Shown here in pieces: positions 1-64,000 of a stretch of DNA of 64,000 nt. The position numbers and the translations under genes were made by a program. The stretch comes from Planctomycetes bacterium B3_Pla (GTDB lineage: Bacteria; Planctomycetota; Phycisphaerae; Sedimentisphaerales; Anaerobacaceae), in the NCBI GenBank assembly GCA_005223045.1, contig NJBM01000003.1, positions 361,432 to 425,431 on the forward strand, read 5' to 3'. The notes under the pieces were generated by a model. That model was not told where the DNA came from and searched no databases. It worked only from the letters and a program-made list of their open reading frames with translations. The stretch's first letter is position 1. The number at the start of each line of letters is the position of its first letter.

Positions 1-1467
1 ACGCTGATGACCAACTATATGAAGTACCTGACAACCGTCCCCGAAGAAAAGTTCTTAGTCGGTTACTGGCCTAAAATGCGCGGGGGTGATTTGCTTTACA
101 GCGTATATTGGCTGTACAATCGGACCGGCGACAAATTCCTGTTGGAGCTTGCCAAAAAGGTCCACCGACGCACGGCTGAGTGGCAAAACGACGTCATTAA
201 CTGGCACAACGTCAATATGTCGCAGGGCTTCGGCCAGCCCGCTACGTTTTACATGCAATCGAAGGATCTCGATCATTTGCACGCCGCCGAGCGCAACTGG
301 CGCAAGATCCGCGACATGTACGGCCAGGTCCCCGGCGGTATGTTCGGCGGCGATGAGAACTGCCGGCCTGGCTTTACGGGGCCACGCCAGGCGGTGGAGA
401 CCTGCGGCATGGTCGAGATGATGCTCTCGCATGAGATTCTGCTCACAATCAACGGCGACGGCAAGTGGGCCGACCGCTGCGAGGACGTTGCGTTCAACTC
501 GCTGCCGGCGGCGTTTACGTCCGACCTAAAAGCGCTGCATTATCTCACATCGCCGAACATGATTCTCTGCGACCGGCACAACAAGTCGCCCGGCCTGCAA
601 AACGGCGGCCCCATGCTGCACTTCAATCCGCACATTCACCGCTGCTGCCAGCACAACACCGGACACGGCTGGCCCTATTACACCGAGCATCTGTGGCTGG
701 CGACGCCGGGTAATGGATTAGCCGCCGTAATGTACGCTCCATCCAGGGTGATCGCGAAGGTCGGCGGCGGCACAAAAATTTCGATTCTCCAGGAAACGAT
801 GTATCCGTTCGACGAGAACATCCACCTGACAGTCACCGCGAGCAGGCCGGTCAGTTTCCCGCTGTATCTGCGCGTGCCCGGCTGGTGCGAAAACCCAGGG
901 TTGAAAATCAACGGCAAAGACGTATCCGCGAAAGCCGGACCACGGCAGTACATTATCATCGACCGCAAATGGACCGACGGCGACAAGGTCGATCTTAATC
1001 TGCCGATGAAAATCACACTTAGAAAATGGACGCAGAACAACAACAGCGTCTCGGTGGACCGCGGGCCTCTTACGTACTCGCTAAAGATCGGCGAAAAATA
1101 CGTCCGGGAAGGCGGCACCGACAAATGGCCCGCATGGGAAATACATCCGACTACAGCCTGGAATTACGGGTTGGTGTTGAACGAAAACAAGCCCGCCTCA
1201 TCGTTTCGCGTGGTGCGAAAGAGTTGGCCCGGCGACAATCAGCCTTTCAAAGCTGATGCCGCCCCAATCGAGCTGCGCGCCAGGGCGAAGAAAATTCCGG
1301 CGTGGCAAAAAGATCATTTGGGATTAGTCGGCAAACTCCAGCCAAGTCCGGTCAAATCCGACGAGCCGACAGAGAACGTCACCCTCATCCCGATGGGATG
1401 CGCCCGCCTGCGAATTTCAGCGTTCCCGAATATCGGATCCGGACCGGACGCCCATGAGTGGAAGTAG
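1..1467 (+). CDS. GH127-family beta-L-arabinofuranosidase (DUF1680), 5' end missing
   Basis: This is the C-terminal part of a glycoside hydrolase family 127 protein, which removes terminal beta-L-arabinofuranose from plant-type glycans. The frame is open to the window edge, so the N-terminus lies outside; numbering here is from the Met at position 7. The family's zinc site is visible: Glu131-Thr-Cys133 and the Cys213-Cys214 pair in HRCC, which in characterised GH127 enzymes hold zinc and supply the cysteine nucleophile. Glu117 in GGDENC is a candidate acid/base. A beta-sandwich tail follows from about residue 240. Nothing seen suggests inactivation. The next gene on the same strand also encodes an extracellular carbohydrate-type protein. 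Confidence 0.9.
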   Translation, partial: TLMTNYMKYLTTVPEEKFLVGYWPKMRGGDLLYSVYWLYNRTGDKFLLELAKKVHRRTAEWQNDVINWHNVNMSQGFGQPATFYMQSKDLDHLHAAERNWRKIRDMYGQVPGGMFGGDENCRPGFTGPRQAVETCGMVEMMLSHEILLTINGDGKWADRCEDVAFNSLPAAFTSDLKALHYLTSPNMILCDRHNKSPGLQNGGPMLHFNPHIHRCCQHNTGHGWPYYTEHLWLATPGNGLAAVMYAPSRVIAKVGGGTKISILQETMYPFDENIHLTVTASRPVSFPLYLRVPGWCENPGLKINGKDVSAKAGPRQYIIIDRKWTDGDKVDLNLPMKITLRKWTQNNNSVSVDRGPLTYSLKIGEKYVREGGTDKWPAWEIHPTTAWNYGLVLNENKPASSFRVVRKSWPGDNQPFKADAAPIELRARAKKIPAWQKDHLGLVGKLQPSPVKSDEPTENVTLIPMGCARLRISAFPNIGSGPDAHEWK

Positions 1468-1482
1468 CCATCCAAGGCATCC

Positions 1483-1603
1483 GCACTGCGACTGGAAGCG
1501 CAGTTGCATCCGAGCTTCTCGGGCGGCATCCTCAGAATGGCGCATTGACCCTGGCGAAGAATAATAGCATAATGGTCTTTCGCTGAATCAGCAAAATGAG
1601 TGG
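1483..1603 (+). repeat. Diverged intergenic repeat, copy 1
   Basis: About 120 bases match a second copy at 3865-3991. Shared blocks are the GCnCTGCG start, CAGTTGCA, a TTTTCCGGCGGCATTC-like core, a TTGAC tract, AATAGCATA and a CAAAATGA end. This copy fills the gap between the GH127 gene and the beta-helix gene. The TTGACC / CATAAT pair inside it, 17 bases apart, could be the promoter of the downstream gene. Copies differ by small indels and no reading frame is conserved. Confidence 0.55.
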
Positions 1604-3735
1604 ATAGATTCATCGTGAATGACAAATATCGTATCCTGATTATTCTTATTCTGCTTTGCTTTTGTTTGATATTGCCACAATCCTCATCTCGGGCCGCAAC
1701 CTATTATGTTGACGCCGACCATCGTGCTGCCAGTGACACGAATCCCGGAACAGAAGCCCAACCCTGGAAGACCATTGCTAAAGCCACGCCGCTGCTGCAA
1801 CCAGGCGATACCCTGTTCATCAAAGAAGGGATCTATAGAGAGAGCATCCTTTTGACGAAAAGTGGCACACCGACCAGCCCGATAACGATTGCAGCTTATC
1901 CCGGACATGAAGGTAAGGTGATAATCAACGCGGCCGAACCCATCATGCGATGGCGCAAGTGTACCGGCCCCGATGAATGTGCCGGGAATCCATTCTGGGA
2001 GCATATCTACGTAACGGACGTGGGGGCCAAGGTGCAATCCCACCCCGACAAAGCATTTGCCATCAGACAGGTCTTTCAGAATGGGGAGCGACTCAAGCGT
2101 TCTCGATATCCGAATGCCGGATGGAGCTATCCAACGACTATTAAGAACCCCAAGAAAACGTTTTCCGACAGCTCTCTGTCCAAGCCCGACAAATATTTTA
2201 CCGGTTCGGTATGCCACGTGAAGACCGCCGTATGGCATCTCGACCAGATCCCCATTACGGACTTTTCCCGAGGCACAGTGACCCTGGCAAGGAGCCCTCG
2301 ATTTAACATATCGATGCAATTCGGATACTACATTACCAGTATTGTCGGCGAGATTAACGAGGAAGGCGAATGGGCATACGATCCGGCCCAGAAGAAGCTC
2401 TTCCTGTGGCCCAAAGGCGACGTTGCACAGAATGTCGAGTTCACGTATCGGGAGTACTGTCTCTACACCCATGCAAACACTTCGTGGAATATCGTGCGCG
2501 GGCTGGCAATGCACAACGCATACAGGTATGGCGTCTGGTTGTACCATGCGAATGATATGACAATCGAGAACAATACCATTGAGCATACCTTCACTTTTGG
2601 CATCTATCTGCAGACGACCGGCGGAGTTTGCAACAACAATCGGATCCTCAACAATACGGTCAAGCACTCCTGTTTTCGTGGTATCAGCGTCGGGGGAGAC
2701 GCCTCCCATTGCCGCGTCGAGGGCAACTACGTCTATGCCACGGGAGCGGAGCATTACGGCGAGGATCTGATGCATGGTCCGAGCCACGCTGTGTACATCG
2801 CCGGCCCGTTCGCACGAGTGTACAACAACAGGATCGACCGCGCCGGCTACACGGGCCTCTACATAGAGGAGCGCGGGCTTGGCCGTGAAGTGTGCTACAA
2901 CTATATCACGAACATCGGTCTGGCGTTATCCGACGGAGGCGGTATCTATACGGCCAGCTTCTGTGATAAACCTGAGCAAGACCACATCCACCACAACATT
3001 ATTGAAGACGCAATTGGATGCTTATCGATGATTCGGCGTTGCGACAAAGGACTGCCCGTGACCATAGAGAAATATTCCGGCGACACGCCCGGCATCTACG
3101 TGGATGAAGAAGGCAATAAACGAATCATCGAGCACAATACCGTCATCAACTCTCACATGGCGGGTATCTTCTTCCACTGGGCGCCATCGAATGTCGTAAG
3201 GAAGAACACCTTGTACGGCAATAGAAAGTGCCAAATCTATTTAAGCGGTAAGAATAGCGCCAGAAAAATCCTCGAAAATGATGAGCTTTTCCAGAACATC
3301 CTATTCGCAACCGACGCAAAACAGAAGACGCTTCTCATAGCAATCAATTACGATAACGTGCATTTCGGCCAATCAAATGAAAATTATCTTTATAATCCCT
3401 ATGATCCTAAGCATGTGTTTGTGAGTCGTTACGTCGGAAGAAGAATTCTCCGCGAGAATTTAACCCTGAGCCAATGGCGTGCGTTATCAGGTTATGATGG
3501 AGACTCGAAAGAATTCTCCTATATAGATCAATTCGATGATGTCACTATAGATCAGCCAAAAAAGTCGCGGATTATCTCTAATCCGTCGTTGGATGTGGTC
3601 ATCATTGATCTGGGATCGGAAAAATATTGCGACGTGCAAGGTAACAAAATATATGGGAGCATTAGTTTGCGGCCCTTCGAATCAATAATTCTCATATCAT
3701 CCGATTTTGAAATCCCGAATCCTCTTTCTCAATAA
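1600..3735 (+). CDS. Secreted right-handed parallel beta-helix protein
   Basis: The product has a signal peptide (hydrophobic core about residues 10-28, ending SSSRAA) and then the YYVDADHRAASDTNPGTEAQPWKTI motif region (residues 34-58), typical of pectate-lyase-like beta-helix proteins of the DUF1565 type. The body (about 270-560) is full of short Asn-rich turns such as NNTIEHT, NNRILNNT and YNNRID, the signature of parallel beta-helix coils. Such proteins are usually polysaccharide lyases, glycosidases or surface binders; no specific catalytic set could be assigned. The start used is GTG at 1600; GTG at 1615 is an alternative and neither has a clear Shine-Dalgarno site. An intrinsic terminator overlaps the stop codon. 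Confidence 0.8.
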   Translation: MDRFIVNDKYRILIILILLCFCLILPQSSSRAATYYVDADHRAASDTNPGTEAQPWKTIAKATPLLQPGDTLFIKEGIYRESILLTKSGTPTSPITIAAYPGHEGKVIINAAEPIMRWRKCTGPDECAGNPFWEHIYVTDVGAKVQSHPDKAFAIRQVFQNGERLKRSRYPNAGWSYPTTIKNPKKTFSDSSLSKPDKYFTGSVCHVKTAVWHLDQIPITDFSRGTVTLARSPRFNISMQFGYYITSIVGEINEEGEWAYDPAQKKLFLWPKGDVAQNVEFTYREYCLYTHANTSWNIVRGLAMHNAYRYGVWLYHANDMTIENNTIEHTFTFGIYLQTTGGVCNNNRILNNTVKHSCFRGISVGGDASHCRVEGNYVYATGAEHYGEDLMHGPSHAVYIAGPFARVYNNRIDRAGYTGLYIEERGLGREVCYNYITNIGLALSDGGGIYTASFCDKPEQDHIHHNIIEDAIGCLSMIRRCDKGLPVTIEKYSGDTPGIYVDEEGNKRIIEHNTVINSHMAGIFFHWAPSNVVRKNTLYGNRKCQIYLSGKNSARKILENDELFQNILFATDAKQKTLLIAINYDNVHFGQSNENYLYNPYDPKHVFVSRYVGRRILRENLTLSQWRALSGYDGDSKEFSYIDQFDDVTIDQPKKSRIISNPSLDVVIIDLGSEKYCDVQGNKIYGSISLRPFESIILISSDFEIPNPLSQ

Positions 3736-3765
3736 AAACGGTACAGTTCGATAGCGACCGTTTTT
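3734..3765 (+). terminator. Rho-independent terminator of the beta-helix gene
   Basis: AAAAACGGT (3734-3742) pairs perfectly with ACCGTTTTT (3757-3765) across a 14-base loop. The stem's own A and T ends supply the U tract. It overlaps the TAA stop of the preceding gene. Confidence 0.75.
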
Positions 3766-3864
3766 GGAAATAAACCGAGTTTGGGATTCTAATCTTCATT
3801 TCTTGTATTATAAGAACTTTTTACACGCAAGCGTTGAACGGAGTCACTTAGGAAGCACACAATG

Positions 3865-3991
3865 GCGCTGCGTCTTGAGGTGCAGTTGCAATCTGAACTT
3901 TTCCGGCGGCATTCTGGAATGGCTGGTTGACATACGTGTGCGGGAACAATAGCATATTGTTTTTTTGCCGGACTACTCAAAATGACTGAGT
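3865..3991 (+). repeat. Diverged intergenic repeat, copy 2
   Basis: Second copy of the element at 1483-1603. It contains a good promoter-like pair, TTGACA (about 3928) and TAGCAT 17 bases later. The rest of the 3766-4128 gap, upstream of malate dehydrogenase, holds no gene that could be supported; a short stretch near 4000-4050 is rich in CCTGC/GCAGG-type inverted words. Confidence 0.55.
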
Positions 3992-4128
3992 CGTGCCGTC
4001 ATTCCTGCACCTGCCTTAGCAGGTGTCAACTTGTCGCGGCGCCTCAAGTATGAGGAATTCCTGCTGCGGACTGTCGGCTCAGGGAAAAACAGGAAGAAGA
4101 CTAAACGTATTTGATTGGAAGAAATCTC

Positions 4129-5061
4129 ATGGCAAGGAATAAAATCACAATAGTCGGCGCCGGCAACGTCGGCGCAACCACGGCCCACATCGCGGCAACG
4201 AGACAGCTCGGCAATATCGTTCTAATCGATATAGTTGAAGGCCTGGCCGAAGGCAAGGCCCTTGATATCGCCGAGGCGGCCCCGGTTCAGCTTTATGACT
4301 GCGACGTGGTCGGTACTCTCGATTGGGAGAAAACAGCTGACAGCGATATCGTTATCATCACAAGCGGGCTGCCTCGCAAGCCGGGCATGAGCAGGGACGA
4401 CCTGCTGGCCAAGAACGCCGGGATCGTCGTAAATGTCAGCGAAAAAGCTGCGAAACACTCGCCGGATAGTGTCGTCATTGTTGTATGCAATCCGCTTGAC
4501 GCGATGGTTTATGCCGCCGCCAAGACTACTGGCTTCGCCAGGAATAGGATCATAGGAATGGCCGGTGCCCTGGATTCGGCACGTTTTAGCGCCTTTATAG
4601 CCGCCGAGCTTGGCGTAAGCGTCGAGGAAATAAAGTGCGTGCTAATGGGCGGACACGGCGACGACATGGTGCCTTTGCCCAGATTCACATCGGTCAGTGG
4701 AATACCATTGACCGAACTGCTCGATGAAGACAAGATCGCCGAACTGATTGAACGGACCCGAAAAGGCGGTATAGAAGTGGTGAACCTGTTGGGCTACAGC
4801 GCCTATTATGCCCCAGCCGCCGGGGCGGCCAGGATGGCCGAGGCAATACTCAAAGACAAGAAAACCGTAATGTCCTGCTGTGCTTATTGTGACAGCGAGT
4901 ACGGCGTGGGGGGATACTTCGTCGGAGTCCCTGTCATCCTCGGCAAAAACGGCGTTGAAAAGGTTATTACGCTCGATTTGAACAAGTCCGAACGAGCGCA
5001 GCTCGAGAAATCCGTCAATCACGTCAAGCAGCTCGCCGCAAAGGTTGACCAATTGCTGTAA
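4129..5061 (+). CDS. mdh: Malate dehydrogenase (NAD-dependent, LDH-like type)
   Basis: Oxidises malate to oxaloacetate with NAD in the cytoplasm. The 310-residue product has the dinucleotide motif V9-GAGNVG15, Asp34 that selects NAD over NADP, the malate-specific loop LPRKPGMSR with Arg83 and Arg89, and Asp149, Arg152 and His176 in MGGHGD as the active-site relay. The length fits the tetrameric [LDH-like] MDH group. An in-frame TTG lies 18 bases further up, but GGAAGAA placed six bases before ATG 4129 decides the start. The V-ATPase operon follows after 95 bases on the same strand; the two may share a transcript, but this is not shown. Confidence 0.95.
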   Translation: MARNKITIVGAGNVGATTAHIAATRQLGNIVLIDIVEGLAEGKALDIAEAAPVQLYDCDVVGTLDWEKTADSDIVIITSGLPRKPGMSRDDLLAKNAGIVVNVSEKAAKHSPDSVVIVVCNPLDAMVYAAAKTTGFARNRIIGMAGALDSARFSAFIAAELGVSVEEIKCVLMGGHGDDMVPLPRFTSVSGIPLTELLDEDKIAELIERTRKGGIEVVNLLGYSAYYAPAAGAARMAEAILKDKKTVMSCCAYCDSEYGVGGYFVGVPVILGKNGVEKVITLDLNKSERAQLEKSVNHVKQLAAKVDQLL

Positions 5062-5156
5062 AGAGAAGATTTCTTTTGTTTATTTGTTGCTATCTGCCTG
5101 ATAATGCTGTAATTTGTCCGCCATCAGTGGTGAGAGTTCGAATAAAAAGGACGTAA

Positions 5157-5462
5157 ATGGAACTGATAAAGAAAATAAAGCAAGCCGAAACTCAGGCACA
5201 AGAGATTATCGAGCAGGCCAAAGCCAAGGCTGCCGGGCAGGCCGAACAGGGCAGAGAAAATCGCCGCCGGGCCCTGGCGGAGGCCGAACAGCAGAGGAAG
5301 CAGGCAACGCAGGCTGCCGTATCTGCCGCTCAATCGCAGGGGCGGGCGGAGGTTAAGGACCTCAAGAAACAAGCCGAACAGAAACGCCATGAATTGCGCG
5401 ATAAAACCGATAGTAAGGTGGCCGCAGTGGCTACGAGAGTAATGGGTTACTTGAGAGGCTAA
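5157..5462 (+). CDS. ntpF: V-type ATPase subunit H/G (NtpF-like peripheral stalk)
   Basis: A 101-residue, almost entirely helical and charged protein with Ala/Glu/Gln/Lys heptads from residue 5 to 90. This is the expected form of the G-type (archaeal AhaH, bacterial NtpF) stalk subunit that pairs with subunit E to hold the catalytic head still. It is the first gene of the nine-gene ATPase operon, preceded by AAGGACGTAA, and ends two bases before subunit I begins. The identification rests on position and coiled-coil character, because the family has little sequence conservation. Confidence 0.85.
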   Translation: MELIKKIKQAETQAQEIIEQAKAKAAGQAEQGRENRRRALAEAEQQRKQATQAAVSAAQSQGRAEVKDLKKQAEQKRHELRDKTDSKVAAVATRVMGYLRG

Positions 5463-5464
5463 GA

Positions 5465-7432
5465 ATGGCCATTGCGCAAATGGCAAAAATCATTATCGTC
5501 AGTCATCGCACCCAGGCTTCGGAGCTTCTGGAGGCGTTACAGCAAGAAGGCATTTGCCACATACTCAATCCCGAGGAAACAACAGTCGGCAGAGATTTTC
5601 CCGAGCTTGCAGGCCCGGCTGAACGACCCAGAGATATCGAAGGGCTGCTTACTCGCCTGGAAAAGAGCATATCCTTTCTCAAGGGCTATGCTCCGGCACA
5701 GAAAGGACTTACCGCAGCTCTCGCCCCGCGCACCGTCGTCGACAAGCAATCGTACGACCAGGTCGTTTCCGACCGGCAGGCGCTTAGAATCGCCGATCAG
5801 TGCGAGCAGATCGAAACATCGATAGAGAAAACAAACGGCGAAATCGAACACATCGAGGACATGCTGGAAATACTCGCCCCCTGGGCTTCTCTCGAAACGC
5901 GGGTGGAAGAAATCGGCCCGCTCAAGCAGACCATGTGCTGGGCCGGCTTGATCTCCAGCCAGCAGTTGGAGCAGACGCAGGAGAGACTAAGCGAGCTTGG
6001 CGCCGCTATGCAACAAGTCGGCGCCACTTCCAACAGGTCCGCCTGTCTTGTAGTTTCCCTGACCGAGAATACGGACAAAGTCCAGAAGCTGCTGCGGTCG
6101 GCCGAGTTCGAGCATGTAAACTTCGAGCCGATGAGAGGGATCGTCACGGAGCTAATCAGTGAGCATCGCAAGAAGCTCCTACAGGCCAAGGGCCGCTTGC
6201 AGAGTTGCACGGAGCAGGCGTCGGAGTTGTCTGAGAATCTGCTCAATACCGAGATACTCCACGACCATTATGAAAATCTTCTAAACAGAGAGCAAGCCAA
6301 AGATGCCGCACCTGCAACCGAACATACGGTTCTGCTGGAGGGCTGGGTCAAAGATAGAGACTTTGCCCGCCTGGAAAAGATTGTGCTGAGTTTTAAGGCA
6401 TCGAGTTTACATAAAATCGAACCGGCGGAAGATGAAGATATTCCGGTTGAGATTGAAAACACAGGCGCAATAAAACCGTTCGAGGTAATAACCCGTTTAT
6501 ATGGAATGCCAAAGCATTTTGAAGTGGATCCGACGGTATTTCTTGCCCCGTTTTTTGCGCTGTTCTTCGGATTGTGCCTGACCGATGCCGGGTACGGATT
6601 GGTCATTATCGCTCTGATGATTTTCTTAATCAAAAAAATGCAGGGCGACAAAAAACTGATGTGGATGTTAGGGATTTGCTCTGGCGCAACAGTGTTGGCA
6701 GGCGCACTTACAGGCGGATGGTTCGGTGATGCAGTCCAGCAGTTCATACCTGCACTGGGAACAGCCCGAGAAAAACTGATGTGGTTCGATCCGCTCGAGA
6801 AACCGATGATTTTCTTCGGATTGTCTCTGGGGCTTGGATATTTCCAGATTATGACTGGGTTGGCGATTGCATTTATACATAACTTAAAGCAAAAGCAATA
6901 CGTTGCGGCAATATGCGACCAGTTGACCTGGCTGATTATGATTAATTCAATTGTTTTGTTCCTTGCGAGTAAGTTTAATGCAGTTTCGGTCGAAGTTGGT
7001 CAATTCTTCGGCAACCTGGCGCTTATCCCCGCAGTTACTATTTTGTTGTTCAGCCAGCGAGAGGGCGGCTGGGGCGGCCGGATAGGTATGGGAGTGTACA
7101 ATTTGTTCAGCACAATATTCTTTATGGGCGACGTCCTGAGTTACTTAAGATTGATGGCGCTAGGCATGGTTACCGCAGGTCTGGCAATGGCAATAAATAT
7201 TATTGCAAAAATAGCAGGCGAGATACCTTACGGCATAGGTATTGTGGTCATGGTATTAGTGCTTGTCGGAGGACACGGATTTAACATCGCAATAAATGCA
7301 TTAGGTGCGTTTGTTCATACTTTGAGACTGCAATATGTAGAGTTTTTCCCCAAGTTCATTGTCGGCGGCGGCAAATCATTTGAGCCGCTGAGCAAGGAAT
7401 ATAAACACATTTATATCAAAAAAGAAGTCTAA
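5465..7432 (+). CDS. ntpI: V-type ATP synthase subunit I (a-subunit of the membrane rotor-stator)
   Basis: Forms the ion half-channels against the K ring. Residues 1 to about 335 are a cytosolic, coiled-coil-rich domain that binds the stalk. From about 350 (FLAPFFALFFGLCLTDAGYG) onward come seven or eight membrane spans. The essential arginine is Arg562 in MGDVLSYLRLMALGM, a highly conserved signature of the family. At 655 residues it is the usual length. GAGAGG before ATG 5465 supports the start, three bases after the preceding stop. Confidence 0.95.
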   Translation: MAIAQMAKIIIVSHRTQASELLEALQQEGICHILNPEETTVGRDFPELAGPAERPRDIEGLLTRLEKSISFLKGYAPAQKGLTAALAPRTVVDKQSYDQVVSDRQALRIADQCEQIETSIEKTNGEIEHIEDMLEILAPWASLETRVEEIGPLKQTMCWAGLISSQQLEQTQERLSELGAAMQQVGATSNRSACLVVSLTENTDKVQKLLRSAEFEHVNFEPMRGIVTELISEHRKKLLQAKGRLQSCTEQASELSENLLNTEILHDHYENLLNREQAKDAAPATEHTVLLEGWVKDRDFARLEKIVLSFKASSLHKIEPAEDEDIPVEIENTGAIKPFEVITRLYGMPKHFEVDPTVFLAPFFALFFGLCLTDAGYGLVIIALMIFLIKKMQGDKKLMWMLGICSGATVLAGALTGGWFGDAVQQFIPALGTAREKLMWFDPLEKPMIFFGLSLGLGYFQIMTGLAIAFIHNLKQKQYVAAICDQLTWLIMINSIVLFLASKFNAVSVEVGQFFGNLALIPAVTILLFSQREGGWGGRIGMGVYNLFSTIFFMGDVLSYLRLMALGMVTAGLAMAINIIAKIAGEIPYGIGIVVMVLVLVGGHGFNIAINALGAFVHTLRLQYVEFFPKFIVGGGKSFEPLSKEYKHIYIKKEV

Positions 7433-7445
7433 TGTTTTTTAGTAA

Positions 7446-7955
<510 letters not shown>

Positions 7956-7998
7956 TACGTCAAATTCACCATGTGCAATACATAATACGAGAGTAATT

Positions 7999-8592
7999 AT
8001 GGAAGCTGAACAGGTAGTAGAAAAGATATTGGCCGACGCCCGCGCCGAGGCTGATAAGATAACAAAGCAGGCCGATGACAGGGAAGCCGACGAGCAGGCC
8101 AAACTATCCGAACAACTGGACGAATACAAAAAACAGACAAAGATACTTGCTCAACAAGCCGGCGAAGATGAAACGTCACACATTCTCGCCGCGGCAAGAA
8201 TGGATATTGCTATGCAGCTTCTGGCGGAAAAAAGAAAGATACTCGATGAGGTCTTCGAGCAGGCGCGTAATCAACTGCGCAAGCTGCCTGACGATCAGTA
8301 TCGCAAACTCTGCATAAAACTGATGCTCGAAGAAGTCGAGACCGGCGATGAGGAGGTCGTGATTGACGCTCAGGAAAGACGCATCGATCATGAACTGATA
8401 AGAGAAATTAATCGCGAGCTGGGGCCGGGCTACAAAGGCAACCTGAGATTGTCCGACGAAAAGCAGGACATCGGAGCCGGCTTTGTCCTGAAACGCGGTA
8501 AAATAAAAACCAACGTCTCCGTTGGCGTGCTGCTGGATCAGGCGCGCAAGGAGCTGGAGATCGAATTGGCAAAAGAATTGTTCAGGGAATAA
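7999..8592 (+). CDS. ntpE: V-type ATPase subunit E (peripheral stalk)
   Basis: A 197-residue protein with a long N-terminal helix rich in Ala, Glu and Lys (residues 1-85) and a compact C-terminal domain containing ISxNxRIDHELIREINRELG-like and GAGFVLKRGKIKTNVSVG segments, the conserved end of the E subunit that contacts the catalytic head. It pairs with the first gene of the operon. GAGAG precedes the ATG. After the stop there is a 147-base gap holding mirrored short repeats before subunit C. Confidence 0.92.
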   Translation: MEAEQVVEKILADARAEADKITKQADDREADEQAKLSEQLDEYKKQTKILAQQAGEDETSHILAAARMDIAMQLLAEKRKILDEVFEQARNQLRKLPDDQYRKLCIKLMLEEVETGDEEVVIDAQERRIDHELIREINRELGPGYKGNLRLSDEKQDIGAGFVLKRGKIKTNVSVGVLLDQARKELEIELAKELFRE

Positions 8593-8600
8593 TAGAGGGA

Positions 8601-8728
8601 ATCAGGTTATCAGGAAATCAGGGTGCAGGGTATCAGGAACTCAGGAGATCAGGGAGTCAGGAATGGACAAGTGCGTCCTGATAACCTGTTAACCTGATAA
8701 CCACCACCTGATGACCTGATAACCTGAA
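8601..8728. repeat. Mirrored CAGG / CCTG short-repeat block inside the ATPase operon
   Basis: The left half (8603-8662) is a run of degenerate (A)TCAGG(A) units and the right half (8677-8728) a run of CCTGATAAC units, so the block can fold on itself. CAGGTTATCAGG at 8603-8614 is the exact reverse complement of CCTGATAACCTG at both 8677-8688 and 8715-8726. It lies between subunits E and C, where no Shine-Dalgarno site is visible for subunit C. Confidence 0.7.
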
Positions 8729-8739
8729 ACCTAATACTA

Positions 8740-9783
8740 ATGTTAGCTGAAAAACCCAGGCAAACGATTCTGGACTTTTATACATATCCGCCTATCGGCG
8801 CCGACGATTGGCGATACGCCTTTGAGACGGCACAGGTGCGTACGCTCGAGATGCAGATGCTCAGCAGGGCGGCTTTACTCGACATGGCCAACGCCGAGAC
8901 CTTCCAGCAGACCGCCGATCTGTTGAGCGGGACCGAATATGCCCTTCCGCAGGGCGGCAGAGATTTCGCCGAGGTCGAGGACATCCTCCGGCAGCGACGA
9001 GCGGCGACCCGCGATCTTTTCTCGAATCTCATCCTTGATGAGCCGCTTGTAGAGCTGTTCAGGGCGCGGGATGATTTTGCGAATCTTCGACTGGCGGTCA
9101 GGCGAACAGTGACCGAAAAGCCGGCAGGCATAGATTACAGCGATCACGGCAATGTGTCGCCCGAACTGATCGAACAGATGTTTGCCAAGGAAGGGGAGTC
9201 GATGAAACGCGAATTTCCCGATTTTGTGCAGGAGACGGTCGAGCAGGCTGTCCTTGCCTACTATCAAAAAAAAGATATTCGCCGGATCGATTATGCAATC
9301 GACCGATACCAGTCACAATACAATCTGAAAAAAGCAAGTGAGTTAAAGAGTGTTTTTCTGCTCGGACTTTTCAGGATGCAGATTGACCTGACTAACATTC
9401 GAACATTGCTAAGACTCAAATTCACCGACTCCGAACATCACAACGTTTTCCTGGAAGGCGGCTTTGTTGGTTTGGAGCTATTCGAGAACGGCCTTGAGCA
9501 CGGCTACGAAGGATTGGGGCCGTTGTTTTTCGCAACGCCCTACCACCGTATCGTTGAAACGGGCGCCCACTACCTGGCGTCGAACAAATCCTTCTTGAAG
9601 ATCGAGCAGCAGTGCGAGGAGCATTTGACCGAATTTCTGAAATCGACAGTCGGGATTACCGCCGGGCCTCAGCCGGTTATCGCATATCTGCTGATGAAGG
9701 AAAATGAAATCCGCACGGTGAGGTTGATACTTACAGCTAAGAAGAACCACCTCGATACGAAACTTATTTTGGACCGCATTTAA
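8740..9783 (+). CDS. ntpC: V-type ATPase subunit C (central-stalk socket, V0D/AC39 family)
   Basis: The funnel-shaped adaptor that couples the D/F shaft to the K ring. The 347-residue helical protein has the family's size and pattern, with LDFYTYPPIGADDWRYAFETA-like N-terminal residues and a C-terminal YLLMKENEIRTVRLILTAKKN motif, a conserved feature of AC39-type subunits. ATG 8740 follows the short-repeat block with no evident ribosome binding site, so expression may depend on RNA structure or readthrough. The stop overlaps the start of the next gene (TAATG). Confidence 0.92.
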   Translation: MLAEKPRQTILDFYTYPPIGADDWRYAFETAQVRTLEMQMLSRAALLDMANAETFQQTADLLSGTEYALPQGGRDFAEVEDILRQRRAATRDLFSNLILDEPLVELFRARDDFANLRLAVRRTVTEKPAGIDYSDHGNVSPELIEQMFAKEGESMKREFPDFVQETVEQAVLAYYQKKDIRRIDYAIDRYQSQYNLKKASELKSVFLLGLFRMQIDLTNIRTLLRLKFTDSEHHNVFLEGGFVGLELFENGLEHGYEGLGPLFFATPYHRIVETGAHYLASNKSFLKIEQQCEEHLTEFLKSTVGITAGPQPVIAYLLMKENEIRTVRLILTAKKNHLDTKLILDRI

Positions 9784-10106
9784 TGGAAGGCAAAATTGCA
9801 GTTTTGGGTGGCACCGATTTTGTGATGCCGTTCTCGGCACTCGGGGTAGATACGTACCCGGTGGGCCTGACAGCCGGTGACGTTGTAGAAAACGCGAGGA
9901 AGATAATCAGCGAGAAATATGCACTGGTCGTAGTGGGCGAAAACATTGCCCCGCAGGCTGAGGAAGTTTTCGACGCATACGAGGATGCGCCGACTCCCTG
10001 CATTGTGGTTGTGCCGTTCACCACTGAATCCGAGGGCTATGCTACGCAGGCCCTGGGAGAAGTGCTCAAAATGGCTACGGGTATAAATATTCTGCAGAAC
10101 AGTTGA
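9783..10106 (+). CDS. ntpG: V-type ATPase subunit F (central stalk)
   Basis: A 107-residue Rossmann-like protein (IAVLGGTDFVMPFSALGVDT at the N-terminus, then ALVVVGENIA and PCIVVVPF), the expected form of the F subunit that sits on the D shaft and modulates ATPase activity. Start and previous stop overlap by one base, consistent with translational coupling to subunit C. Confidence 0.92.
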   Translation: MEGKIAVLGGTDFVMPFSALGVDTYPVGLTAGDVVENARKIISEKYALVVVGENIAPQAEEVFDAYEDAPTPCIVVVPFTTESEGYATQALGEVLKMATGINILQNS

Positions 10107-10119
10107 GAAGGTTTTGATA

Positions 10120-11898
10120 ATGAGTGAAGCCAAAGAAGGTAGAGTAGTCAAAGTCGCCGGCCCTGTTGTCGTTGCCGAAGGTATGGCCGGGGCGCGAATG
10201 TATGACGTCGTTCGCGTGGGCGAATTGAACATCATCGGCGAGATCGTGGAGCTGCACGGCGACATGGCCTCGATCCAGGTTTACGAAGAGACCACCGGGA
10301 TAGGCCCTGGCGAGCCGGTGGTTGATACCGAGACTCCCTTGAGCGTGGAGCTGGGACCCGGTCTGATCGAGAGCATTTATGACGGCATTCAAAGGCCGCT
10401 GGACGCACTTGTGGACCTCGAAGGTGAGTTCATGAGCAGGGGCAGCGCCCTGCCCGGCCTGGACAGAAAGAAGAAGTGGCACTTCGAGCCGACAGTAACC
10501 GATGGGACAAAGGTCGGCCCCGGCGATATTGTCGGCCAGGTGAAAGAGACCACCCTCGTCAACCACAAGATAATGGTGCCGATGGGAGTACAAGGGACAG
10601 TACAGGCAATACGTAAGGGCGATTACACCGTCGTTGAAACCGTCGGAGTCGTCGTCGGAGACGATAGAACCCGAACAGAGTTGAAACTGATGCAGGAATG
10701 GCCCGTCCGGAACGCCAGACAAACGAACAGGCGGCTTGCGCCGAACAGAGTCCTTGTTACCGGCCAGCGGGTCATCGACACGTTCTTTCCAATCACCAAG
10801 GGCGGGACGGCCTGCGTGCCCGGACCGTTCGGAACGGGCAAGACCGTCGTACAGCACCAGTTGGCCAAGTGGGTCGATGCGGACATAGTCGTTTACGTCG
10901 GTTGCGGCGAACGCGGAAATGAAATGACCGATGTCTTGACCGAGTTCCCGGAGTTAAAAGACCCGCGGTCCGGCGAGCCGCTGATGCGACGCTCGGTGCT
11001 GATTGCGAACACGTCGAACATGCCGGTGGCCGCCAGAGAAGCTTCGGTTTATACGGGCATTACCTTAGCTGAATATTTCCGCGACATGGGTTATACCGTC
11101 GCCCTGATGGCGGACAGCACGAGTCGATGGGCCGAGGCGATGCGTGAGATATCCACCAGGCTGGAAGAAATGCCCGCCGAGGAAGGCTACCCGGCGTATC
11201 TGGCCGCCCGAATTGCGGCGTTTTATGAAAGAGCCGGCAGAGTTCAATGCTGCGGCAGCCCCGAGCGCGAGGGAGCCCTCTCGATCATCGGCGCGGTAAG
11301 CCCGCCCGGTGGCGATCTGTCCGACTCGGTCGTCCAGGCAACCCTGCACGTGGTCAAGGTCTTCTGGTCGCTCAAGGGTGAGCTTGCCTACCAAAGGCAC
11401 TTTCCCGCGATCGACTGGTTGACTTCATACAGCTTTTATAAGCAATATCTCAGAGAGTGCTTCGACGACAAAGACCAGGGCCAGGAAATGGAGCAGATGA
11501 CCGTCGAAGCGATGGGGCTGTTGGAGAAGGAGGCCGAACTGCTTGAGATCGTTAGGCTTGTGGGCGCCGAAGCTCTCTCGCCTCAGGACAGATTGGCGCT
11601 CGAGACGGCCAGGTCGATCCGCGAGGACTTCCTGCACCAGAACGCCTTCCACCAAATCGACACGTACAGCTCGATGGACAAGCAGTATGAAATGCTGAAA
11701 GTGGTCCTGCACTTCCACAAGCAGGCCCTGGCGGCAATTGGCGCCGGTGTAGAAACGTCGGAAATCTTCAAGCTCGCCGTCCGCGAGGAAATCGCGAGAG
11801 CAAAATATATCCCGCAGGACGAGATAGCACAAGTCGCCCAAGTGCGAGAAACAATCGACAAGCAGATGAAACAATTACAACCCTCGGCTACTGCTTGA
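10120..11898 (+). CDS. ntpA: V-type ATPase catalytic subunit A
   Basis: The nucleotide-hydrolysing subunit. The 592-residue product contains the Walker A loop GPFGTGKT (Lys241, Thr242), the A-subunit bulge domain between about residues 115 and 185 (non-homologous region), the GERGNEM segment and [18 protein letters not shown], all standard for the A subunit. ATG 10120 is preferred over the TTG six bases upstream because GAGAAGG sits eight bases before it. It is 13 bases from subunit F and 55 bases from subunit B. Confidence 0.97.
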
Positions 11899-11953
11899 AT
11901 CGCAAAGCGACATACCAGATGCGCTTCAGGAGATACAAAAACAGGAGCATGAA

Positions 11954-13357
11954 ATGCCAGCTATAAAAGAGTATCAGACAGTCACGGACATCTCCGGCCC
12001 GCTAATGATGGTCGAAATGGTCGATGAAGCCAAGTACGGGCACATTGTCGATATCGAACTCGGCGACGGCTCGATCCGCCACGGCCAGATTCTCCAGGTC
12101 GAAAACGACAAAGTCCTCGTCCAGGTCTTCGAGGGCACGCGGGGCATCGACGTCAGCCGCAGCACCGTTCGTTTCCTGGCCAAGCCTCTGGAGCTGGCCG
12201 TCTCGCCCGACATCCTCGGCCGGGTTTTCAACGGCCTCGGCGAGCCGAAAGACAACGGCCCCGCCATCATCCCCGAGAAACGCCTGGACATTAACAGCAA
12301 GCCGATCAACCCCTATGCTCGCAACTACCCGAACGAATTCATCCAGACCGGCATCTCGAGCATCGACGGCCTGAATCCGCTTGTGCGAGGCCAGAAGCTG
12401 CCCGTGTTCTCAGGCTCCGGCCTGCCGCACGACCAGATAACCGCTCAAATTGCCCGCCAGGCGACGGTGCTCGGAAAAGGCGAAGATTTCGCCGTAGTCT
12501 TCGCCGCGATGGGAATCACCTTCGAGGCGGCACAATTCTTCATCGACGACCTGCACAACACAGGCGCCATCGAACGTGCGGTCATGTTCGTCAATCTCGC
12601 CAACGACCCGGCCATCGAGCGGATAGCCACGCCGAGATTCGCTCTGACCGCAGCCGAGTATCTGGCCTATGAACGGGACATGCACGTTCTGGTCATCCTA
12701 AACGATATGACCAACTACTGCGAGGCCCTCCGCGAGATCAGTGCCGCAAGAAAAGAGGTCCCCGGCCGGCGAGGCTACCCGGGCTATCTCTACACCGACC
12801 TGGCAACCGTTTACGAACGTGCCGGGCGAATCAAGGAAAAGAAAGGCTCGATTACAATGGTGCCGGTCCTGACGATGCCCGAAGACGACAAGACGCATCC
12901 GGTGCCCGACCTGACGGGCTATATCACCGAGGGCCAGATTATCCTTACCCGCCCGCTGCACAGAAAGGGGATCGCCCCGCCGGTGGACGTCCTGCCGAGC
13001 CTCTCGCGACTCAAGGACAAGGGCATCGGCGAAGGCAAGACTCGCGAAGACCATGCCGACCTTTACAACCAGCTTTACGCCGCTTATGCCCGCGGCAAAG
13101 AGTGTCAGGAGCTGGCGACTATCATGGGAGAAGCCGCTCTCTCGGAAGAGGACAAGAAGTATATGACGTTCGCCAATAAGTTCGAGGACCGGTACGTCTC
13201 GCAGGACTACTACGAGGACCGCACGGTCGAGCAGACCCTCGACCTCGGCTGGGAGCTGCTAAGCATGTTCGAGAACGTCGAGCTAAAGCGCATCGACGTC
13301 AAGCTAATAGAAAAGTACATGCCCAGGTTCCGGGAAAAAGGCGCCGGACGAGAATGA
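11954..13357 (+). CDS. ntpB: V-type ATPase regulatory subunit B
   Basis: The non-catalytic partner of subunit A. The 467 residues show the typical B-subunit sequences [18 protein letters not shown] (a degenerate P-loop without the Lys), [19 protein letters not shown] and [19 protein letters not shown] lies six bases before the ATG. Length and motifs are normal. Confidence 0.97.
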
Positions 13358-13362
13358 CAATT

Positions 13363-13415
13363 TTGCATTTTAATATGTAGTTTTGATATTTGCATTTTAA
13401 TATTTGAATTTTGTC
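13363..13415. repeat. A/T-rich direct repeat between subunits B and D
   Basis: TTTGCATTTTAATAT occurs twice about 28 bases apart and is followed by related TTTGAATTTT words, in an otherwise GC-rich operon. It lies in the 91-base gap ahead of subunit D, whose start lacks a strong Shine-Dalgarno site. Confidence 0.5.
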
Positions 13416-13448
13416 GAGATACGAGACACAAGTGACGAGCGACGAACA

Positions 13449-14066
13449 ATGTTATCAGGCGTAAATGCAACACGAATGGAATTGTTAAGGCTGCGTAAGC
13501 GCGTCGCGCTTGCCAGCCGGGGCCATCGCCTGCTGAGCGAGAAAAGGGACGAAATCTCGCGGCAGTTGATCCAGATCGCACGGCACATCCAGCCTCTGCG
13601 CAAGCGAGTCGAGGCCGAGCTGCTGGAAACGTGCCGGCGGTTCATGTTAGCCCGCGCCACGATGGAGCCTGAAGATATCAAGGCCGCGCTTGAGGTTCCC
13701 ACCAAGAAGTTCAGCCTGGCGCTCGAATTCGCCACCATAATGAACGTCAAGGTCCCGCGCCTGACAAAGGAAATATCGGGCGAAATCATCTGCTACGGCT
13801 ATGCCACCACTTCCGGCGAGATGGACGTCGCCCTGCTGGCTTTGGAGCGGGCTTTCGACCTTTTGATCGAATTGGCGGAAAAAGAAAAGCAGGCCCGATT
13901 ATTAGCCACCGAACTGAACATGACCCGCCGAAGGGTCAACGTCCTGGAGCACGTAGTAATCCCCGAACTGCACGAGACCATCAGATTCATAGGCGCCAAA
14001 TTGGGCGAAGCCGAAAGAGACAACACCTCCCGTCTGATGAAGATCACAGACATTATTCGGGCATAG
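13449..14066 (+). CDS. ntpD: V-type ATPase subunit D (central shaft)
   Basis: A 205-residue antiparallel coiled-coil shaft. The N-terminal NATRMELLRLRKRVALASRG and the C-terminal MTRRRVNVLEHVVIPEL are hallmarks of the family and mark the two ends of the coiled coil. An in-frame ATG exists at 13404, but homology begins at ATG 13449. This is the last gene of the operon; no E. hirae-type ntpH or ntpJ follows and no clear terminator was found. Confidence 0.95.
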   Translation: MLSGVNATRMELLRLRKRVALASRGHRLLSEKRDEISRQLIQIARHIQPLRKRVEAELLETCRRFMLARATMEPEDIKAALEVPTKKFSLALEFATIMNVKVPRLTKEISGEIICYGYATTSGEMDVALLALERAFDLLIELAEKEKQARLLATELNMTRRRVNVLEHVVIPELHETIRFIGAKLGEAERDNTSRLMKITDIIRA

Positions 14067-14236
14067 TGACTCGTGGCTGTCGCCCTGTCATTTAGGCCGA
14101 AGCGACACCTGCCATCGCGCAGTGGAGACACGAAGCAAAGCGGAGATATCCGAAGGGAAACGTGTTCCGGCAATCCTCGAATATTTCCGCCTGTTGAAAG
14201 TAGTTGAAAATAATTTTCATGAAAGAGATAAAATAC

Positions 14237-14264
14237 TTGCTCGTGAAGCGGGCAGTGATATAAT
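14237..14264 (+). promoter_or_regulatory. Sigma70-type promoter of the RRM gene
   Basis: TTGCTC (14237-14242), 16-base spacer, TATAAT (14259-14264), with TG one base before the -10 hexamer (extended -10). It lies about 140 bases before the ATG, leaving a long 5' leader as in cold-inducible RNA-binding protein genes. The rest of the 14067-14404 gap shows no gene. Confidence 0.6.
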
Positions 14265-14404
14265 TGCGGCCAGAAAATGATTTGATCGCGCAAGCAAGCA
14301 TTGTGACAGCAGAGCCGGCGCCCTGCAAAGTCAACTACCACCGCCTGAAGGCGAGGGATTTTCTCCCATTCCCCGAATGGGACATAACGTATAAGGAGAG
14401 CAAA

Positions 14405-14794
14405 ATGAACATCTATGTAGGTAATTTGGCAGACGACGTAAACGATCAGGATTTGCGTGAAGTATTTGAGGCATTCGGCCAGGTTGAATCTGTCAACATT
14501 ATAAAGGACAAGTTTTCCGGTGAATCCAAAGGATTCGGATTCATAGAAATGCCATCGAAAGATGAGGGCCAGGCGGCGATAAAAGATGCTGACGGCACGG
14601 ATTTGAAGGGTCAAGCCATCAAGGTTAATGAGGCCCGCCCTCGTCCCAGCAGCGGTCCGCGGCGTAGCGGCGGCGGCCCTCGTGGTGGGGGCTTTGGCGG
14701 TGGAGGCCGAGGTGGCCGGGGCGGTGGAGGTGGAGGTGGAGGTCGAGGTGGCGGCGGACGCGGCGGAGATCGTGGAGGCAGAGGTCGCTACTAA
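14405..14794 (+). CDS. RRM-type RNA-binding protein with glycine/arginine-rich tail
   Basis: A 129-residue single RNA-recognition-motif protein. RNP2 is IYVGNL (residues 3-8) and RNP1 is KGFGFIEM (about 43-50). From residue 80 the tail is Gly/Arg-rich with GGR and RGG repeats, as in bacterial and plant glycine-rich RNA-binding proteins, which act as RNA chaperones, often in the cold. AAGGAG before ATG 14405 sets the start; the frame is open further upstream but without homology. Confidence 0.9.
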   Translation: MNIYVGNLADDVNDQDLREVFEAFGQVESVNIIKDKFSGESKGFGFIEMPSKDEGQAAIKDADGTDLKGQAIKVNEARPRPSSGPRRSGGGPRGGGFGGGGRGGRGGGGGGGGRGGGGRGGDRGGRGRY

Positions 14795-14997
14795 TAATCC
14801 GAAGCCGAATCTACAGATGAAACAATTATATTGGATTCGCCTGTGAGAATACCCCTCTCGCGGTATATCCTATATTTGTTTCACCGAAGATGCGATGATC
14901 CCGTGAGGAGTGGCGTATGTGCTGCTCGTTCATCGGGTGGCATAAGCTCAGGAAACGAGCAATACCGTCGTTTTGCTCGTCTTACCGGCAGCCGGTC

Positions 14998-15792
14998 CTA
15001 CGGAAGCAGGGACCTGTAGGGGTAACCTTTCAGCATGAATTCGAAATCTTCCAGTTCTTCATCCTGAGCGGGCGTTCTGTAGAAGTTGAAAGCGAGCGGA
15101 TTGTGCAGGGCTAGCTCGTTCCATTCGATCAGGCCTTTGCCGAGCCATCGCTGCATTCCAACGTGCCCGTCGGCCCATCCTAATGTGCTGGTATTTCTGC
15201 TGTGCCAGATGGCAAACGGGTCAACCCACTGTCTCGACTTTGGATTCATGACCCAGGAACCATTGTTGTATCCTCGTTTGTCCAGCTCCGCCAGAAAGAC
15301 GTACTTGGTGGCGGGGTTGTCGATGTCGGAGTACCTCATGCACGGCATGATCTCCCATCCGCCGTTCGAGTTCACGCCGTTCATGCCGCCGGCAATCGAA
15401 TAGGTGCGATAGGCGTATTGGTGGTGGGGGTTGTTCGGTCGTTTGTCGGAGGGGCAGTGGTAGGCTCCCACGTTTTTCACATAGGGCCACAGCAGACCTT
15501 GCATTATATACTTTTTCTTTTCCTCTGCGCTGGCAGTTTGGGCGCCTGAGGGCATGACAATCCAGGCCGGAGTGCCGCCGGGCCCCGGCGTATGGCCGCT
15601 GACCAGTTTGTTGTCGTTATCATCCTTGTACATGATCCACGCTATCGTCAGTTGCCTTATGTTACTGCGGCAACTAATACTGCGAGCCTGCTCCTTGACC
15701 GCTTTGAGTGCAGGCATAAGAATGGCCATCAATATAGCAATGATCGCTATTACTACGAGCAGCTCGATTAGTGTGAAGGCTCTTCTTTTCAT
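14998..15792 (-). CDS. Type II secretion-like pseudopilin, H-X-DG type
   Basis: A 264-residue protein beginning with a class III signal peptide ([19 protein letters not shown]), in which prepilin peptidase would cut before the Phe and methylate it. The mature part ends in [14 protein letters not shown], a variant of the H-X9-DG motif with ten residues between His and Asp. Such proteins are massively expanded in planctomycetes and are thought to be surface or pilus-like, but their function is not established. ATG 15792 has GGAAGG upstream. The strand is opposite to the neighbouring RRM gene and FN3-type gene. Confidence 0.88.
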
Positions 15793-16087
15793 TTTTGCCC
15801 TTCCTTTCAGCAAGAAATGCGCCAGGGAAACGCCGGCGGGAAGATCGACCGAAACCGGCGCTGCCCATTGATACCTACCCGGCTGCATCGCCGGACGCCA
15901 CCTTCGATAGTCTATCAGGTCTGTATTGGAAATGCAAGATTCTATCCTGATTCCGGAAGATTTTCCACCGCGACAGCCAACGCAAATAGTTAAAATGGCA
16001 GTCTGTAGCCGGATAAAGCCAATTTTCGGAACGTGAAACGCACTTCACGATGCACGGGGCGCACGGCGGCATTTCTTAGCTTTTTTC

Positions 16088-16116
16088 TTGCTCAAATCCG
16101 GCTGATTTGGTATAAA
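16088..16116 (+). promoter_or_regulatory. Promoter of the FN3-like secreted protein gene
   Basis: TTGCTC (16088-16093), 17-base spacer ending TTTGG, TATAAA (16111-16116); TGG gives an extended -10. The ATG is 110 bases further on. The remainder of the 15793-16225 gap between the divergent genes shows no coding evidence. Confidence 0.65.
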
Positions 16117-16225
16117 TAGCGTAGATAGGCCCCGGAAACCGGTATCTGCCGGCTGCGGTGGATTATCGGTAGTCCCGGTATCGAGGAAAGATGAGAATGT
16201 GTAATCTTCTGGAAGGAGGAAACAA

Positions 16226-17836
16226 ATGCTTGGAAAACTCAGAACTCTGGTAGCCATCTGTGTAGTAACGGGCCTGATCGCGCCTGGGAGTGAGACGTTA
16301 CGGGCCGACTGGTTCGAGAGCTTCAACGGCGATCAGCTTGACTTGACAACCTGGCAGTTCATCCCTTTCCCGGATGTGACCAAAACGTTCACCCACACGA
16401 TCCTGACCGATCCGAACGGCAACAAATATCTAAGCTTGGATGAGACAAGCTCGGTGGGCATCGGTGGCTCGGCGTTCGGCGGAGGATTCGGAAGCGACGA
16501 GATATTCACCGATGTTCGGGTCGGGACAGTCGTCAATGTCGTTGGTGACGCCTCCCGGAATTACTGTGGCCTAATCGCAAGGGCGACATATATTATTGAC
16601 CCGGATGGATCAATAACCGGCGTTGCCCCAGGCCTATTTGTACCGCAGGTCTATGTAATGCACATAAACTGGGAAAACGGCCCGGCAAACCTGAGAATTG
16701 ATCTCGAGAAGGTCGTCAATATGAGCAACATTATGACGAACGAAGAAGAGCTGCGTTTGGACCTTTATGTACCGGGCCTCGACCACGCGAGAAGCTACTA
16801 CGCCGAGCTGGATGTCCTCGGCTCGGGGCCTGTATATGTCACTGGCAGCCTTTACGAGTACAAGGGCGGCCCACTCGTAGCGAGGACTGCGACAATGGTG
16901 GACACCAACGGCAACGATCCGTGGGAAGAAGAGGCAGACAGCGATGCACCCTTCCTAAGCGGCTCGAGCGGCATCTTCGCACAGAACGAAGATGAAGCAC
17001 CGGCCGGCTACCATACGACCTTCGACGACGTATTCAGCACCTCTGCGGGGCCGGCGGCCGTGATGCCCAGCCCGGCCGACGGCGCCGACGTGTTTATTGA
17101 CGCTGCGTTTAGCTGGGTCGAGGCGTCCTTCGCGACGTCCCGCGAGTTGTGGCTCGGCAAGGCCGGTGCTATGGAAAAGGTCGATCCGGCGCCGGCGGGA
17201 ACCACTTATACCCCGGACAATCTCGAAATGGGCCAGACGTACCAGTGGCGTGTCGATCAAGTCGGCCCGTCCGGCACAGTCCCCGGGCACATCTGGACCT
17301 TCACGACGGCTAACTGCCTGGATGCAGACGGTTTCGAATCTCATGCAAGTGATACCGAGCTTCAGGCCGCCTGGCCCCACAACATCGGCGGCGAGTTCCA
17401 GTACGTATTTCTCACCACAGACAACCAGGGCAACAAGTCAATGCGGCTCGACGCACAGAATCAGTATGAGCCTTACTTCACCGAGGTCACACGCACCTTT
17501 GACGGCCCGCAGGACTGGAACATGTTCGGCGTCGAGACGCTGTCACTATCGTTCGTCGGCCGGGACGACAACGTCGAGCATCCGTTTTACGTGAAACTGG
17601 AAGACGCATCGGGCCAGAGCCTCAAAGTCGAGCATCCATTCACGTACGCTTGTCAGTCGGAAATATGGCGCCAGTGGGATATCCCCATCGAACAGTTTCG
17701 TGCCGCCGGCGTAAACCTGGCCAGTGTCACCAGGATCACAATCGGCCTCGGCAGCGGAGAACCTTCCGCCCAGCCGACCGACGATGACAGAGACACCATA
17801 TTCATCGGCCAGATAAGCGCCTGCCCGGCCGGGTGA
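16226..17836 (+). CDS. Secreted multidomain protein with FN3-like module
   Basis: A 536-residue exported protein of unknown function. Signal peptide residues 1-28; a beta-sandwich-like domain to about 270; an FN3-like module about 275-370 (PSPADGADVFIDAAFSW ... YQWRVDQV ... HIWTFTTA) matching the repeats of the protein at 33726; and a C-terminal jelly-roll-like domain starting DGFESH, with the TIGLGSG end also seen there. Carbohydrate or surface binding is likely but not shown. GGAAGGAGG gives a strong start, and a GC-rich hairpin follows at 17979. Confidence 0.75.
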   Translation: MLGKLRTLVAICVVTGLIAPGSETLRADWFESFNGDQLDLTTWQFIPFPDVTKTFTHTILTDPNGNKYLSLDETSSVGIGGSAFGGGFGSDEIFTDVRVGTVVNVVGDASRNYCGLIARATYIIDPDGSITGVAPGLFVPQVYVMHINWENGPANLRIDLEKVVNMSNIMTNEEELRLDLYVPGLDHARSYYAELDVLGSGPVYVTGSLYEYKGGPLVARTATMVDTNGNDPWEEEADSDAPFLSGSSGIFAQNEDEAPAGYHTTFDDVFSTSAGPAAVMPSPADGADVFIDAAFSWVEASFATSRELWLGKAGAMEKVDPAPAGTTYTPDNLEMGQTYQWRVDQVGPSGTVPGHIWTFTTANCLDADGFESHASDTELQAAWPHNIGGEFQYVFLTTDNQGNKSMRLDAQNQYEPYFTEVTRTFDGPQDWNMFGVETLSLSFVGRDDNVEHPFYVKLEDASGQSLKVEHPFTYACQSEIWRQWDIPIEQFRAAGVNLASVTRITIGLGSGEPSAQPTDDDRDTIFIGQISACPAG

Positions 17837-17978
17837 ACGAACCGATGCGAACGGAGATTGCAGGATTGACCTAAAGGATTCCGCAGTTTTTGCCGATACA
17901 TGGCTTTATGACGGGTTAACGTCAGAACCGTAATTCGCGATGACACGCGGCCGCTTAGGCCCGTGATTCTATAGCTTA

Positions 17979-18012
17979 GGGGCCTGTACCGACGGAGTCG
18001 GCGCAGGCCTCC
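17979..18012. terminator. GC-rich hairpin, family 1 (copy 1)
   Basis: GGGGCCTG-TA-CCGAC pairs with GTCGG-CG-CAGGCCTCC and is followed by GTTATTTT. It lies between the convergent FN3-like and threonine aldolase genes and can terminate the former. It belongs to a family with 35896-35930 and 42868-42902. Confidence 0.7.
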
Positions 18013-18041
18013 GTTATTTTGCCGCTGTTGCAGCCGAGCTG

Positions 18042-19079
18042 CTACTGGCGCATCGCCCCCTCCAGAGCCGCCAGCGCCATGTCGATGTCGTCGTTGTTTA
18101 TGCCGTAATGGGTGACCGCCCGGAGCCGGCGAGGCCCCGACGCCAACATCTTGACTCCCCGGCCGGCAAGCTCCGTCACCAGCTTTTCGGCAGTAAGCTC
18201 CTCACTCACTAACTCAAAAAATACGATGTTCGTTTGCACCCTCTCCAGCTCAATTGACAAGCCTGCGATGCCGGCAATCCCTTCAGCCAATCGGCGGGCG
18301 TTTGCGTGGTCTTCGGCAAGTCTGTCAACCATTTGCTCTAAAGCCTCGATCCCCGCCGCAGCGATTATCCCGCATTGCCGCATCCCGCCGCCAACCGCTT
18401 TTCGATTTCGCCGCGCCTCGGCAACAAACTCTTTCGAACCGCATATCACCGAGCCCACCGGCGCCGAAAGCCCCTTCGATAGACAAAAACTGACCGAATC
18501 GACGTGCCGGATCAGTTCCTTCACATCGATATCCAATGCTACCGCGGCATTGAATATCCTCGCCCCGTCGAGGTGCAGCAAAAGGCCTCGATCATGGGCC
18601 AGCGACGCCACCTCCGCAATGTATCCGGGCGTCAGGACTGCTCCGCCGCAGCGATTGTGCGTGTTCTCTAAGCAGATAAGCCGGGTCCGTGGGAAATGCA
18701 CATTGTCGGCACGAATCGCCGCCGCGATATCTTTCAAGCGCATTGTGCCGTCAGGCTGATTGACGATTGTGTGCGGGTGTACCCCACCGAGGGCGGAGAT
18801 TCCGCCTGCTTCGTAAACAAACGTATGCGACTGATCGCCCAAGATGACCTCGTCGCCGCGTCCGCAATGACTGAGCACACAGACAAGATTCCCCATCGTC
18901 CCGCTGGCGACCAGCATCGCCGCTTCTTTGCCCATCCGCTCGGCGGCTATTTGCTCAAGACGTATCGTCGTTGGGTCCTCGCAGAACACGTCATCGCCCA
19001 ACTCGGCGTTACAAATAGCCTCCCGCATCACTGCGGTCGGCAGGGTTACGGTATCACTACGCAAATCAATCGTTTTCAC
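18042..19079 (-). CDS. ltaE: Low-specificity L-threonine aldolase
   Basis: A PLP enzyme that splits L-threonine or allo-threonine into glycine and acetaldehyde in the cytoplasm. The 345-residue fold-type I sequence starts with IDLRSDTVTLPT, has His85 that stacks on the cofactor, Asp171 in LHLDGAR contacting the pyridine nitrogen, and Lys202 in FCLSKGLSAPVGS forming the Schiff base. Translation starts at GTG with GGGAG eight to nine bases upstream. It stands alone on this strand. Confidence 0.94.
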   Translation of the reverse strand: MKTIDLRSDTVTLPTAVMREAICNAELGDDVFCEDPTTIRLEQIAAERMGKEAAMLVASGTMGNLVCVLSHCGRGDEVILGDQSHTFVYEAGGISALGGVHPHTIVNQPDGTMRLKDIAAAIRADNVHFPRTRLICLENTHNRCGGAVLTPGYIAEVASLAHDRGLLLHLDGARIFNAAVALDIDVKELIRHVDSVSFCLSKGLSAPVGSVICGSKEFVAEARRNRKAVGGGMRQCGIIAAAGIEALEQMVDRLAEDHANARRLAEGIAGIAGLSIELERVQTNIVFFELVSEELTAEKLVTELAGRGVKMLASGPRRLRAVTHYGINNDDIDMALAALEGAMRQ

Positions 19080-19146
19080 TGGCTATCTCCCGTATGTAAA
19101 CTCAAGTGAGAAATATGTATGGTGTCCCGCGATAGCCCGTATCTCT

Positions 19147-19845
19147 TTAAAGTCCCGTAGAGCCAATGAAAAATATGAGGACGAGAATAAGCATAAACAC
19201 TATAAGGCCCCAACTTTTCTTGTCATGCTTGCTAAAATCACAGCGCTTCATAGCACGAAAGGTGAGAATCAGAGCTATAAGGCAAAGATCAGCAAACAGA
19301 ACCGCCGATACTGTTCCAACCCCCCCGATTCCGTGCCAAACAAGGAGCCATGATATAACTGTACAGCAGAAGGATACCCACAGTCGTTGTGTAAACTTTT
19401 CTTTGAGTTTTCCCCGACCAGATATCAAATCCCAAAACATGTAAGTCGTGATTATAATAGCCACCAACCATGCTTCAAATGATGCATTCGGAGAGATAGT
19501 AGCATTCGGTGAATTGGGGATTTCAACGGCACGCGCAAGAATGAAGTACATAACAACTAAGGCGATATCGATAAAAAGTTCAATGTAATCCAACGTGAAT
19601 ACGTCCGTGATTTGAGTTCCACAAAACCGCGAATTGCGCCACCCAACCCAACTTGTCGAAATGACCACAGCAGCAAGGAAAAGGTGTGAACAAGCTGGAA
19701 TTACCGCCCAGACAGTTTGTTCTGATATCGCTCGGTAGTCAATGAGCTTGCTAACGTCTATCGCAATTTGACCAATAGCTAAAGCGAATAGCATTTCTAC
19801 GAATGTTAGATGAAGTTGCTTTTTGGATTCTGGTTGATCTGACAT
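19147..19845 (-). CDS. Membrane protein of unknown function
   Basis: A 232-residue protein with six or seven predicted membrane helices, for example FVEMLFALAIGQIAIDV, IELFIDIALVVMYFILA and GLIVFMLILVLIFFIGS at the C-terminus. No family was recognised. AAGGAG six bases before ATG 19845 sets the start. It follows the deoxyribosyltransferase-like gene by 19 bases on the same strand, so the two are very likely co-transcribed. Codon use is more A/T-rich than in neighbouring genes, suggesting acquisition by transfer. Confidence 0.7.
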   Translation of the reverse strand: MSDQPESKKQLHLTFVEMLFALAIGQIAIDVSKLIDYRAISEQTVWAVIPACSHLFLAAVVISTSWVGWRNSRFCGTQITDVFTLDYIELFIDIALVVMYFILARAVEIPNSPNATISPNASFEAWLVAIIITTYMFWDLISGRGKLKEKFTQRLWVSFCCTVISWLLVWHGIGGVGTVSAVLFADLCLIALILTFRAMKRCDFSKHDKKSWGLIVFMLILVLIFFIGSTGL

Positions 19846-19864
19846 ATGCTTCTCCTTACGAGAT

Positions 19865-20233
19865 TCATAATAGTGATTCAACCCATTCGTAAAGACTCTC
19901 AATACTATAGAATATCGGCTTGTCCATGGCCTTGAAGGCTTCCACTTCACCATCAGCACCAGACGATTTTTCCTCTATGTAGTCAAGTGCTGGCTCTTCA
20001 GAGTTTAGTCGTAGACAGCCGTCATAAAGAGGCAACAACGCATTATCGTATTCGAGCCAGTCTTCATATGGCCGAGGGAATATGATATGCTGGAAGTGGG
20101 TCCAAAGTGGTGCAATGGGCCATACTTTCCCTTCTGTCAACAATTTGTCAAAAATGCGACACTGGAACCGTACATTTATGGCAGGATCACCTTTAGTATA
20201 AGGAGATGCAATGTAGATGATGGGCTTCTTCAT
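19865..20233 (-). CDS. Nucleoside 2-deoxyribosyltransferase-like protein (DUF4406-type)
   Basis: A 122-residue Rossmann-like protein. IYIASPYTKGD at the N-terminus and SSGADGEVEAFKAMDKPIF near the C-terminus match the family pattern of substrate loop and S-x-G-x-x-x-E helix, with Glu in GEVEAF as the likely nucleophile. The family includes base-exchange enzymes and phage or defence proteins that act on nucleotides. Pairing with a membrane protein suggests a small accessory module, but no function should be assigned. GGAG precedes the ATG. Confidence 0.65.
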   Translation of the reverse strand: MKKPIIYIASPYTKGDPAINVRFQCRIFDKLLTEGKVWPIAPLWTHFQHIIFPRPYEDWLEYDNALLPLYDGCLRLNSEEPALDYIEEKSSGADGEVEAFKAMDKPIFYSIESLYEWVESLL

Positions 20234-20424
20234 GGCGACTAATCTCCAATGATTCGTCCAACGTAATTATGTAGAACACTTTCTGTCAGCAATTGAGTCT
20301 GCCGGAAATAGAATCTCACATTTCTTTATGGTTGGCGCTACAATTTTGCCTTTGACTCTTTCGTCTGTAACCATCCACAAGCGATACATTACCAAACATG
20401 AGTGTGTTTGTCACGGAATATTCA

Positions 20425-20745
20425 AAATATAGCGCTTAGCGGATAGCGGGAAGCGTTTGGGGTATGGATTCCTGCTTCCGCAGGGCACGTATTTAGCCCA
20501 AGAAAAGCCATCCCCATCGGAGATAAACGACAATCGGGATGAGCATCCCCACCTGTAGTCATTCCGACCGGAGTACCAACGTAAGTTGGGACGAAGCGGA
20601 GGAATCTACTTTTGCACAGATCTCTCCATTGCGCCTTCGGCTTCAGTCGAGATGACAGAAAACGAGCGTGCAGCGTATAGCGGGCAGCGGATAGGATGCT
20701 GGCCTTTGTCTATACGCCGTACGCTATACGCTCTACGCTATTGGC
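20425..20745. repeat. REP-like repeat cluster
   Basis: Two repeat types lie in the 20234-20856 gap. GTCATTCCGACCGG...GGAGGAATCT (from 20558) is roughly mirrored by AGATCTCTCC...GTCGAGATGAC (to 20656), giving a long imperfect hairpin. AGCGTATAGCGGGCAGCGGATA-like words (20425-20450, 20670-20700) are mirrored by TACGCTATACGCTCTACGCT (20715-20745). No gene is evident in the gap. Confidence 0.6.
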
Positions 20746-20818
20746 AAGAAGGGATTTTCTTGGGGAATCTGAGGCGGACGGACGATAATTTGTGTGTGAA
20801 CATTGCTCGGTGTTGTGG

Positions 20819-20824
20819 TATAAT
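20819..20824 (+). promoter_or_regulatory. Extended -10 element before the HzsA-like gene
   Basis: TGTGGTATAAT 32 bases before the ATG gives a consensus TATAAT with an upstream TG; no good -35 hexamer is seen at 16-18 bases. Confidence 0.5.
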
Positions 20825-20856
20825 GAGTCGGCACGATTGATTCAGGAGATACTGAA

Positions 20857-23220
20857 ATGAAGAGACGCACATTTCGACTTCATCTGTTAGCGGCATCATT
20901 CACACTTGCTTTGCTGGTTTCATCAGGTCTGGCGCGCACGACCGAGGTTGGTACGCCGATGTGTGAGCTGATCGAGGCCGACTGGATTGAGCGGGGCGAA
21001 AACGCGGATTTCTCGTTGGAATACGCGAATCAGCTTATCGGCCGAGGGTACAAGCTCGCCGAGCGTTTGCGCGGGCTGTCTGCGCCGGAGTCCCGGCTGG
21101 GGCCGTCGGTGGCGGAGCTGCGCCGGCTTGAGGCCCGTCTGACAGATACGGCATCAACCGCCGAAGATCGACGGGGCATATATCTGGATGTCCGCCGGGC
21201 ATTGCGACAGATAGCGTTCTGCAATCCTCTGCTCGATTTCGATAAGATTCTTTTTATCAAGCGGCACGACTCGGTCGGTGTCTTCCACATGTGCGACCAA
21301 TACTACGGCTGTAACGCCAGGCCCGGCGGCGGACTCTTTGTCCTGGCCGATCCCTTCGGCGAAAACCCACAACTGACCAACGTTCTGGAAAACTCCGTCG
21401 TCGAGCGCGGCAGGCTCAAAGGCGACAACCTTACTACCGGCGCCTTCCTCTCGCCCGAACTGTCTTATGACGGCAAGACAATCCTCTTCGCATATACACA
21501 AGCCAAAGCTTATGAGAAATATCGTGGCAAAGAGGCTTATGAGTGGGGCCCGGAGATTAGCTACCACATCTTCAAGGTCAATGCCGACGGCAGCGGACTC
21601 GTACAGTTGACCGACGGAGACAGCGACGACTTCGATCCGTGCTTTTTGCCCAACGGCAGGATTGTGTTCATCACCGAGCGTCGCGGCGGATACCTCCGTT
21701 GCGGCAGGCATTGTCCGGTCTATACGATGTACTCCATGGAACCGGACGGCAGCGACATTATCTGCATCAGCTTCCACGAGACGCACGAATGGCACCCCAG
21801 CGTGGACAACGACGGTATGCTCGTCTATACGCGCTGGGATTACGTCGATCGCGATACGAATATCGCCCATCATCTATGGACCAGTTTTCCCGATGGCAGA
21901 TCGCCCCGTTCGTTCCACGGCAACTACCCGCTGAGGCGCGAAACGAGACCCTGGATGGAGATGAGCATCCGCGCGATTCCCGGCTCGCATCGTTACGTCG
22001 CCGCCACCGGCTCGCACCACGGCAACGCTTTCGGCTCGCTAATCATGATCGATCCCCGCCTCGAAGACGACCGGGCGATGTCGCAGCTTACCCGCCTGAC
22101 TCCCGATACGCCTTTCCCCGAAGCCGAGGCAAAGCCGATCCGAGATTACATGAGGTACGGCACGCCCTGGCCGCTCAGCGAGGACGATTACCTGTGCGTG
22201 TACGATTTTGAAGCCAAAAACCGCGGAATCTATTGGATCGACCGTTTCGGCAACCGCGAACTGCTCTATCGCGATCCGTCCATCTCGGCCTTAAGCCCGA
22301 TTCCGCTGCGCCCGCGACGCAGGCCGCCGGTGGTTCCAAGCGGGACCGTGCAAACCGCTCGTGATATCGAAAAGGCAGGCGGCAAAGTTCCGCAGGAAAC
22401 CATCACAATAGTAAATGTTTATGACAGCGATTTCCAGTGGCCCCAAGGTTCGAAGGTCGCCGCTCTGCGAATCATCCAGGCGCTGCCCAAGACGACGGCT
22501 CCGCCGAACCAGCCTCGCATCGGCATCGCCAACCAGACCAACGCCAGGGCCGTTCTGGGAACCGTGCCGATTGAGTCCGACGGCAGCGCGTACTTCGAGG
22601 CCCCTGTCGGTAAGGCGATCTACTTTCAGGCACTCGACGAGCGAGGCATGGCCATCCAGTCGATGCGTTCGGCGACGTATGTCCACCCGGGCGAACAGAT
22701 GACCTGCTTAGGCTGCCATGAGCAGAAGCATCGAACCTCGAAGCAGCCGACGGCCAGGCCCCTGGCACTGCTGCGCGGGCCGTCGAAGATCCAGCCGGAT
22801 GTGGACGGCTCGAATCCGTTTAACTACGTTCGGCTCGTCCAGCCTGCGCTGGACCGCAACTGCGTTGGCTGTCACACCAGCGAAAAGGCGATTGATCTGG
22901 CGGGTATAGTCGAGGGCAATAACGGATGGACGCGCTCGTACAATAATCTCGCCGAGAAGTACGGCTTCTATTTCCACGTCGGCAACGGTTCGATCAACAC
23001 GGGCGTCCACGGCGGCAGCAGGACTATACCCGGCGAGTTCGGGGCCAAAGCCTCCGGACTGCTCGAGTACATGGATGAGCAACATTACGGCGTGAAGCTC
23101 TCAGAAGAAGATTTCCATCGCCTGACACTCTGGCTCGACTGCAACAGCGAATTCTACGGCTCATACGAAAACACCGTCGCCCAAGCGAACGGGCAAATAG
23201 TGCTGCCGACATTGGATTAA
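20857..23220 (+). CDS. HzsA-like exported di-heme propeller protein
   Basis: A 787-residue exported protein (signal peptide residues 1-27) related to the alpha subunit of hydrazine synthase. The N-terminal helical part is followed by a WD40/TolB-like propeller (about 130-480) with YHIFKVNADGSGLVQLT- and YTMYSMEPDGSDI-type blades, then a C-terminal domain with two c-type heme motifs, C617LGCH621 and C669VGCH673. HzsA-related proteins are widespread in planctomycetes that do not perform anammox, so hydrazine synthesis is not implied. The next gene encodes a pentaheme cytochrome, so the pair is probably a periplasmic redox unit. Confidence 0.8.
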   Translation: MKRRTFRLHLLAASFTLALLVSSGLARTTEVGTPMCELIEADWIERGENADFSLEYANQLIGRGYKLAERLRGLSAPESRLGPSVAELRRLEARLTDTASTAEDRRGIYLDVRRALRQIAFCNPLLDFDKILFIKRHDSVGVFHMCDQYYGCNARPGGGLFVLADPFGENPQLTNVLENSVVERGRLKGDNLTTGAFLSPELSYDGKTILFAYTQAKAYEKYRGKEAYEWGPEISYHIFKVNADGSGLVQLTDGDSDDFDPCFLPNGRIVFITERRGGYLRCGRHCPVYTMYSMEPDGSDIICISFHETHEWHPSVDNDGMLVYTRWDYVDRDTNIAHHLWTSFPDGRSPRSFHGNYPLRRETRPWMEMSIRAIPGSHRYVAATGSHHGNAFGSLIMIDPRLEDDRAMSQLTRLTPDTPFPEAEAKPIRDYMRYGTPWPLSEDDYLCVYDFEAKNRGIYWIDRFGNRELLYRDPSISALSPIPLRPRRRPPVVPSGTVQTARDIEKAGGKVPQETITIVNVYDSDFQWPQGSKVAALRIIQALPKTTAPPNQPRIGIANQTNARAVLGTVPIESDGSAYFEAPVGKAIYFQALDERGMAIQSMRSATYVHPGEQMTCLGCHEQKHRTSKQPTARPLALLRGPSKIQPDVDGSNPFNYVRLVQPALDRNCVGCHTSEKAIDLAGIVEGNNGWTRSYNNLAEKYGFYFHVGNGSINTGVHGGSRTIPGEFGAKASGLLEYMDEQHYGVKLSEEDFHRLTLWLDCNSEFYGSYENTVAQANGQIVLPTLD

Positions 23221-23418
23221 GCTGCTATTGCCTGCACGTTATACGAACACCTCCGCCAACATAGCCAGTGCGGATTTTGCACTTTACTTTTGTGCCGTTT
23301 CAGTGTTTATTGGCTGACTTTAAGGGCTGCCTGTGCGGCTCAAAATGAATGAGCATTGTAACCGATGGAAGATTTAGGGCCGAAAGGGCCGTGGGTATAT
23401 ATTAGAAGAGAGTTGATT

Positions 23419-24987
23419 ATGAATTTTTCAGTTTCAATGAGAATTGCAGGCGTTTGTGTACTCTTAACGGTAATTTCGCCGACCGGTGCGGAGGTTTTTC
23501 TGCCGGGGATGCAGCCCAAGGAGGCGGGGATTGAGTTTGTCAAGGTCCAGCAGTGCAAAATGTGCCACGGCTCGACCCAGAACGGCGCCGCCGATCCGTA
23601 CTTCTCCTGGCAGAGCAGCATGATGTCCCAGGCGATGCGAGACCCCGTATTCAGGGCATCGCTGACGATAGCGAATCAGGATATCGAGGGCGTGGGTGAA
23701 TTCTGCCTGCGTTGTCACTCCGCCCGCGGCTGGCTCGAGGACCGATCAACTCCGGCTGACGGTTCGGCCTTAAACCGCGAGGACATGCACGGCGTAAGTT
23801 GCGATGTCTGCCACCGGCTGATGGACCCGCTCTCGGATGAGGCCAGGAAGCTGATAACTGATGTGCCACCAAGCTACGGCAATGCGATGATGGTAGCCGA
23901 TCCGGCCAACACGGTCAGAGGCCCCTACGGCGACGGAAAAGGTGCAATGCCTCATCTTACAAAGAAGTCCGAATACCATGCAACGAGCAGTCTCTGCGCG
24001 ACATGCCACAACATCTCGAATCCGTTTCAGACCGAAGATGTCAAGACACAGCCCGTGCACGCATTCGGCCATATTGAAAGGACCTACAGCGAGTGGGTGC
24101 TGAGCGATTTTGCCAAACAGGGCCCGAAGGGGACTTGCCAGTCGTGCCATTATCCGAAGGTCGAGGGCGGAGGTCAGGCGTCCAGGTTCGGCAGCCTGAA
24201 GCGCGATCACTTTGTCATGCACGGTCCCGTTGGCGGCTCGACCTGGGTCCAGGACGCCACCTGGCTGCTGTGGGACCACAGAGACATGGACCGAAAAGCC
24301 CTGGATATGGGCAAGAAGCGCGCCCTGGAACTTCTCAAAACAGCAGCGTCGCTGAGTTTCACATCCCTCAAGCCCGGACAAGCCGTGCTGCGAATAACCA
24401 ATCTTACCGGCCACAAACTGCCAAGCGGCTACCCCGAAGGGCGCAGGATGTGGGTGAACGTCAAGTACCTCGATTCGTCCGGCAAACTTCTAAAAGAAAT
24501 CGGGCGCTACGGCACAAAACAAGATACCGTCTTCGGCAAATCGGTGGCGACCCCGACACTGCTCGATCCCGAACAGACGCGGGTGTACGAATGCGTCCCG
24601 GCGATAAGCGAGGCCCAGGCCAAAAAGTTCGGCAAGAAGCCCGGCAAGTCATTTCATTTCGTGCTCAACGATATAATTGAGAAGGACAATCGCATACCTC
24701 CGAAAGGTTTCAATAACGCTGCCTTCGCCGAACACCTTTCAGCGCCTGTCGGCGCGGTGTACGCAGACGGCCAGCATTGGGACGATGTGAAACTGGAGCC
24801 GCCGCCTGGTTGCAGCAGGATAGTCATGAACCTGATGTACCAGTCGGTCTCATGGGAGTACATGAAGTTCCTGGCCGAGGAGAACCGCACCGACGACTGG
24901 GGTAAGCGCCTGTACGGAGCATACAATCAGACCGGCCAATGCCCGCCGGTGAGCATTGCGGAAATCGACGCAAGCCTGGCAGAGTAA
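23419..24987 (+). CDS. Exported pentaheme c-type cytochrome
   Basis: A 522-residue exported protein with five CxxCH heme sites at Cys46, Cys96, Cys128, Cys193 and Cys240, all in the N-terminal half, and a beta-rich C-terminal part (about 300-510) with AVLRITNLTGHKLPSGYPEG. The heme spacing resembles cytochrome c554-type multiheme proteins, which transfer electrons in the periplasm. ATG 23419 is preferred to an in-frame start 54 bases upstream because the signal peptide begins there. It lies 198 bases after the HzsA-like gene on the same strand. Confidence 0.85.
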   Translation: MNFSVSMRIAGVCVLLTVISPTGAEVFLPGMQPKEAGIEFVKVQQCKMCHGSTQNGAADPYFSWQSSMMSQAMRDPVFRASLTIANQDIEGVGEFCLRCHSARGWLEDRSTPADGSALNREDMHGVSCDVCHRLMDPLSDEARKLITDVPPSYGNAMMVADPANTVRGPYGDGKGAMPHLTKKSEYHATSSLCATCHNISNPFQTEDVKTQPVHAFGHIERTYSEWVLSDFAKQGPKGTCQSCHYPKVEGGGQASRFGSLKRDHFVMHGPVGGSTWVQDATWLLWDHRDMDRKALDMGKKRALELLKTAASLSFTSLKPGQAVLRITNLTGHKLPSGYPEGRRMWVNVKYLDSSGKLLKEIGRYGTKQDTVFGKSVATPTLLDPEQTRVYECVPAISEAQAKKFGKKPGKSFHFVLNDIIEKDNRIPPKGFNNAAFAEHLSAPVGAVYADGQHWDDVKLEPPPGCSRIVMNLMYQSVSWEYMKFLAEENRTDDWGKRLYGAYNQTGQCPPVSIAEIDASLAE

Positions 24988-25135
24988 AATTAGAGATCAG
25001 ATATCAAATATCAAAGTAGCAGTCCTGGGGACTCCGCCGAAAGGCGTGCCTGACGGTACTGACGGAGAATATTGGCTTGCCGGGAAACCTTTCTTAGAAT
25101 CTCTAATGCTCTATTGAAAACATCCGGCCTGAGCA

Positions 25136-25403
25136 TGTCATTGCGAGCACCTCACCTGATTCTCAGGATGTATAGAGAAGAAAACAGCCTACTTTTGTCA
25201 TTGCGAAGGAGCGCAGCGACTGCGGCAATCTCAATTCCCACGCCGCAAAGAGAAGTCTATTTTCTTAGGAGCGAAAAAAGCCTTTAGCCCTGAGCCCCGA
25301 TGAGAGTCGATCGGGGAATGGGAAGCAATCTCAAAGACGGTGATGGTGTTTCCTGCTCGTCACGGAGGAGATTGCCACGGCCCTTCGGGCCTCGCAATGA
25401 CAT
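25136..25403. repeat. REP-like inverted repeats (TGTCATTGCGA / GGAGATTGC)
   Basis: TGTCATTGCGA...GGCAATCTC (25196-25232) is mirrored by GGAGATTGCC...CCTCGCAATGACA (25367-25402), and partial copies lie at 25138 and 25324. This is the form of dispersed palindromic repeats. The 24988-25503 gap between convergent genes holds nothing else recognisable. Confidence 0.7.
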
Positions 25404-25503
25404 CCTGCAAAACCTTTCAACAGAGCATTATACGCTCTTAATCTCGCCTTTTACGTTCTCGTCGCGCCAGCCATGCAGGGTAAGATACTTCGCAGCTCGC
25501 ACC

Positions 25504-26367
25504 TTAACGCCCATCTCTATGGCGGTATGCCCAGCCGGAGGCCATATAATCGATATCCAACGTTTGATCCGCCGGAGGATTTTCAATGCCGTAAGTTGTG
25601 ACCCCTTGATTGATCAGCTTGTCCACGCGCTCGATGGTAAAGCGATCGCGCCATTTGCGAACTTCCGAATGGCCGTCGCAAAATCCCAAAACACTGCTGT
25701 CGCCGTGGTTGACTGCCATAGGCCCCCACCAGCCCCATACCGTTGTTCCGGTGTACTCGGGCGCTCCTATTACAAAATGGTGGCTCGAATTCCAATTTCG
25801 CGTTTCCGCGCTCTCGACGAACACATAGCGCGTCGCCGGACGAATGATCTCATCGAACGTCCTGATCTGCGTATTGTACCGCGAGGCGCCCGGGTTCGGA
25901 GCCCCGTACAAACACATTGGCACTCCGTAAGAAACGAACACAGTGGTTTGATCGTACATGCTCTTGCGAACATTGTCGGCGGGACAATGATAGGCGCCCG
26001 GGTCTTTGACGTACGGAAACAGCACGCCTCGTTGGATCCCCCGGATCTCATCGGCATCCGTCACAGCCGGATTCGCCTGGGTATTGCTCAACGTATTACC
26101 ATCCGAGTTGCGAGGCACTCCGACCCATCCGACGTATGTCCCGTGCTGGTCCACGCCGTTGTCCTCGGAACTCATTATGCGGCCGTCATTGTCTGTCATA
26201 TACATGTACCAGCCCAGGGAAAGATTCTTGGTATTGCTCAGGCAGACGGTCGCCGCAGCCTTCTTTTTCACCGCGTTCAAGGCCGGCAAGATGATGGCCA
26301 TCAGCAGCGCGATAATCGCGATCACCACCAAAAGCTCTATTAACGTAAAGCCCTTAGACTTTTGCAT
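25504..26367 (-). CDS. Type II secretion-like pseudopilin, H-X9-DG type
   Basis: A 287-residue protein with the class III leader and N-terminal helix [20 protein letters not shown] (residues 5-24) and the terminal motif HGDSSVLGFCDGH with exactly nine residues between His and Asp. A Trp-rich middle part is typical of the family. AAGGAG precedes ATG 26367. It is divergent from the sulfatase at 26671. Confidence 0.9.
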   Translation of the reverse strand: MQKSKGFTLIELLVVIAIIALLMAIILPALNAVKKKAAATVCLSNTKNLSLGWYMYMTDNDGRIMSSEDNGVDQHGTYVGWVGVPRNSDGNTLSNTQANPAVTDADEIRGIQRGVLFPYVKDPGAYHCPADNVRKSMYDQTTVFVSYGVPMCLYGAPNPGASRYNTQIRTFDEIIRPATRYVFVESAETRNWNSSHHFVIGAPEYTGTTVWGWWGPMAVNHGDSSVLGFCDGHSEVRKWRDRFTIERVDKLINQGVTTYGIENPPADQTLDIDYMASGWAYRHRDGR

Positions 26368-26454
26368 GATATGTCTCCTTGTCTCCTGCCCGACAGTTTC
26401 TCTGTCAACGTTTCATTTGTATCCGGTGCGCCCTATCTCCGGCCATACTTTTGC

Positions 26455-26460
26455 ATTATA
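26455..26460 (-). promoter_or_regulatory. Extended -10 element of the pseudopilin gene
   Basis: Read on the minus strand: TTGTGGTATAAT, with consensus TATAAT and extended TG, about 90 bases before the ATG. Confidence 0.5.
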
Positions 26461-26575
26461 CCACAACCAGCTCTGCAATTGGTCTTTTTTTTCTCCGGCA
26501 AAATATCCTATCCTGATAATCCATTTTGTTCAAGCAACCATTGGCAAACGGCTGGTCACAATTTCCCTGTTATGT

Positions 26576-26603
26576 TTGTATTTTCCTGCAATTGCTGTAT
26601 GAT
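26576..26603 (+). promoter_or_regulatory. Possible promoter of the sulfatase gene
   Basis: TTGTAT (26576-26581), 16-base spacer, TATGAT (26598-26603), about 70 bases before ATG 26671. Confidence 0.4.
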
Positions 26604-26670
26604 AGCGCTGCCGGGATAGCAAACGATTCGAGACGCGATCTTTGATTTGGAGCTGAAAAGGGTAAATGTT

Positions 26671-28113
26671 ATGAACAGACGCGAGTTTCTCAAGGCATCA
26701 GGCGTTGCCGCCGCGGCGCTGGCTCTGCGGCCGGCAACAGGGGCCGACCGGCCGGCAAAGAAAAAGCCCAACATCATTTTCATTATGGCCGACGATCTGG
26801 GGTATAAGGAATTAGGCTGCTACGGCCAGCAGAAGATTAAAACTCCGAACATCGACAAATTGGCGGGCGAGGGAATGCGTTTCACCGACTATTACACCGG
26901 CTCGGCGGTGTGCGCCCCGGCCCGCTGCAACCTGATGACCGGCAAGCACGGCGGACATGCCTACGTGCGCAACAATTCCGAGGTCGGCGGTTGGGACAGT
27001 TTTCGAGGCCAGATACCTTTGCCTGCCGAGACTGTAACCGTTGCCGAGCTGCTCAAGCAGCAGGGTTATGCCACCGGGGCGTTCGGAAAATGGGGCCTGG
27101 GTGAGGTCGGCTCCACAGGGGATCCGCTGAACCAGGGATTTGACCGCTTCTTCGGCTACAACTGCCAGCGCCATGCCCACAACTTGTACCCCAAGTACCT
27201 TGTCGGCAACCGTGAAAAAGTCTCGCTCGAAGGCAATACGCGCGGCCTGACCGGCGAAAAGTACGCCCCGCAGGTCATCGCCGAGAAGATGCTCGAGTTC
27301 ATCCACGAGAACAGGGATAAGCGATTCTTTGTTTATTATCCCACGGTGCTTCCTCACCTGGCGCTGCAGGCCCCGCAGGAAGATATCGACCGGTACAAAG
27401 GCAAATGGTCCGAAACGCCTTACGAAGGCAAATCGTACCTGCCGCATCCGACCCCCAGGGCCTGTTATGCAGCGATGATCAGTTTTATCGACCGGCAGGT
27501 CGGGCGCATTATGAAACTGCTCAAAGACCTGAAACTTGACGACAACACTGCTGTGTTCTTCACATCCGACAACGGCACCACTTTTTTAAAAGGTCAGGTC
27601 GATTATGAATTCTTCGAGAGCGTCGGTCCGCTCCGCGGTCTGAAAGGTTCGCTCTATGAAGGCGGCATTCGCGTGCCAATGATTGTCCGATGGCCCGGAA
27701 AGGTCAGGGCCGGCGCCGTCAGCAGTCATGCCGCGGTACACTACGATGCGTTGGCCACGCTGGCGGAAATCGCCGGGGCGGACCTGCCAAGTGACACGGA
27801 TGGGACAAGTTTCGTCCCGACGCTGCTGTCTGAGCCGAGCCGGCAGAAAAGGCCCGAGTATCTGTTCTGGGACTTTGCAGGCTATGGCGGCCAACTTGCC
27901 GTTCGCATGGGCAAGTGGAAGGGCATAAAACACGGCGTGAAGAAGAACCCGGACACACCGCTGGAGTTATACGATCTGGACGGCGACATTTCGGAGAAGA
28001 CTAATGTAGCTGAGAAATACCCGGCGGTTGCCGCGAAGATCGAAAAGATCATGCTCGAAGCCAGGAGCCGGCCGGAGAACAAGAAGTTCGCGTTTGGTCG
28101 ATACCCGGACTGA
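26671..28113 (+). CDS. Tat-exported sulfatase (arylsulfatase A type)
   Basis: Hydrolyses sulfate esters, probably on polysaccharides, outside the cytoplasm. The 480-residue protein has a twin-arginine leader (NRREFLKASG), the metal-binding Asp41-Asp42 in MADDLGY, and the sulfatase signature Cys81-Ala-Pro-Ala-Arg85, whose Cys is oxidised to formylglycine, plus GKWGLGE and FTSDNGT further on. AAGGG lies eight bases before ATG 26671; an upstream in-frame TTG would spoil the Tat leader. A second sulfatase lies at 31663. Confidence 0.93.
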   Translation: MNRREFLKASGVAAAALALRPATGADRPAKKKPNIIFIMADDLGYKELGCYGQQKIKTPNIDKLAGEGMRFTDYYTGSAVCAPARCNLMTGKHGGHAYVRNNSEVGGWDSFRGQIPLPAETVTVAELLKQQGYATGAFGKWGLGEVGSTGDPLNQGFDRFFGYNCQRHAHNLYPKYLVGNREKVSLEGNTRGLTGEKYAPQVIAEKMLEFIHENRDKRFFVYYPTVLPHLALQAPQEDIDRYKGKWSETPYEGKSYLPHPTPRACYAAMISFIDRQVGRIMKLLKDLKLDDNTAVFFTSDNGTTFLKGQVDYEFFESVGPLRGLKGSLYEGGIRVPMIVRWPGKVRAGAVSSHAAVHYDALATLAEIAGADLPSDTDGTSFVPTLLSEPSRQKRPEYLFWDFAGYGGQLAVRMGKWKGIKHGVKKNPDTPLELYDLDGDISEKTNVAEKYPAVAAKIEKIMLEARSRPENKKFAFGRYPD

Positions 28114-28162
28114 TTGGTTGGCGAACATTTATTCAAAGACTGATTTTGAAGGGATGCTGATA

Positions 28163-28618
28163 ATGGGTAAAGTTGACTCCGATCAGGAGATTCTGGAGTT
28201 CGCCATTTCCAAGGAAGTCGAATCGTATAACTTCTATCTGGCGCTGGCCCGCCGGGTGGATACGGACGAGATACGCGAAGTGTTTGAAGAATTGGCCCGG
28301 GAGGAGTTGGAGCATAAATCCAGGCTGGAACTGGAGCTTATCAAGACGGGCAGGACAACACAGTCGCAGCAGGAGCCGAACCGCCGCGACCGCGATTACA
28401 TCATATCGGAAAGCTCGGCACTATTGGACATGGATTACAAAGATGTGCTCTTGCTGGCCATGGAAAAGGAGGAAGCGGCATTCAGAACTTACGTGAATCT
28501 TGTGGCAAACGCTCGCGACGAGCAGATGCAGGACCTGCTTCTGGCGCTGGCTGAAGAAGAGGTCAAGCACAAGATTCGCTTCGAGACCGAATACGACCTG
28601 CTGCTGAAGAACACGTGA
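28163..28618 (+). CDS. Ferritin-like / rubrerythrin-type di-iron protein
   Basis: A 151-residue four-helix protein. Two E-x-x-H pairs, ELEH (about residues 51-54) and EVKH (about 136-139), with the upstream helix glutamates in SKEVESYNFY and MEKEEAAFRTY, give the di-iron set of the ferritin-like superfamily. No rubredoxin Cys4 domain is present. A role in oxidative stress or iron handling is plausible for an anaerobe. AAGGG nine bases before ATG 28163 decides the start. Confidence 0.82.
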   Translation: MGKVDSDQEILEFAISKEVESYNFYLALARRVDTDEIREVFEELAREELEHKSRLELELIKTGRTTQSQQEPNRRDRDYIISESSALLDMDYKDVLLLAMEKEEAAFRTYVNLVANARDEQMQDLLLALAEEEVKHKIRFETEYDLLLKNT

Positions 28619-28627
28619 GACATACAT

Positions 28628-28665
28628 CTATTGCCGCCAATCACAACCGCTTATATCGGCAATAG
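28628..28665. terminator. Inverted repeat between convergent genes
   Basis: CTATTGCCG (28628-28636) pairs with CGGCAATAG (28657-28665). It lies just past the ferritin-like stop and before the porin stop on the other strand, and could act in both directions, although a T tract is missing. Confidence 0.4.
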
Positions 28666-28717
28666 TGACAAGACGAAAACGATAAAGCCACAAGCACAAG
28701 TAAACAGGATCGAACCA

Positions 28718-30148
28718 TCAGAACTTGTACTCGATCTGAGCATAGATCAGGCTCGGATTGTCGTTATCGCCTGTTGCGTCGATGAACTCGCCGGGCCACA
28801 TATACGCATAACCCATGAGTACCGCAGTATGCACGTCCAGTACGACTTTGGCCGTCAGGTCCAGTTCGTGCCCGATAGACTGCGAGCCGGCCCCGGTAGC
28901 CAGGCGCCTGGTAACGGCTCCGCCGGCAGAATACAAAGCATCTTCGTCCTGATCGGCATAGAACGTATGGAAGTCGGCCCAGGCAGTGACATTCTTGCAG
29001 GGCTTGACCTTCACCTGGGCCTTGATCGCGTGGATGTTGCTACGACCCACGAGGTCCAGGTAACCCAACCAGGCATGACCTAACGGGTAGTGCTGGTTGA
29101 ACGTCTCATGTGTGCCGTCGGTTGGGTTGTTGTCGCCGCTGGCGTAATCGTAGAGCAGACCGAGCCGCGACTGCCACGCACAATCGGTGAACGTGTATCC
29201 GCCACCGACCGTACCCATCCACGCGCGGACGCGGTCGCCTGCGAATGTCCCGAACTGCACGGCAAGCTCGGCTTCATAATCCCAGTTCTCGCGCGCTCCC
29301 CACAATCGCGTCCCCGGCGTGTAAAGCGTTCGCCTGCCCATGGTGCCGTTAGAGTTGGGCAAAATATTATTGTTCTTTAGCACCAGGCAGTAAAAGTCCG
29401 CCGCCAGCTCTTTTGTCCCCTTGTACGTGCTGTAAAGCCCGTAGAAATCGACGTTCTCATCTTCGTCGTCGAGATTCCGCCTGTCGCCCAATACGGGGCG
29501 GATCGCAAATGCATCCAGACGCCACTCCTCCCACTCGGTGAAAGCCTTGACCCCGTCGAACGTCCGGCGAGTGTTGCCCCAGTCCAGCGGGGATATGAGC
29601 CTTTGAGCGCCGTACTGAAGCTCCTGGCGGCCCAGCCTGAACGTCACCTGGTTCTCCATAATCAGCGTGGTAAAATCGACGAACGCTTGATGGATATCGG
29701 CGTGGTCCTCCATCCCCGCCAGCCCGCCGGCCCGGTCCCGGTCGTTTACGTGCGCGAATTTGCCCTGAAGAAAGAAACGCAGCCAGTCATCGTACTTTAG
29801 GTCGCCGTGTATGAAATACCGCTGGAGCAGGAAGGCATCCTGTGACGGCTTGATCTTCGTCGGCGGGATGCCCCCAAACGCCTTGTTCTGCTCCGACTCA
29901 AATCGAAGTCTCGCCTGGCCTCCCAACGTCAGATACCAGTCGTCGCCGAGACCAATCCACTTGAGCGGATCCCACGCATCCTCCTGATATGTCCCCGGCG
30001 CGCCGCCAAGATAACTGAAATTCTCCTCGTACCTGAGATTGTGATACTTAGGCCCCGGCAGCGGTTCGGCTTGGCCGTAAACGGAATCCGCCAACGCAAT
30101 CACAACCAGGAACAAAACCACTAAGACAAGCCAATTTCGCACTTTCAT
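28718..30148 (-). CDS. Alginate-export-type outer-membrane porin
   Basis: A 476-residue protein with a signal peptide (1-26) and many alternating beta strands ending in a C-terminal Phe (YAQIEYKF), the mark of an outer-membrane barrel. The LTLGGQARLRFE, LQRYFIHGDLKYDDWLRFFLQ and RLGRQELQYGAQRL segments match the alginate export (AlgE-like) family. Such porins pass anionic oligosaccharides or other polar solutes. Neighbouring sulfatases fit a role with sulfated glycans, but this is inference. AAGGAAAGG precedes the ATG. Confidence 0.85.
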   Translation of the reverse strand: MKVRNWLVLVVLFLVVIALADSVYGQAEPLPGPKYHNLRYEENFSYLGGAPGTYQEDAWDPLKWIGLGDDWYLTLGGQARLRFESEQNKAFGGIPPTKIKPSQDAFLLQRYFIHGDLKYDDWLRFFLQGKFAHVNDRDRAGGLAGMEDHADIHQAFVDFTTLIMENQVTFRLGRQELQYGAQRLISPLDWGNTRRTFDGVKAFTEWEEWRLDAFAIRPVLGDRRNLDDEDENVDFYGLYSTYKGTKELAADFYCLVLKNNNILPNSNGTMGRRTLYTPGTRLWGARENWDYEAELAVQFGTFAGDRVRAWMGTVGGGYTFTDCAWQSRLGLLYDYASGDNNPTDGTHETFNQHYPLGHAWLGYLDLVGRSNIHAIKAQVKVKPCKNVTAWADFHTFYADQDEDALYSAGGAVTRRLATGAGSQSIGHELDLTAKVVLDVHTAVLMGYAYMWPGEFIDATGDNDNPSLIYAQIEYKF

Positions 30149-30184
30149 AATCCTATCCTTTCCTTAAATTATCGTTTTCACATA

Positions 30185-30216
30185 TAGGATTATTACAGTC
30201 CTATTACCATTGTCAA
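30185..30216 (-). promoter_or_regulatory. Promoter with small inverted repeat before the porin gene
   Basis: On the minus strand TTGACA (30216-30211) is followed after 17 bases by ATAATC. TAGGA (30185-30189) and TCCTA (30199-30203) form an inverted repeat across the -10 region that could be an operator. Confidence 0.4.
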
Positions 30217-30260
30217 GTAAAATCTCAGCTTGACTTTGGCATCAGACGGCTACTGTCTTA

Positions 30261-31607
30261 TCACAAGGCCCAGCCTTTCCGGGATGGTGGGTTGATCAGC
30301 TCATTCGCTTCGTTGCAGTTGGTGAATCGCGTGTTCTCGCTGTCCCACTCGAGCTTTTCGCCTAATCTCTGCATTGCGATGATTCCCAGCCGGGCCAGTT
30401 CGGTGAGCGGGCCGCCGTAATCGAAATTCGAGCCTGGCTTTCCGCCGTTTTTGATGGCCTGCAACCAGTCCTGGTGATGGCCCCTCACACGCGGGATCGT
30501 CTGTTCGGGCAGCTTGTATGCCTTCATTTTTGCTTCCGGGATGATTCGTACGCCGCCGGCGCCGTGTGAGCCGTGCATAATTTTGCCTTTAGTTCCAATG
30601 ACAATCGCCCCGGTGCGAGGTACTTTTCGCCCCGGATCCAGGTCGTCCGGACGCGGAATCTCTCGCCTGCCGCTGTGCCAGAGCAGCTTGACGGGGCCGC
30701 GCTTACCTTTGGCCGGGAACTGGAACGTAATCACCGAACCGGAAGGGAAGGTATCGCCATGTTTCTTAGGATCATAATCGTCCGCCTCAGCCTGGATGGT
30801 GGTCGGCGATCCCAAGTCGAGCGCCCAGAAAACCGGATCGACCACGTGACAGACCCAGTCTCCGATGGTGCCGGAGCCGAACGGCATCCAACCCCGCCAC
30901 TGGCCGGGGTGGTACATCGGATTGTACGAGCGGTGTTTGGCCGGCCCCAACCAGAGGTCCCAGTCCAATTCGGGTGGAATATCGTGTTTCTCGCTTCGCT
31001 TGGACAACCGGTCGATCTTGCAGTGGTTCGCACTGCAGGCGGCATGAACTTCGGTGACGTCTCCGATCGCCCCGTCCCATATCCACTCGCAGAACAAGCG
31101 GATAGAATTGGACGAATGCCCCTGGTTGCCCAACTGCGTCACTACTTTGTGCTTTCGGGCGGCCTTGACCAACTCGCGAATTTCATAAATCGAGTGCGCC
31201 AGCGGCTTTTCACAAAAGACGTGCTTTCCCCTCCTGATCGCATCCATAGACGCCACGGCATGTGTATGGTCCGGCGTGCAGACAGCCACAGCATCGATCC
31301 GGTTATCCATCTCATCCAGCATCCTGCGAAAATCCTGATACATCCTGGCGCCGGGATGCTTCTCGAATGCCCCCCCTGCTCGCTTAGTATCCACGTCGCA
31401 TAAGGCAACGATGTTCTCTCGACCGCAGCCGTTCACGCTCGCTCCGCCTCGCCCGCCGACGCCGATAATGGCAATGTTCAGCTTGTCGCTGGGAGCGGTA
31501 ACGCCGGCGCCGCCCAGTACGTGCCGCGGCACAATAGTAAACGCAGCCGCCGCACCTGCGGCCCCGTGCAGAAATTCGCGCCTTGAAGTCTTTTTAGCCT
31601 TAATCAT
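30261..31607 (-). CDS. Tat-exported Gfo/Idh/MocA-family oxidoreductase
   Basis: A 448-residue NAD(P)-binding protein. The twin-arginine leader SRREFLHGAAG is followed by a Rossmann fold (IAIIGVGGRGGAS, about 45-57) and the family's catalytic-loop motif Glu133-Lys134-Pro135 in CEKPLAHS. Members oxidise or deoxygenate sugars and inositols; planctomycete genomes carry many exported ones, whose substrates are unknown. GGAGG seven bases before ATG 31607 sets the start. It begins 55 bases after the sulfatase stop, so the two probably form an operon for sulfated sugar breakdown. Confidence 0.9.
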   Translation of the reverse strand: MIKAKKTSRREFLHGAAGAAAAFTIVPRHVLGGAGVTAPSDKLNIAIIGVGGRGGASVNGCGRENIVALCDVDTKRAGGAFEKHPGARMYQDFRRMLDEMDNRIDAVAVCTPDHTHAVASMDAIRRGKHVFCEKPLAHSIYEIRELVKAARKHKVVTQLGNQGHSSNSIRLFCEWIWDGAIGDVTEVHAACSANHCKIDRLSKRSEKHDIPPELDWDLWLGPAKHRSYNPMYHPGQWRGWMPFGSGTIGDWVCHVVDPVFWALDLGSPTTIQAEADDYDPKKHGDTFPSGSVITFQFPAKGKRGPVKLLWHSGRREIPRPDDLDPGRKVPRTGAIVIGTKGKIMHGSHGAGGVRIIPEAKMKAYKLPEQTIPRVRGHHQDWLQAIKNGGKPGSNFDYGGPLTELARLGIIAMQRLGEKLEWDSENTRFTNCNEANELINPPSRKGWAL

Positions 31608-31662
31608 TACAAAACCTCCAAAAATATTCTTGTATGAGCTTCTGGCCCAGGTTGACCTCAAA

Positions 31663-33189
31663 TCACCGAATCGATTCTTCCGGCAGCTCCATTTTCACGC
31701 CTTCATCGAGAGGCATCTTGTCCGGCAGAGCGCCGGTTTCCTTTAGCAGCCGGGCAAGTTCGGCTCTTAGTTCCTTGACGATAGAGGCATATTTCGGGTC
31801 ATTGATCAGATTGTTCTTTTCGTTTGGATCTTCTTTCAGGTTATACAGCTCGGCCTTATGCCGGTCTGGCCCGTCGTCCCCGTGCGGATAGTGAACGTAT
31901 TTCCACTCATCCGTGCGGACGCCCCGCACGTTGGGCGTGTAGGGGAACTGTTTCTCGTAGTTGTATTCGTACAGCCAGGACTTGCGCCAGCCTTTCTTGT
32001 CTCCGCCGAGCAGTTGTTTCCAGGATTTGCCGTGGATGTTCCTGAGCGGTCGCGCCCGGCATATATCGACGACAGATGGAGCCATATCGATGTTCAGGAC
32101 CTGCTCTTTGACAACCGTGCCGGCTTTGATCAGTTTCGGATAGCGAACGACAAGCGGCACGCGAATACTCTCTTCGTGCATGGTTCGCTTGTCGATCATG
32201 CCGTGCTCGCCGAGCAGGAATGAGTTGTCACTGGTAAAGATAAACAGCGTATTATCCAGCTCGCCGATTTCCTTCAGCGTCTTGTAGATTTCGCCTACGC
32301 TGTCGTCAACCGAATTTATCGTGCCCGTGTAGCTGCGGACGAATTCTCCGAATATGTCCACACCATCGGGACTCTTGTCGGGGAAGTCTTTTCGGAAACC
32401 ATACAACGGCCCATAGATGCCGTGCCATGTATCGAGTCTTTCGGTGACCCATTTCGGCTTCGTCTCCAAATGAAATCCTGTCTCCGGATAAGGAACAGGA
32501 ACATCGTCGTAGGTGTGTCTGTATTTTTCTTCGGGGACGAAGGGACCGTGCGGCGCTTTGTGCCCCAGTATCAACATGAAAGGCTTGTCGGCTTCGCGTT
32601 TAGCTTTCAACCAGTCGGACGCCATATCGGTGACGCATATAGAGTAGTATCCCTTGACGAGCTTGCGCGTTCCATTGATATTGAAGGTCGTGTCGTAGTA
32701 TTTGCCCTGTCCTTTGTGGGTGATCCAGTAGTCGAAGCCGGGGCGTTTTTGGTCGTCCTGCTCGCCCATGTGCCATTTGCCGATATAGGCGGTGTTGTAG
32801 CCGGTTTCCTGCAGGCGGCGGGGGTAGCCGGCGAGTTCTATGGGATAGTCGGTGAAGTTATTCATCACCCCGTGCGAGTGGGCATACAATCCCGAAAGGA
32901 ACGACGCCCTGCTCGGCGAACAAAGCGAGGTCGTAACGAACATGTTCTCGAACAGCGCCCCTTCCCGTGCTAAGCGATCAAGATGAGGCGTTTTCATGCC
33001 GAGCAGCGGCTTAGGCGCCACACCGAGACAATCCCACCGCTGGTCGTCGGTAAAGACCACAACGACGTTGGGTCGCTCCTGACTTTCACCGGCTGATTTC
33101 AGCGTTTGACAGCATGCCAGGCCCAGGCCCGCCGTTGTCAGACCGGCCATTTTCAAGAAATCCCGCCGGGCAATTTCAGTATTACTCAT
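31663..33189 (-). CDS. Tat-exported sulfatase (iduronate/choline-sulfatase-like)
   Basis: A 508-residue sulfatase. The Tat leader [10 protein letters not shown] ends in LACC, so it may be a lipoprotein. The metal site [10 protein letters not shown] and the formylglycine signature Cys90-Ser-Pro-Ser-Arg94 are intact, and GKWHMGE and [13 protein letters not shown] supply the usual sulfate and metal contacts. It is more similar in layout to iduronate-2-sulfatase-type enzymes than the sulfatase at 26671. AGAGG before ATG 33189 supports the start; an upstream GTG/ATG would add 11 residues. First gene of a two-gene operon. Confidence 0.92.
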
Positions 33190-33277
33190 AATACCTCTCT
33201 GCTTTCTGTCCACTAAACCCATGCCTTCACATTGTTCGGCAACTTTAGAACGAAGCGCTAACGACTGCTAATAAACA

Positions 33278-33467
33278 TCAAAATGCGGAGAATGTCAAGT
33301 ATACGTGCAATTGATGACGACCGGGCTTGTAGCCGGCCGGAACCGTATTAGTGCCATCCGAAACACCATCGACGTATGCGCTAATCGTACTGCCGGCCCT
33401 CAGCGCGACAACATGATGCCGCTGGCCATCGTTGGGGGTGTGGCTAATTTCTCCGGCACTGCATAAG
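33278..33467 (-). pseudogene. Remnant of a LamG domain
   Basis: On the minus strand an open frame without a start codon reads ...GQRHHVVALRAGSTISAYVDGV... and ends in a stop at 33278. The pattern W/R-HHV-A-R-G-S--YVDG is the conserved core of LamG / concanavalin-like domains. The frame is stopped just upstream near 33475, so only about 63 codons remain. It sits in the 33190-33725 gap beside a complete LamG gene at 33726 on the other strand. The rest of the gap shows nothing clear. Confidence 0.55.
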
Positions 33468-33725
33468 TTTCTCTTTTACAAAGGATTGTGCTTGCAATGA
33501 CGATAGCGGACGTTCCCGGCTTTGAGAGCGAGTATTCAGGAACGAAAAGTCGCTATATAGAAAATCTGGCCGCACCCTGGCATGCTGAACCTGTCGGAAT
33601 ATTGTTGAAATTGAGATGGAATTACGTTATTATGAGACTTGAAGCTTGCAGGAGTGTTTCAGTGAAGTCCCGGCGCGCCGGGATGGGAAATCCCGGTTAA
33701 ATCTATTCTATGAAGGAGGATTATC

Positions 33726-35831
33726 ATGTGCGAAAGATCGGCTTATCTGACCTTTTTTGTATTGGTGTTCTGTCTGACCGTTGGCGTAGTACATGCGGAC
33801 TTGAGGCACCACTGGCGATTCGACGGCGATCTGGACGATAGAGTTGGCTCCCTGGACCTCACGTCCACTGGTGACGGGCCTGTCTTTACCGTAGGCAAAC
33901 ATGGCGGCGCCGTTGAGTTCGACGGCGGCGCCGACTACATCTATGCAGAACTGGCAGTGTTCATGCCGAGCCAGACGACGTGCGTATGGGTCAGGACCAG
34001 TAGCAGCAGCCAGTCTATCCTGGGCTGGTCTGGCGGACATCCAACGGACGGCCTTCACGACAGGGAGCTTTACGTCAACAGCGACGGGACGGTAACCGTC
34101 CGTGTCTGGACCGGGACGGCAACAACCGTAACGTCCCAAACTCCGGTTGATGACGGTGTCTGGCACCATCTGGCCACCGGCTACACCGAAGGCGGCGAGA
34201 CCTGGCTTTATGTAGATGGTGTATCCCAAGGCTCCACGCCATCAAGCGGCATATACAATAGTTATCCCACATCGTACCTGACCGTTGGAATAGAGAGCAA
34301 TGTGAACAGCTACTTCACCGGCGCCGTCGACGATGTCCGCGTCTATGATGAGGCGCTGACGGAGGGTCAGGTTTTGGGGGCCATGGTAGGCGGGGCTTTT
34401 CCATTCGCTTTCGGCCCCGTGCCGAAGGATGGGGCCATGCTTGCCGATACATGGGTGACCCTTGGCTGGTCGCCCGGAGACTTTGTAGTTTCACACGACG
34501 TGTATCTGGGCGATAATCCGGACGACGTAAACAACGGCACTCCCGGCGCGCCGGGATTCCGGGGTAACCAAGCCTCAACGATGTTCATAGTTGGCTTCCC
34601 TGGATTCCCTTATCCGGACGGTCTTGTCCCGGGCACAACCTACTACTGGCGAATCGATGAGGTTAATGACACCGAGCCGAACAGTCCGTGGAGAGGCGAT
34701 GTCTGGAGCTTCTCGATTCCACCCAAAACGGCTTACAACCCCGATCCGGCTGACGGCGCCGAGTTTGTGGACCCGAATGCGACCTTCAACTGGACGCCAG
34801 GGTTCGGCGCCAAATTACACACCGCTTATATGGGCGCCAATTTCGACGATGTAAACAATGCCGCAGGCGGCTTGCCTTTGGGAAGCGCCAGCTACAGTCC
34901 GCCTGCGCTGGAATCAGAGAAGGTTTATTATTGGCGCGTCGATGAATTCGACGCCTTCGAGACGCACAAAGGCGATATCTGGAGCTTTACGACACCGGGC
35001 GCCGTGGGCAATCCACAACCGGCGAACGGCGCAACGGACGTGCAGATGATCTCAACGCTGAGCTGGACGCCGGCGGATAATGCCTCTTCGCACGAGCTAT
35101 ACTTCGGCGCCGATGCGGATGCCGTCAAGAACGCCACCACCGCTTCACCTGAGTACGTAGGCTCCAAAGCGCTTGGCGCCGAGAGCTATGATCCCGGAGG
35201 ACTTGCATGGGACAGCAGCTACGCCTGGCGCGTCGATGAGGTCTATCCGGCGGAGACGGTAAAAGGCCTTGTCTGGAGCTTCTCGACGGCCGACTTTATT
35301 CTCGTGGATGATTTCGAGTCTTACAATGATATCGACCCCCCTGATCCTAACAGCAATAGGATATTCGACAAGTGGATTGACGGTTTCGGAACTACGGATA
35401 ACGGAGCACTTGTCGGCAATGACCTGCCGCCTTATGCCGAGCAGACTATCGTTCACGGCGGCGCTCAGTCGATGATATATCGCTATGACAACGCCAACAA
35501 GACATCTGAGGCAACGATGGCCTTGGTTTATCCGTATGACTGGAGCGACCAGGGCGTTACGAAGCTGTCGTTGTGGTTCCGGGGCAGCTCGACTAATTCC
35601 GCCGAGCAAATGTATGTCGCTCTAAACGGCAATGCCGTGGTCTATCACGCCGAGGCCGCTCCGACACAGTCTTCCGGATGGGCTGAATGGGTCATCGACC
35701 TGGCGGCGTTCGCAGGCGTGGATTTGACCAACGTCAATTCGATTACCCTTGGCTTCGGCACTAAGAACAGCCCGTCTCCTACCGGCGGCACAGGGACGAT
35801 GTACTTCGACGACGCGAGGCTGGTTCGGTAA
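33726..35831 (+). CDS. Secreted LamG protein with FN3-like repeats
   Basis: A 701-residue exported protein. Signal peptide 1-24; LamG/concanavalin-like domain about 25-220 (DGVWHHLATGYTEGGETWLYVDG); three FN3-like modules of about 95 residues, each opening with a P-x-P-A-D/N-G-A motif and closing with YYWRVDE ... VWSFS; then a C-terminal jelly-roll (about 525-701) from FILVDDFESYND to MYFDDARLVR. This C-terminal domain recurs in planctomycete secreted proteins and is probably carbohydrate-binding. No catalytic domain or PEP-CTERM anchor is seen. The leader GAAGGAGGATTATCATGTG is identical to that at 38526. Confidence 0.8.
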   Translation: MCERSAYLTFFVLVFCLTVGVVHADLRHHWRFDGDLDDRVGSLDLTSTGDGPVFTVGKHGGAVEFDGGADYIYAELAVFMPSQTTCVWVRTSSSSQSILGWSGGHPTDGLHDRELYVNSDGTVTVRVWTGTATTVTSQTPVDDGVWHHLATGYTEGGETWLYVDGVSQGSTPSSGIYNSYPTSYLTVGIESNVNSYFTGAVDDVRVYDEALTEGQVLGAMVGGAFPFAFGPVPKDGAMLADTWVTLGWSPGDFVVSHDVYLGDNPDDVNNGTPGAPGFRGNQASTMFIVGFPGFPYPDGLVPGTTYYWRIDEVNDTEPNSPWRGDVWSFSIPPKTAYNPDPADGAEFVDPNATFNWTPGFGAKLHTAYMGANFDDVNNAAGGLPLGSASYSPPALESEKVYYWRVDEFDAFETHKGDIWSFTTPGAVGNPQPANGATDVQMISTLSWTPADNASSHELYFGADADAVKNATTASPEYVGSKALGAESYDPGGLAWDSSYAWRVDEVYPAETVKGLVWSFSTADFILVDDFESYNDIDPPDPNSNRIFDKWIDGFGTTDNGALVGNDLPPYAEQTIVHGGAQSMIYRYDNANKTSEATMALVYPYDWSDQGVTKLSLWFRGSSTNSAEQMYVALNGNAVVYHAEAAPTQSSGWAEWVIDLAAFAGVDLTNVNSITLGFGTKNSPSPTGGTGTMYFDDARLVR

Positions 35832-35895
35832 GTTTCGCATAGACCATTAAAGCGGCAGGTAACTGAGCTGCTGATACAATAAGTCTGCACCAATT

Positions 35896-35930
35896 CGGAG
35901 CCTGTACCGATTCGCTCGGTATAGGCCCCG
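35896..35930. terminator. GC-rich hairpin, family 1 (copy 2)
   Basis: CGGAGCCTGTACCGA pairs with TCGGTATAGGCCCCG across TTCGC. It lies 65 bases after the LamG/FN3 gene stop. No T run follows, so it may act as a processing or stability hairpin. Confidence 0.55.
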
Positions 35931-35959
35931 CTCATCGTTGGCTGCGAGGCATTTTCCTG

Positions 35960-35988
35960 TTGCAACCGCTCGGATTTGTCGGTATAAT
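35960..35988 (+). promoter_or_regulatory. Promoter of the pseudopilin gene at 36102
   Basis: TTGCAA (35960-35965), 17-base spacer, TATAAT (35983-35988) preceded by TCGG. Confidence 0.65.
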
Positions 35989-36101
35989 GCCATTGTGAGT
36001 AAAATATAACGTAAAGAAATTACAAAATCGGCTCGAACAGGGCACCGTTCCGGCGCATCCCATAGATTGGCGGGGGCGAGCAGGAGCCGGGGAATGTGAT
36101 T

Positions 36102-36917
36102 ATGGACAAGAGACGTGGATTTACGTTAATAGAATTGTTAGTAGTAATCGCAATCATCGCGCTGCTGATGGCTATCTTGATGCCGGCGCTGGCAAGGGTG
36201 AAAGAACAGGCCAAAACCGTCGCGTGCCTGAGCAAGCTCAAGCAGTGGGGTCTATATTTTTCGATGTACGCCGAGGACAACAACGGCCGCTTCATGGCCG
36301 GCTATACAGCCAGTCCCCAGGCAAACCGATGGGTCAGCGCACTTGGCGGATACTACAAGTGGGACGACGAATTCACGTGCTGCCCCAGCGCGACAAAGCC
36401 CTGGACGGATGAGTTCGGGGTAAACTCCGGCGCCGAAGGCACAAACGTCGGCGTTACTATGGCCTGGGGCTACATGAATCAGGGCCACTGGAAAAAACCG
36501 ATGAAGGGAAGTTACGGAATCAACGGCTGGTGCGTCGATCCTCAACCGGGGCGCGAGGCCCATAGCGGCGGAGCTGCCTGGTTCTGGCGCGGTCCGACCG
36601 TTTCCGGGGCCTCGTATGTGCCGTTGTTCATGGAAGCCCAGCGATACAACGGCTGGACGCTGCACACTGACAGACCCCCCAACTTTGACGGCGAGCGGTG
36701 GAATGACGATGCGCAGATGGGGCGCTTTTGCCTCAACCGGCACGACGGCTTCGCCGGTTGCATGTTCTTAGACTACTCGGCTCGCAAAGTAGGACTCAAA
36801 GAACTATGGACCTTCAAATGGCACAGAGATTTCGATCAAACCGGCCCGTGGACCGCCGCAGGCGGCGCCATATCGAGCGACTGGCCCGAGTGGATGCAAA
36901 ACTTCAAGGACTACTGA
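36102..36917 (+). CDS. Type II secretion-like pseudopilin, H-X9-D variant
   Basis: A 271-residue protein with [20 protein letters not shown] at residues 4-23 as class III leader and helix, then MPALARVKEQA, and a Trp/Gly-rich mature region. The terminal motif reads HDGFAGCMFLDYS, so the Gly of H-X9-DG is replaced by Tyr. GGGGA before ATG 36102 supports the start over a GTG six bases earlier. Followed 239 bases later by another pseudopilin. Confidence 0.87.
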   Translation: MDKRRGFTLIELLVVIAIIALLMAILMPALARVKEQAKTVACLSKLKQWGLYFSMYAEDNNGRFMAGYTASPQANRWVSALGGYYKWDDEFTCCPSATKPWTDEFGVNSGAEGTNVGVTMAWGYMNQGHWKKPMKGSYGINGWCVDPQPGREAHSGGAAWFWRGPTVSGASYVPLFMEAQRYNGWTLHTDRPPNFDGERWNDDAQMGRFCLNRHDGFAGCMFLDYSARKVGLKELWTFKWHRDFDQTGPWTAAGGAISSDWPEWMQNFKDY

Positions 36918-37061
36918 AAGCGCCGCCTGACGGAGCGGCAACAATAGAACACTCCGTCCATGTCTTTTCTCCGCGGCATGTTTGCGGAAACCAACCCGTG
37001 TAGGGGTTCCGCCCCTTCACATAACTCAATCGAAAATATTTCTAATCCGACAGCATATTTC

Positions 37062-37090
37062 TTGACGAAAACGCGGCAATCTGGTATAAG
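37062..37090 (+). promoter_or_regulatory. Promoter of the pseudopilin gene at 37157
   Basis: TTGACG (37062-37067), 17-base spacer ending CTGG, TATAAG (37085-37090); extended -10 form. Confidence 0.7.
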
Positions 37091-37156
37091 GAGTGTACGA
37101 GTCATGTCTATGCTCATGAAGATGAGTACGGGTAATATGGGATAAGGAGAACGATT

Positions 37157-37999
37157 ATGCAAAGGCCAAGCGGATTCACGTTGATAGAACTGTTGGTTGT
37201 AATCGCCATTATTGCAATCCTGATGGCGGTCCTGATGCCCGCTCTTAATATTGTCAAAGAGCAGGCCCGAGGAATCGCGTGCATGTCGAATCAGAAGACC
37301 ATGGGGCTGGCCTACGTGATGTATGCCGACGAGAACGACAGCAGCATGTGCGGGGGAATGGCAAGGTACGCCCCCACCAATGGGGTCCCCCCCTGGGTGA
37401 TGCCGCCCCTCGAACTTCAGGGAGTCGGCAACTATACCCAGATGGCCAGCGGGCCGGTCACGCTCCAGCAGCGGTATAACGGGCTGAGGGAAGGCGTTCT
37501 CTTCCCCTATATCAAGGATATCGGCGCCTATCACTGCCCGGGCGACAACCGGATACGACAGGGCACGAGCAATGGCCGGGAGTTGCAGCATTTGCTGTAC
37601 CGCAGCTATTCTCTGACGGATTATCTCAGAGCGACCGCGAATACCGATCCGAAGAAACTGACCGATTTCACGAGCCCGGCCAGAAAGCTGCTCTTTGTCG
37701 AAGAGATATACGACGCTCCCGGCGCCAACCACAATGTCGACGCCTGGTCCTTTAACCCCAATACCAACTCACTATGGGACCCGCTGGGCGTCTTCCACAG
37801 CAATTCCTGCACGTTCAGCTTTATGGACGGCCACGCCGCCGTGAAGAAATGGACCGATAAGCGCACCGTCATCTATTTTAAGAGCCGGTCACAGGCCGCC
37901 ACAATGGGGTTTGGCAAGAATTCGCAGTTTAATCCCCCCAACGAGGATCTCTTATGGCTTGACACACACTACCCGGGCAAGCAGCGCCTGGCACCTTAG
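37157..37999 (+). CDS. Type II secretion-like pseudopilin, H-X9-DG type
   Basis: A 280-residue protein with [20 protein letters not shown] at residues 4-23 and a C-terminal [13 protein letters not shown] motif with nine residues between His and Asp. The layout matches the genes at 15792, 26367 and 36102. AAGGAG precedes the ATG, and it has its own promoter, so it is not simply co-transcribed with the pseudopilin before it. Confidence 0.9.
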
Positions 38000-38157
38000 C
38001 CTAAGTGGAACCTGCGAAAGCGGCGGCAAAAAGACCATTTGAGCCAAATCTTCGCCCCGCCGGATGTTTGTGAGAGCATTAAACCACAGAAACTGCGCAT
38101 TTTCGCACATATCAAGTTGAAAATCTGCTTTTATCCGGCTTCCGATGACTTTTTTGC

Positions 38158-38187
38158 TTGACGACAAGGCGCATAATCCTGTATAAA
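38158..38187 (+). promoter_or_regulatory. Promoter and long leader of the 1406-residue protein gene
   Basis: TTGACG (38158-38163), 18-base spacer, TATAAA (38182-38187). The leader to ATG 38526 is over 300 bases and contains two extra Shine-Dalgarno-like sites (GAGGAGGAGC at 38272, GGAAGGAGG at 38385). A short frame (about 38271-38440) would encode a hydrophobic segment followed by SSSCEEGG, possibly a leader peptide or tiny lipoprotein, without a convincing start codon. Confidence 0.55.
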
Positions 38188-38525
38188 TAGAATTAGAAGA
38201 ATTTATGCACGCGCGGCCGGATATCTGCGGCCAACGATGCTTCCAGCGTGCCAGGTGTGCGTAGTTTTTTGGTTGAGGAGGAGCTATTGTGCAACACACA
38301 AGATTTCGGCGGAAACGTTATCCTTCACGGCTATTTTTTCTGTATTTCTGTTTTTTATAGTCGTCTATTCAAGCTCTTGTGAGGAAGGAGGTGCGATCAA
38401 TTCACCAGGGGCTTGTCCAACCGTACAAAATAAAGAATAAACCGGCAACAAAGTTTGTTACCGCTCGCGCTGGCGTGTGACCAGTGCGTTGCGGTGCGCT
38501 TAACTCTTTTAGAAGGAGGATTATC

Positions 38526-41500
38526 ATGTGTAAAAAGTTGATTTTTTTGGTTTCTTTTGTTTTGGTGCTGGGCTCGGTAAGCAACGCTGAAGACATCAAG
38601 TGGACTGATCTTGGCGCCGATCATCTCTGGAGCACTCCGGACAACTGGGATTTGGGTAGAGTCCCCGCCGCGGACGACGATGTCTTGATCGACGTACCGG
38701 CCGCGGCAGCACCAAATGGCCCGGTTATTGAGGACGGGATCGCTGCCGAGTGCCATGGGATATGGACGGAAGCTCCCGGTGAGCCGATGTTGACGATAAC
38801 CGGCGGATCGCTTGTGGTCGGAGACTGGATTTGGTGGGGCGACGGAGACGGTTCCTTCGGCATCTGGACAATGAGTGGCGGCACCGTGGATGTCGCCGAT
38901 GAATTCGAGCTTGGATGGGGCGGCGGTGCAGGTACTCTGACCCTGACCGGCGGTACGATCAACGCCGGAAAGGCAGTGATTCCCACCGGTAGCGGGGCAT
39001 TCGGGGAACTATTCCTTAATGGCGGCACTTACAGCGTCACCAAGGCCGACGGCCTCCAGGTAAAAGCTAACGGCCTGATCGACATCACCGAAGGTGCGTT
39101 GGTGCTGGAAGGTGACGATACGGCGAAACTCAATGACCTTATCGTGGCCGGCCAGATTACCGCCCACGGAGGCGCCGGAGAATTTGAACTGGACTTTGAT
39201 GCCAGGAATCCCGGCAAAACCACGTTAACAGCCAGTCGCGAGCCGGCAACGGGCCCGCTCAGGTTGGATTTTAACTCCAATCAGGATTCTGGTGGTGATT
39301 CAACCACTGCTGGCGATCCAAGCCTCTCTGCGGCCGCCCACAATCAAACAGGCTGGTCGTCTTATCACGCCAATCATGAGGTGATTGCCGAATTCACCAC
39401 CGCCAATTACGACGGAATCACGGTAACGCCCGACTGGCCAAATACCACAGATAACCGCGTTCGCCAGTCAATTGACCGCGGCACCGGTTATGATGATAAC
39501 TGGGACGATGCTGCAGGCGATCTTAACCTCGTCACCGACTTTATCGGTATCGACACACGCACCGGAAATGGCGGCAACGGTGACTGGGACGGCGCCACAG
39601 GCACACCCACTTACATGACACTTGCACTCGGTGGGCTGGCCGCCGGTGATTATGTCTGGACATCATTCCATCACGACACCGAACATGTATTCGGCCCGTT
39701 CGCAGTTTGGCTTTCAACAGATGGCGGCGCAACTTTTACTCAACTCGATGATGGTGTTATGACTGATTCGACCACAGGCGGAAATCCCGATTCCGGCGCA
39801 ACAGAAGTTGGTCCTGATGCATACTCACTCTCTTCAACTTATCACGCATCATTTCGTGCAGATGGCATAAATGCTGTCGTCTTTCGTTTTGCACCTTACT
39901 CCGAAACCGCTGTCCACCGCCAAATCTGGGGTATGAACGGCCTCGTGTTAGAACTTGATCCGACGGTAGTGTTGTTTGCGGAAGATTTCGAAGGTTTGCC
40001 TTTGGGTCCGAATGTCGATGAGGCACTTGCCGGCGATGCGGTCTGGACGGATACGCCGCCGGAAGGCTGGACCGTTGACGAAAGCGGTATTCCAGGCATC
40101 GGCGCGCCGGCTACCGACGGCGTTACCGAATGGGCTGGATGGGCCTTCGCCGATAAGGCATGGTGGATAGAAGCTGCAGAAGACCAGGACCGCTCTCTTT
40201 TCGAGTTGGCAAGCGGCACCGTTGCCGTGGCCGATCCTGATGAGTGGGACGATGCAGATCGTCTGCCAATACCGATTTCTGCGGACCCTTATGATACATG
40301 GCTAACGACACCCGCAATTGATATCTTCGGCCTTGAGGCCGGTACGCTTAAACTCAAGTTCGATTCGAGCTGGCGTCCGGAGTTCGACGATAACTATCGC
40401 CAGACGGCGTCCATAACCGCTTCCTTCGATGGAGCAGGGCCTGTCTCGGTGCTTTTGTGGGAATCCGATAGCGCAAGTGATAACTTCCACCCATACGCTA
40501 CCAATGAAACTGTCGTTGTCGATTTGGATGTTCCAGAAGGCGCATCAAGCGTTGTTTTGGAATTCGGTTTGTTTGACGCCGGCAATGACTGGTGGTGGGC
40601 GATTGACAATGTGGAAGTCACGGGCATACCCAGAGAGAAAATCATCGTTCTTTCCGAGGATTTCGAAGGTTTGGCTTTGGGTCCGAATGTTGACGAAGCA
40701 GTTGTCGGCGATGCAGTCTGGACGGACACACCGCCGGAAGGCTGGGCCGTTGACGAAAGTGGTATTCCCGGGATTGCTGATCCGGCAACGGACGGCGTAA
40801 CCGAATGGGCCGGATGGGCTTTTGCCGATAAGGCATGGTGGACCGAAGCCGCCGGCGATCAGAATCGTTCCCAGTTTGTGCTGGCAAGCGGCACTGTCGC
40901 CATAGCCGACCCGGATGAGTGGGACGACGCGGCTCATGATGACTCGGCAGCAGCAGGCTGGTACAAGACCTTCCTCAGTACGCCTGCAACGGATATTTCC
41001 GGTCTTGAGGCTGGTTCGCTCAGACTCACGTTCGATTCGAGCTGGCGTCCGGAATTTGATTCCAACTATCAACAGACGGCGAATATTACCGCCTCGTTTG
41101 ACGGCGGAGAGCCCGTCGAGGTTCTTTTGTGGGAATCCGACAGCGGTAGTGCGAACTTCAAGCCTGACTCCACCAACGAAACCGTCGTTGTCGATTTGCA
41201 GAATCCTGCAGGAGCCAAGAGCGTCGTTTTGACGTTCGGCTTGTTCGACGCCGGCAACGACTGGTGGTGGGCCATCGACAACGTGGAAGTCAGCGGCCTT
41301 GCGCCGGTGCCTTATACGTATGACGGCGATGCTCTGGATGAAGCGTGGGACCATGACAACGGCTCCGACCAGTGGGACGGCACAGAACCCGGCGAAGGCA
41401 ATCCGGGCGGCGCCGCAGCGCTGACCGAAGACGGCGTGACGTTCCTCCGCATCCAGGATACGGGCGATCCGAGGGACTACGGCATGAGTGATCCTGGCAG

Positions 41501-42746
41501 CAACCGGAAGGTCTATCTTACCCGCCCGATTGGCATTGGCCTGGACGGGGCGAGACTTGAGTTCCGTGCCCGTGTGGCAACCTCGGCTCCTCTGGATGAC
41601 GCCCATCCGAATGGCGGCGCGGGAATCGAGCCCTGGCCGGAAGGCGGGATTGGCTACCACATCAGAGACGGTGGCAAAGGCATGTTTGGCATCTCCGACG
41701 GCGTGGGGATCATCTCGTTCTCCCTGGCCAAGGCCGGCGAGCCTGACTTTGAGAATGAAGCTACCGATGTGCTGGTGATGAACAACCTGGTGGGCGCCGA
41801 GCCTTCGGGCGATGTGGACACCGAGGATGCGGCAGCAGCAGTGGCCATGAACATGATGGTTATAGATGACGCTACCCAGTGGAATACCTTTGTGATTGAT
41901 ATTGTTGCCGGAGGTGCCGGTACACACATTGTGAGCGTGTCTGCCAACGGCGGTCCGGCAGAGTCATTTGATGTGACCTTGGGTAGCGATCTTGAGGCCG
42001 ATGGCCCCTTCATCGCTATCGGTTCGTCCGGCACCGGAGGCATTACCGCCTTCGACGTGGACTATGTCTCGGTCGGCCTTTCTCCGGCAGTAGATTCAGT
42101 AGATCCGTCTCTGGTTATCTACTACTCCTTTGACGAAGTTACTGATATTGTCGCGGATGAGTCCGGCAAAGGCCGTGACGGCGTTGTAGTCGGTGACGTT
42201 ACGGCAGAGGCCGGCGGCATGTACGGCGGAGCTGCCAATTTCGCAACCGGCAGTTATCTCGACCTGGACGGCCCAAGTGTCCCCGCTGAAAATATTCCAA
42301 CGTCCGCTATGACGCTTGCCGCCTGGATAAACATTGCCAATACAGGCGGAGATCACGAGATATTCAGCGCCAGAGCATCTGACGAAAGCTGGCTTATTCA
42401 CCCTGAGCCGAAAAGCAGCGGCGACATTAGATGGCTGCTCCGCTCTTACGGCGGCACTACAATCTTCCAGATACGTGCAGGTACTGTGACGTGGGATGAA
42501 TGGCTTCATTTCGCAGGCACGTACGACAAAGAGTCCGCCAAGGCGGCTCTGTATATCAACGGGGAATTGATTGAGGAGATGGACGTTGCAAGCCCCGCGG
42601 ATATAGCCGGAGACTGGGACCTGGGTGCTCGTGTAGGATTGACTATTGATAACGGAAGACCTTTCACAGGGCTTATGGACGAGTTCCGCATGTACACGCG
42701 GGCGCTGTCACACGATGAGGTCCTTGCGATAATGGAAGGTCCGTGA
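38526..42746 (+). CDS. Giant secreted surface protein with duplicated module and C-terminal LamG
   Basis: A 1406-residue exported protein of unknown function. Signal peptide 1-20; an N-terminal region (25-250) of Gly-rich strand repeats (LTLTGGTINAG, LFLNGGTYSV) like autotransporter-type beta-solenoids; a jelly-roll-like domain about 255-480; two tandem copies of a 220-residue module (about 480-700 and 705-925), each from EDFEGL to WWWAIDNVEV; a further domain about 927-1190; and a C-terminal LamG domain (1191-1406) with LHFAGTYDKESAKAALYING. Many acidic residues suggest calcium binding. No anchor is seen. The identical SD leader to the gene at 33726 fixes the start. Confidence 0.8.
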   Translation: MCKKLIFLVSFVLVLGSVSNAEDIKWTDLGADHLWSTPDNWDLGRVPAADDDVLIDVPAAAAPNGPVIEDGIAAECHGIWTEAPGEPMLTITGGSLVVGDWIWWGDGDGSFGIWTMSGGTVDVADEFELGWGGGAGTLTLTGGTINAGKAVIPTGSGAFGELFLNGGTYSVTKADGLQVKANGLIDITEGALVLEGDDTAKLNDLIVAGQITAHGGAGEFELDFDARNPGKTTLTASREPATGPLRLDFNSNQDSGGDSTTAGDPSLSAAAHNQTGWSSYHANHEVIAEFTTANYDGITVTPDWPNTTDNRVRQSIDRGTGYDDNWDDAAGDLNLVTDFIGIDTRTGNGGNGDWDGATGTPTYMTLALGGLAAGDYVWTSFHHDTEHVFGPFAVWLSTDGGATFTQLDDGVMTDSTTGGNPDSGATEVGPDAYSLSSTYHASFRADGINAVVFRFAPYSETAVHRQIWGMNGLVLELDPTVVLFAEDFEGLPLGPNVDEALAGDAVWTDTPPEGWTVDESGIPGIGAPATDGVTEWAGWAFADKAWWIEAAEDQDRSLFELASGTVAVADPDEWDDADRLPIPISADPYDTWLTTPAIDIFGLEAGTLKLKFDSSWRPEFDDNYRQTASITASFDGAGPVSVLLWESDSASDNFHPYATNETVVVDLDVPEGASSVVLEFGLFDAGNDWWWAIDNVEVTGIPREKIIVLSEDFEGLALGPNVDEAVVGDAVWTDTPPEGWAVDESGIPGIADPATDGVTEWAGWAFADKAWWTEAAGDQNRSQFVLASGTVAIADPDEWDDAAHDDSAAAGWYKTFLSTPATDISGLEAGSLRLTFDSSWRPEFDSNYQQTANITASFDGGEPVEVLLWESDSGSANFKPDSTNETVVVDLQNPAGAKSVVLTFGLFDAGNDWWWAIDNVEVSGLAPVPYTYDGDALDEAWDHDNGSDQWDGTEPGEGNPGGAAALTEDGVTFLRIQDTGDPRDYGMSDPGSNRKVYLTRPIGIGLDGARLEFRARVATSAPLDDAHPNGGAGIEPWPEGGIGYHIRDGGKGMFGISDGVGIISFSLAKAGEPDFENEATDVLVMNNLVGAEPSGDVDTEDAAAAVAMNMMVIDDATQWNTFVIDIVAGGAGTHIVSVSANGGPAESFDVTLGSDLEADGPFIAIGSSGTGGITAFDVDYVSVGLSPAVDSVDPSLVIYYSFDEVTDIVADESGKGRDGVVVGDVTAEAGGMYGGAANFATGSYLDLDGPSVPAENIPTSAMTLAAWINIANTGGDHEIFSARASDESWLIHPEPKSSGDIRWLLRSYGGTTIFQIRAGTVTWDEWLHFAGTYDKESAKAALYINGELIEEMDVASPADIAGDWDLGARVGLTIDNGRPFTGLMDEFRMYTRALSHDEVLAIMEGP
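39967..41309 (+). repeat. Tandem 670-base intragenic duplication
   Basis: 39967-40640 and 40642-41309 encode the same module with high DNA identity over long stretches (for example around 40030-40080 and 40705-40755). The main difference is a short replaced segment around 40255-40300 versus 40925-40975. Confidence 0.85.
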
Positions 42747-42867
42747 TTTCCGTTCGCCTTGGGGCCTTGCCCCGGCGAATGTGTAGTTCAAGAAGCGACT
42801 GTGGCCGGAGCAGGCTGTAATCAGCTTGTGCCAGGCCGAGTCGTTGGCCAGTGATTTTGTATCACTT

Positions 42868-42902
42868 CGGGGCCTATGCCGATAAGTTCGGCATGGGCCC
42901 CG
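42868..42902. terminator. GC-rich hairpin, family 1 (copy 3)
   Basis: CGGGGCCTATGCCGA pairs perfectly with TCGGCATGGGCCCCG apart from one G-U-type position, loop TAAGT, followed by TTTGCTTTTT. Good intrinsic terminator for the giant surface-protein gene. Confidence 0.75.
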
Positions 42903-42968
42903 TTTGCTTTTTGGAGATGATTAAATACGAAGGTACAGAACGTTTTCGATGAAACTGCGGGGCAGCTC

Positions 42969-43838
42969 CTAATCCACCCTTATGCCCTGCTGTTCCAACC
43001 AGTGTTTCAGATCGCCCATCTCATTGTTAAAAATCTCGTTGTCGTAATCTTCTTCGAGCTTGTGAATGTTGCTCTCCAGTTCCGGCTGCTCCTGCACAAC
43101 GTCGCCCAATTTCTTCTCAAATGCATCGCTGACAACTGTCAGGTCGCCGAAGTCCATATCCAGCTCCAACATGCCCGCTACGCGCCGCGTCACTGCTTCT
43201 ATACACTTGGGATTGTTGCCTTGTACATAAGCAGGGATCGTAGCGACGAGGCTCACCATGCCGATGTCCCACTTCCTGCAGTTGGCGATCAGGTAGGTAA
43301 TGATGCTCGCCGGGCCCTCATAGTTGGAGAACTTTACGCCGTAGTGCTGGAAAGTTTCCTTGAGCTGCGGATGCGAAACGGAGCATAAAAGCCTCGGCTC
43401 GCGCGTATGCGGCACAAGACCGGCGACGCTGCCAATGAAGTATATCATCTTAACGCCGAATTCCGCACACATCGAGAAAATACATTCTCCGAAATCTTCC
43501 CAGTTCAGATTCGGCTCCTTGCCCGTAAACAGTATCAGATCGCTTTTATCGCTGTAAAAAAAAGTGCTCGACGGAGCATCATAAGACTCTATTATGCCCT
43601 CGTTTATCTTCGTATGCGGACGAAACAGTGCAGTTATCTCCATCGAGCCGGGGAAACTATAGATATAAAATCCATCCGGCTCAATCTCGGCGAATCTCCG
43701 GGCGTCGAGCTTGTCGACAAGACAATCCACCGTCCCGGTCGAGACCTCGCCGCCGTCCATCCAGCCGGATAAACCCACTAATAGCCGGGGATTATGCAAA
43801 TTCGGTCTCTCGTAAATACTTAGTTTGTCCGATGGCAT
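42969..43838 (-). CDS. PAC2-family protein
   Basis: A 289-residue cytoplasmic protein of the PAC2 family, named after a proteasome assembly chaperone but of unknown role in bacteria. It has the family's LLVGLSGWMDGGEVS opening, the FFGxxAG-like YFIGSVAGLVPHTREPR loop and the SYEGPASIITYLI-like SNYEGPASIITYLI segment, and ends in an acidic helix. AAGGAG precedes the ATG. It is divergent from the Tat-exported gene at 44132. Confidence 0.85.
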   Translation of the reverse strand: MPSDKLSIYERPNLHNPRLLVGLSGWMDGGEVSTGTVDCLVDKLDARRFAEIEPDGFYIYSFPGSMEITALFRPHTKINEGIIESYDAPSSTFFYSDKSDLILFTGKEPNLNWEDFGECIFSMCAEFGVKMIYFIGSVAGLVPHTREPRLLCSVSHPQLKETFQHYGVKFSNYEGPASIITYLIANCRKWDIGMVSLVATIPAYVQGNNPKCIEAVTRRVAGMLELDMDFGDLTVVSDAFEKKLGDVVQEQPELESNIHKLEEDYDNEIFNNEMGDLKHWLEQQGIRVD

Positions 43839-43873
43839 ATTCGCTCCTTGAGTGCTCCAACATTCAGCTTACT

Positions 43874-44035
43874 ATGACTTATCGGCATGTTAATCCAGTT
43901 AAATTTGCCATTTATCAAGAGAAAGGCAAGATTTTGCTCGCCGGCAAACCCCTCCGGACCGGCAATACGGCTTTTAATATATACGCATGCAGTCTTGCCC
44001 GGAGTCTGAAAAAAAACGGAAAAGTTTTGCTGTAA
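43874..44035 (+). CDS. Possible small basic protein
   Basis: A 53-codon open frame with protein-like composition (QEKGKILLAGKPLRTGN) in the gap between divergent genes. There is no Shine-Dalgarno site and no recognisable family, so it may be fortuitous. Confidence 0.2.
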   Translation: MTYRHVNPVKFAIYQEKGKILLAGKPLRTGNTAFNIYACSLARSLKKNGKVLL

Positions 44036-44131
44036 TCCCCGAAAAAAAGTAATATAGACTTAAAACGTAGGTTGAACTGTACGTTATAGGCCCGACCGGC
44101 TATCACACGCTATTAGAAAAGGAGAGTGCCG

Positions 44132-45127
44132 ATGTCGCGAAATATAAATCGCCGAAACTTCATCAAAAAATCGCTCGTGAGTCCCGCCGCAGGCGCATTA
44201 GCGCTGCAAGCGGCACAAAACAAAGCCTCGGCCGCAGACACAGTCAAGCAATCCGACTCGTCGCTGAGGCTGCTCTCACCCGAGGCCGGTTTGCCCAAGG
44301 GCAAGATCAAGAACCTTGAAATTGGCCGGCTTTTGCTCGGCGGCAATCTACTTACCCATTTCACCCACAGCCGGGACTTGAAGTACGTTTACAACCTGAC
44401 CGCGCACTACAACACCGAGCAGAAAATCTTAGAAACTATGGCAGTCGCTGAAACTCACGGCGTCGATACACTGGTTATCCATACCGCACCCGGCGTCGTG
44501 AGCTTGCTTAAGAAATACCGATACCGCCAAGGCGGAAAAATCAAATGGATAATCTGCCCTACCGCCCAGGTGGATACTGAATTTGACGCTTATAAAAAGC
44601 AGGTTGAAATGCTTGTCGAGGAGGGAGTCGATGCAATCTATCTGTGGGGTGTAGTTGCCGACAGGCTCGTTTCTCAGGGCAAGGTGGACATGATCGCCAA
44701 GGCGGTGGAAGTCGCCAAGGTCAATGGCGTACCGTCCGGCGTTGGAGCGCATGATCTGGAAGTTATTAAGCAGTGTGAGCGAAACAACGTTGACGCCGAT
44801 TTCTACATCAAGACACTGCACCACCACAAGTACGCCACAGCGCCACGGGTAGATGAATTGACAAAAGTGACTGCTGAAGTCCCGGGCTACTGGTGTAAAA
44901 ATCCCGATGAAGTGGTCGATTTTATGAAAGGCGTCGAGAAGCCCTGGATTGCCTTCAAGGTGATGGCAGCCGGTGCGATTCCGCCCAAGAACGCCTTTAG
45001 CTATGCCTTTGATAACGGCGCCGATTTTGTATTGGCAGGCATGTTTGATTTCGAGATCGCCGAAGATGTGCTTATCGCAAATGCGGTCCTGAAGGAAGCC
45101 AGGAGAGAGCGCCCGTGGAGGGCCTGA
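44132..45127 (+). CDS. Tat-exported protein with TIM-barrel-like features, function unknown
   Basis: A 331-residue protein with twin-arginine leader (NRRNFIKKSLVSPAAGALAL) and alternating strand/helix pattern typical of a TIM barrel: LEIGRLLLGGN, VDTLVIHTA, KWIICPTAQ, VDAIYLWGV, GVPSGVGAHDLEVI, WIAFKVMAAGAI, ADFVLAGMFDFEI. The opening resembles aldo/keto reductases, but the catalytic Asp-Tyr-Lys-His set was not found, so no enzyme activity is assigned. AAGGAG seven bases before ATG 44132 sets the start. Its stop is one base from the stop of the convergent permease gene. Confidence 0.7.
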   Translation: MSRNINRRNFIKKSLVSPAAGALALQAAQNKASAADTVKQSDSSLRLLSPEAGLPKGKIKNLEIGRLLLGGNLLTHFTHSRDLKYVYNLTAHYNTEQKILETMAVAETHGVDTLVIHTAPGVVSLLKKYRYRQGGKIKWIICPTAQVDTEFDAYKKQVEMLVEEGVDAIYLWGVVADRLVSQGKVDMIAKAVEVAKVNGVPSGVGAHDLEVIKQCERNNVDADFYIKTLHHHKYATAPRVDELTKVTAEVPGYWCKNPDEVVDFMKGVEKPWIAFKVMAAGAIPPKNAFSYAFDNGADFVLAGMFDFEIAEDVLIANAVLKEARRERPWRA

Positions 45128-45128
45128 T

Positions 45129-46244
45129 CTAACTTTTCGTCAGCACGTCCGTCTTGCCGGCGAAAAGATCTGCAATTGCGCGTGTGTAGCCGAACCGTTG
45201 AAGAAGTATCTTGACCACGGCCGTAATAGGCACGGCCAGAAACATCCCGATTATCCCCCAGATCGTCCCGAAGAAAATCAACGACAACAGCACCACAACA
45301 GGGTGCAAATCGAGAGACTCTCCCATCATTTTAGGTTGAATAAGGTTGCCCATGACAAACTGGATGCTGCCGGGAATCGCCAGGACGAGAATCTTCGAGA
45401 CCATGCCAAGCTCAGGATCGATCAAAGCCACCGGCAAGGGCAGGATCGTTGCTATGATTGAGCCTATGTTCGGTATGAAATTCAGCAGGAACGCCAGGAA
45501 ACCGAACATCCATCCTAATTTCACTCCCAGGAAAGTCAGCACCAATCCCACGAGGACTCCCGTAATCCCGGACGTGACAATTATGGTCACCACATACCGC
45601 TTGATGCGTATCTCGACCTCCCACCACAGGCTGCCCTGCGGCGCTTTATAGATGCCCTTTCCGGCAACCATAAAGATCATGAAAATCAAAACGAGCAGCC
45701 CGTTCTGGATCACACCCATTATACTGCTGGCAGTATCGGCGAGTACACGGCGCACATAATCGCTGAGAATGCGAATCAGCTCGTTGGGATCGGCGAACAG
45801 GCTGTTGGGCTTATTGGGATCATCGGCCGGGCGGTCAGGATCGTTGGGATCTTCGGCCGGACGGTCAGGATCATTGGGATCACGTGTGTACCAATCGGAT
45901 ATGTACCCTTGCGCTCTCACGAGCATTTGTCGGATTTGCTTGCCATAGACGTCCTTACTGTCCACGATCTGATTAGCTGCTTTGGTGACGAGTAGAGCGC
46001 CCAGCGCGAGAACCGCACAGCCAAAAAGGACAGTGGTCAGAATCGCTGTGCGGCGCGGGATGCGGAGCCATTTCATCTGGATATCGATGGCGGGGATCAA
46101 ACTAAGCGTGAGAAAAATCGCCAGGACGAATGGGATCAGCACGGAACTAAACGCATACAGCGCGCCGGCAATCCCCAGTGCGGTCAACACCAGCAAGCAC
46201 ACAGTCTGAATACGTTGTTCGTATTGTTCACTCTGCTTGGCCAT
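45129..46244 (-). CDS. AI-2E family (PerM-like) membrane transporter
   Basis: A 371-residue membrane protein with about seven helices. The long C-terminal block FLAFLLNFIPNIGSIIATILPLPVA and the GNLIQPKMMGESLDLHPVVVLLSL segment are the signature of the AI-2E/PerM family, members of which export small molecules or act as Na+/H+ antiporters. Between helices 3 and 4 sits an unusual Asp/Pro-rich tandem repeat (DPNDPDRPA twice, then DPNKPN, about residues 121-146). No strong Shine-Dalgarno site precedes ATG 46244. Confidence 0.88.
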   Translation of the reverse strand: MAKQSEQYEQRIQTVCLLVLTALGIAGALYAFSSVLIPFVLAIFLTLSLIPAIDIQMKWLRIPRRTAILTTVLFGCAVLALGALLVTKAANQIVDSKDVYGKQIRQMLVRAQGYISDWYTRDPNDPDRPAEDPNDPDRPADDPNKPNSLFADPNELIRILSDYVRRVLADTASSIMGVIQNGLLVLIFMIFMVAGKGIYKAPQGSLWWEVEIRIKRYVVTIIVTSGITGVLVGLVLTFLGVKLGWMFGFLAFLLNFIPNIGSIIATILPLPVALIDPELGMVSKILVLAIPGSIQFVMGNLIQPKMMGESLDLHPVVVLLSLIFFGTIWGIIGMFLAVPITAVVKILLQRFGYTRAIADLFAGKTDVLTKS

Positions 46245-46449
46245 TTTCAGCCTGACTCTGACTCAGCAAAATACGCGCGGCTTTCGCAAATAATTCCGGA
46301 AAGTGATATTACCAGATATGTCCGGAAACTTCCAACATTTTTCGCATCAATAGTGCTTGAATATGAGATCGCAGCAAGAATATCTCAAGGGCGTTTGGGG
46401 CCGTCGTAATCGCAGTGGAAGCTAATTGTCCCGGATAGTCAAAGGGGGC

Positions 46450-46513
46450 TAACGGAGAGGAGGGGATTCGAACCCCCGGTAGAGGTGTTTACCCCTACGA
46501 CGGTTTAGCAAAC
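46450..46513 (-). repeat. Displaced 3' half of tRNA-Ser(GCU); attachment site
   Basis: These 64 bases match 48757-48820 with one mismatch. They run from just outside the tRNA 3' end through the T arm and variable arm to the anticodon loop and then stop matching. A tRNA 3' half copied in the same orientation is the classic scar of integrase-mediated insertion. It is not a functional tRNA because the D arm and acceptor 5' strand are missing. Confidence 0.85.
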
Positions 46514-46790
46514 GCTTTTCACTGCTTTAGGTAACTTCGACGGTCTCCTACGTTTACAACCAAGTTCTTTGACCTAAAAACAGCCAAGTTACGTTCTGGT
46601 CACCCATTCGCCTGACTGTCGCTGTATTGAAATAGCTAATATTGGTCTTGGAAATGGTCGATATATTGATTGATAGCGAGAACATCCTTCTGGTTGATTA
46701 GTTAGCGGCATGGAACTCATCTGAATGACGATAAGTTCGGGATGTTATACGGAAACCGTATAAACATTGTTCGGCAGGGAAGGAAACGGA

Positions 46791-47270
46791 ATGCCCGACT
46801 ATCTCAAGACACTGATCCTGTCGGCTGTAGGATTCATCACGACCGTGTGCGCGGCCTTCCTGTCGGCACGCTGGGCCGTTCGCCGGGCATATCAGGAACG
46901 ATGGTGGGATCGGAAAGAACAGGCATACCGCGAAATCATCGATGCGCTCCACGACCTCCTTCGCTACTCCTCATTCGAGGCGGATCGGGAGCTTAGTAGA
47001 GAGCAAGGCAGAGAGCAATGGGATCATCCGAAAAGGAAAGAGTTCGGAGCCCTGTATGCGGAAGCCTATTGGAAGGTGCAGAGGATGACCGACATCGGCC
47101 CCTTTGTGATCTCAGAGAATGCCGCTCAGATCCTACAGAAGCTGCGAGACAGACCGAAGCTTGAGTGGGGAGAACTCCCCGCCTTGGAGCTTCGCGAGCA
47201 GGATGCGGCATGCTATAGCGAAGCACTGGACGGAATCCGGAAGTGCGCGAGAGCAGACCTGAAAGTGTGA
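46791..47270 (+). CDS. Small membrane-anchored protein, unknown function
   Basis: A 159-residue protein with a single N-terminal membrane helix (LILSAVGFITTVCAAFLSA, about 7-25) and a charged helical cytosolic part starting RRAYQERWWDRKEQAYREII. No family was recognised; phage and island proteins often have this form. GGAAGGAAACGG lies before ATG 46791. A hairpin follows its stop. Confidence 0.65.
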   Translation: MPDYLKTLILSAVGFITTVCAAFLSARWAVRRAYQERWWDRKEQAYREIIDALHDLLRYSSFEADRELSREQGREQWDHPKRKEFGALYAEAYWKVQRMTDIGPFVISENAAQILQKLRDRPKLEWGELPALELREQDAACYSEALDGIRKCARADLKV

Positions 47271-47274
47271 GAAA

Positions 47275-47349
47275 GCCGAACCAGTTGCTCCACCGTACCC
47301 AGTAAGGCGCGCGGACGCGCCTCACTGGTCCGGTGAGCACGACGTTAGC
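47275..47349 (+). other. attC-like hairpin between two accessory genes
   Basis: GCCGAAC (47275-47281) and GTTAGCA (47344-47350) flank nested inverted repeats: GCTC...GAGC (47287-47290 / 47335-47338), CACCG...CGGTG, CCAGT...ACTGG and GGCGCG...CGCGCC. Length (about 75 bases), outer boxes and long imperfect stem resemble an integron attC site, but the outer boxes match the consensus (RYYYAAC / GTTRRRY) only in part. A simple terminator is the alternative. Confidence 0.4.
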
Positions 47350-47364
47350 AAATAGGGAAGACAA

Positions 47365-48417
47365 ATGCTTACTGCATATGTAGACGAGTCGGGGTACACT
47401 GGGCGAAATTTGCTATGCGCAGACCAACCATTCATGTCCTTAGCTGCTGTATTTGTTTCACAGGATGATGCAGCCGCAATCAGATCGAGGCACTTTCCTC
47501 GTAGTAATGCACCCGAATTAAAACACAAATCACTCTCAAAGCGACCAAATTACTACGATCCTTTGCTATCCGTTCAGTCTGAATGCCTGAATAACCACAA
47601 GGGTATATCGTATGTTGTTGATAAGAAGTACATGTGCATCCTGAAGATGCTCGACGACTGCATCGAACCTGTGTGGTATGCAATGGGTGTTGATTTTTAT
47701 CAGAATGGCCAACATCTCGCGCTCGCAAGCCTCATCTACGCAACTTCAGTTGCATTCTGGGGTGATGGCAGTCTCGACAGATTGCTTAGCCTTTATCAAG
47801 AAGCTGCTCATATCAAAACAAAAGAGGCTATCACTTCGCTAAGTGCATTTGCCAAGAAACTGCAAGGCCGAGAACTTTCTGAATGTCTAGCGCCGATATC
47901 GTTCATGCATCCGGAGTTCGTAGAAAACATTTCAAGCCCCCGCACGTCTACGAACATCGCATTTACTTTGCTATCTGGTCTGATTAATAGGCTTGAGCAG
48001 TCTTCGCAGGATCCATACATAGTTCATCATGACCGATCTGACGCGATGCGTCACTATCATGGTCTTTTAAAGGCGATGTGCAACGATACGGCACCTGCAG
48101 AATATCGAATCTCAGACGTCAGTCAAGTGTCTTATCCTCTGAAATTGTATGATGTCGAGGAGGGAGACTCGAAAGAACAGTTCGGTCTTCAGCTTGCAGA
48201 TCTACTTGCTGGCGGTGTGATTTCTGGTGCGCGTGCTGCAGTTGGTCTCGACATGGAGAACGAGTACAATACAAAAGTCCTAACTCAGTACTCCGACGAA
48301 AACTTCATGCACATGATTCCAGAAACCGACTTCAAGGAGACCGCAAGGCGTTTTGCCAACAACGACATTTCAACCGCGATTATTAGGGTTGCCAGCAATG
48401 CCTCAAGGCAGGAGTAG
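47365..48417 (+). CDS. DUF3800 domain protein
   Basis: A 350-residue protein with AYVDESGYTG at residues 4-13 and FGLQLADLLAGGVISGAR near residue 275, the two conserved ends of DUF3800, an RNase H-like family common in phages, islands and defence loci. The acidic residues Asp7 and Glu8 and the late Asp in QLADLLA are the expected active-site candidates. GGGAAG precedes the ATG. It is A/T-richer than the chromosome genes on the left. Function is not established. Confidence 0.82.
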   Translation: MLTAYVDESGYTGRNLLCADQPFMSLAAVFVSQDDAAAIRSRHFPRSNAPELKHKSLSKRPNYYDPLLSVQSECLNNHKGISYVVDKKYMCILKMLDDCIEPVWYAMGVDFYQNGQHLALASLIYATSVAFWGDGSLDRLLSLYQEAAHIKTKEAITSLSAFAKKLQGRELSECLAPISFMHPEFVENISSPRTSTNIAFTLLSGLINRLEQSSQDPYIVHHDRSDAMRHYHGLLKAMCNDTAPAEYRISDVSQVSYPLKLYDVEEGDSKEQFGLQLADLLAGGVISGARAAVGLDMENEYNTKVLTQYSDENFMHMIPETDFKETARRFANNDISTAIIRVASNASRQE

Positions 48418-48530
48418 TTAAGATTCAAACTGAACATAAATGCTCACAATCGAATCTAGTCGGACCTCCTACGTCGGCCGCTGATTCAGAACGTTAGCCG
48501 ATTTGTGTTGAGCTATGTCAGAATGGATAT

Positions 48531-48562
48531 AAAAAAAGCCCACGTCCCGAAGAACGCAGGCT
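48531..48562 (-). terminator. Terminator of the truncated gene
   Basis: On the minus strand AGCC-TG-CGT-TC pairs with GG-ACG-TG-GGCT around a TTCG tetraloop and is followed by seven T residues. A strong intrinsic terminator. Confidence 0.85.
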
Positions 48563-48568
48563 CTTGTG

Positions 48569-48760
48569 TTAGGCTTTCTTGACTTTCTTCTTGGTCTTCT
48601 TGCCTCTGGGCGATGTTACTTTGTCATCCTCGTCGTAGCGAACTGACCGAACCTTCGGAACAACACCCTTTGTCAGCACGCCTCGATTGTAACGGCTTAG
48701 GACAGTCTGAACGTGATCGAAGATGGCCGACTCGCTTCCGGGGAAGTTCTTTAACTTAAC
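48569..48760 (-). pseudogene. 3' part of a gene cut off at the tRNA attachment site
   Basis: A 63-codon open frame (KNFPGSESAIFDHVQTVLSR..., ending in a Lys-rich RGKKTKKKVKKA tail) runs leftward from the tRNA 3' end to a stop at 48569 and has its own terminator. It has no start codon; upstream the frame enters the tRNA and meets a stop at the anticodon. It is best read as the end of an element gene beheaded by recombination at the att site. No family was recognised. Confidence 0.6.
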
Positions 48761-48850
48761 GGAGAGGGGGGGATTCGAACCCCCGGTAGAGGTGTTTACC
48801 CCTACGACGGTTTAGCAAACCGTTGCCTTAAGCCACTCGGCCACCTCTCC
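48760..48850 (-). tRNA. tRNA-Ser(GCU)
   Basis: A 91-base class II tRNA on the minus strand. The acceptor GGAGAGG pairs with CCTCTCC plus discriminator G; D arm GCC...GGC; anticodon loop TTGCTAA gives GCU; long variable arm TAGGGGTAAACACCTCTA; T arm GGGGG-TTCGAAT-CCCCC. CCA is not encoded. Its 3' half is duplicated at 46450-46513. Confidence 0.95.
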
Positions 48851-48903
48851 AAGTGCTCTAATATAATGCACTTATGGGATTTTCAAAAAAGCATGATTCT
48901 ACC

Positions 48904-48925
48904 TGACTACAACCTTGACTACAAC
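48904..48925 (+). repeat. Direct repeats upstream of the integrase
   Basis: TGACTACAAC occurs at 48904-48913 and 48916-48925, 12 bases apart, and CACTACAACC recurs at 50516-50525. Short direct repeats near an integrase and attachment site are candidate arm-type binding sites. Confidence 0.4.
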
Positions 48926-48989
48926 TAACTTGCGATTTACAATCTTGCTATCTCGTTTGATTACATGGTTATAGTTAAGGATATCAGTC

Positions 48990-50150
48990 ATGGCAAAATC
49001 TAAATCTAAAAGAAAAACACGTTCTGATAAATTCCCGCTTACTTTACATAAGACGGGCCAGTTCTGCAAGAAAATTAAGGGCAAGCTATATTATTTCGGC
49101 ACCAATAAGCAAAAAGCTTTGCAGCGGTACCTGGAACAGGCCGCTTATCTGCATGCCGGCAAAGCTCCTACGCATAGGTCATCCCAGGACCGGCTTTCGA
49201 TAAAGATCCTATGCAACCTATACTTAGACCATCAGGAGTCAAGGGCTGAAATAGACGAGATACAATCAAGGCAGGTCTCCGATCAGATTTCACTTCTCAA
49301 GGATTTTGTGAGATTCGTTGGCCCCAACCGGCCAGTGTCGGACATTTCTACCATTGAGTTACAGAACTACCGCAAGAGGCTCATTAAGGCAAGGAAGTCA
49401 CCCAACACCATCAATAATCGCATCGCAGCATTCAAGGCGATGTACAACTGGGCTTTGGACAACGAAGTAATCGACAATGCGCCGAGATTGAAAGCAGTGA
49501 AGAAGGTGACGCCTCCGAAACAAGAAAAACCCACTTTTACAGTGTCCCAGATTCACAAGATACTTTATAATGCAAGTCCTCAAATGAAAGCGATGATATG
49601 GCTGGGTTTGAACTGTGGATTTGGTTGCACTGATTGTGGAGAACTGAAATGGAAGAACGTTGATCTGCAAAATGGAAGGATTGATTTCCCCAGAGGGAAG
49701 ACAGGTATCGGAAGAAACCTTCCGCTGTGGTCGGAAACAGTACAGGCACTTAACGAAATCCCGGTGTCAGGCGAGTTAGTGTTTTATACAAGAAAAGGGA
49801 ATCCTTGGGTGAGGACCATAAAAGGTGTGGGAAAAGACGGAAAAGAGAAATACAAGAAGACCAATAACGTTAGCAAGGAATTCTCAAAACTCATGAAGAG
49901 AACGGGCATCAAAATGGAAAAGGGTGTTGGATTCTATACTCTCAGAAGGACGGCAGCGACGTTGACAGCCAGGTCAGGTGATCCGTTTGCGGTCCAACGG
50001 CTTCTCGGCCACGCTGATCTCAAGATGGCCACAACGTATGTTCAGGACGTCTCTGAACAAACAGACCGTGCGGTCAACAATACACGAAAGCTCATAATCC
50101 AAGATGATTCTTCACCCTTGGCAGACGCCTCGATCGGGAGGGATGAGTGA
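48990..50150 (+). CDS. Tyrosine recombinase/integrase, planctomycete-type
   Basis: A 386-residue integrase: basic N-terminus, SAM-like core-binding domain (about 65-170), catalytic domain (about 180-370). Lys237 in RGKTG, Arg319 in YTLRRT, His341 in LLGHAD and nucleophile Tyr350 (TTYVQ) are in place. The first catalytic Arg is missing: the segment reads NCGFGCTDCGELKW with Gly212 where G-x-R-x-x-E normally has Arg; Tyr316 replaces the box II His. Integrases of this form are common in planctomycetes. AAGGA eight bases before the ATG supports the start, 140 bases from the tRNA. Confidence 0.88.
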   Translation: MAKSKSKRKTRSDKFPLTLHKTGQFCKKIKGKLYYFGTNKQKALQRYLEQAAYLHAGKAPTHRSSQDRLSIKILCNLYLDHQESRAEIDEIQSRQVSDQISLLKDFVRFVGPNRPVSDISTIELQNYRKRLIKARKSPNTINNRIAAFKAMYNWALDNEVIDNAPRLKAVKKVTPPKQEKPTFTVSQIHKILYNASPQMKAMIWLGLNCGFGCTDCGELKWKNVDLQNGRIDFPRGKTGIGRNLPLWSETVQALNEIPVSGELVFYTRKGNPWVRTIKGVGKDGKEKYKKTNNVSKEFSKLMKRTGIKMEKGVGFYTLRRTAATLTARSGDPFAVQRLLGHADLKMATTYVQDVSEQTDRAVNNTRKLIIQDDSSPLADASIGRDE

Positions 50151-50493
50151 CTTGGTTCGGAAACGGCCTGACTTTCTTGGATTCAAGGAATTGGTATAGA
50201 CTCGACCTCGTGATCCGGTAGTGCCCCTTTCGGGCAATCTTGCCATTGGTGTCAACAAGGTCAACGGCCTCAAGCTCACCGTTTCGGATTAGCCGGTAAA
50301 CAACACTCTTTGAGATTTTCAACTCAGCAGCGATTTCCTCCACAGTTAGCCAATCTGATGCAAAGGACCTGCGGGCGGCCTCGAGTATATCGAGGAACCG
50401 CCCTATATTGATGAACAGATCCTTGCAGACCGAGCAGTTTTTGCCTTCGGCCATCTCAGTATCATTCAGATTGTCTGATATCTCTCGTATCAA
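50092..50493 (-). CDS. Excisionase-like helix-turn-helix protein
   Basis: A 133-residue protein with a MerR/Xis-type DNA-binding domain at about 48-100: WLTVEEIAAELKISKSVVYRLIRNGELEAV. An N-terminal CSVC pair is notable. The start is probably TTG 50493, with AGGA eight bases upstream; ATG 50454 has no such site. Its 3' end overlaps the integrase 3' end by 59 bases on the opposite strand, so the transcripts are antisense to each other. Next to an integrase it most likely controls recombination direction. Confidence 0.75.
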   Translation of the reverse strand: MIREISDNLNDTEMAEGKNCSVCKDLFINIGRFLDILEAARRSFASDWLTVEEIAAELKISKSVVYRLIRNGELEAVDLVDTNGKIARKGHYRITRSSLYQFLESKKVRPFPNQVTHPSRSRRLPRVKNHLGL

Positions 50494-50581
50494 CGCTAAG
50501 TCCTGTCTATCTTCTCACTACAACCAGGCCAAAAAACACTCAGGCCTTCACCAACGTCACACGGCCAGCCCAGATGAAACT

Positions 50582-51082
50582 TTAAGTTGTTGCGGCCCCT
50601 TCAGTGGCGCTGCCTACCTTTGCCTCACTTTTTCCTTTCACGCCAGACCTGTGCGTGTTAGATGAACGCCCTGCTTCTGTTGTTTTCTTCGGCCTGCCAG
50701 GCGACTTGGGTTTTGTTGCCGCACGCGCCGGTTCTTTCGAAGCGACTTCGTTTCTTTCATTGGGCCTGGTCGTGGCTGCAATTATGAACAACTGCAGCAT
50801 TACTATCACCCCTGTGAGAGTCAGTGCTGTTAATAGGGAATAGTTCACGGTAATGTTTCGGGTGTGCTCTATCTCTGCGATATTGTTCGGCATGATAAGT
50901 AGCTGCGCATATCCTGCTATGGCTGAGGCTGAAATCAGCAGTGAGGCAACAAAGGCAGTCTTGCCGTGGAACAATCCTGTTTGTCTAACGATCTTCAAGA
51001 CAGTCAGGAATGTAATCACAAAGGCCGACGCCATCATTACTAACAACAGGATTTCGGGAAGAATTGAAATGTAATTACCCAT
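50582..51082 (-). CDS. Membrane protein with basic AT-hook-like tail
   Basis: A 166-residue protein with three membrane helices (ILLLVMMASAFVITFLTVL, AFVASLLISASAIAGYAQLL, LLTALTLTGVIVMLQLFII) and a disordered Lys/Pro/Arg-rich tail from residue 108 with SPGRPKKT, an AT-hook-like word. AAGGAG precedes the ATG. Last gene of the leftward operon; function unknown. Confidence 0.6.
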   Translation of the reverse strand: MGNYISILPEILLLVMMASAFVITFLTVLKIVRQTGLFHGKTAFVASLLISASAIAGYAQLLIMPNNIAEIEHTRNITVNYSLLTALTLTGVIVMLQLFIIAATTRPNERNEVASKEPARAATKPKSPGRPKKTTEAGRSSNTHRSGVKGKSEAKVGSATEGAATT

Positions 51083-51190
51083 TTTAGAACTCCTTATACA
51101 GTACAGTTTACGACTTCTGTTATTAATCCGGCTGGATCACAATTAATCCAAATTCAAATCGTCATGTTGTTATTATTCTCTGCGGTCATT

Positions 51191-51712
51191 TCATCGCCTT
51201 TTCAATCGCTTATTATTTGTTCGGTTCTTCCGATTGATGCGCAGGTGCCCCGAACAGACCGGGACCTTGGAGCTGATTCGAGAGGAAAACCGTTTGGGCA
51301 CCCGGGTGGAAATGTGAGCCTCTGGGATCCCGGACGATTTCTCTCGGTCATTGGGCACGCCAAATGCATCTGCGCATTGTCCGGGAGAATCATTTGCTTG
51401 AGCAGTATCATCTTTGCGAATGGTATAATCTGATAAGCGGTCCTTCGCCCCTTTGAAATGCTTGCCAATGAACGAAAAGAGCAATATCAGAAGAATGGCT
51501 ATCCCCAATGCGGCATAAGGCAGCAAAATGATTCCAAGCGAACCTTCCAAGGAACGGCTCATTCCAATAATACATAATGCTGATACGCATACCGAAAGAA
51601 CACAAGATGGAAACATATCAAGATTAAAAGCGGATCTAATGGGCTTGAATATAACCACCAGCAGTATTACAAAAATAGGAACCAAGACTATTGTTTCAAT
51701 ATTGTTTGACAT
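51191..51712 (-). CDS. Membrane protein with basic tail, unknown
   Basis: A 173-residue protein with three membrane helices (ETIVLVPIFVILLVVIF, MFPSCVLSVCVSALCIIG, GIILLPYAALGIAILLILLF) and a disordered basic tail ending NRKNRTNNKRLKRR. The layout is the same as in the next gene of the operon (three helices then basic tail), but the sequences are not obviously related. GGAAGG precedes the ATG; the upstream gene ends 36 bases away. Confidence 0.6.
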   Translation of the reverse strand: MSNNIETIVLVPIFVILLVVIFKPIRSAFNLDMFPSCVLSVCVSALCIIGMSRSLEGSLGIILLPYAALGIAILLILLFSFIGKHFKGAKDRLSDYTIRKDDTAQANDSPGQCADAFGVPNDREKSSGIPEAHISTRVPKRFSSRISSKVPVCSGHLRINRKNRTNNKRLKRR

Positions 51713-51748
51713 GACTCATCCTTCCATAATTTAGAGTGAACTTACTTG

Positions 51749-52042
51749 TTATGCTGCTCTTAGAATTGTCCCAATAATAACTCTGGCGATCGCAAATACT
51801 ACCAATGCCACAATGAGTTTTCCTCTTTCCGATAGTGGGTTTTGGGTTTTGAAAAACTGCGAAACTTTTGTAGTAACGGCATTGACAAGCGTTTTGCCGG
51901 CATTATCAAATGGGACGAGCCAGTTGACATTTCTCCACAGCACAACAAGTCTTATCTGCAAGAAGAACATTGCAATATCAAGGCCTACACAGACGAAATA
52001 CAAAAAACACATCAGTAGATAATTTAATCCTTCCAATTTCAT
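51749..52042 (-). CDS. Small two-helix membrane protein
   Basis: A 97-residue protein: LLMCFLYFVCVGLDIAMFFLQI and LIVALVVFAIARVIIGTIL are membrane helices on either side of a 35-residue polar loop. Its start is nine bases after the VWA gene stop, with AAAGGA as ribosome site, so it is co-translated with it. No family was recognised; the layout recalls YggT-like proteins. Confidence 0.6.
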   Translation of the reverse strand: MKLEGLNYLLMCFLYFVCVGLDIAMFFLQIRLVVLWRNVNWLVPFDNAGKTLVNAVTTKVSQFFKTQNPLSERGKLIVALVVFAIARVIIGTILRAA

Positions 52043-52051
52043 TGTCCTTTC

Positions 52052-52759
52052 TTAAATGGCTCGTATATGACGAGCCAGTGTTTGATATTCTTGTAGCAGC
52101 TGTTTTTGATCGCCAATGAAGCAGTATCGAATAGAACCATCTGGATTTACCGAGGCGATCTGCTTGAGAAGCTTCTCATCGACTTCTTCTGAGCTGCCAC
52201 CGATGCCGATGCAATCAATAATGACTCCTGCTTTCTTGAGTCTCGCTGCAATGTTCAGCGGTGAACCTCCCTGGTTGTGTTCACCATCAGTCAGCATGAT
52301 AATTCTGTTGAGACTGTGCCTATTTCTTACTGGCGCTGGCTTAGGGACATCGGGTTCGACAAATATCTCTGACAATACTCTTAAGAGAGAGTTGTCGTGT
52401 GATTTGAGGGGTATGCTGAAGAAACATGTCTCGGCCAATTTTAGTGCTGCGGTGAAATTCGTCCCGCCTGAACCATCGGCCCTTCTCAGAGCTTTTCGCA
52501 GGCTGTTCTCGCCTTTACCAAGGCAGACAGGTGGATGCAGAAGTTCCGCATTGCTGCCAAATCCGATGATCCCCATTCGGTCTTCCGGGTGGTGTCTGAG
52601 CTTATTCGCAATGAGCTCTTCATTTGCCGCAATGGCGCCGGCTTTTCTTGAAGGCTTCCAGTCATCATCTTCCATCGAAGGTGACAAGTCTATCAGGGTG
52701 AGCAACGTTTCCGTCGCTTTATTGGCTTGAATCCTATTTGCAAAATCCAAGTATCTCAT
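52052..52759 (-). CDS. VWA-domain protein
   Basis: A 235-residue cytoplasmic von Willebrand A domain. The metal-ion-dependent adhesion site is complete: Asp24-x-Ser26-x-Ser28 in LIDLSPSMEDDD, Thr in GGTNFTAAL and Asp in MLTDGEHNQGG. Such proteins assemble complexes through Mg2+-dependent contacts. It follows the Hsp70 gene by 66 bases in the same operon. GGGAAA precedes ATG 52759; a further in-frame start 54 bases upstream is less likely. Confidence 0.85.
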   Translation of the reverse strand: MRYLDFANRIQANKATETLLTLIDLSPSMEDDDWKPSRKAGAIAANEELIANKLRHHPEDRMGIIGFGSNAELLHPPVCLGKGENSLRKALRRADGSGGTNFTAALKLAETCFFSIPLKSHDNSLLRVLSEIFVEPDVPKPAPVRNRHSLNRIIMLTDGEHNQGGSPLNIAARLKKAGVIIDCIGIGGSSEEVDEKLLKQIASVNPDGSIRYCFIGDQKQLLQEYQTLARHIRAI

Positions 52760-52825
52760 TGTTATTTCCCTTTCAGAAAGTGGCAGATGGCATAAAAGCT
52801 GTCTGCCGCCCATATGTGATAGTAA

Positions 52826-54340
52826 TCAGGCGGCACCTACTTGTGTGGTGCCACCACTATTCGAATGCTCGTAGTCGATATTCATCTCAGCGGTTTTTCC
52901 GCTCGCACTATCACGAGCCTTTGCTGTCAGAAGACCATTGCTGTCCAGTGAGAAGGTTACCTCAATTCGTCCTATCATATCTGGTCGAGGTGGCAAATCC
53001 GTGAGGTCGAAATGCCCAAGCATAAGACATTCGTTGGCGTTCTTGCCACCTTCACCTTCCAGCACCTTGATGGTTACAGCAGTCTGATTCGGCTCGCCAA
53101 GCTTGAATAGCTTGGTCTGTACCGAAGGGATCGGTGTTTCACTGGGAAGTATCTCGCTGCATATTTCTCTGTTGTCTTGTTCCAGTGCAAGCACTCCAAT
53201 CGTATGGCTGAGGATGTCATGAACGATCAAGTCCGGTGCAGGCAAAACAACGTCTCCACAAGTGTAAGTCTTGCCTTGCCGTCTATATTCAAGGCGGCCG
53301 CCAAGAACGGCACCGAGGGCTGCCGCAGCATGGGGCTCACATCGCCGGGAGACCTTTTTGCCTGTCAAGGTCTCAAGCATCTCTGTGATGATGGGCATCA
53401 TCGAGCCCCCGCCGACAGCGTAGATTTCGTCGATCGACGACATATCCAGATTCGCATCTTTTATGACTTGTTTCGTTCTTTCCATGGTCTTCTCTGCGAT
53501 GTCCTCCACCCATGAATTGAACTGCTGTCTTGTAATGGTCATGGCAAGCTGTTTGCCTTCACAGGAGAGAACGATTTGCGATTGGGCCTGGACCGACAGG
53601 CTTATCTTCAACTGCTCGATTCTCTGTATCATCTCCTGGAAGAAGATGGGATGATCGTCCCTTGATGGCGTAAAACCATTCTTGGCGTTGAACTCATCCA
53701 GCATCTTCTCGCTGATACGGTCATTGAAATCCCTACCGCCAATATTAGGTTCACCGCCGGTGGCAACAACGTCACACACGTTGCCTCCCGAGCGTACGAT
53801 AGACACATCAAATGTTCCTCCTCCCAAATCGTACACAAGGACTATGCAGTTTTTACGCTTGTGGAGTTCGTTTCCAAGAGCGGCGGCAGTTGGCTCGTGT
53901 GGTAAAAGGATAGCCTTAATGCCAACCTTAGCTGCCGCATCTATTGTCTGCTGCTTTTGGGCGTCGGTGTAGTTCGCCGGAACCGTTATGACCGCCTCGT
54001 TTACGACCTGGTCAGTCTTTGTTTCGATGTTGTCTCTTGCGTCGTTAAGCAGGATTGCCAGAATGTCCATTGCAGTGTAAACTGTGCCGTCATCGGTGGC
54101 ATACAATACGGCGTCGGTGCCCATGCTACGTTTCCAGTTTACTACCAGCCTGGTTGGGTCGGCGAAGCCCGCGTTTAGAGCCTCTGTTCCAACGATAATA
54201 GAGCCGTCCGGCGCAAAGAAAACCGCACTTGGAGTGAACGGCTCGCCGAATTTGTTTGCGATTAGTGTTGGGTTTCCAGCCACATCGGGTGCGGCATACT
54301 TGAAACGTGAGTTTCCTGCATCAATTCCTGGTATTAACAT
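52826..54340 (-). CDS. Hsp70-family protein without C-terminal lid
   Basis: A 504-residue DnaK relative. The nucleotide-binding domain (1 to about 375) has PGIDAGNSRFKYA (phosphate 1, unusual Asn-Ser for Thr-Thr), VITVPANYTDAQKQ, VYDLGGGTFDVSIV (Asp171) and AVGGGSMMPII. A substrate-binding beta domain follows (DILSHTIGVLAL to about 490), then a short Gly/Ser tail; the helical lid is absent. Its start overlaps the GrpE-like stop by seven bases and its AAGGAG site lies inside that gene, so the two are translationally coupled. It is probably a dedicated chaperone for this locus, not the housekeeping DnaK. Confidence 0.92.
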   Translation of the reverse strand: MLIPGIDAGNSRFKYAAPDVAGNPTLIANKFGEPFTPSAVFFAPDGSIIVGTEALNAGFADPTRLVVNWKRSMGTDAVLYATDDGTVYTAMDILAILLNDARDNIETKTDQVVNEAVITVPANYTDAQKQQTIDAAAKVGIKAILLPHEPTAAALGNELHKRKNCIVLVYDLGGGTFDVSIVRSGGNVCDVVATGGEPNIGGRDFNDRISEKMLDEFNAKNGFTPSRDDHPIFFQEMIQRIEQLKISLSVQAQSQIVLSCEGKQLAMTITRQQFNSWVEDIAEKTMERTKQVIKDANLDMSSIDEIYAVGGGSMMPIITEMLETLTGKKVSRRCEPHAAAALGAVLGGRLEYRRQGKTYTCGDVVLPAPDLIVHDILSHTIGVLALEQDNREICSEILPSETPIPSVQTKLFKLGEPNQTAVTIKVLEGEGGKNANECLMLGHFDLTDLPPRPDMIGRIEVTFSLDSNGLLTAKARDSASGKTAEMNIDYEHSNSGGTTQVGAA

Positions 54341-55047
54341 TGTTCTACTCCTTCAATAGGTTTGATTGTGTTAGTTTGTGATGTCTGATGCCTAAAAAGA
54401 GCGACAGTCTCAGACCTCAATACCCTTTCCTTGCCCAATCGAAATCCGACCTGCAGAGATTCCGCTATGTGGCCATTGAGCCGACCGTCTTCAGTAGGTA
54501 TCCAGGTGATAGGCTTCATTGTTTTGGGGTTGAACTTCTTCCCAGCCTGATGCTGAATGACATGCACATCATACGTTGCCAAAAACTGTCCCATCTGACT
54601 TGAGATCGCACCAAGCAACTCTTTGTTTTGGCGTGAGTGATTCCAATGCTTGCGTGCATCCTCAATAAGGTCAAAGACCGGAAACAGTGAGCGAACAATG
54701 GGCTGAATGATGTGTTCGTCGTAATGCTGGTTACTCAGTAGGAGATTGGTCTGGCTGGCGTTCTCAAGCAGCTTGCTGTGTGAACTTAGATTACTGAGTA
54801 CCTTTTCAATAGACCCAAGCTGAAGATTCAACTGCTTTTGCTGAGTTTCCACGTTCGTTAGTTGCGAGGCCATTGGTATTAGGCTTTCCAGAACCTTCTC
54901 AGCGATTCGACTGTTTGAACGCTCCAGGAATCGCAGTAAGGCCTGGCCTAATACCATCGCAGCAGTATCAAATTGTTCGTTGCTGCTGTTGGCAGCGGGC
55001 CCGGTAGGAACCTTACTTTCATCAGTTTTGTCCTTTCGATTGAACAT
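54334..55047 (-). CDS. GrpE-like nucleotide-exchange factor
   Basis: A 237-residue protein with an N-terminal long helix (about 30-115, coiled-coil with QQKQLNLQLGSIEKVLSNL), a middle helix IIQPIVRSLFPVFDLIEDA, and a C-terminal piece VGFRLGKERVLRSETVALFR (about 200-220), which resembles the GrpE beta-domain. Direct coupling to the Hsp70 gene supports a role as its exchange factor. ATG 55047 with GAGGAAA eight bases upstream is preferred to TTG 55062. More divergent and longer than housekeeping GrpE. Confidence 0.75.
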   Translation of the reverse strand: MFNRKDKTDESKVPTGPAANSSNEQFDTAAMVLGQALLRFLERSNSRIAEKVLESLIPMASQLTNVETQQKQLNLQLGSIEKVLSNLSSHSKLLENASQTNLLLSNQHYDEHIIQPIVRSLFPVFDLIEDARKHWNHSRQNKELLGAISSQMGQFLATYDVHVIQHQAGKKFNPKTMKPITWIPTEDGRLNGHIAESLQVGFRLGKERVLRSETVALFRHQTSQTNTIKPIEGVEQC

Positions 55048-55175
55048 TACAAATTTCCTCAAAATTAAGTGTTAAAATTATTATTCACATTCACTAAACT
55101 TATCTTTTGAAAATCATCTTGTTTCCATGTGAACCTCCTTCCTGTCATGTTTGACCTTGCTATTTGTAAAATCTC

Positions 55176-55385
55176 TCAGCGCTTAGAGATAATCTTTGCC
55201 ACAGCCACAATCGTTACACAGACAAGACCGAATATGATAATCCTGAGCATCGGATCGTAGCGGTAGTAGTAGCCATCAGCCAAATCCTCGAATACTCGAT
55301 CCAGATATGGCCTGATTTTGACGAACAGGTATATTCCAAAAATCAGCAACAACGGCCCGAATATATTCTCCCAGCGAATACGCAT
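55176..55385 (-). CDS. Small two-helix membrane protein
   Basis: A 69-residue protein with helices FGPLLLIFGIYLFVKI and LRIIIFGLVCVTIVAVAKII separated by a Tyr/Asp-rich loop (DGYYYRYDP). It lies between the ATPase and the GrpE-like gene on the same strand. The 128-base gap downstream may contain a second promoter. Unknown function. Confidence 0.6.
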   Translation of the reverse strand: MRIRWENIFGPLLLIFGIYLFVKIRPYLDRVFEDLADGYYYRYDPMLRIIIFGLVCVTIVAVAKIISKR

Positions 55386-55464
55386 CTCAAAATCGCCTCA
55401 ATCTTCTATTTTTCTTTTTTCCATTTTTCGTTTTCATGGTAAAGAGGCATGGAAACTGGTTTAA

Positions 55465-57447
55465 CTATTGATCATAAAAGGAGATAGCAGGAAAACGAAT
55501 GCGATGATGTTCTGAGCGATCTATCTCCATATTTACGCGTTTTCTTATAACCTCCCTGACTTTGCGATTTGGTGTCAGAACCGAAATCAAGCCGAATCCC
55601 GCATCAAGATTCTTTCTTATATTCTCTAAAGCCCTGATACTGTCATCGGTTTCGATCTCTACCGCTTCCTCCCTTCCATCAGGCCAGGTAACTGCGAGGT
55701 CCACGAATTTTCTTTGGCCGTTTACAAGAAAACTTTTTTCGCTTTCAGTTTTACAATTTTCTGCCAGGTACCATTCCTCAGCCTTTCTACGCAGATAATT
55801 GTGCAGGCTATTGCCAAGTCTGCCTGCACTGGTATTAGTGACTACTTCAAGGAATATGTTTGCCGCTCCGCGTTTTCCGCTTTCCAGTGGAGTTTCATTT
55901 ATTAGTTTCTTGCTGAGCAAGGCCTGCTTGGCAACGGTTGCTCGTTTTGTGCTGAGGCCTGCCATCTTGTAATGGATAGTTGCCGATGGTACCTGAGGAT
56001 TATTGCGTATCTGATCCAACAAGGATTTTTCATCGGCAGTTAAGCCTGAGTTGTCTTTATTGTCTTTTTTACTGTTGGTTCCCTGAGATGTCGATTTCGT
56101 GAGCAACAATGTTGGTTTGCCTGGTTTTGGCACCATATCCAGAAGCTGCTGCACACTCTGGCGAACTTCTGCATCGGTAACATTATCCGGTATGCGAATA
56201 TTCGGGCTGTGATTCAGAAAAGGCTCCATCCATCCAAAGCCCATCTTTATTACCTGTGTGCCGATACCGAGATTGGTCTTGCACCACTGGATTTGCTGGG
56301 AAGTCAGGCCCATTGCCCTGCCAAAAGTATCGTAGTCGGCACCAGAACCAACCCTGCACATGATCTTAATGCCGCTGTTGGCAATAATAGAGTTGGATAA
56401 GTCATGGCATGTCTGTGTCCAGACAAACAGGGCAATGTACATACGGCGAATAACACTGGTCATCGTGGCAATATAAGATGGTCCTTCATTGGCAGCTTCG
56501 GCTTTCCTGGAGTATAGCCTGCTCGCCTCATCCAGGGCGACTACCACCAGATCCTTTGATGGATTTGTCACCCTGTGTGCAAACAAAATGCTCAGCAGGT
56601 ATGAGACAAAAAGATTTTGGTACTGGGTCTCCAGACCATCGAATTCCCAGGCAATGATTCTTTTGGCCAGCTCACTGACCCTGAACCCGCGTCTTATACT
56701 GAATATCTGTCTCTTGTTGACAAGTAAGGCTTGAAGTCGAATCAATATCGCATCTTTGGCAGCCTTGTTGCCATCGAATTGTTTTACTTCATCAATGAGT
56801 TCAGAAAGTATCGGCGGTTCGGTATCAGGATTAGTAAACAGCCTGAATTTTTCATATAGGTTGGTGATGCAAATTTTTAAGATGAGCTTGGCAACGGGAG
56901 GCAGGCCAAGGCTCAGGGTGATAAATTCAGCACAAATATTCGCGTAAAGAGAAGGTTCTGAGCCTTGTGGGTCAAGAAGATTTATCCTCAGATTTTCATG
57001 CCTGCAGACGATGGCTTCGTGATTGATTTTGGATGCCAACCTTTTAATGCCTCGTAATTCTCTTTTAACAAAATCGAAAATCCATAAACCGGAAGCGATA
57101 GGCAGGTACTGCAGAAGCAAAAAGACTAGAAATACAGTTTTGCCGACGCCGGTAGCACCGATGCCAAGCAAATGACTCGGGGCATACTTAGAATCATAGC
57201 GACTGACATCTCCATCATTTTTGCCTAAAACGATATCGCCATGCATCTGCTCAGGGGTATTGAACAGTGATGGATTGAGGCTTTGACGGAATTCCCTGAA
57301 ACCGATACTTGATTTCAAGCTGGCATAAACTTTGGCATCGAAACCCTTGGCGAAAAGGATCCTGAATTTATAATAGTCACTGGGCGTTATGCCCAATTTT
57401 GCGGCCCTTTTGAGAAGTTCAACCGGATTTTCTTTTGGTGCTTTCAC
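55465..57447 (-). CDS. HerA/VirD4-like ATPase with winged-helix and nuclease-like C-terminus
   Basis: A 660-residue P-loop ATPase of the FtsK/HerA/VirD4 class. Walker A is GIGATGVGKT (Lys103); Walker B is DLVVVALDEASRLY (about 297-310); WTQTCHDLS is a sensor-like segment. These proteins pump DNA in conjugation or DNA processing. From about 475 a winged-helix-like part (NNPQVPSATIHYKMAGLSTKRATVAKQAL) precedes a C-terminal alpha/beta domain (about 545-650) with FVDLAVTWPDGREEAVEIE, shaped like a PD-(D/E)XK core but with E-x-E for E-x-K. The start is GTG, 17 bases from the zinc-cluster gene. No membrane helices are obvious, unlike typical VirD4. Confidence 0.8.
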   Translation of the reverse strand: MKAPKENPVELLKRAAKLGITPSDYYKFRILFAKGFDAKVYASLKSSIGFREFRQSLNPSLFNTPEQMHGDIVLGKNDGDVSRYDSKYAPSHLLGIGATGVGKTVFLVFLLLQYLPIASGLWIFDFVKRELRGIKRLASKINHEAIVCRHENLRINLLDPQGSEPSLYANICAEFITLSLGLPPVAKLILKICITNLYEKFRLFTNPDTEPPILSELIDEVKQFDGNKAAKDAILIRLQALLVNKRQIFSIRRGFRVSELAKRIIAWEFDGLETQYQNLFVSYLLSILFAHRVTNPSKDLVVVALDEASRLYSRKAEAANEGPSYIATMTSVIRRMYIALFVWTQTCHDLSNSIIANSGIKIMCRVGSGADYDTFGRAMGLTSQQIQWCKTNLGIGTQVIKMGFGWMEPFLNHSPNIRIPDNVTDAEVRQSVQQLLDMVPKPGKPTLLLTKSTSQGTNSKKDNKDNSGLTADEKSLLDQIRNNPQVPSATIHYKMAGLSTKRATVAKQALLSKKLINETPLESGKRGAANIFLEVVTNTSAGRLGNSLHNYLRRKAEEWYLAENCKTESEKSFLVNGQRKFVDLAVTWPDGREEAVEIETDDSIRALENIRKNLDAGFGLISVLTPNRKVREVIRKRVNMEIDRSEHHRIRFPAISFYDQ

Positions 57448-57464
57448 TTTCAGGCTCTCTCTTT

Positions 57465-57917
57465 TTACTTGGTGTTGTCATCAGAGACAAACGTCGAAAA
57501 AAAGATTTTGCCAATAGCACGCAGTTTTAAGCTGCGTTTGATTTCCTCTGCACACGAGCGGCAGTAAGGTTTGTTTTGCTCATCAAAATTTGCTATCACG
57601 GTATCCTGCGGACAAGTTGAATGGCCGCATGATGAGCATAGTGAAATGCAGTTGCTGCAAACCAGACTGTCACAATAATGGCATCTTCCTCCAAGATTAT
57701 TCTTCGATGTGTGGCCACAGTCGAAGATATGGATGTTATTAATGATTATATTGTCGGTTTCGTTATTGTTGCCGATGCCGGTCTCATCAATCATCTCATC
57801 GATAATCCTGTAGCCGTTTTGGCCGGGCACTCGGCTTTGTTGACGCCGCCTGTGGATCGGATTGCCCAATAGGTTGAGCAGACTGTTTAGAAGGTTGTTG
57901 CTTTGTGTTTTTGCCAC
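57465..57917 (-). CDS. Small zinc-cluster protein
   Basis: A 150-residue protein with a C/H-rich region (about 67-122): CGH, CHYCDSLVCSNCISLCSSCGH, TCPQ and YCRSC, enough ligands for two or three zinc sites in a RING- or treble-clef-like arrangement. The start is GTG with AAGGAG six bases before it, and that site overlaps the stop of a preceding small gene. Likely an adaptor for the neighbouring ATPase; no specific family is claimed. Confidence 0.7.
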   Translation of the reverse strand: MAKTQSNNLLNSLLNLLGNPIHRRRQQSRVPGQNGYRIIDEMIDETGIGNNNETDNIIINNIHIFDCGHTSKNNLGGRCHYCDSLVCSNCISLCSSCGHSTCPQDTVIANFDEQNKPYCRSCAEEIKRSLKLRAIGKIFFSTFVSDDNTK

Positions 57918-57927
57918 TTTATGCTCC

Positions 57928-58107
57928 TTACCAGCCCCAAGGCTCGCTGAAGATACTGTTTTCGCACCACTGTTTCAGAAAAGCCAAAAACCAGTAGCAG
58001 AACCAGCATATGAATAATGAAATGAAGATAGTGGTGACCAGGAATATTGTCCTGACCGACCACCTGAGCAAGTCTATGAACATCTTGACTATTCCTCGTT
58101 TAATCAT
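57928..58107 (-). CDS. 59-residue membrane protein
   Basis: A short frame encoding a basic N-terminus and one long hydrophobic helix (TIFLVTTIFISLFICWFCYW), ending SEPWGW. Its stop codon lies within the Shine-Dalgarno site of the zinc-cluster gene (TAAGGAG), the spacing expected of an operon gene. AGGAG lies 12 bases before the ATG. Confidence 0.5.
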   Translation of the reverse strand: MIKRGIVKMFIDLLRWSVRTIFLVTTIFISLFICWFCYWFLAFLKQWCENSIFSEPWGW

Positions 58108-58192
58108 TCTCAGTCTTCTCTCCTATTTGGCTTCTACAAGACTCTTATGAAGCGAAACATTATGAACTCCATTCATTCGAAGATGTCACCTA

Positions 58193-58630
58193 CTATGACA
58201 TCATGCTATTCTGTACCCCATCCAATGCGGGGCAGGCCTTTTTGCTATGCTCAGCATGCTCACGTTTAGCGGGATCGATAACTTCCAACATTTGTTTGGC
58301 AATCCTGGCTCCGATGTGATTGATTTTCGAGCGGGCTGCTAAACGTAGATGCTGCACCATTCTTCGGCGGAGCCGATTTGGACAGTGACCGGCGTTGTCG
58401 ACAACGCAGAGATGCTTGATTTCGCTGTGAAACTTCGACCACTGCTTGTCAGTGCACGTGAAGTACAGTCGGTTAGTTGCAGAGCCTTTCCGGTAAGATT
58501 TGAGCTTGTGCTCCAGCGCCTGTCGTGTGATCTGATGTAGGCTCTCTGCGTTTTTTGCCGCTACCGTAAACTCGAACCGTGTTGCTGGGGTCTGTCTCTT
58601 CCGTCTTTTAGGCTTTCTTTGTCTTCGCAT
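58193..58630 (-). CDS. Small basic protein, unknown
   Basis: A 145-residue, very Lys/Arg-rich protein beginning RRQRKPKRRKRQTPATRFEF. The composition suggests nucleic-acid binding. The middle contains YFTCTDKQWSKFHSEIKHLC. No family was recognised and the start lacks a well-placed Shine-Dalgarno site, but the frame is long for this A/T-rich region and follows operon direction. Confidence 0.5.
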   Translation of the reverse strand: MRRQRKPKRRKRQTPATRFEFTVAAKNAESLHQITRQALEHKLKSYRKGSATNRLYFTCTDKQWSKFHSEIKHLCVVDNAGHCPNRLRRRMVQHLRLAARSKINHIGARIAKQMLEVIDPAKREHAEHSKKACPALDGVQNSMMS

Positions 58631-58739
58631 ACTGGTTTGTTCTTTCCTGTTAAGCTATGGTCCATATGGGAACCGTGTGCTCAACTGTCGGTTTACACTT
58701 GACATTCTGCGGCGGGCCTCGAGAATGGTAGGAGGACAG

Positions 58740-58797
58740 CCGCAATTCCAACGCGGTAGATCCGGGGCCGGTGCTTTTTTGCAGGAGCTGCCGGCCC
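58740..58797 (+). other. GC-rich double hairpin in an A/T-rich gap
   Basis: CCGC (58740-58743) pairs with GCGG (58753-58756); then GGGCCGG-TGC (58765-58774) pairs with GCA and CCGGCCC (58781-58783, 58791-58797) around six T residues. The surrounding element is A/T-rich. It could be a structured RNA or a terminator; the rest of 58631-58803 holds no supported gene. Confidence 0.35.
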
Positions 58798-58803
58798 TCG
58801 TTC

Positions 58804-59370
58804 CTATGTATCGTTGCTTTTTTTCGAGTTGTCGGGATTATCTAATGTATTTGATATAGTCTCCCCTTCCTCTGTTAAACGAATTCGTTTTACATATTTG
58901 CCGTGCCGGATTAACCGAATCAGACCGCGATTCTCCAGCCGCTTTAGGGCCATTGTGACTCTCGGCTGCGCGTAGCGAAACTTGCGCTCATGCTCTCGTC
59001 GTTGCTTTGGCCCGAAGCACGGATCAACATAGAAATGACAATACAGTCTTTCCAGACCATAGAATCTTGCAACAATCTCCCCACGTTCAATTCCGTCGCC
59101 GGTGTTCTGCAAAATCCAGCACGCCAGTTTAGATAGGCGATCTGTGTTAACTTTTGGGACTCTCAAATTGTCTTTTGAAGCCATATCTGGACCTCGAACG
59201 ATGGTTTGGACCGTTGATTCGCCGGTGCCGACGACTTGCTGCCAGCGGACACCTTCTGCCGACGGCGTCGTCACTCCCGTTTTAGCGCATGCTTTTGCGG
59301 TGACGGGTTCACATTCGCTTTCAGTATGCTCCGAGAACATTTTGTCAATGTCAGTAAGCATTGGATTCAT
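58804..59370 (-). CDS. Winged-helix DNA-binding protein
   Basis: A 188-residue protein. Residues about 75-175 form a winged helix: LSKLACWILQNTGDGIERGEIVARFYG, then RVTMALKRLENRGLIRLIRHGKYVKRIRLTEEG, the recognition helix and wing of MarR/ArsR-like domains. The N-terminal 70 residues are disordered. GAGGAC before the ATG supports the start. Probably a regulator of the element. Confidence 0.65.
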   Translation of the reverse strand: MNPMLTDIDKMFSEHTESECEPVTAKACAKTGVTTPSAEGVRWQQVVGTGESTVQTIVRGPDMASKDNLRVPKVNTDRLSKLACWILQNTGDGIERGEIVARFYGLERLYCHFYVDPCFGPKQRREHERKFRYAQPRVTMALKRLENRGLIRLIRHGKYVKRIRLTEEGETISNTLDNPDNSKKSNDT

Positions 59371-59518
59371 TTTGTCCTCTTGTGCTTTCTCAGTATCATC
59401 CTATTTCTACCTAACACTCCGGCTCAATTATTACTGTCAATATGTCTCAAAACCTGAGTTCTTTTTAACCGACCGCAATGACACCCCAGTGAACTATGCA
59501 TGATTTTCAAATGATATT

Positions 59519-60133
59519 TTACATTTTGACGACCAAGTACCTATAAGTCGGATTCATAACGTATGCACATCCGTGTGTGAATTTGCCTGGCTCGTAATTG
59601 GGCACGGTTCGAATGTAGGGATTCTCACGTCCTCTTCCACCAAGAGTTCTTCTCAACAACCGAATCGTCTGAGCAAAAGTGCCGGGTTCGCATATATTGT
59701 TTGGATGGCCGTAAATTCCCGGAGCGGTTTCATATGAAATAGGAGTGCCAGGATTTTGTAGCATCCATACCAGGATTTTCATTTTTATGGAACCGATCCC
59801 AGCAAGAGATCCTTGTTGCAAATCAGATTTGTTCTCGGGAGAATACTTTAGTTTGAGAGTGCAGATATTAGGATTTAGGATAATGTGGTAGTTGTTTTCG
59901 TCGAACTCACTTGAGCCTTGGATGGTCGTGGGTTTACTATTAGTAGTCATGGTGCCTTGAGGTTGTGGGATATTTGATCCGACTATACCAGATGGGCTCT
60001 TGTAACTTATTTCTGCGTGACATTGTTTTAATGACTCAAGTTTGTGAATCATATTTTCATGGCGTACATTCTCCTCATCCACCATCTGCTGGATTAGATT
60101 TGAGAAGTTAGTTGTCGCCGTTGAATTATGCAT
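59519..60133 (-). CDS. Protein with OmpR-type winged-helix C-terminus
   Basis: A 204-residue protein. The C-terminal 100 residues (LKLKYSPENKSDLQQGSLAGIGSIKMKILVWMLQ ... FAQTIRLLRRTLGGRGRENPYIRTVPNYEPGKF) have the order of an OmpR/PhoB effector domain: helix, recognition helix with IRLLRRTLG, and a hairpin wing ending in a near-GYGY (here MNPTYRYLV) strand. There is no receiver domain. A 10-base word at 60141-60150 in its leader recurs at 60506. Confidence 0.55.
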   Translation of the reverse strand: MHNSTATTNFSNLIQQMVDEENVRHENMIHKLESLKQCHAEISYKSPSGIVGSNIPQPQGTMTTNSKPTTIQGSSEFDENNYHIILNPNICTLKLKYSPENKSDLQQGSLAGIGSIKMKILVWMLQNPGTPISYETAPGIYGHPNNICEPGTFAQTIRLLRRTLGGRGRENPYIRTVPNYEPGKFTHGCAYVMNPTYRYLVVKM

Positions 60134-60140
60134 TATGATC

Positions 60141-60150
60141 GTGTTACCAT
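60141..60150. promoter_or_regulatory. Candidate operator word shared by divergent genes
   Basis: GTGTTACCAT lies just before the minus-strand gene start at 60133 and again at 60506-60515 at the head of the plus-strand gene. Placement on both sides of a divergent intergenic region suggests a shared regulator site. Confidence 0.3.
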
Positions 60151-60170
60151 GGAATTGTTAATGTCCATTA

Positions 60171-60341
60171 TTAAACATATCCATTGTTAGCAGACGGTTC
60201 GGCCGTCACCCTGCTGTTTTTGAGTCCTGGATTCTCATCGAATAAATCGTTGAATGGTGTTACATATTCTGAAATAACATCATCGATCATCTTCAATCTG
60301 TCTTTCTGTGAACTGGATTTTGTTTTTGTCTGTTCCTGCAT
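60171..60341 (-). CDS. Possible 56-residue protein
   Basis: A short frame (QEQTKTKSSSQKDRLKMIDD ... VTPFNDLFDENPGLK) with charged, helical, protein-like composition, opening with ATG after GAAGAA. It is upstream of the winged-helix gene on the same strand. No family; could be a small antitoxin-like or regulatory protein, or chance. Confidence 0.35.
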   Translation of the reverse strand: MQEQTKTKSSSQKDRLKMIDDVISEYVTPFNDLFDENPGLKNSRVTAEPSANNGYV

Positions 60342-60505
60342 TGTTCTTCAACAAGAAGTTCATTCAGTACTTCAAACAGCTAACCTAAGAAACAATACCA
60401 CAGTCTCTACATAGTAAAATTGATTTGAAACTTTATCTTTCTGGCTGGCTGTAAAGTTTTCGTAAATGGTCACGCTCTTGGTTTTGGTGAGCGTATGACT
60501 CCGAT

Positions 60506-61156
60506 GTGTTACCATTTAGCAATAACGATAAACGACAGGTTTATAAAGCCCGAATTCCCGTGTGTCATATGGCAACACATTGTTATGATGAGGGGAATAG
60601 CCTGGTACAGGCATATCTAGTGGATGGGTATCTTCCGAAGAGGTCGTCTTTGGCAAGAACAGCAGGGGAAATGGCAACGGAGATAGACGCTTTGACGGAA
60701 GAAGAACAAAGTGGGTTACTGAAAAAGCCTTTTACATGGGCGAACTGGGACGAAGACAGTTTCTTTGAATATATCGCATATAATGCACGAAACATTTTTC
60801 ATAGAAACCTACGCACAGAATGTAAAAGATATGTATGGAGTGAAGCTTGGCTTCTCAAACCAAGAAGATGGGAAGATGCTTTTGAGCTGACGGACCAACA
60901 GGCGGATCAGTCGAGACGAAGACTTTTGGTCACTCTTTACCAAGGCTGCAAGTATGGAAAAGAATGCTTGACAAACCTTGTAGAAACAGGTGGCATACAA
61001 GTTATCCCTGATGACAATTATAGAAGCCTGAAGGCATTCAAGGACATTGCAGAACATATTCTGGAAGATATAACATTACCGTTTAAGGCGCCATGTATTG
61101 TTGCTGGCGAGAGAATAGCATCGAAAGGTTACGAATATCGTGATTTCGGAAATTAG
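60506..61156 (+). CDS. Protein of unknown function, opposite strand to the rest of the element
   Basis: A 216-residue soluble protein, rich in Trp, Arg and acidic residues, with a helical middle (FEYIAYNARNIFHRNLRTE) and a LTDQQADQSRRRLLVTLYQG segment. No family was recognised. The start is uncertain: GTG 60506 gives the full frame but overlaps a candidate operator; ATG 60569 is an alternative, and neither has a ribosome site. It is convergent with the gene at 61164, seven bases apart. Confidence 0.5.
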   Translation: MLPFSNNDKRQVYKARIPVCHMATHCYDEGNSLVQAYLVDGYLPKRSSLARTAGEMATEIDALTEEEQSGLLKKPFTWANWDEDSFFEYIAYNARNIFHRNLRTECKRYVWSEAWLLKPRRWEDAFELTDQQADQSRRRLLVTLYQGCKYGKECLTNLVETGGIQVIPDDNYRSLKAFKDIAEHILEDITLPFKAPCIVAGERIASKGYEYRDFGN

Positions 61157-61163
61157 AAAGAGT

Positions 61164-62039
61164 CTATCTCTCGAAAAGGAAATATTCGTCTGCAAAAGAT
61201 GTTTTGAGGCCAAGGCCTTTGTCGAACCATTTGGTGAAACAATATTCGCGGAACTGTCCTCCGCAAAACGCATTTAACTTTGAGAGTTGTTGATCTATTT
61301 TGTTCTTATCACCCTCAGTATTGTCGCTCATGACATCATCAAAAACATCTTTCATGACATCTTCGACAGGTGCAGGAGTTCCAAGTCTTTCTATTAGGTA
61401 TTTAAGGAGCTTTACAGCCCGCGGAGTTAACCGCCTATTGCCGAACTTCTTTGACACATGAGATCTTTCATTTAGATCGATCCAAAAAAGGTAATCATCC
61501 TTGTGCTCTTCATATTTACTGATACTATCGACTGTCCAGCTTTCGCCATTTGTCCAAATCTTGTATTGTGGCTTAGGTGCTGCGGATACTACCGCGTCGT
61601 CTCCATCTGCTTTAACTGTTAGTATTTCCATGCAAAGAGCGGAAATGTGACGCACAAGAGCAGCGGTCAATCGTGGCTTGGAGCCATACTGGGTCGCTGA
61701 TTGGCGGATCAGTCTCTTCAGTTCAGTAGAGGATAGTCTTTCCCTATTGATATTATGCAATGTTGCAGAGAGAGTTGCCAAGGTTATGGGGGTGACAAAA
61801 TCGAGCGTGCCCCCTGCGGCAAAAGACACTTCGGTAATAATATCATGCGCCGTATTTGGTGCCGGCCAAACTCCGGGGGACTGGCTATGGAACAATTGCA
61901 TCCGAGACGCAAATGTCTCCCAAAATACGTCAAATAGCGGAGCTTCGTCAGGATAATGCTCTTCGATAAATGCTCTGGCGATAATCCTGGTATTATTCAG
62001 ACATGATTTGTCGTCTTCATGCATTCTAAATGTTCTCAT
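61164..62039 (-). CDS. Winged-helix protein next to the M48 protease
   Basis: A 291-residue protein. The N-terminal 200 residues are helical and unrecognised; residues about 200-291 resemble an OmpR-type effector domain: NRRLTPRAVKLLKYLIERLGTPAPVEDVMKDVF, then NKIDQQLSKLNAF and a C-terminal hairpin ending YFLFER. It starts 26 bases after the M48 protease stop, so the two are probably one operon. The combination suggests a protease/regulator pair, which is an inference. Confidence 0.55.
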   Translation of the reverse strand: MRTFRMHEDDKSCLNNTRIIARAFIEEHYPDEAPLFDVFWETFASRMQLFHSQSPGVWPAPNTAHDIITEVSFAAGGTLDFVTPITLATLSATLHNINRERLSSTELKRLIRQSATQYGSKPRLTAALVRHISALCMEILTVKADGDDAVVSAAPKPQYKIWTNGESWTVDSISKYEEHKDDYLFWIDLNERSHVSKKFGNRRLTPRAVKLLKYLIERLGTPAPVEDVMKDVFDDVMSDNTEGDKNKIDQQLSKLNAFCGGQFREYCFTKWFDKGLGLKTSFADEYFLFER

Positions 62040-62065
62040 GTACGATTGTTGTATCGATTCTCATG

Positions 62066-63886
62066 CTACTGGCGAGTCGCATTTAGGTCTATTGCCTCCA
62101 GTCTTTCAGGTAGACAAGGATGCACATAGCCAAGCAAGCCGTCGCCGAAAAAGAAACGTATCGAGACTAACATCTTATACCATCTGTCCTTCATACCGCC
62201 AGTAAATATTCTTAGTATACTAAGAGAGCGTGTCGCTTTTCGTCGGGCCGGAGTCGCCTGCAAATATGAGAGCTGAGCAGTCGATATTTTTGTCAATGCG
62301 TGCTTTAAGGGCAATGGATCTTTCGTCAAGCTTAAAGCAAATTGATCCGCATCTATTTCCCGCTTTGACCAATTCACACACACGGTAAGATAATGATTTG
62401 GGAAAAGCAGTGAGGACGAGAGAGTCTTTAGTGCCCAGATATTCCATAATCCTTGCCTGATGTGTCCAAGTTCATGTGCAATAACAGATTTCAATTCTTC
62501 TAATTCGAGTAATTCGATTGCTCCCCGGCTTATTTCTATTACGGCTTGGCTGCTTAGTGCCAGCCAGCGTAATTGGATAGTAACGCTATTGTTTGCCGTT
62601 AAGACTATTTCGGGTGTTTTGATTCCCTTTGTTGGGCATACTTCTTTTATGAAAGTGTTGATGAAGAACAGTTTGGAGTCTTTGCACTTAGACCAGTTGA
62701 GACGCGTGAGTTGAACACGAATCATTAGAAAGATGCTCTGTGTCAACCTTCGTATATATGTTCCCAAAAGCGTGAGAAATGGAAGGCAGACAGCGACGGT
62801 AAGTACTTGCCCAATAATTTGGCCAGATGCTTCCCCAAATAGCACTTTACCGAAGGCAAACATCCATGACCAAAGATGTGCATTCTTCTCAAATAGAAGA
62901 GTCCGGCCTGTAACTGCATAGCTCAAGCCATCAAAACAAAACACTCCCGCAAGCAGATTAGTCACTCCTCCGAAAATACAATGGAACACTACCGTGACGT
63001 GAAACAGCAAAGGCATCTCCCATTTCCAGGCCATCGGGAGGTAAGGCACAAATGGCCCCCGCAAGGATTCGTTTTTGCCAACCTCAAGGCGCCATATCTC
63101 GTGACTTTTGACAAAAAGCCTTTTGAACGGCATAATTACAAAGAATAAGATCATCACAACTATTATGAGCAGAGATCCGGAACAATAGGTGTACAGATAA
63201 ATATTTCTTGAGCTTGCTTGCTCTTCTTTGGTCTCATGATTTGAGGAGGATGTATATTCAACAGATTCTTGTATTCTCCTTGCGGCATCTTCTTCCAAGG
63301 ATTTGGCTGTTGCTGGCGTGATTTCTCTAAAGCGAGCTTGCTTGAATGACTGTGACACCGATAGATTTCGGTTCTCTGGCTTATACAGCTCAAGGTTTTG
63401 AGTAAATTCCAAAGCGAACAGGACAGGTATTGTTGCCAATGTGGATACCATCAGGAATGTCCATCTGGCCATGCTGCCAACTATCCATAGCCGCCAGTGC
63501 CAATGTGGATTATTACGTTGCATGCAGTCTACAACGATCATGGAGAAGAAAGGAAAGCACAGCAGGGATGAGATTACAATCCCCCATGCTCCTAACAAGA
63601 CTTTGCCAATGTAAACAAGTGAACCACAAAGAAGCAGTTCTGTAGACAATCTGGACCTTTTAGTATGCAACGTGCCTTCGGCTCGTGTTAATTGCAGGGT
63701 ATTGTGAGTGACTCTTGCCCTGTCCCAGAAACTGTTTTCGAACCGAGTCAGTCTCAATGAAAGCCTGCTATCCTTCCACCAAATGGTCAGCATCACAAGG
63801 ATTGAGCATGTACACAACTTCATGAGATTGAAAGGTGTGTATTCGTGGACAATATTACGCATTGCGTCAATGGTGTCTGACGTCAA
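62066..63886 (-). CDS. Membrane M48-family metalloprotease
   Basis: A 606-residue protein with about eight membrane helices and a zinc-protease site: HELGH in KSVIAHELGHIRQG (about 471-475) and a third ligand Glu in KREIDADQFAL (about 505-512), the M48 (HtpX/Ste24/BlaR-like) arrangement. A long extracytoplasmic or cytoplasmic loop lies at about 180-245. The start is TTG 63886 with GAGGG nine bases upstream; ATG 63862 is an alternative. It precedes a winged-helix gene on the same strand. Confidence 0.8.
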   Translation of the reverse strand: MTSDTIDAMRNIVHEYTPFNLMKLCTCSILVMLTIWWKDSRLSLRLTRFENSFWDRARVTHNTLQLTRAEGTLHTKRSRLSTELLLCGSLVYIGKVLLGAWGIVISSLLCFPFFSMIVVDCMQRNNPHWHWRLWIVGSMARWTFLMVSTLATIPVLFALEFTQNLELYKPENRNLSVSQSFKQARFREITPATAKSLEEDAARRIQESVEYTSSSNHETKEEQASSRNIYLYTYCSGSLLIIVVMILFFVIMPFKRLFVKSHEIWRLEVGKNESLRGPFVPYLPMAWKWEMPLLFHVTVVFHCIFGGVTNLLAGVFCFDGLSYAVTGRTLLFEKNAHLWSWMFAFGKVLFGEASGQIIGQVLTVAVCLPFLTLLGTYIRRLTQSIFLMIRVQLTRLNWSKCKDSKLFFINTFIKEVCPTKGIKTPEIVLTANNSVTIQLRWLALSSQAVIEISRGAIELLELEELKSVIAHELGHIRQGLWNIWALKTLSSSLLFPNHYLTVCVNWSKREIDADQFALSLTKDPLPLKHALTKISTAQLSYLQATPARRKATRSLSILRIFTGGMKDRWYKMLVSIRFFFGDGLLGYVHPCLPERLEAIDLNATRQ

Positions 63887-63953
63887 CTATAAATTCCCTC
63901 TGACGACAATTATTCTTACCGTTATCAGTAACATCTTTCTTATGGCGTAAGCC

Positions 63954-63980
63954 CCTCTGGGAGGCCCCCCTATAGGGGGG
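63954..63980. other. GC-rich palindromes at the window end
   Basis: CCTC-TGG-GAGG (63954-63964) is followed by the perfect palindrome CCCCCCTATAGGGGGG (63965-63980) upstream of the M48 gene. It could be a terminator of the next gene or a binding site; the window ends too soon to tell. Confidence 0.4.
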
Positions 63981-64000
63981 CGAATTCTGGAGTTATTTTG

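Follow-up and report, generated by a model that had tools for sequence, protein, structure and literature searches.

The operon studied here lies in the window (the whole 64-kb stretch of DNA analyzed), and is interpreted as the conserved core of integrative elements of Planctomycetota, likely a membrane-docked DNA pump with an Hsp70-GrpE-VWA switch; we give this interpretation an even chance. It is built on a gene order shared between loci, an association with recombinases and tRNA genes, a foreign base composition, and varied cassettes in one slot. Action of the operon on DNA is likely, and transfer of DNA between cells by the pump is plausible by analogy. If transfer holds, the operon would amount to a machine for gene transfer whose switch is interchangeable.

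The operon and its proteins

Ten open reading frames (ORFs) were taken from the ORF list of the window, all on the minus strand and running from 58107 to 50582 in the order tmE, zn, ATPase1, tmD, GrpE-like, Hsp70, VWA, tmC, tmB, tmA. Intergenic distances ranged from -7 bases (the GrpE-like/Hsp70 overlap) to 113 bases. These coordinates confirm the ten same-strand genes of the original prediction, with their order, short gaps or overlaps, and seven-base overlap of the GrpE-like and Hsp70 genes. Because the order recurs in distant genomes, it is taken to exceed chance. Transmembrane (TM) segments were counted with a simple hydropathy window, and the ten proteins were scanned with Pfam, families being called against their cut-offs. 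The features are as follows.

57928..58107, minus strand: tmE, 59 aa, single TM, first gene of the operon, with orthologues in the same place in relatives
57465..57917, minus strand: zn, 150 aa, cysteine-rich, position conserved in relatives
55465..57447, minus strand: ATPase1, 660 aa, HerA/VirB4/VirD4-type motor with a C-terminal PD-(D/E)XK-fold domain
55468..55830, minus strand: nuclease-fold domain of ATPase1, encoded by a gene of its own in many relatives
55176..55385, minus strand: tmD, 69 aa, two TM
54334..55062, minus strand: GrpE-like nucleotide exchange factor, 242 aa
52826..54340, minus strand: lidless Hsp70, 504 aa
52052..52813, minus strand: VWA protein, 253 aa, complete MIDAS
51749..52042, minus strand: tmC, 97 aa, two TM
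51191..51712, minus strand: tmB, 173 aa, three TM, charged tail
50582..51082, minus strand: tmA, 166 aa, three TM
50092..50493, minus strand: excisionase-like HTH_17 protein (HTH_17, 8.4e-14)
48990..50150, plus strand: tyrosine integrase (Phage_integrase, 2.2e-20)
48759..48851, minus strand: tRNA-Ser(GCT), probable attachment site
61164..62039, minus strand: c7 family gene, upstream of the operon
62066..63886, minus strand: M48-type membrane peptidase, upstream, with relatives in G490, G537, G436, G635 and L012

The motor part of ATPase1 (residues about 58-430) is of the HerA/VirB4/VirD4 type. Its resemblance to Pfam HerA_C (0.0029) and FtsK (0.0032) was weak, both matches being below the cut-offs, and by fold it looked nearer HerA/VirB4 than FtsK. 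The NCBIfam CedD model matched at 2.6e-6, far below the family cut-off. No N-terminal TM was found by hydropathy, and the middle region is read by us as a winged helix. The C-terminal domain (residues about 540-660) has the PD-(D/E)XK core fold; it is fused to the motor in the window and stands alone as a gene in many relatives. Across 17 aligned rows, D583, E597 and E599 (D44, E58 and E60 of the alignment) were invariant and K73 nearly so, with E-x-E at the place of the usual E-x-K. Among the matches listed for the domain, the best were AF1548, EndoMS and BamHI, and NurA did not appear.

The window Hsp70 matched Pfam HSP70 (PF00012) at 2.9e-92, and its residues 5-488 aligned to DnaK (4rtf, chain residues 38-507) through the beta substrate domain. 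Both the nucleotide-binding and the beta substrate domain are present, and by this alignment the helical lid is absent, because the protein ends where the DnaK beta substrate domain ends; the lidless form originally proposed is thereby supported. Lengths of 498-505 aa were found in 21 of 25 listed Hsp70 ORFs (window included), two of the others being cut by contig ends and two called longer. With the NCBIfam DnaK model the protein scored 304 bits against a cut-off of 822.55, and was not assigned as a DnaK orthologue. The GrpE-like protein matched Pfam GrpE at 1.1e-12 (48.4 bits, cut-off 25.8) and the VWA protein matched VWA_2 at 1.1e-15; its MIDAS (D42-x-S44-x-S46, T118, D176) was invariant in 11 aligned sequences. 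The zn protein had no Pfam match above cut-off. As tmA matched the HMM of neighboring tmB at 9e-8, it is probably a duplicate of tmB.

Related loci, recombinases and element ends

In Planctomycetota, 36 related loci were collected, G464 and G635 contributing three each and several being cut by contig ends; neighborhoods were read with HMMs built from the loci. Among 397 genomes of the class, the GrpE-like alignment had matches at E ≤ 1e-3 in 35, 13 of which reached E ≤ 1e-30; among the 22 genomes with weaker matches than 1e-30, only G358 and G348 were followed singly, and many of these matches are probably ordinary GrpE. With the ATPase alignment, 27 places in 25 of the same 397 genomes reached E ≤ 1e-80 and 36 genomes reached 1e-10; in the phylum, 7 of 392 genomes matched at 1e-30. 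A truncated relic in G362 (E ≤ 1e-80) was excluded from the 36 loci, and ATPase matches from 1e-30 to 1e-10 (mostly the second ATPase described below, G594 among them) were excluded from the pump loci.

The recurring order was a small TM protein, the zinc protein, the HerA/VirB4-type ATPase, a PD-(D/E)XK-fold nuclease, a 2-TM protein, a control cassette and small TM proteins, with as many as four small membrane protein families recurring alongside the module. Hsp70 and VWA occurred together in 23 of the 36 loci, with GrpE above threshold in 22 (that of G550 passed in one of two scans); in two further loci, G620 and L012, the contig ends inside Hsp70. ATPase1 was on the same contig in 18 of the 23. 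For the remaining five, the contig stops first in G507, G635a and G635b, G447 has a divergent HerA-like pump (as does the G436 locus), and G348 has none. The G348 locus carries tmD, GrpE, Hsp70, VWA and an integrase; its 29 kb upstream held no HerA-type pump, only an unrelated AAA gene on the opposite strand. Overall, the pump was present in 31 of 36 loci. Most later-read loci were found by the ATPase alone, so the Hsp70-VWA-ATPase link is independent of the GrpE search. The joint conservation of these three genes, on which the original prediction depended, was thus found by neighborhood search.

Of the 29 loci with over 1.5 kb of sequence on the downstream side, 27 encoded a recombinase within 4 kb, of the tyrosine type in 23 and of the serine type in four (G379, G453, G635a, G743). 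The two exceptions were G590, where 1.6 kb could be inspected, and G647, which has an excisionase-like gene there but no integrase. Restricted to loci with ATPase1, the count was 22 of 24. The 13 carrier genomes checked gave 188 PF00589 matches in about 68 Mb, and one-sided recombinase adjacency by chance is about one in a hundred. Fourteen of the 27 recombinase-linked loci have a tRNA gene no more than 1.7 kb from the recombinase (window, L013, G297, G537, G635a, G635b, G127, G447, G091, G384, G358, G438, G420, G453). The module therefore travels with site-specific recombinases, often at tRNA genes, an association that had been raised originally for tRNA-Ser integrases.

Direct repeats of the target at both ends were found in G297 only, where tRNA-Glu (78966-79041) and a 22-bp repeat of its 3' end (at 22178) delimit a 56.8-kb element, with the operon at its integrase end. 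Two further tyrosine recombinases are encoded inside, for which reason this element may be composite. In 12 other tRNA-linked loci (L013, G537, G635a, G635b, G127, G447, G091, G384, G358, G438, G420, G453), most of them on short contigs, no convincing att repeat was identified; three gave only 13-15 bp matches, a chance length. The 425-kb contig stops where the window does, and the far end of the window's element lies beyond that point. GC content was 45.3% at 48852-64000 vs. 54.1% at bases 1-46449, within which 7.5-kb windows ranged from 50.2 to 56.0%. A repeat at 46450-46513 bounds a neighboring segment. Contigs C30 and C33 of the same genome were considered as the right end of the element and rejected, as they hold a tRNA 5' half and integrase remnants; they share a 240-bp leading repeat and are read by us as putative relics of related left ends.

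Cassettes, second ATPase and upstream genes

Between tmD and the last membrane genes lies a slot that holds Hsp70-GrpE-VWA in most loci. A kinase-type cassette (VWA, PP2C and protein kinase side by side) was found in G091, G420 and G438, and a tubulin-type cassette (an FHA-domain protein and a 950-aa Tubulin_2 protein) in G590, G647 and G743, called by Pfam on the G590 proteins and by HMM in G647 and G743. The FHA protein had no VWA by Pfam, and we read part of it as VWA-like. G571 has VWA and then the contig end. None of the three cassettes adjoins the pump in G453, with a ThiF-type gene in the slot, or in G673, where an integrase follows the nuclease. Hsp70 and GrpE were not found on the contigs of the three kinase-type and three tubulin-type loci. 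At the G379 locus, the Hsp70-GrpE-VWA trio is upstream of tmE.

In an ATPase tree (n = 31), kinase loci fell in three places and tubulin loci in three, as forced by well supported branches. Cassette labels were no more clustered than shuffled ones (500/500 as low, for kinase and tubulin types), which is compatible with exchange, and the tree gave no sign of cassette clades; G453 is a long branch in it, G091 and G127 are partial, and the counts are blind to gain vs. loss. By this gene tree, the control set has likely been swapped several times for kinase or tubulin-like sets. The window operon itself looks mosaic: relative to G522 its Hsp70 is 74.7% identical and its ATPase 30.7%, and relative to L012 the values are 75.3% (150 residues) and 59.6%. 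Pump and switch appear to evolve apart, because cassettes swap at the same slot and the window identities are mosaic. The predicted switch of this conserved mobile-element core is, on these comparisons, modular. The proposal of a chaperone-gated DNA machine is accordingly kept for the Hsp70 version and given up in general, since kinase and tubulin cassettes fill the same slot; with the chaperone as one putative version of the pump's gate, that idea is largely upheld.

In 11 of the 18 loci with at least 5 kb to inspect (G297, G358, G384, G420, G490, G537, G571, G585, G647, G673, G743), the contig also encodes a second HerA-type ATPase (ATPase2, Pfam DUF87), different from ATPase1, at a distance of 2.7 to 37 kb upstream. 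L013 has a fragment and G480 a weak match. It was absent from five of the 18 (G127, G348, G379, G453 and the window); the G127 copy is 0.67 Mb from the locus, and in the window's genome the search yielded only the cross-match to ATPase1. A partner gene of about 190-240 aa adjoins ATPase2 in five contigs (G490, G537, G436, G647, G743). ATPase2 scored 25.2 bits against TraG P-loop, just below the cut-off of 25.8. M48-type peptidase and c7 family genes are upstream in the window, L012, G490, G537 and G436. G537 and G436 also have a gene that we read as sigma-like, the protein of G436 having no Pfam family, and there the c7 relatives look to us like zinc anti-sigma factors. The peptidase and regulator-like genes suggest regulated expression.

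Proposed mechanism, rivals and precedents

The combination of motor, nuclease fold, small membrane proteins and recombinase points to an element that moves its own DNA. ATPase1 would assemble into a ring that the small TM proteins anchor to the inner membrane, and the nuclease domain (or separate nuclease) would cut or nick DNA in place of a relaxase. Where present upstream, the second HerA-type ATPase might share the work, like the two related ATPases of T4SS and Ced systems. Hsp70 and GrpE would load VWA onto the pump or strip it off in an ATP-driven cycle, a job that the kinase/phosphatase pair or the tubulin-like and FHA proteins may do in relatives; the upstream peptidase and regulator-like genes would probably time expression of the operon. 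The pump would then move element DNA between cells. A MIDAS-type or TerY-like VWA protein occurs in two of the three cassette types, and the cassettes pair a signaling or scaffold protein with an NTP- or phosphorylation-driven partner, which fits an assembly switch. We tentatively suggest, with the balance somewhat against it, that these Planctomycetota elements make up a conjugation family that works without a relaxase, their DNA being exported by a HerA/VirB4-type pump that carries a nuclease and is fired by an interchangeable switch (Hsp70 team, kinase/phosphatase, or tubulin-like plus FHA), at least two of them VWA-built.

Relaxases of PF03432 were found in none of the 13 carrier genomes (drafts), and those of PF08751 (TrwC) in three, on contigs other than the element's; by these two families, the 13 drafts do not place a conventional ICE relaxase with the element. 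As for the standard relaxase/VirB4 cluster that had been weighed originally as a home for the ATPase, no relaxase of either family was seen on the element contigs of the 13 genomes. Relaxase, pilus and capsid families were all absent from the Pfam results for 26 of the about 50 predicted genes of the G297 element, many of which gave no match. Nor was a channel, pilin or oriT recognized. A plasmid origin was rejected for ATPase1, with two weak Streptomyces matches (24% and 21% identity); distant matches to ATPase2 occur on 40 plasmid records, all spanning less than 80% of the protein.

Several observations count against the pump-and-switch interpretation: the trio without a pump in G348, the divergent pump in G447 and G436, the missing cassette in G453 and G673, and the second ATPase missing in 5/18 loci including the window. 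ATPase2 lies near the TraG P-loop cut-off, so a T4SS-like ATPase is conceivable, and HerA with nuclease partners and TerY-P triads occur in defense systems. Defense is the main rival, because the same parts occur in predicted conflict systems, as far as the available text of two sources goes (PMC7159879, PMC11090510). In a defense module beside an integrase, ATPase and nuclease would degrade invading DNA, with the cassette as sensor and threshold. HerA forms anti-phage complexes with SIR2 or DUF4297 partners in the PDB list, TerY-P-like triads are described in or beside defense (PMC11090510), and predicted conflict systems include Hsp70, GrpE, tubulin and vWA genes (PMC7159879); the G348 trio would be in keeping with a cassette that exists independently of the pump. 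PADLOC gave mad8 at 1.4e-10 and HerA at 1e-3 on ATPase1, but ATPase1 was the only protein matched among nine operon proteins (tmE left out) and the 61164-62039 product, and no known anti-phage system was called, as it would need its other genes. Recombinases adjoin in 27/29 loci, of serine type in four, and such varied integrases fit a backbone better than cargo, with up to four small membrane protein families recurring; we consider defense rather unlikely.

A maintenance or segregation machine, in which the pump moves or resolves element DNA in the cell, the nuclease trims and transfer occurs otherwise, is improbable. FtsK-type ATPases segregate DNA, and ParB and Cdc6/Orc1-like genes are on the G436 and G743 contigs, but such matches were confined to these two (ParB also in G277) against a pump in 31/36 loci, and several TM proteins and the membrane peptidase suggest envelope work. 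An envelope stress or protein quality-control operon, merely mobile and apart from DNA transfer, would explain the Hsp70, GrpE and M48 peptidase genes; with Hsp70/GrpE not found on six contigs (three kinase-type, three tubulin-type) having the same pump, and a DNA motor with nuclease fold as the recurring part, it is quite improbable. We give the least credence, and very little of it, to a provirus of an unfamiliar membrane-containing type with the ATPase as genome-packaging motor: in viral contigs the ATPase alignment gave 58 pattern matches and the GrpE alignment 39, of which none was confirmed, the ATPase had no match in phage records, and no capsid family was found in the operon proteins or the scanned G297 genes.

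To our knowledge, DNA movement between Planctomycetota cells is poorly known, and these elements would escape the usual search for conjugation by relaxase and T4SS. Should the pump transfer DNA, they would form a conjugation family of their own, served by its own lidless Hsp70. The pairing of one pump with chaperone, kinase or tubulin cassettes would be a natural experiment on how NTP-driven switches control a DNA motor. No description of this gene combination was recognized in the open-licence literature.

Actinomycete ICEs (TraB, Spd) lack VirB proteins and combine an integrase and an excisionase with a single DNA-pumping ATPase and small membrane proteins. The present elements share integrase, excisionase, a predicted pumping ATPase and small membrane proteins, and differ in a motor that looks nearer HerA/VirB4 by fold, the nuclease-fold domain, the absence of an N-terminal TM, and the switch cassette. 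By analogy, the nearest precedent is ICEth1 of Thermus thermophilus, described as a 14.9-kb tRNA-gene integrative element with direct repeats, whose TdtA, a hexameric membrane-located FtsK-HerA ATPase, shares an operon with a nuclease gene; DNA is donated (transjugation) without relaxase or T4SS homologues (PMC5365140). DNA export is inferred here from this analogy with ICEth1/TdtA. Both systems have a HerA-type ATPase in a tRNA-integrated element, but ICEth1 is 14.9 kb against 56.8 kb for the G297 element, its partners are NurA and a type IIG restriction enzyme instead of a PD-(D/E)XK-fold domain, and the available text mentions no Hsp70, GrpE, VWA, kinase or tubulin genes; TdtA is likened by description, not sequence. 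The Ced system of Sulfolobales (CedB, CedD) has two HerA-type ATPases with membrane proteins but imports chromosomal DNA, and no integrase, nuclease domain or switch cassette is mentioned in the portion available (PMC11868833).

NTP-driven protein switches have so far been described in predicted conflict systems, as far as the source extends (PMC7159879). In the GAP1-N2-related NTP-dependent conflict systems, HSP70 with GrpE, tubulin, vWA and kinase/PP2C alternate beside one core (Kaur et al. 2020; PMC7159879). That core is a GTPase, whereas Pfam found no GTPase family among the ten operon proteins, and the word integrase is absent from the main text, whereas integrases adjoin the module here. 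TerY-P triads are described as VWA, PP2C and kinase, acting in or beside defense (PMC11090510). The same three genes adjoin in G091, G420 and G438, but unlike the triads of that account they lie inside the pump-integrase block, in the Hsp70-GrpE-VWA slot.

Insertions at tRNA-Ser in the window's genome

A 64-bp sequence at 46450-46513 of the window repeats the 3' portion of tRNA-Ser with 98% identity, and together with the intact tRNA gene (48759-48851) it flanks a 2.2-kb segment (window 46450-48757) with a GC content of 49.0%, in which the following gene was located.

Window 47365-48417, DUF3800 gene, inside the 2.2-kb segment between the tRNA-Ser copies

This DUF3800 segment is a second, small insertion at the same tRNA-Ser gene. 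The left end of the integrase with the tRNA-Ser 5' half was present in two more copies in this genome, at L082:1-480 and at the end of L083 (contigs C30 and C33, respectively). One 240-bp repeat precedes both; the integrase on C33 is shortened and 95% identical to that of the window, and on C30 only a 160-bp scrap was left.

Loci without an intact pump

In genome G348 (L141:7967-10373), tmD-GrpE-Hsp70-VWA and the integrase were present without a HerA-type pump, and an AAA gene lies upstream of the trio on the opposite strand. The locus of G362 (L139:1964-3414) is a decayed copy, in which the tmE and zinc genes are followed by a truncated ATPase and then by unrelated chromosomal genes. In the database protein P0037 (418 aa), pieces of the ATPase and the VWA protein's C-terminal half lie in one chain; this is a join inside one operon of the window type, made by deletion or by assembly.

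Tubulin-type cassette in the proposed switch slot, and accessory genes

In the proposed switch slot (between tmD and the last membrane genes), L123:2852-8398 and L124:7331-11462 have a Tubulin_2 protein that adjoins an FHA protein. The Tubulin_2 protein of L123 matched PF13809 (6e-18), and a RuvB-like AAA protein follows it there. The delimited G297 element carried an ABC transporter pair and a radical-SAM protein (both in L087:4329-7825), perhaps as peptide-maturation cargo.

A four-gene set, encoding a ubiquitin-like protein, a 340-aa protein, a JAB-type protease and a ThiF-type E1, was observed on three contigs with related loci.

L065:8730-11433, four-gene set
L070:5489-8190, four-gene set
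G537 contig C20:46556-49288 (L068), four-gene set

The second ATPase gene is close to this set, and in G537 the C-terminus of the 340-aa protein has a zinc cluster. A Cdc6/Orc1-like AAA protein was encoded on bacterial mobile-element contigs, at L070:10995-12179 and in G743 (L170), with ParB close to it.
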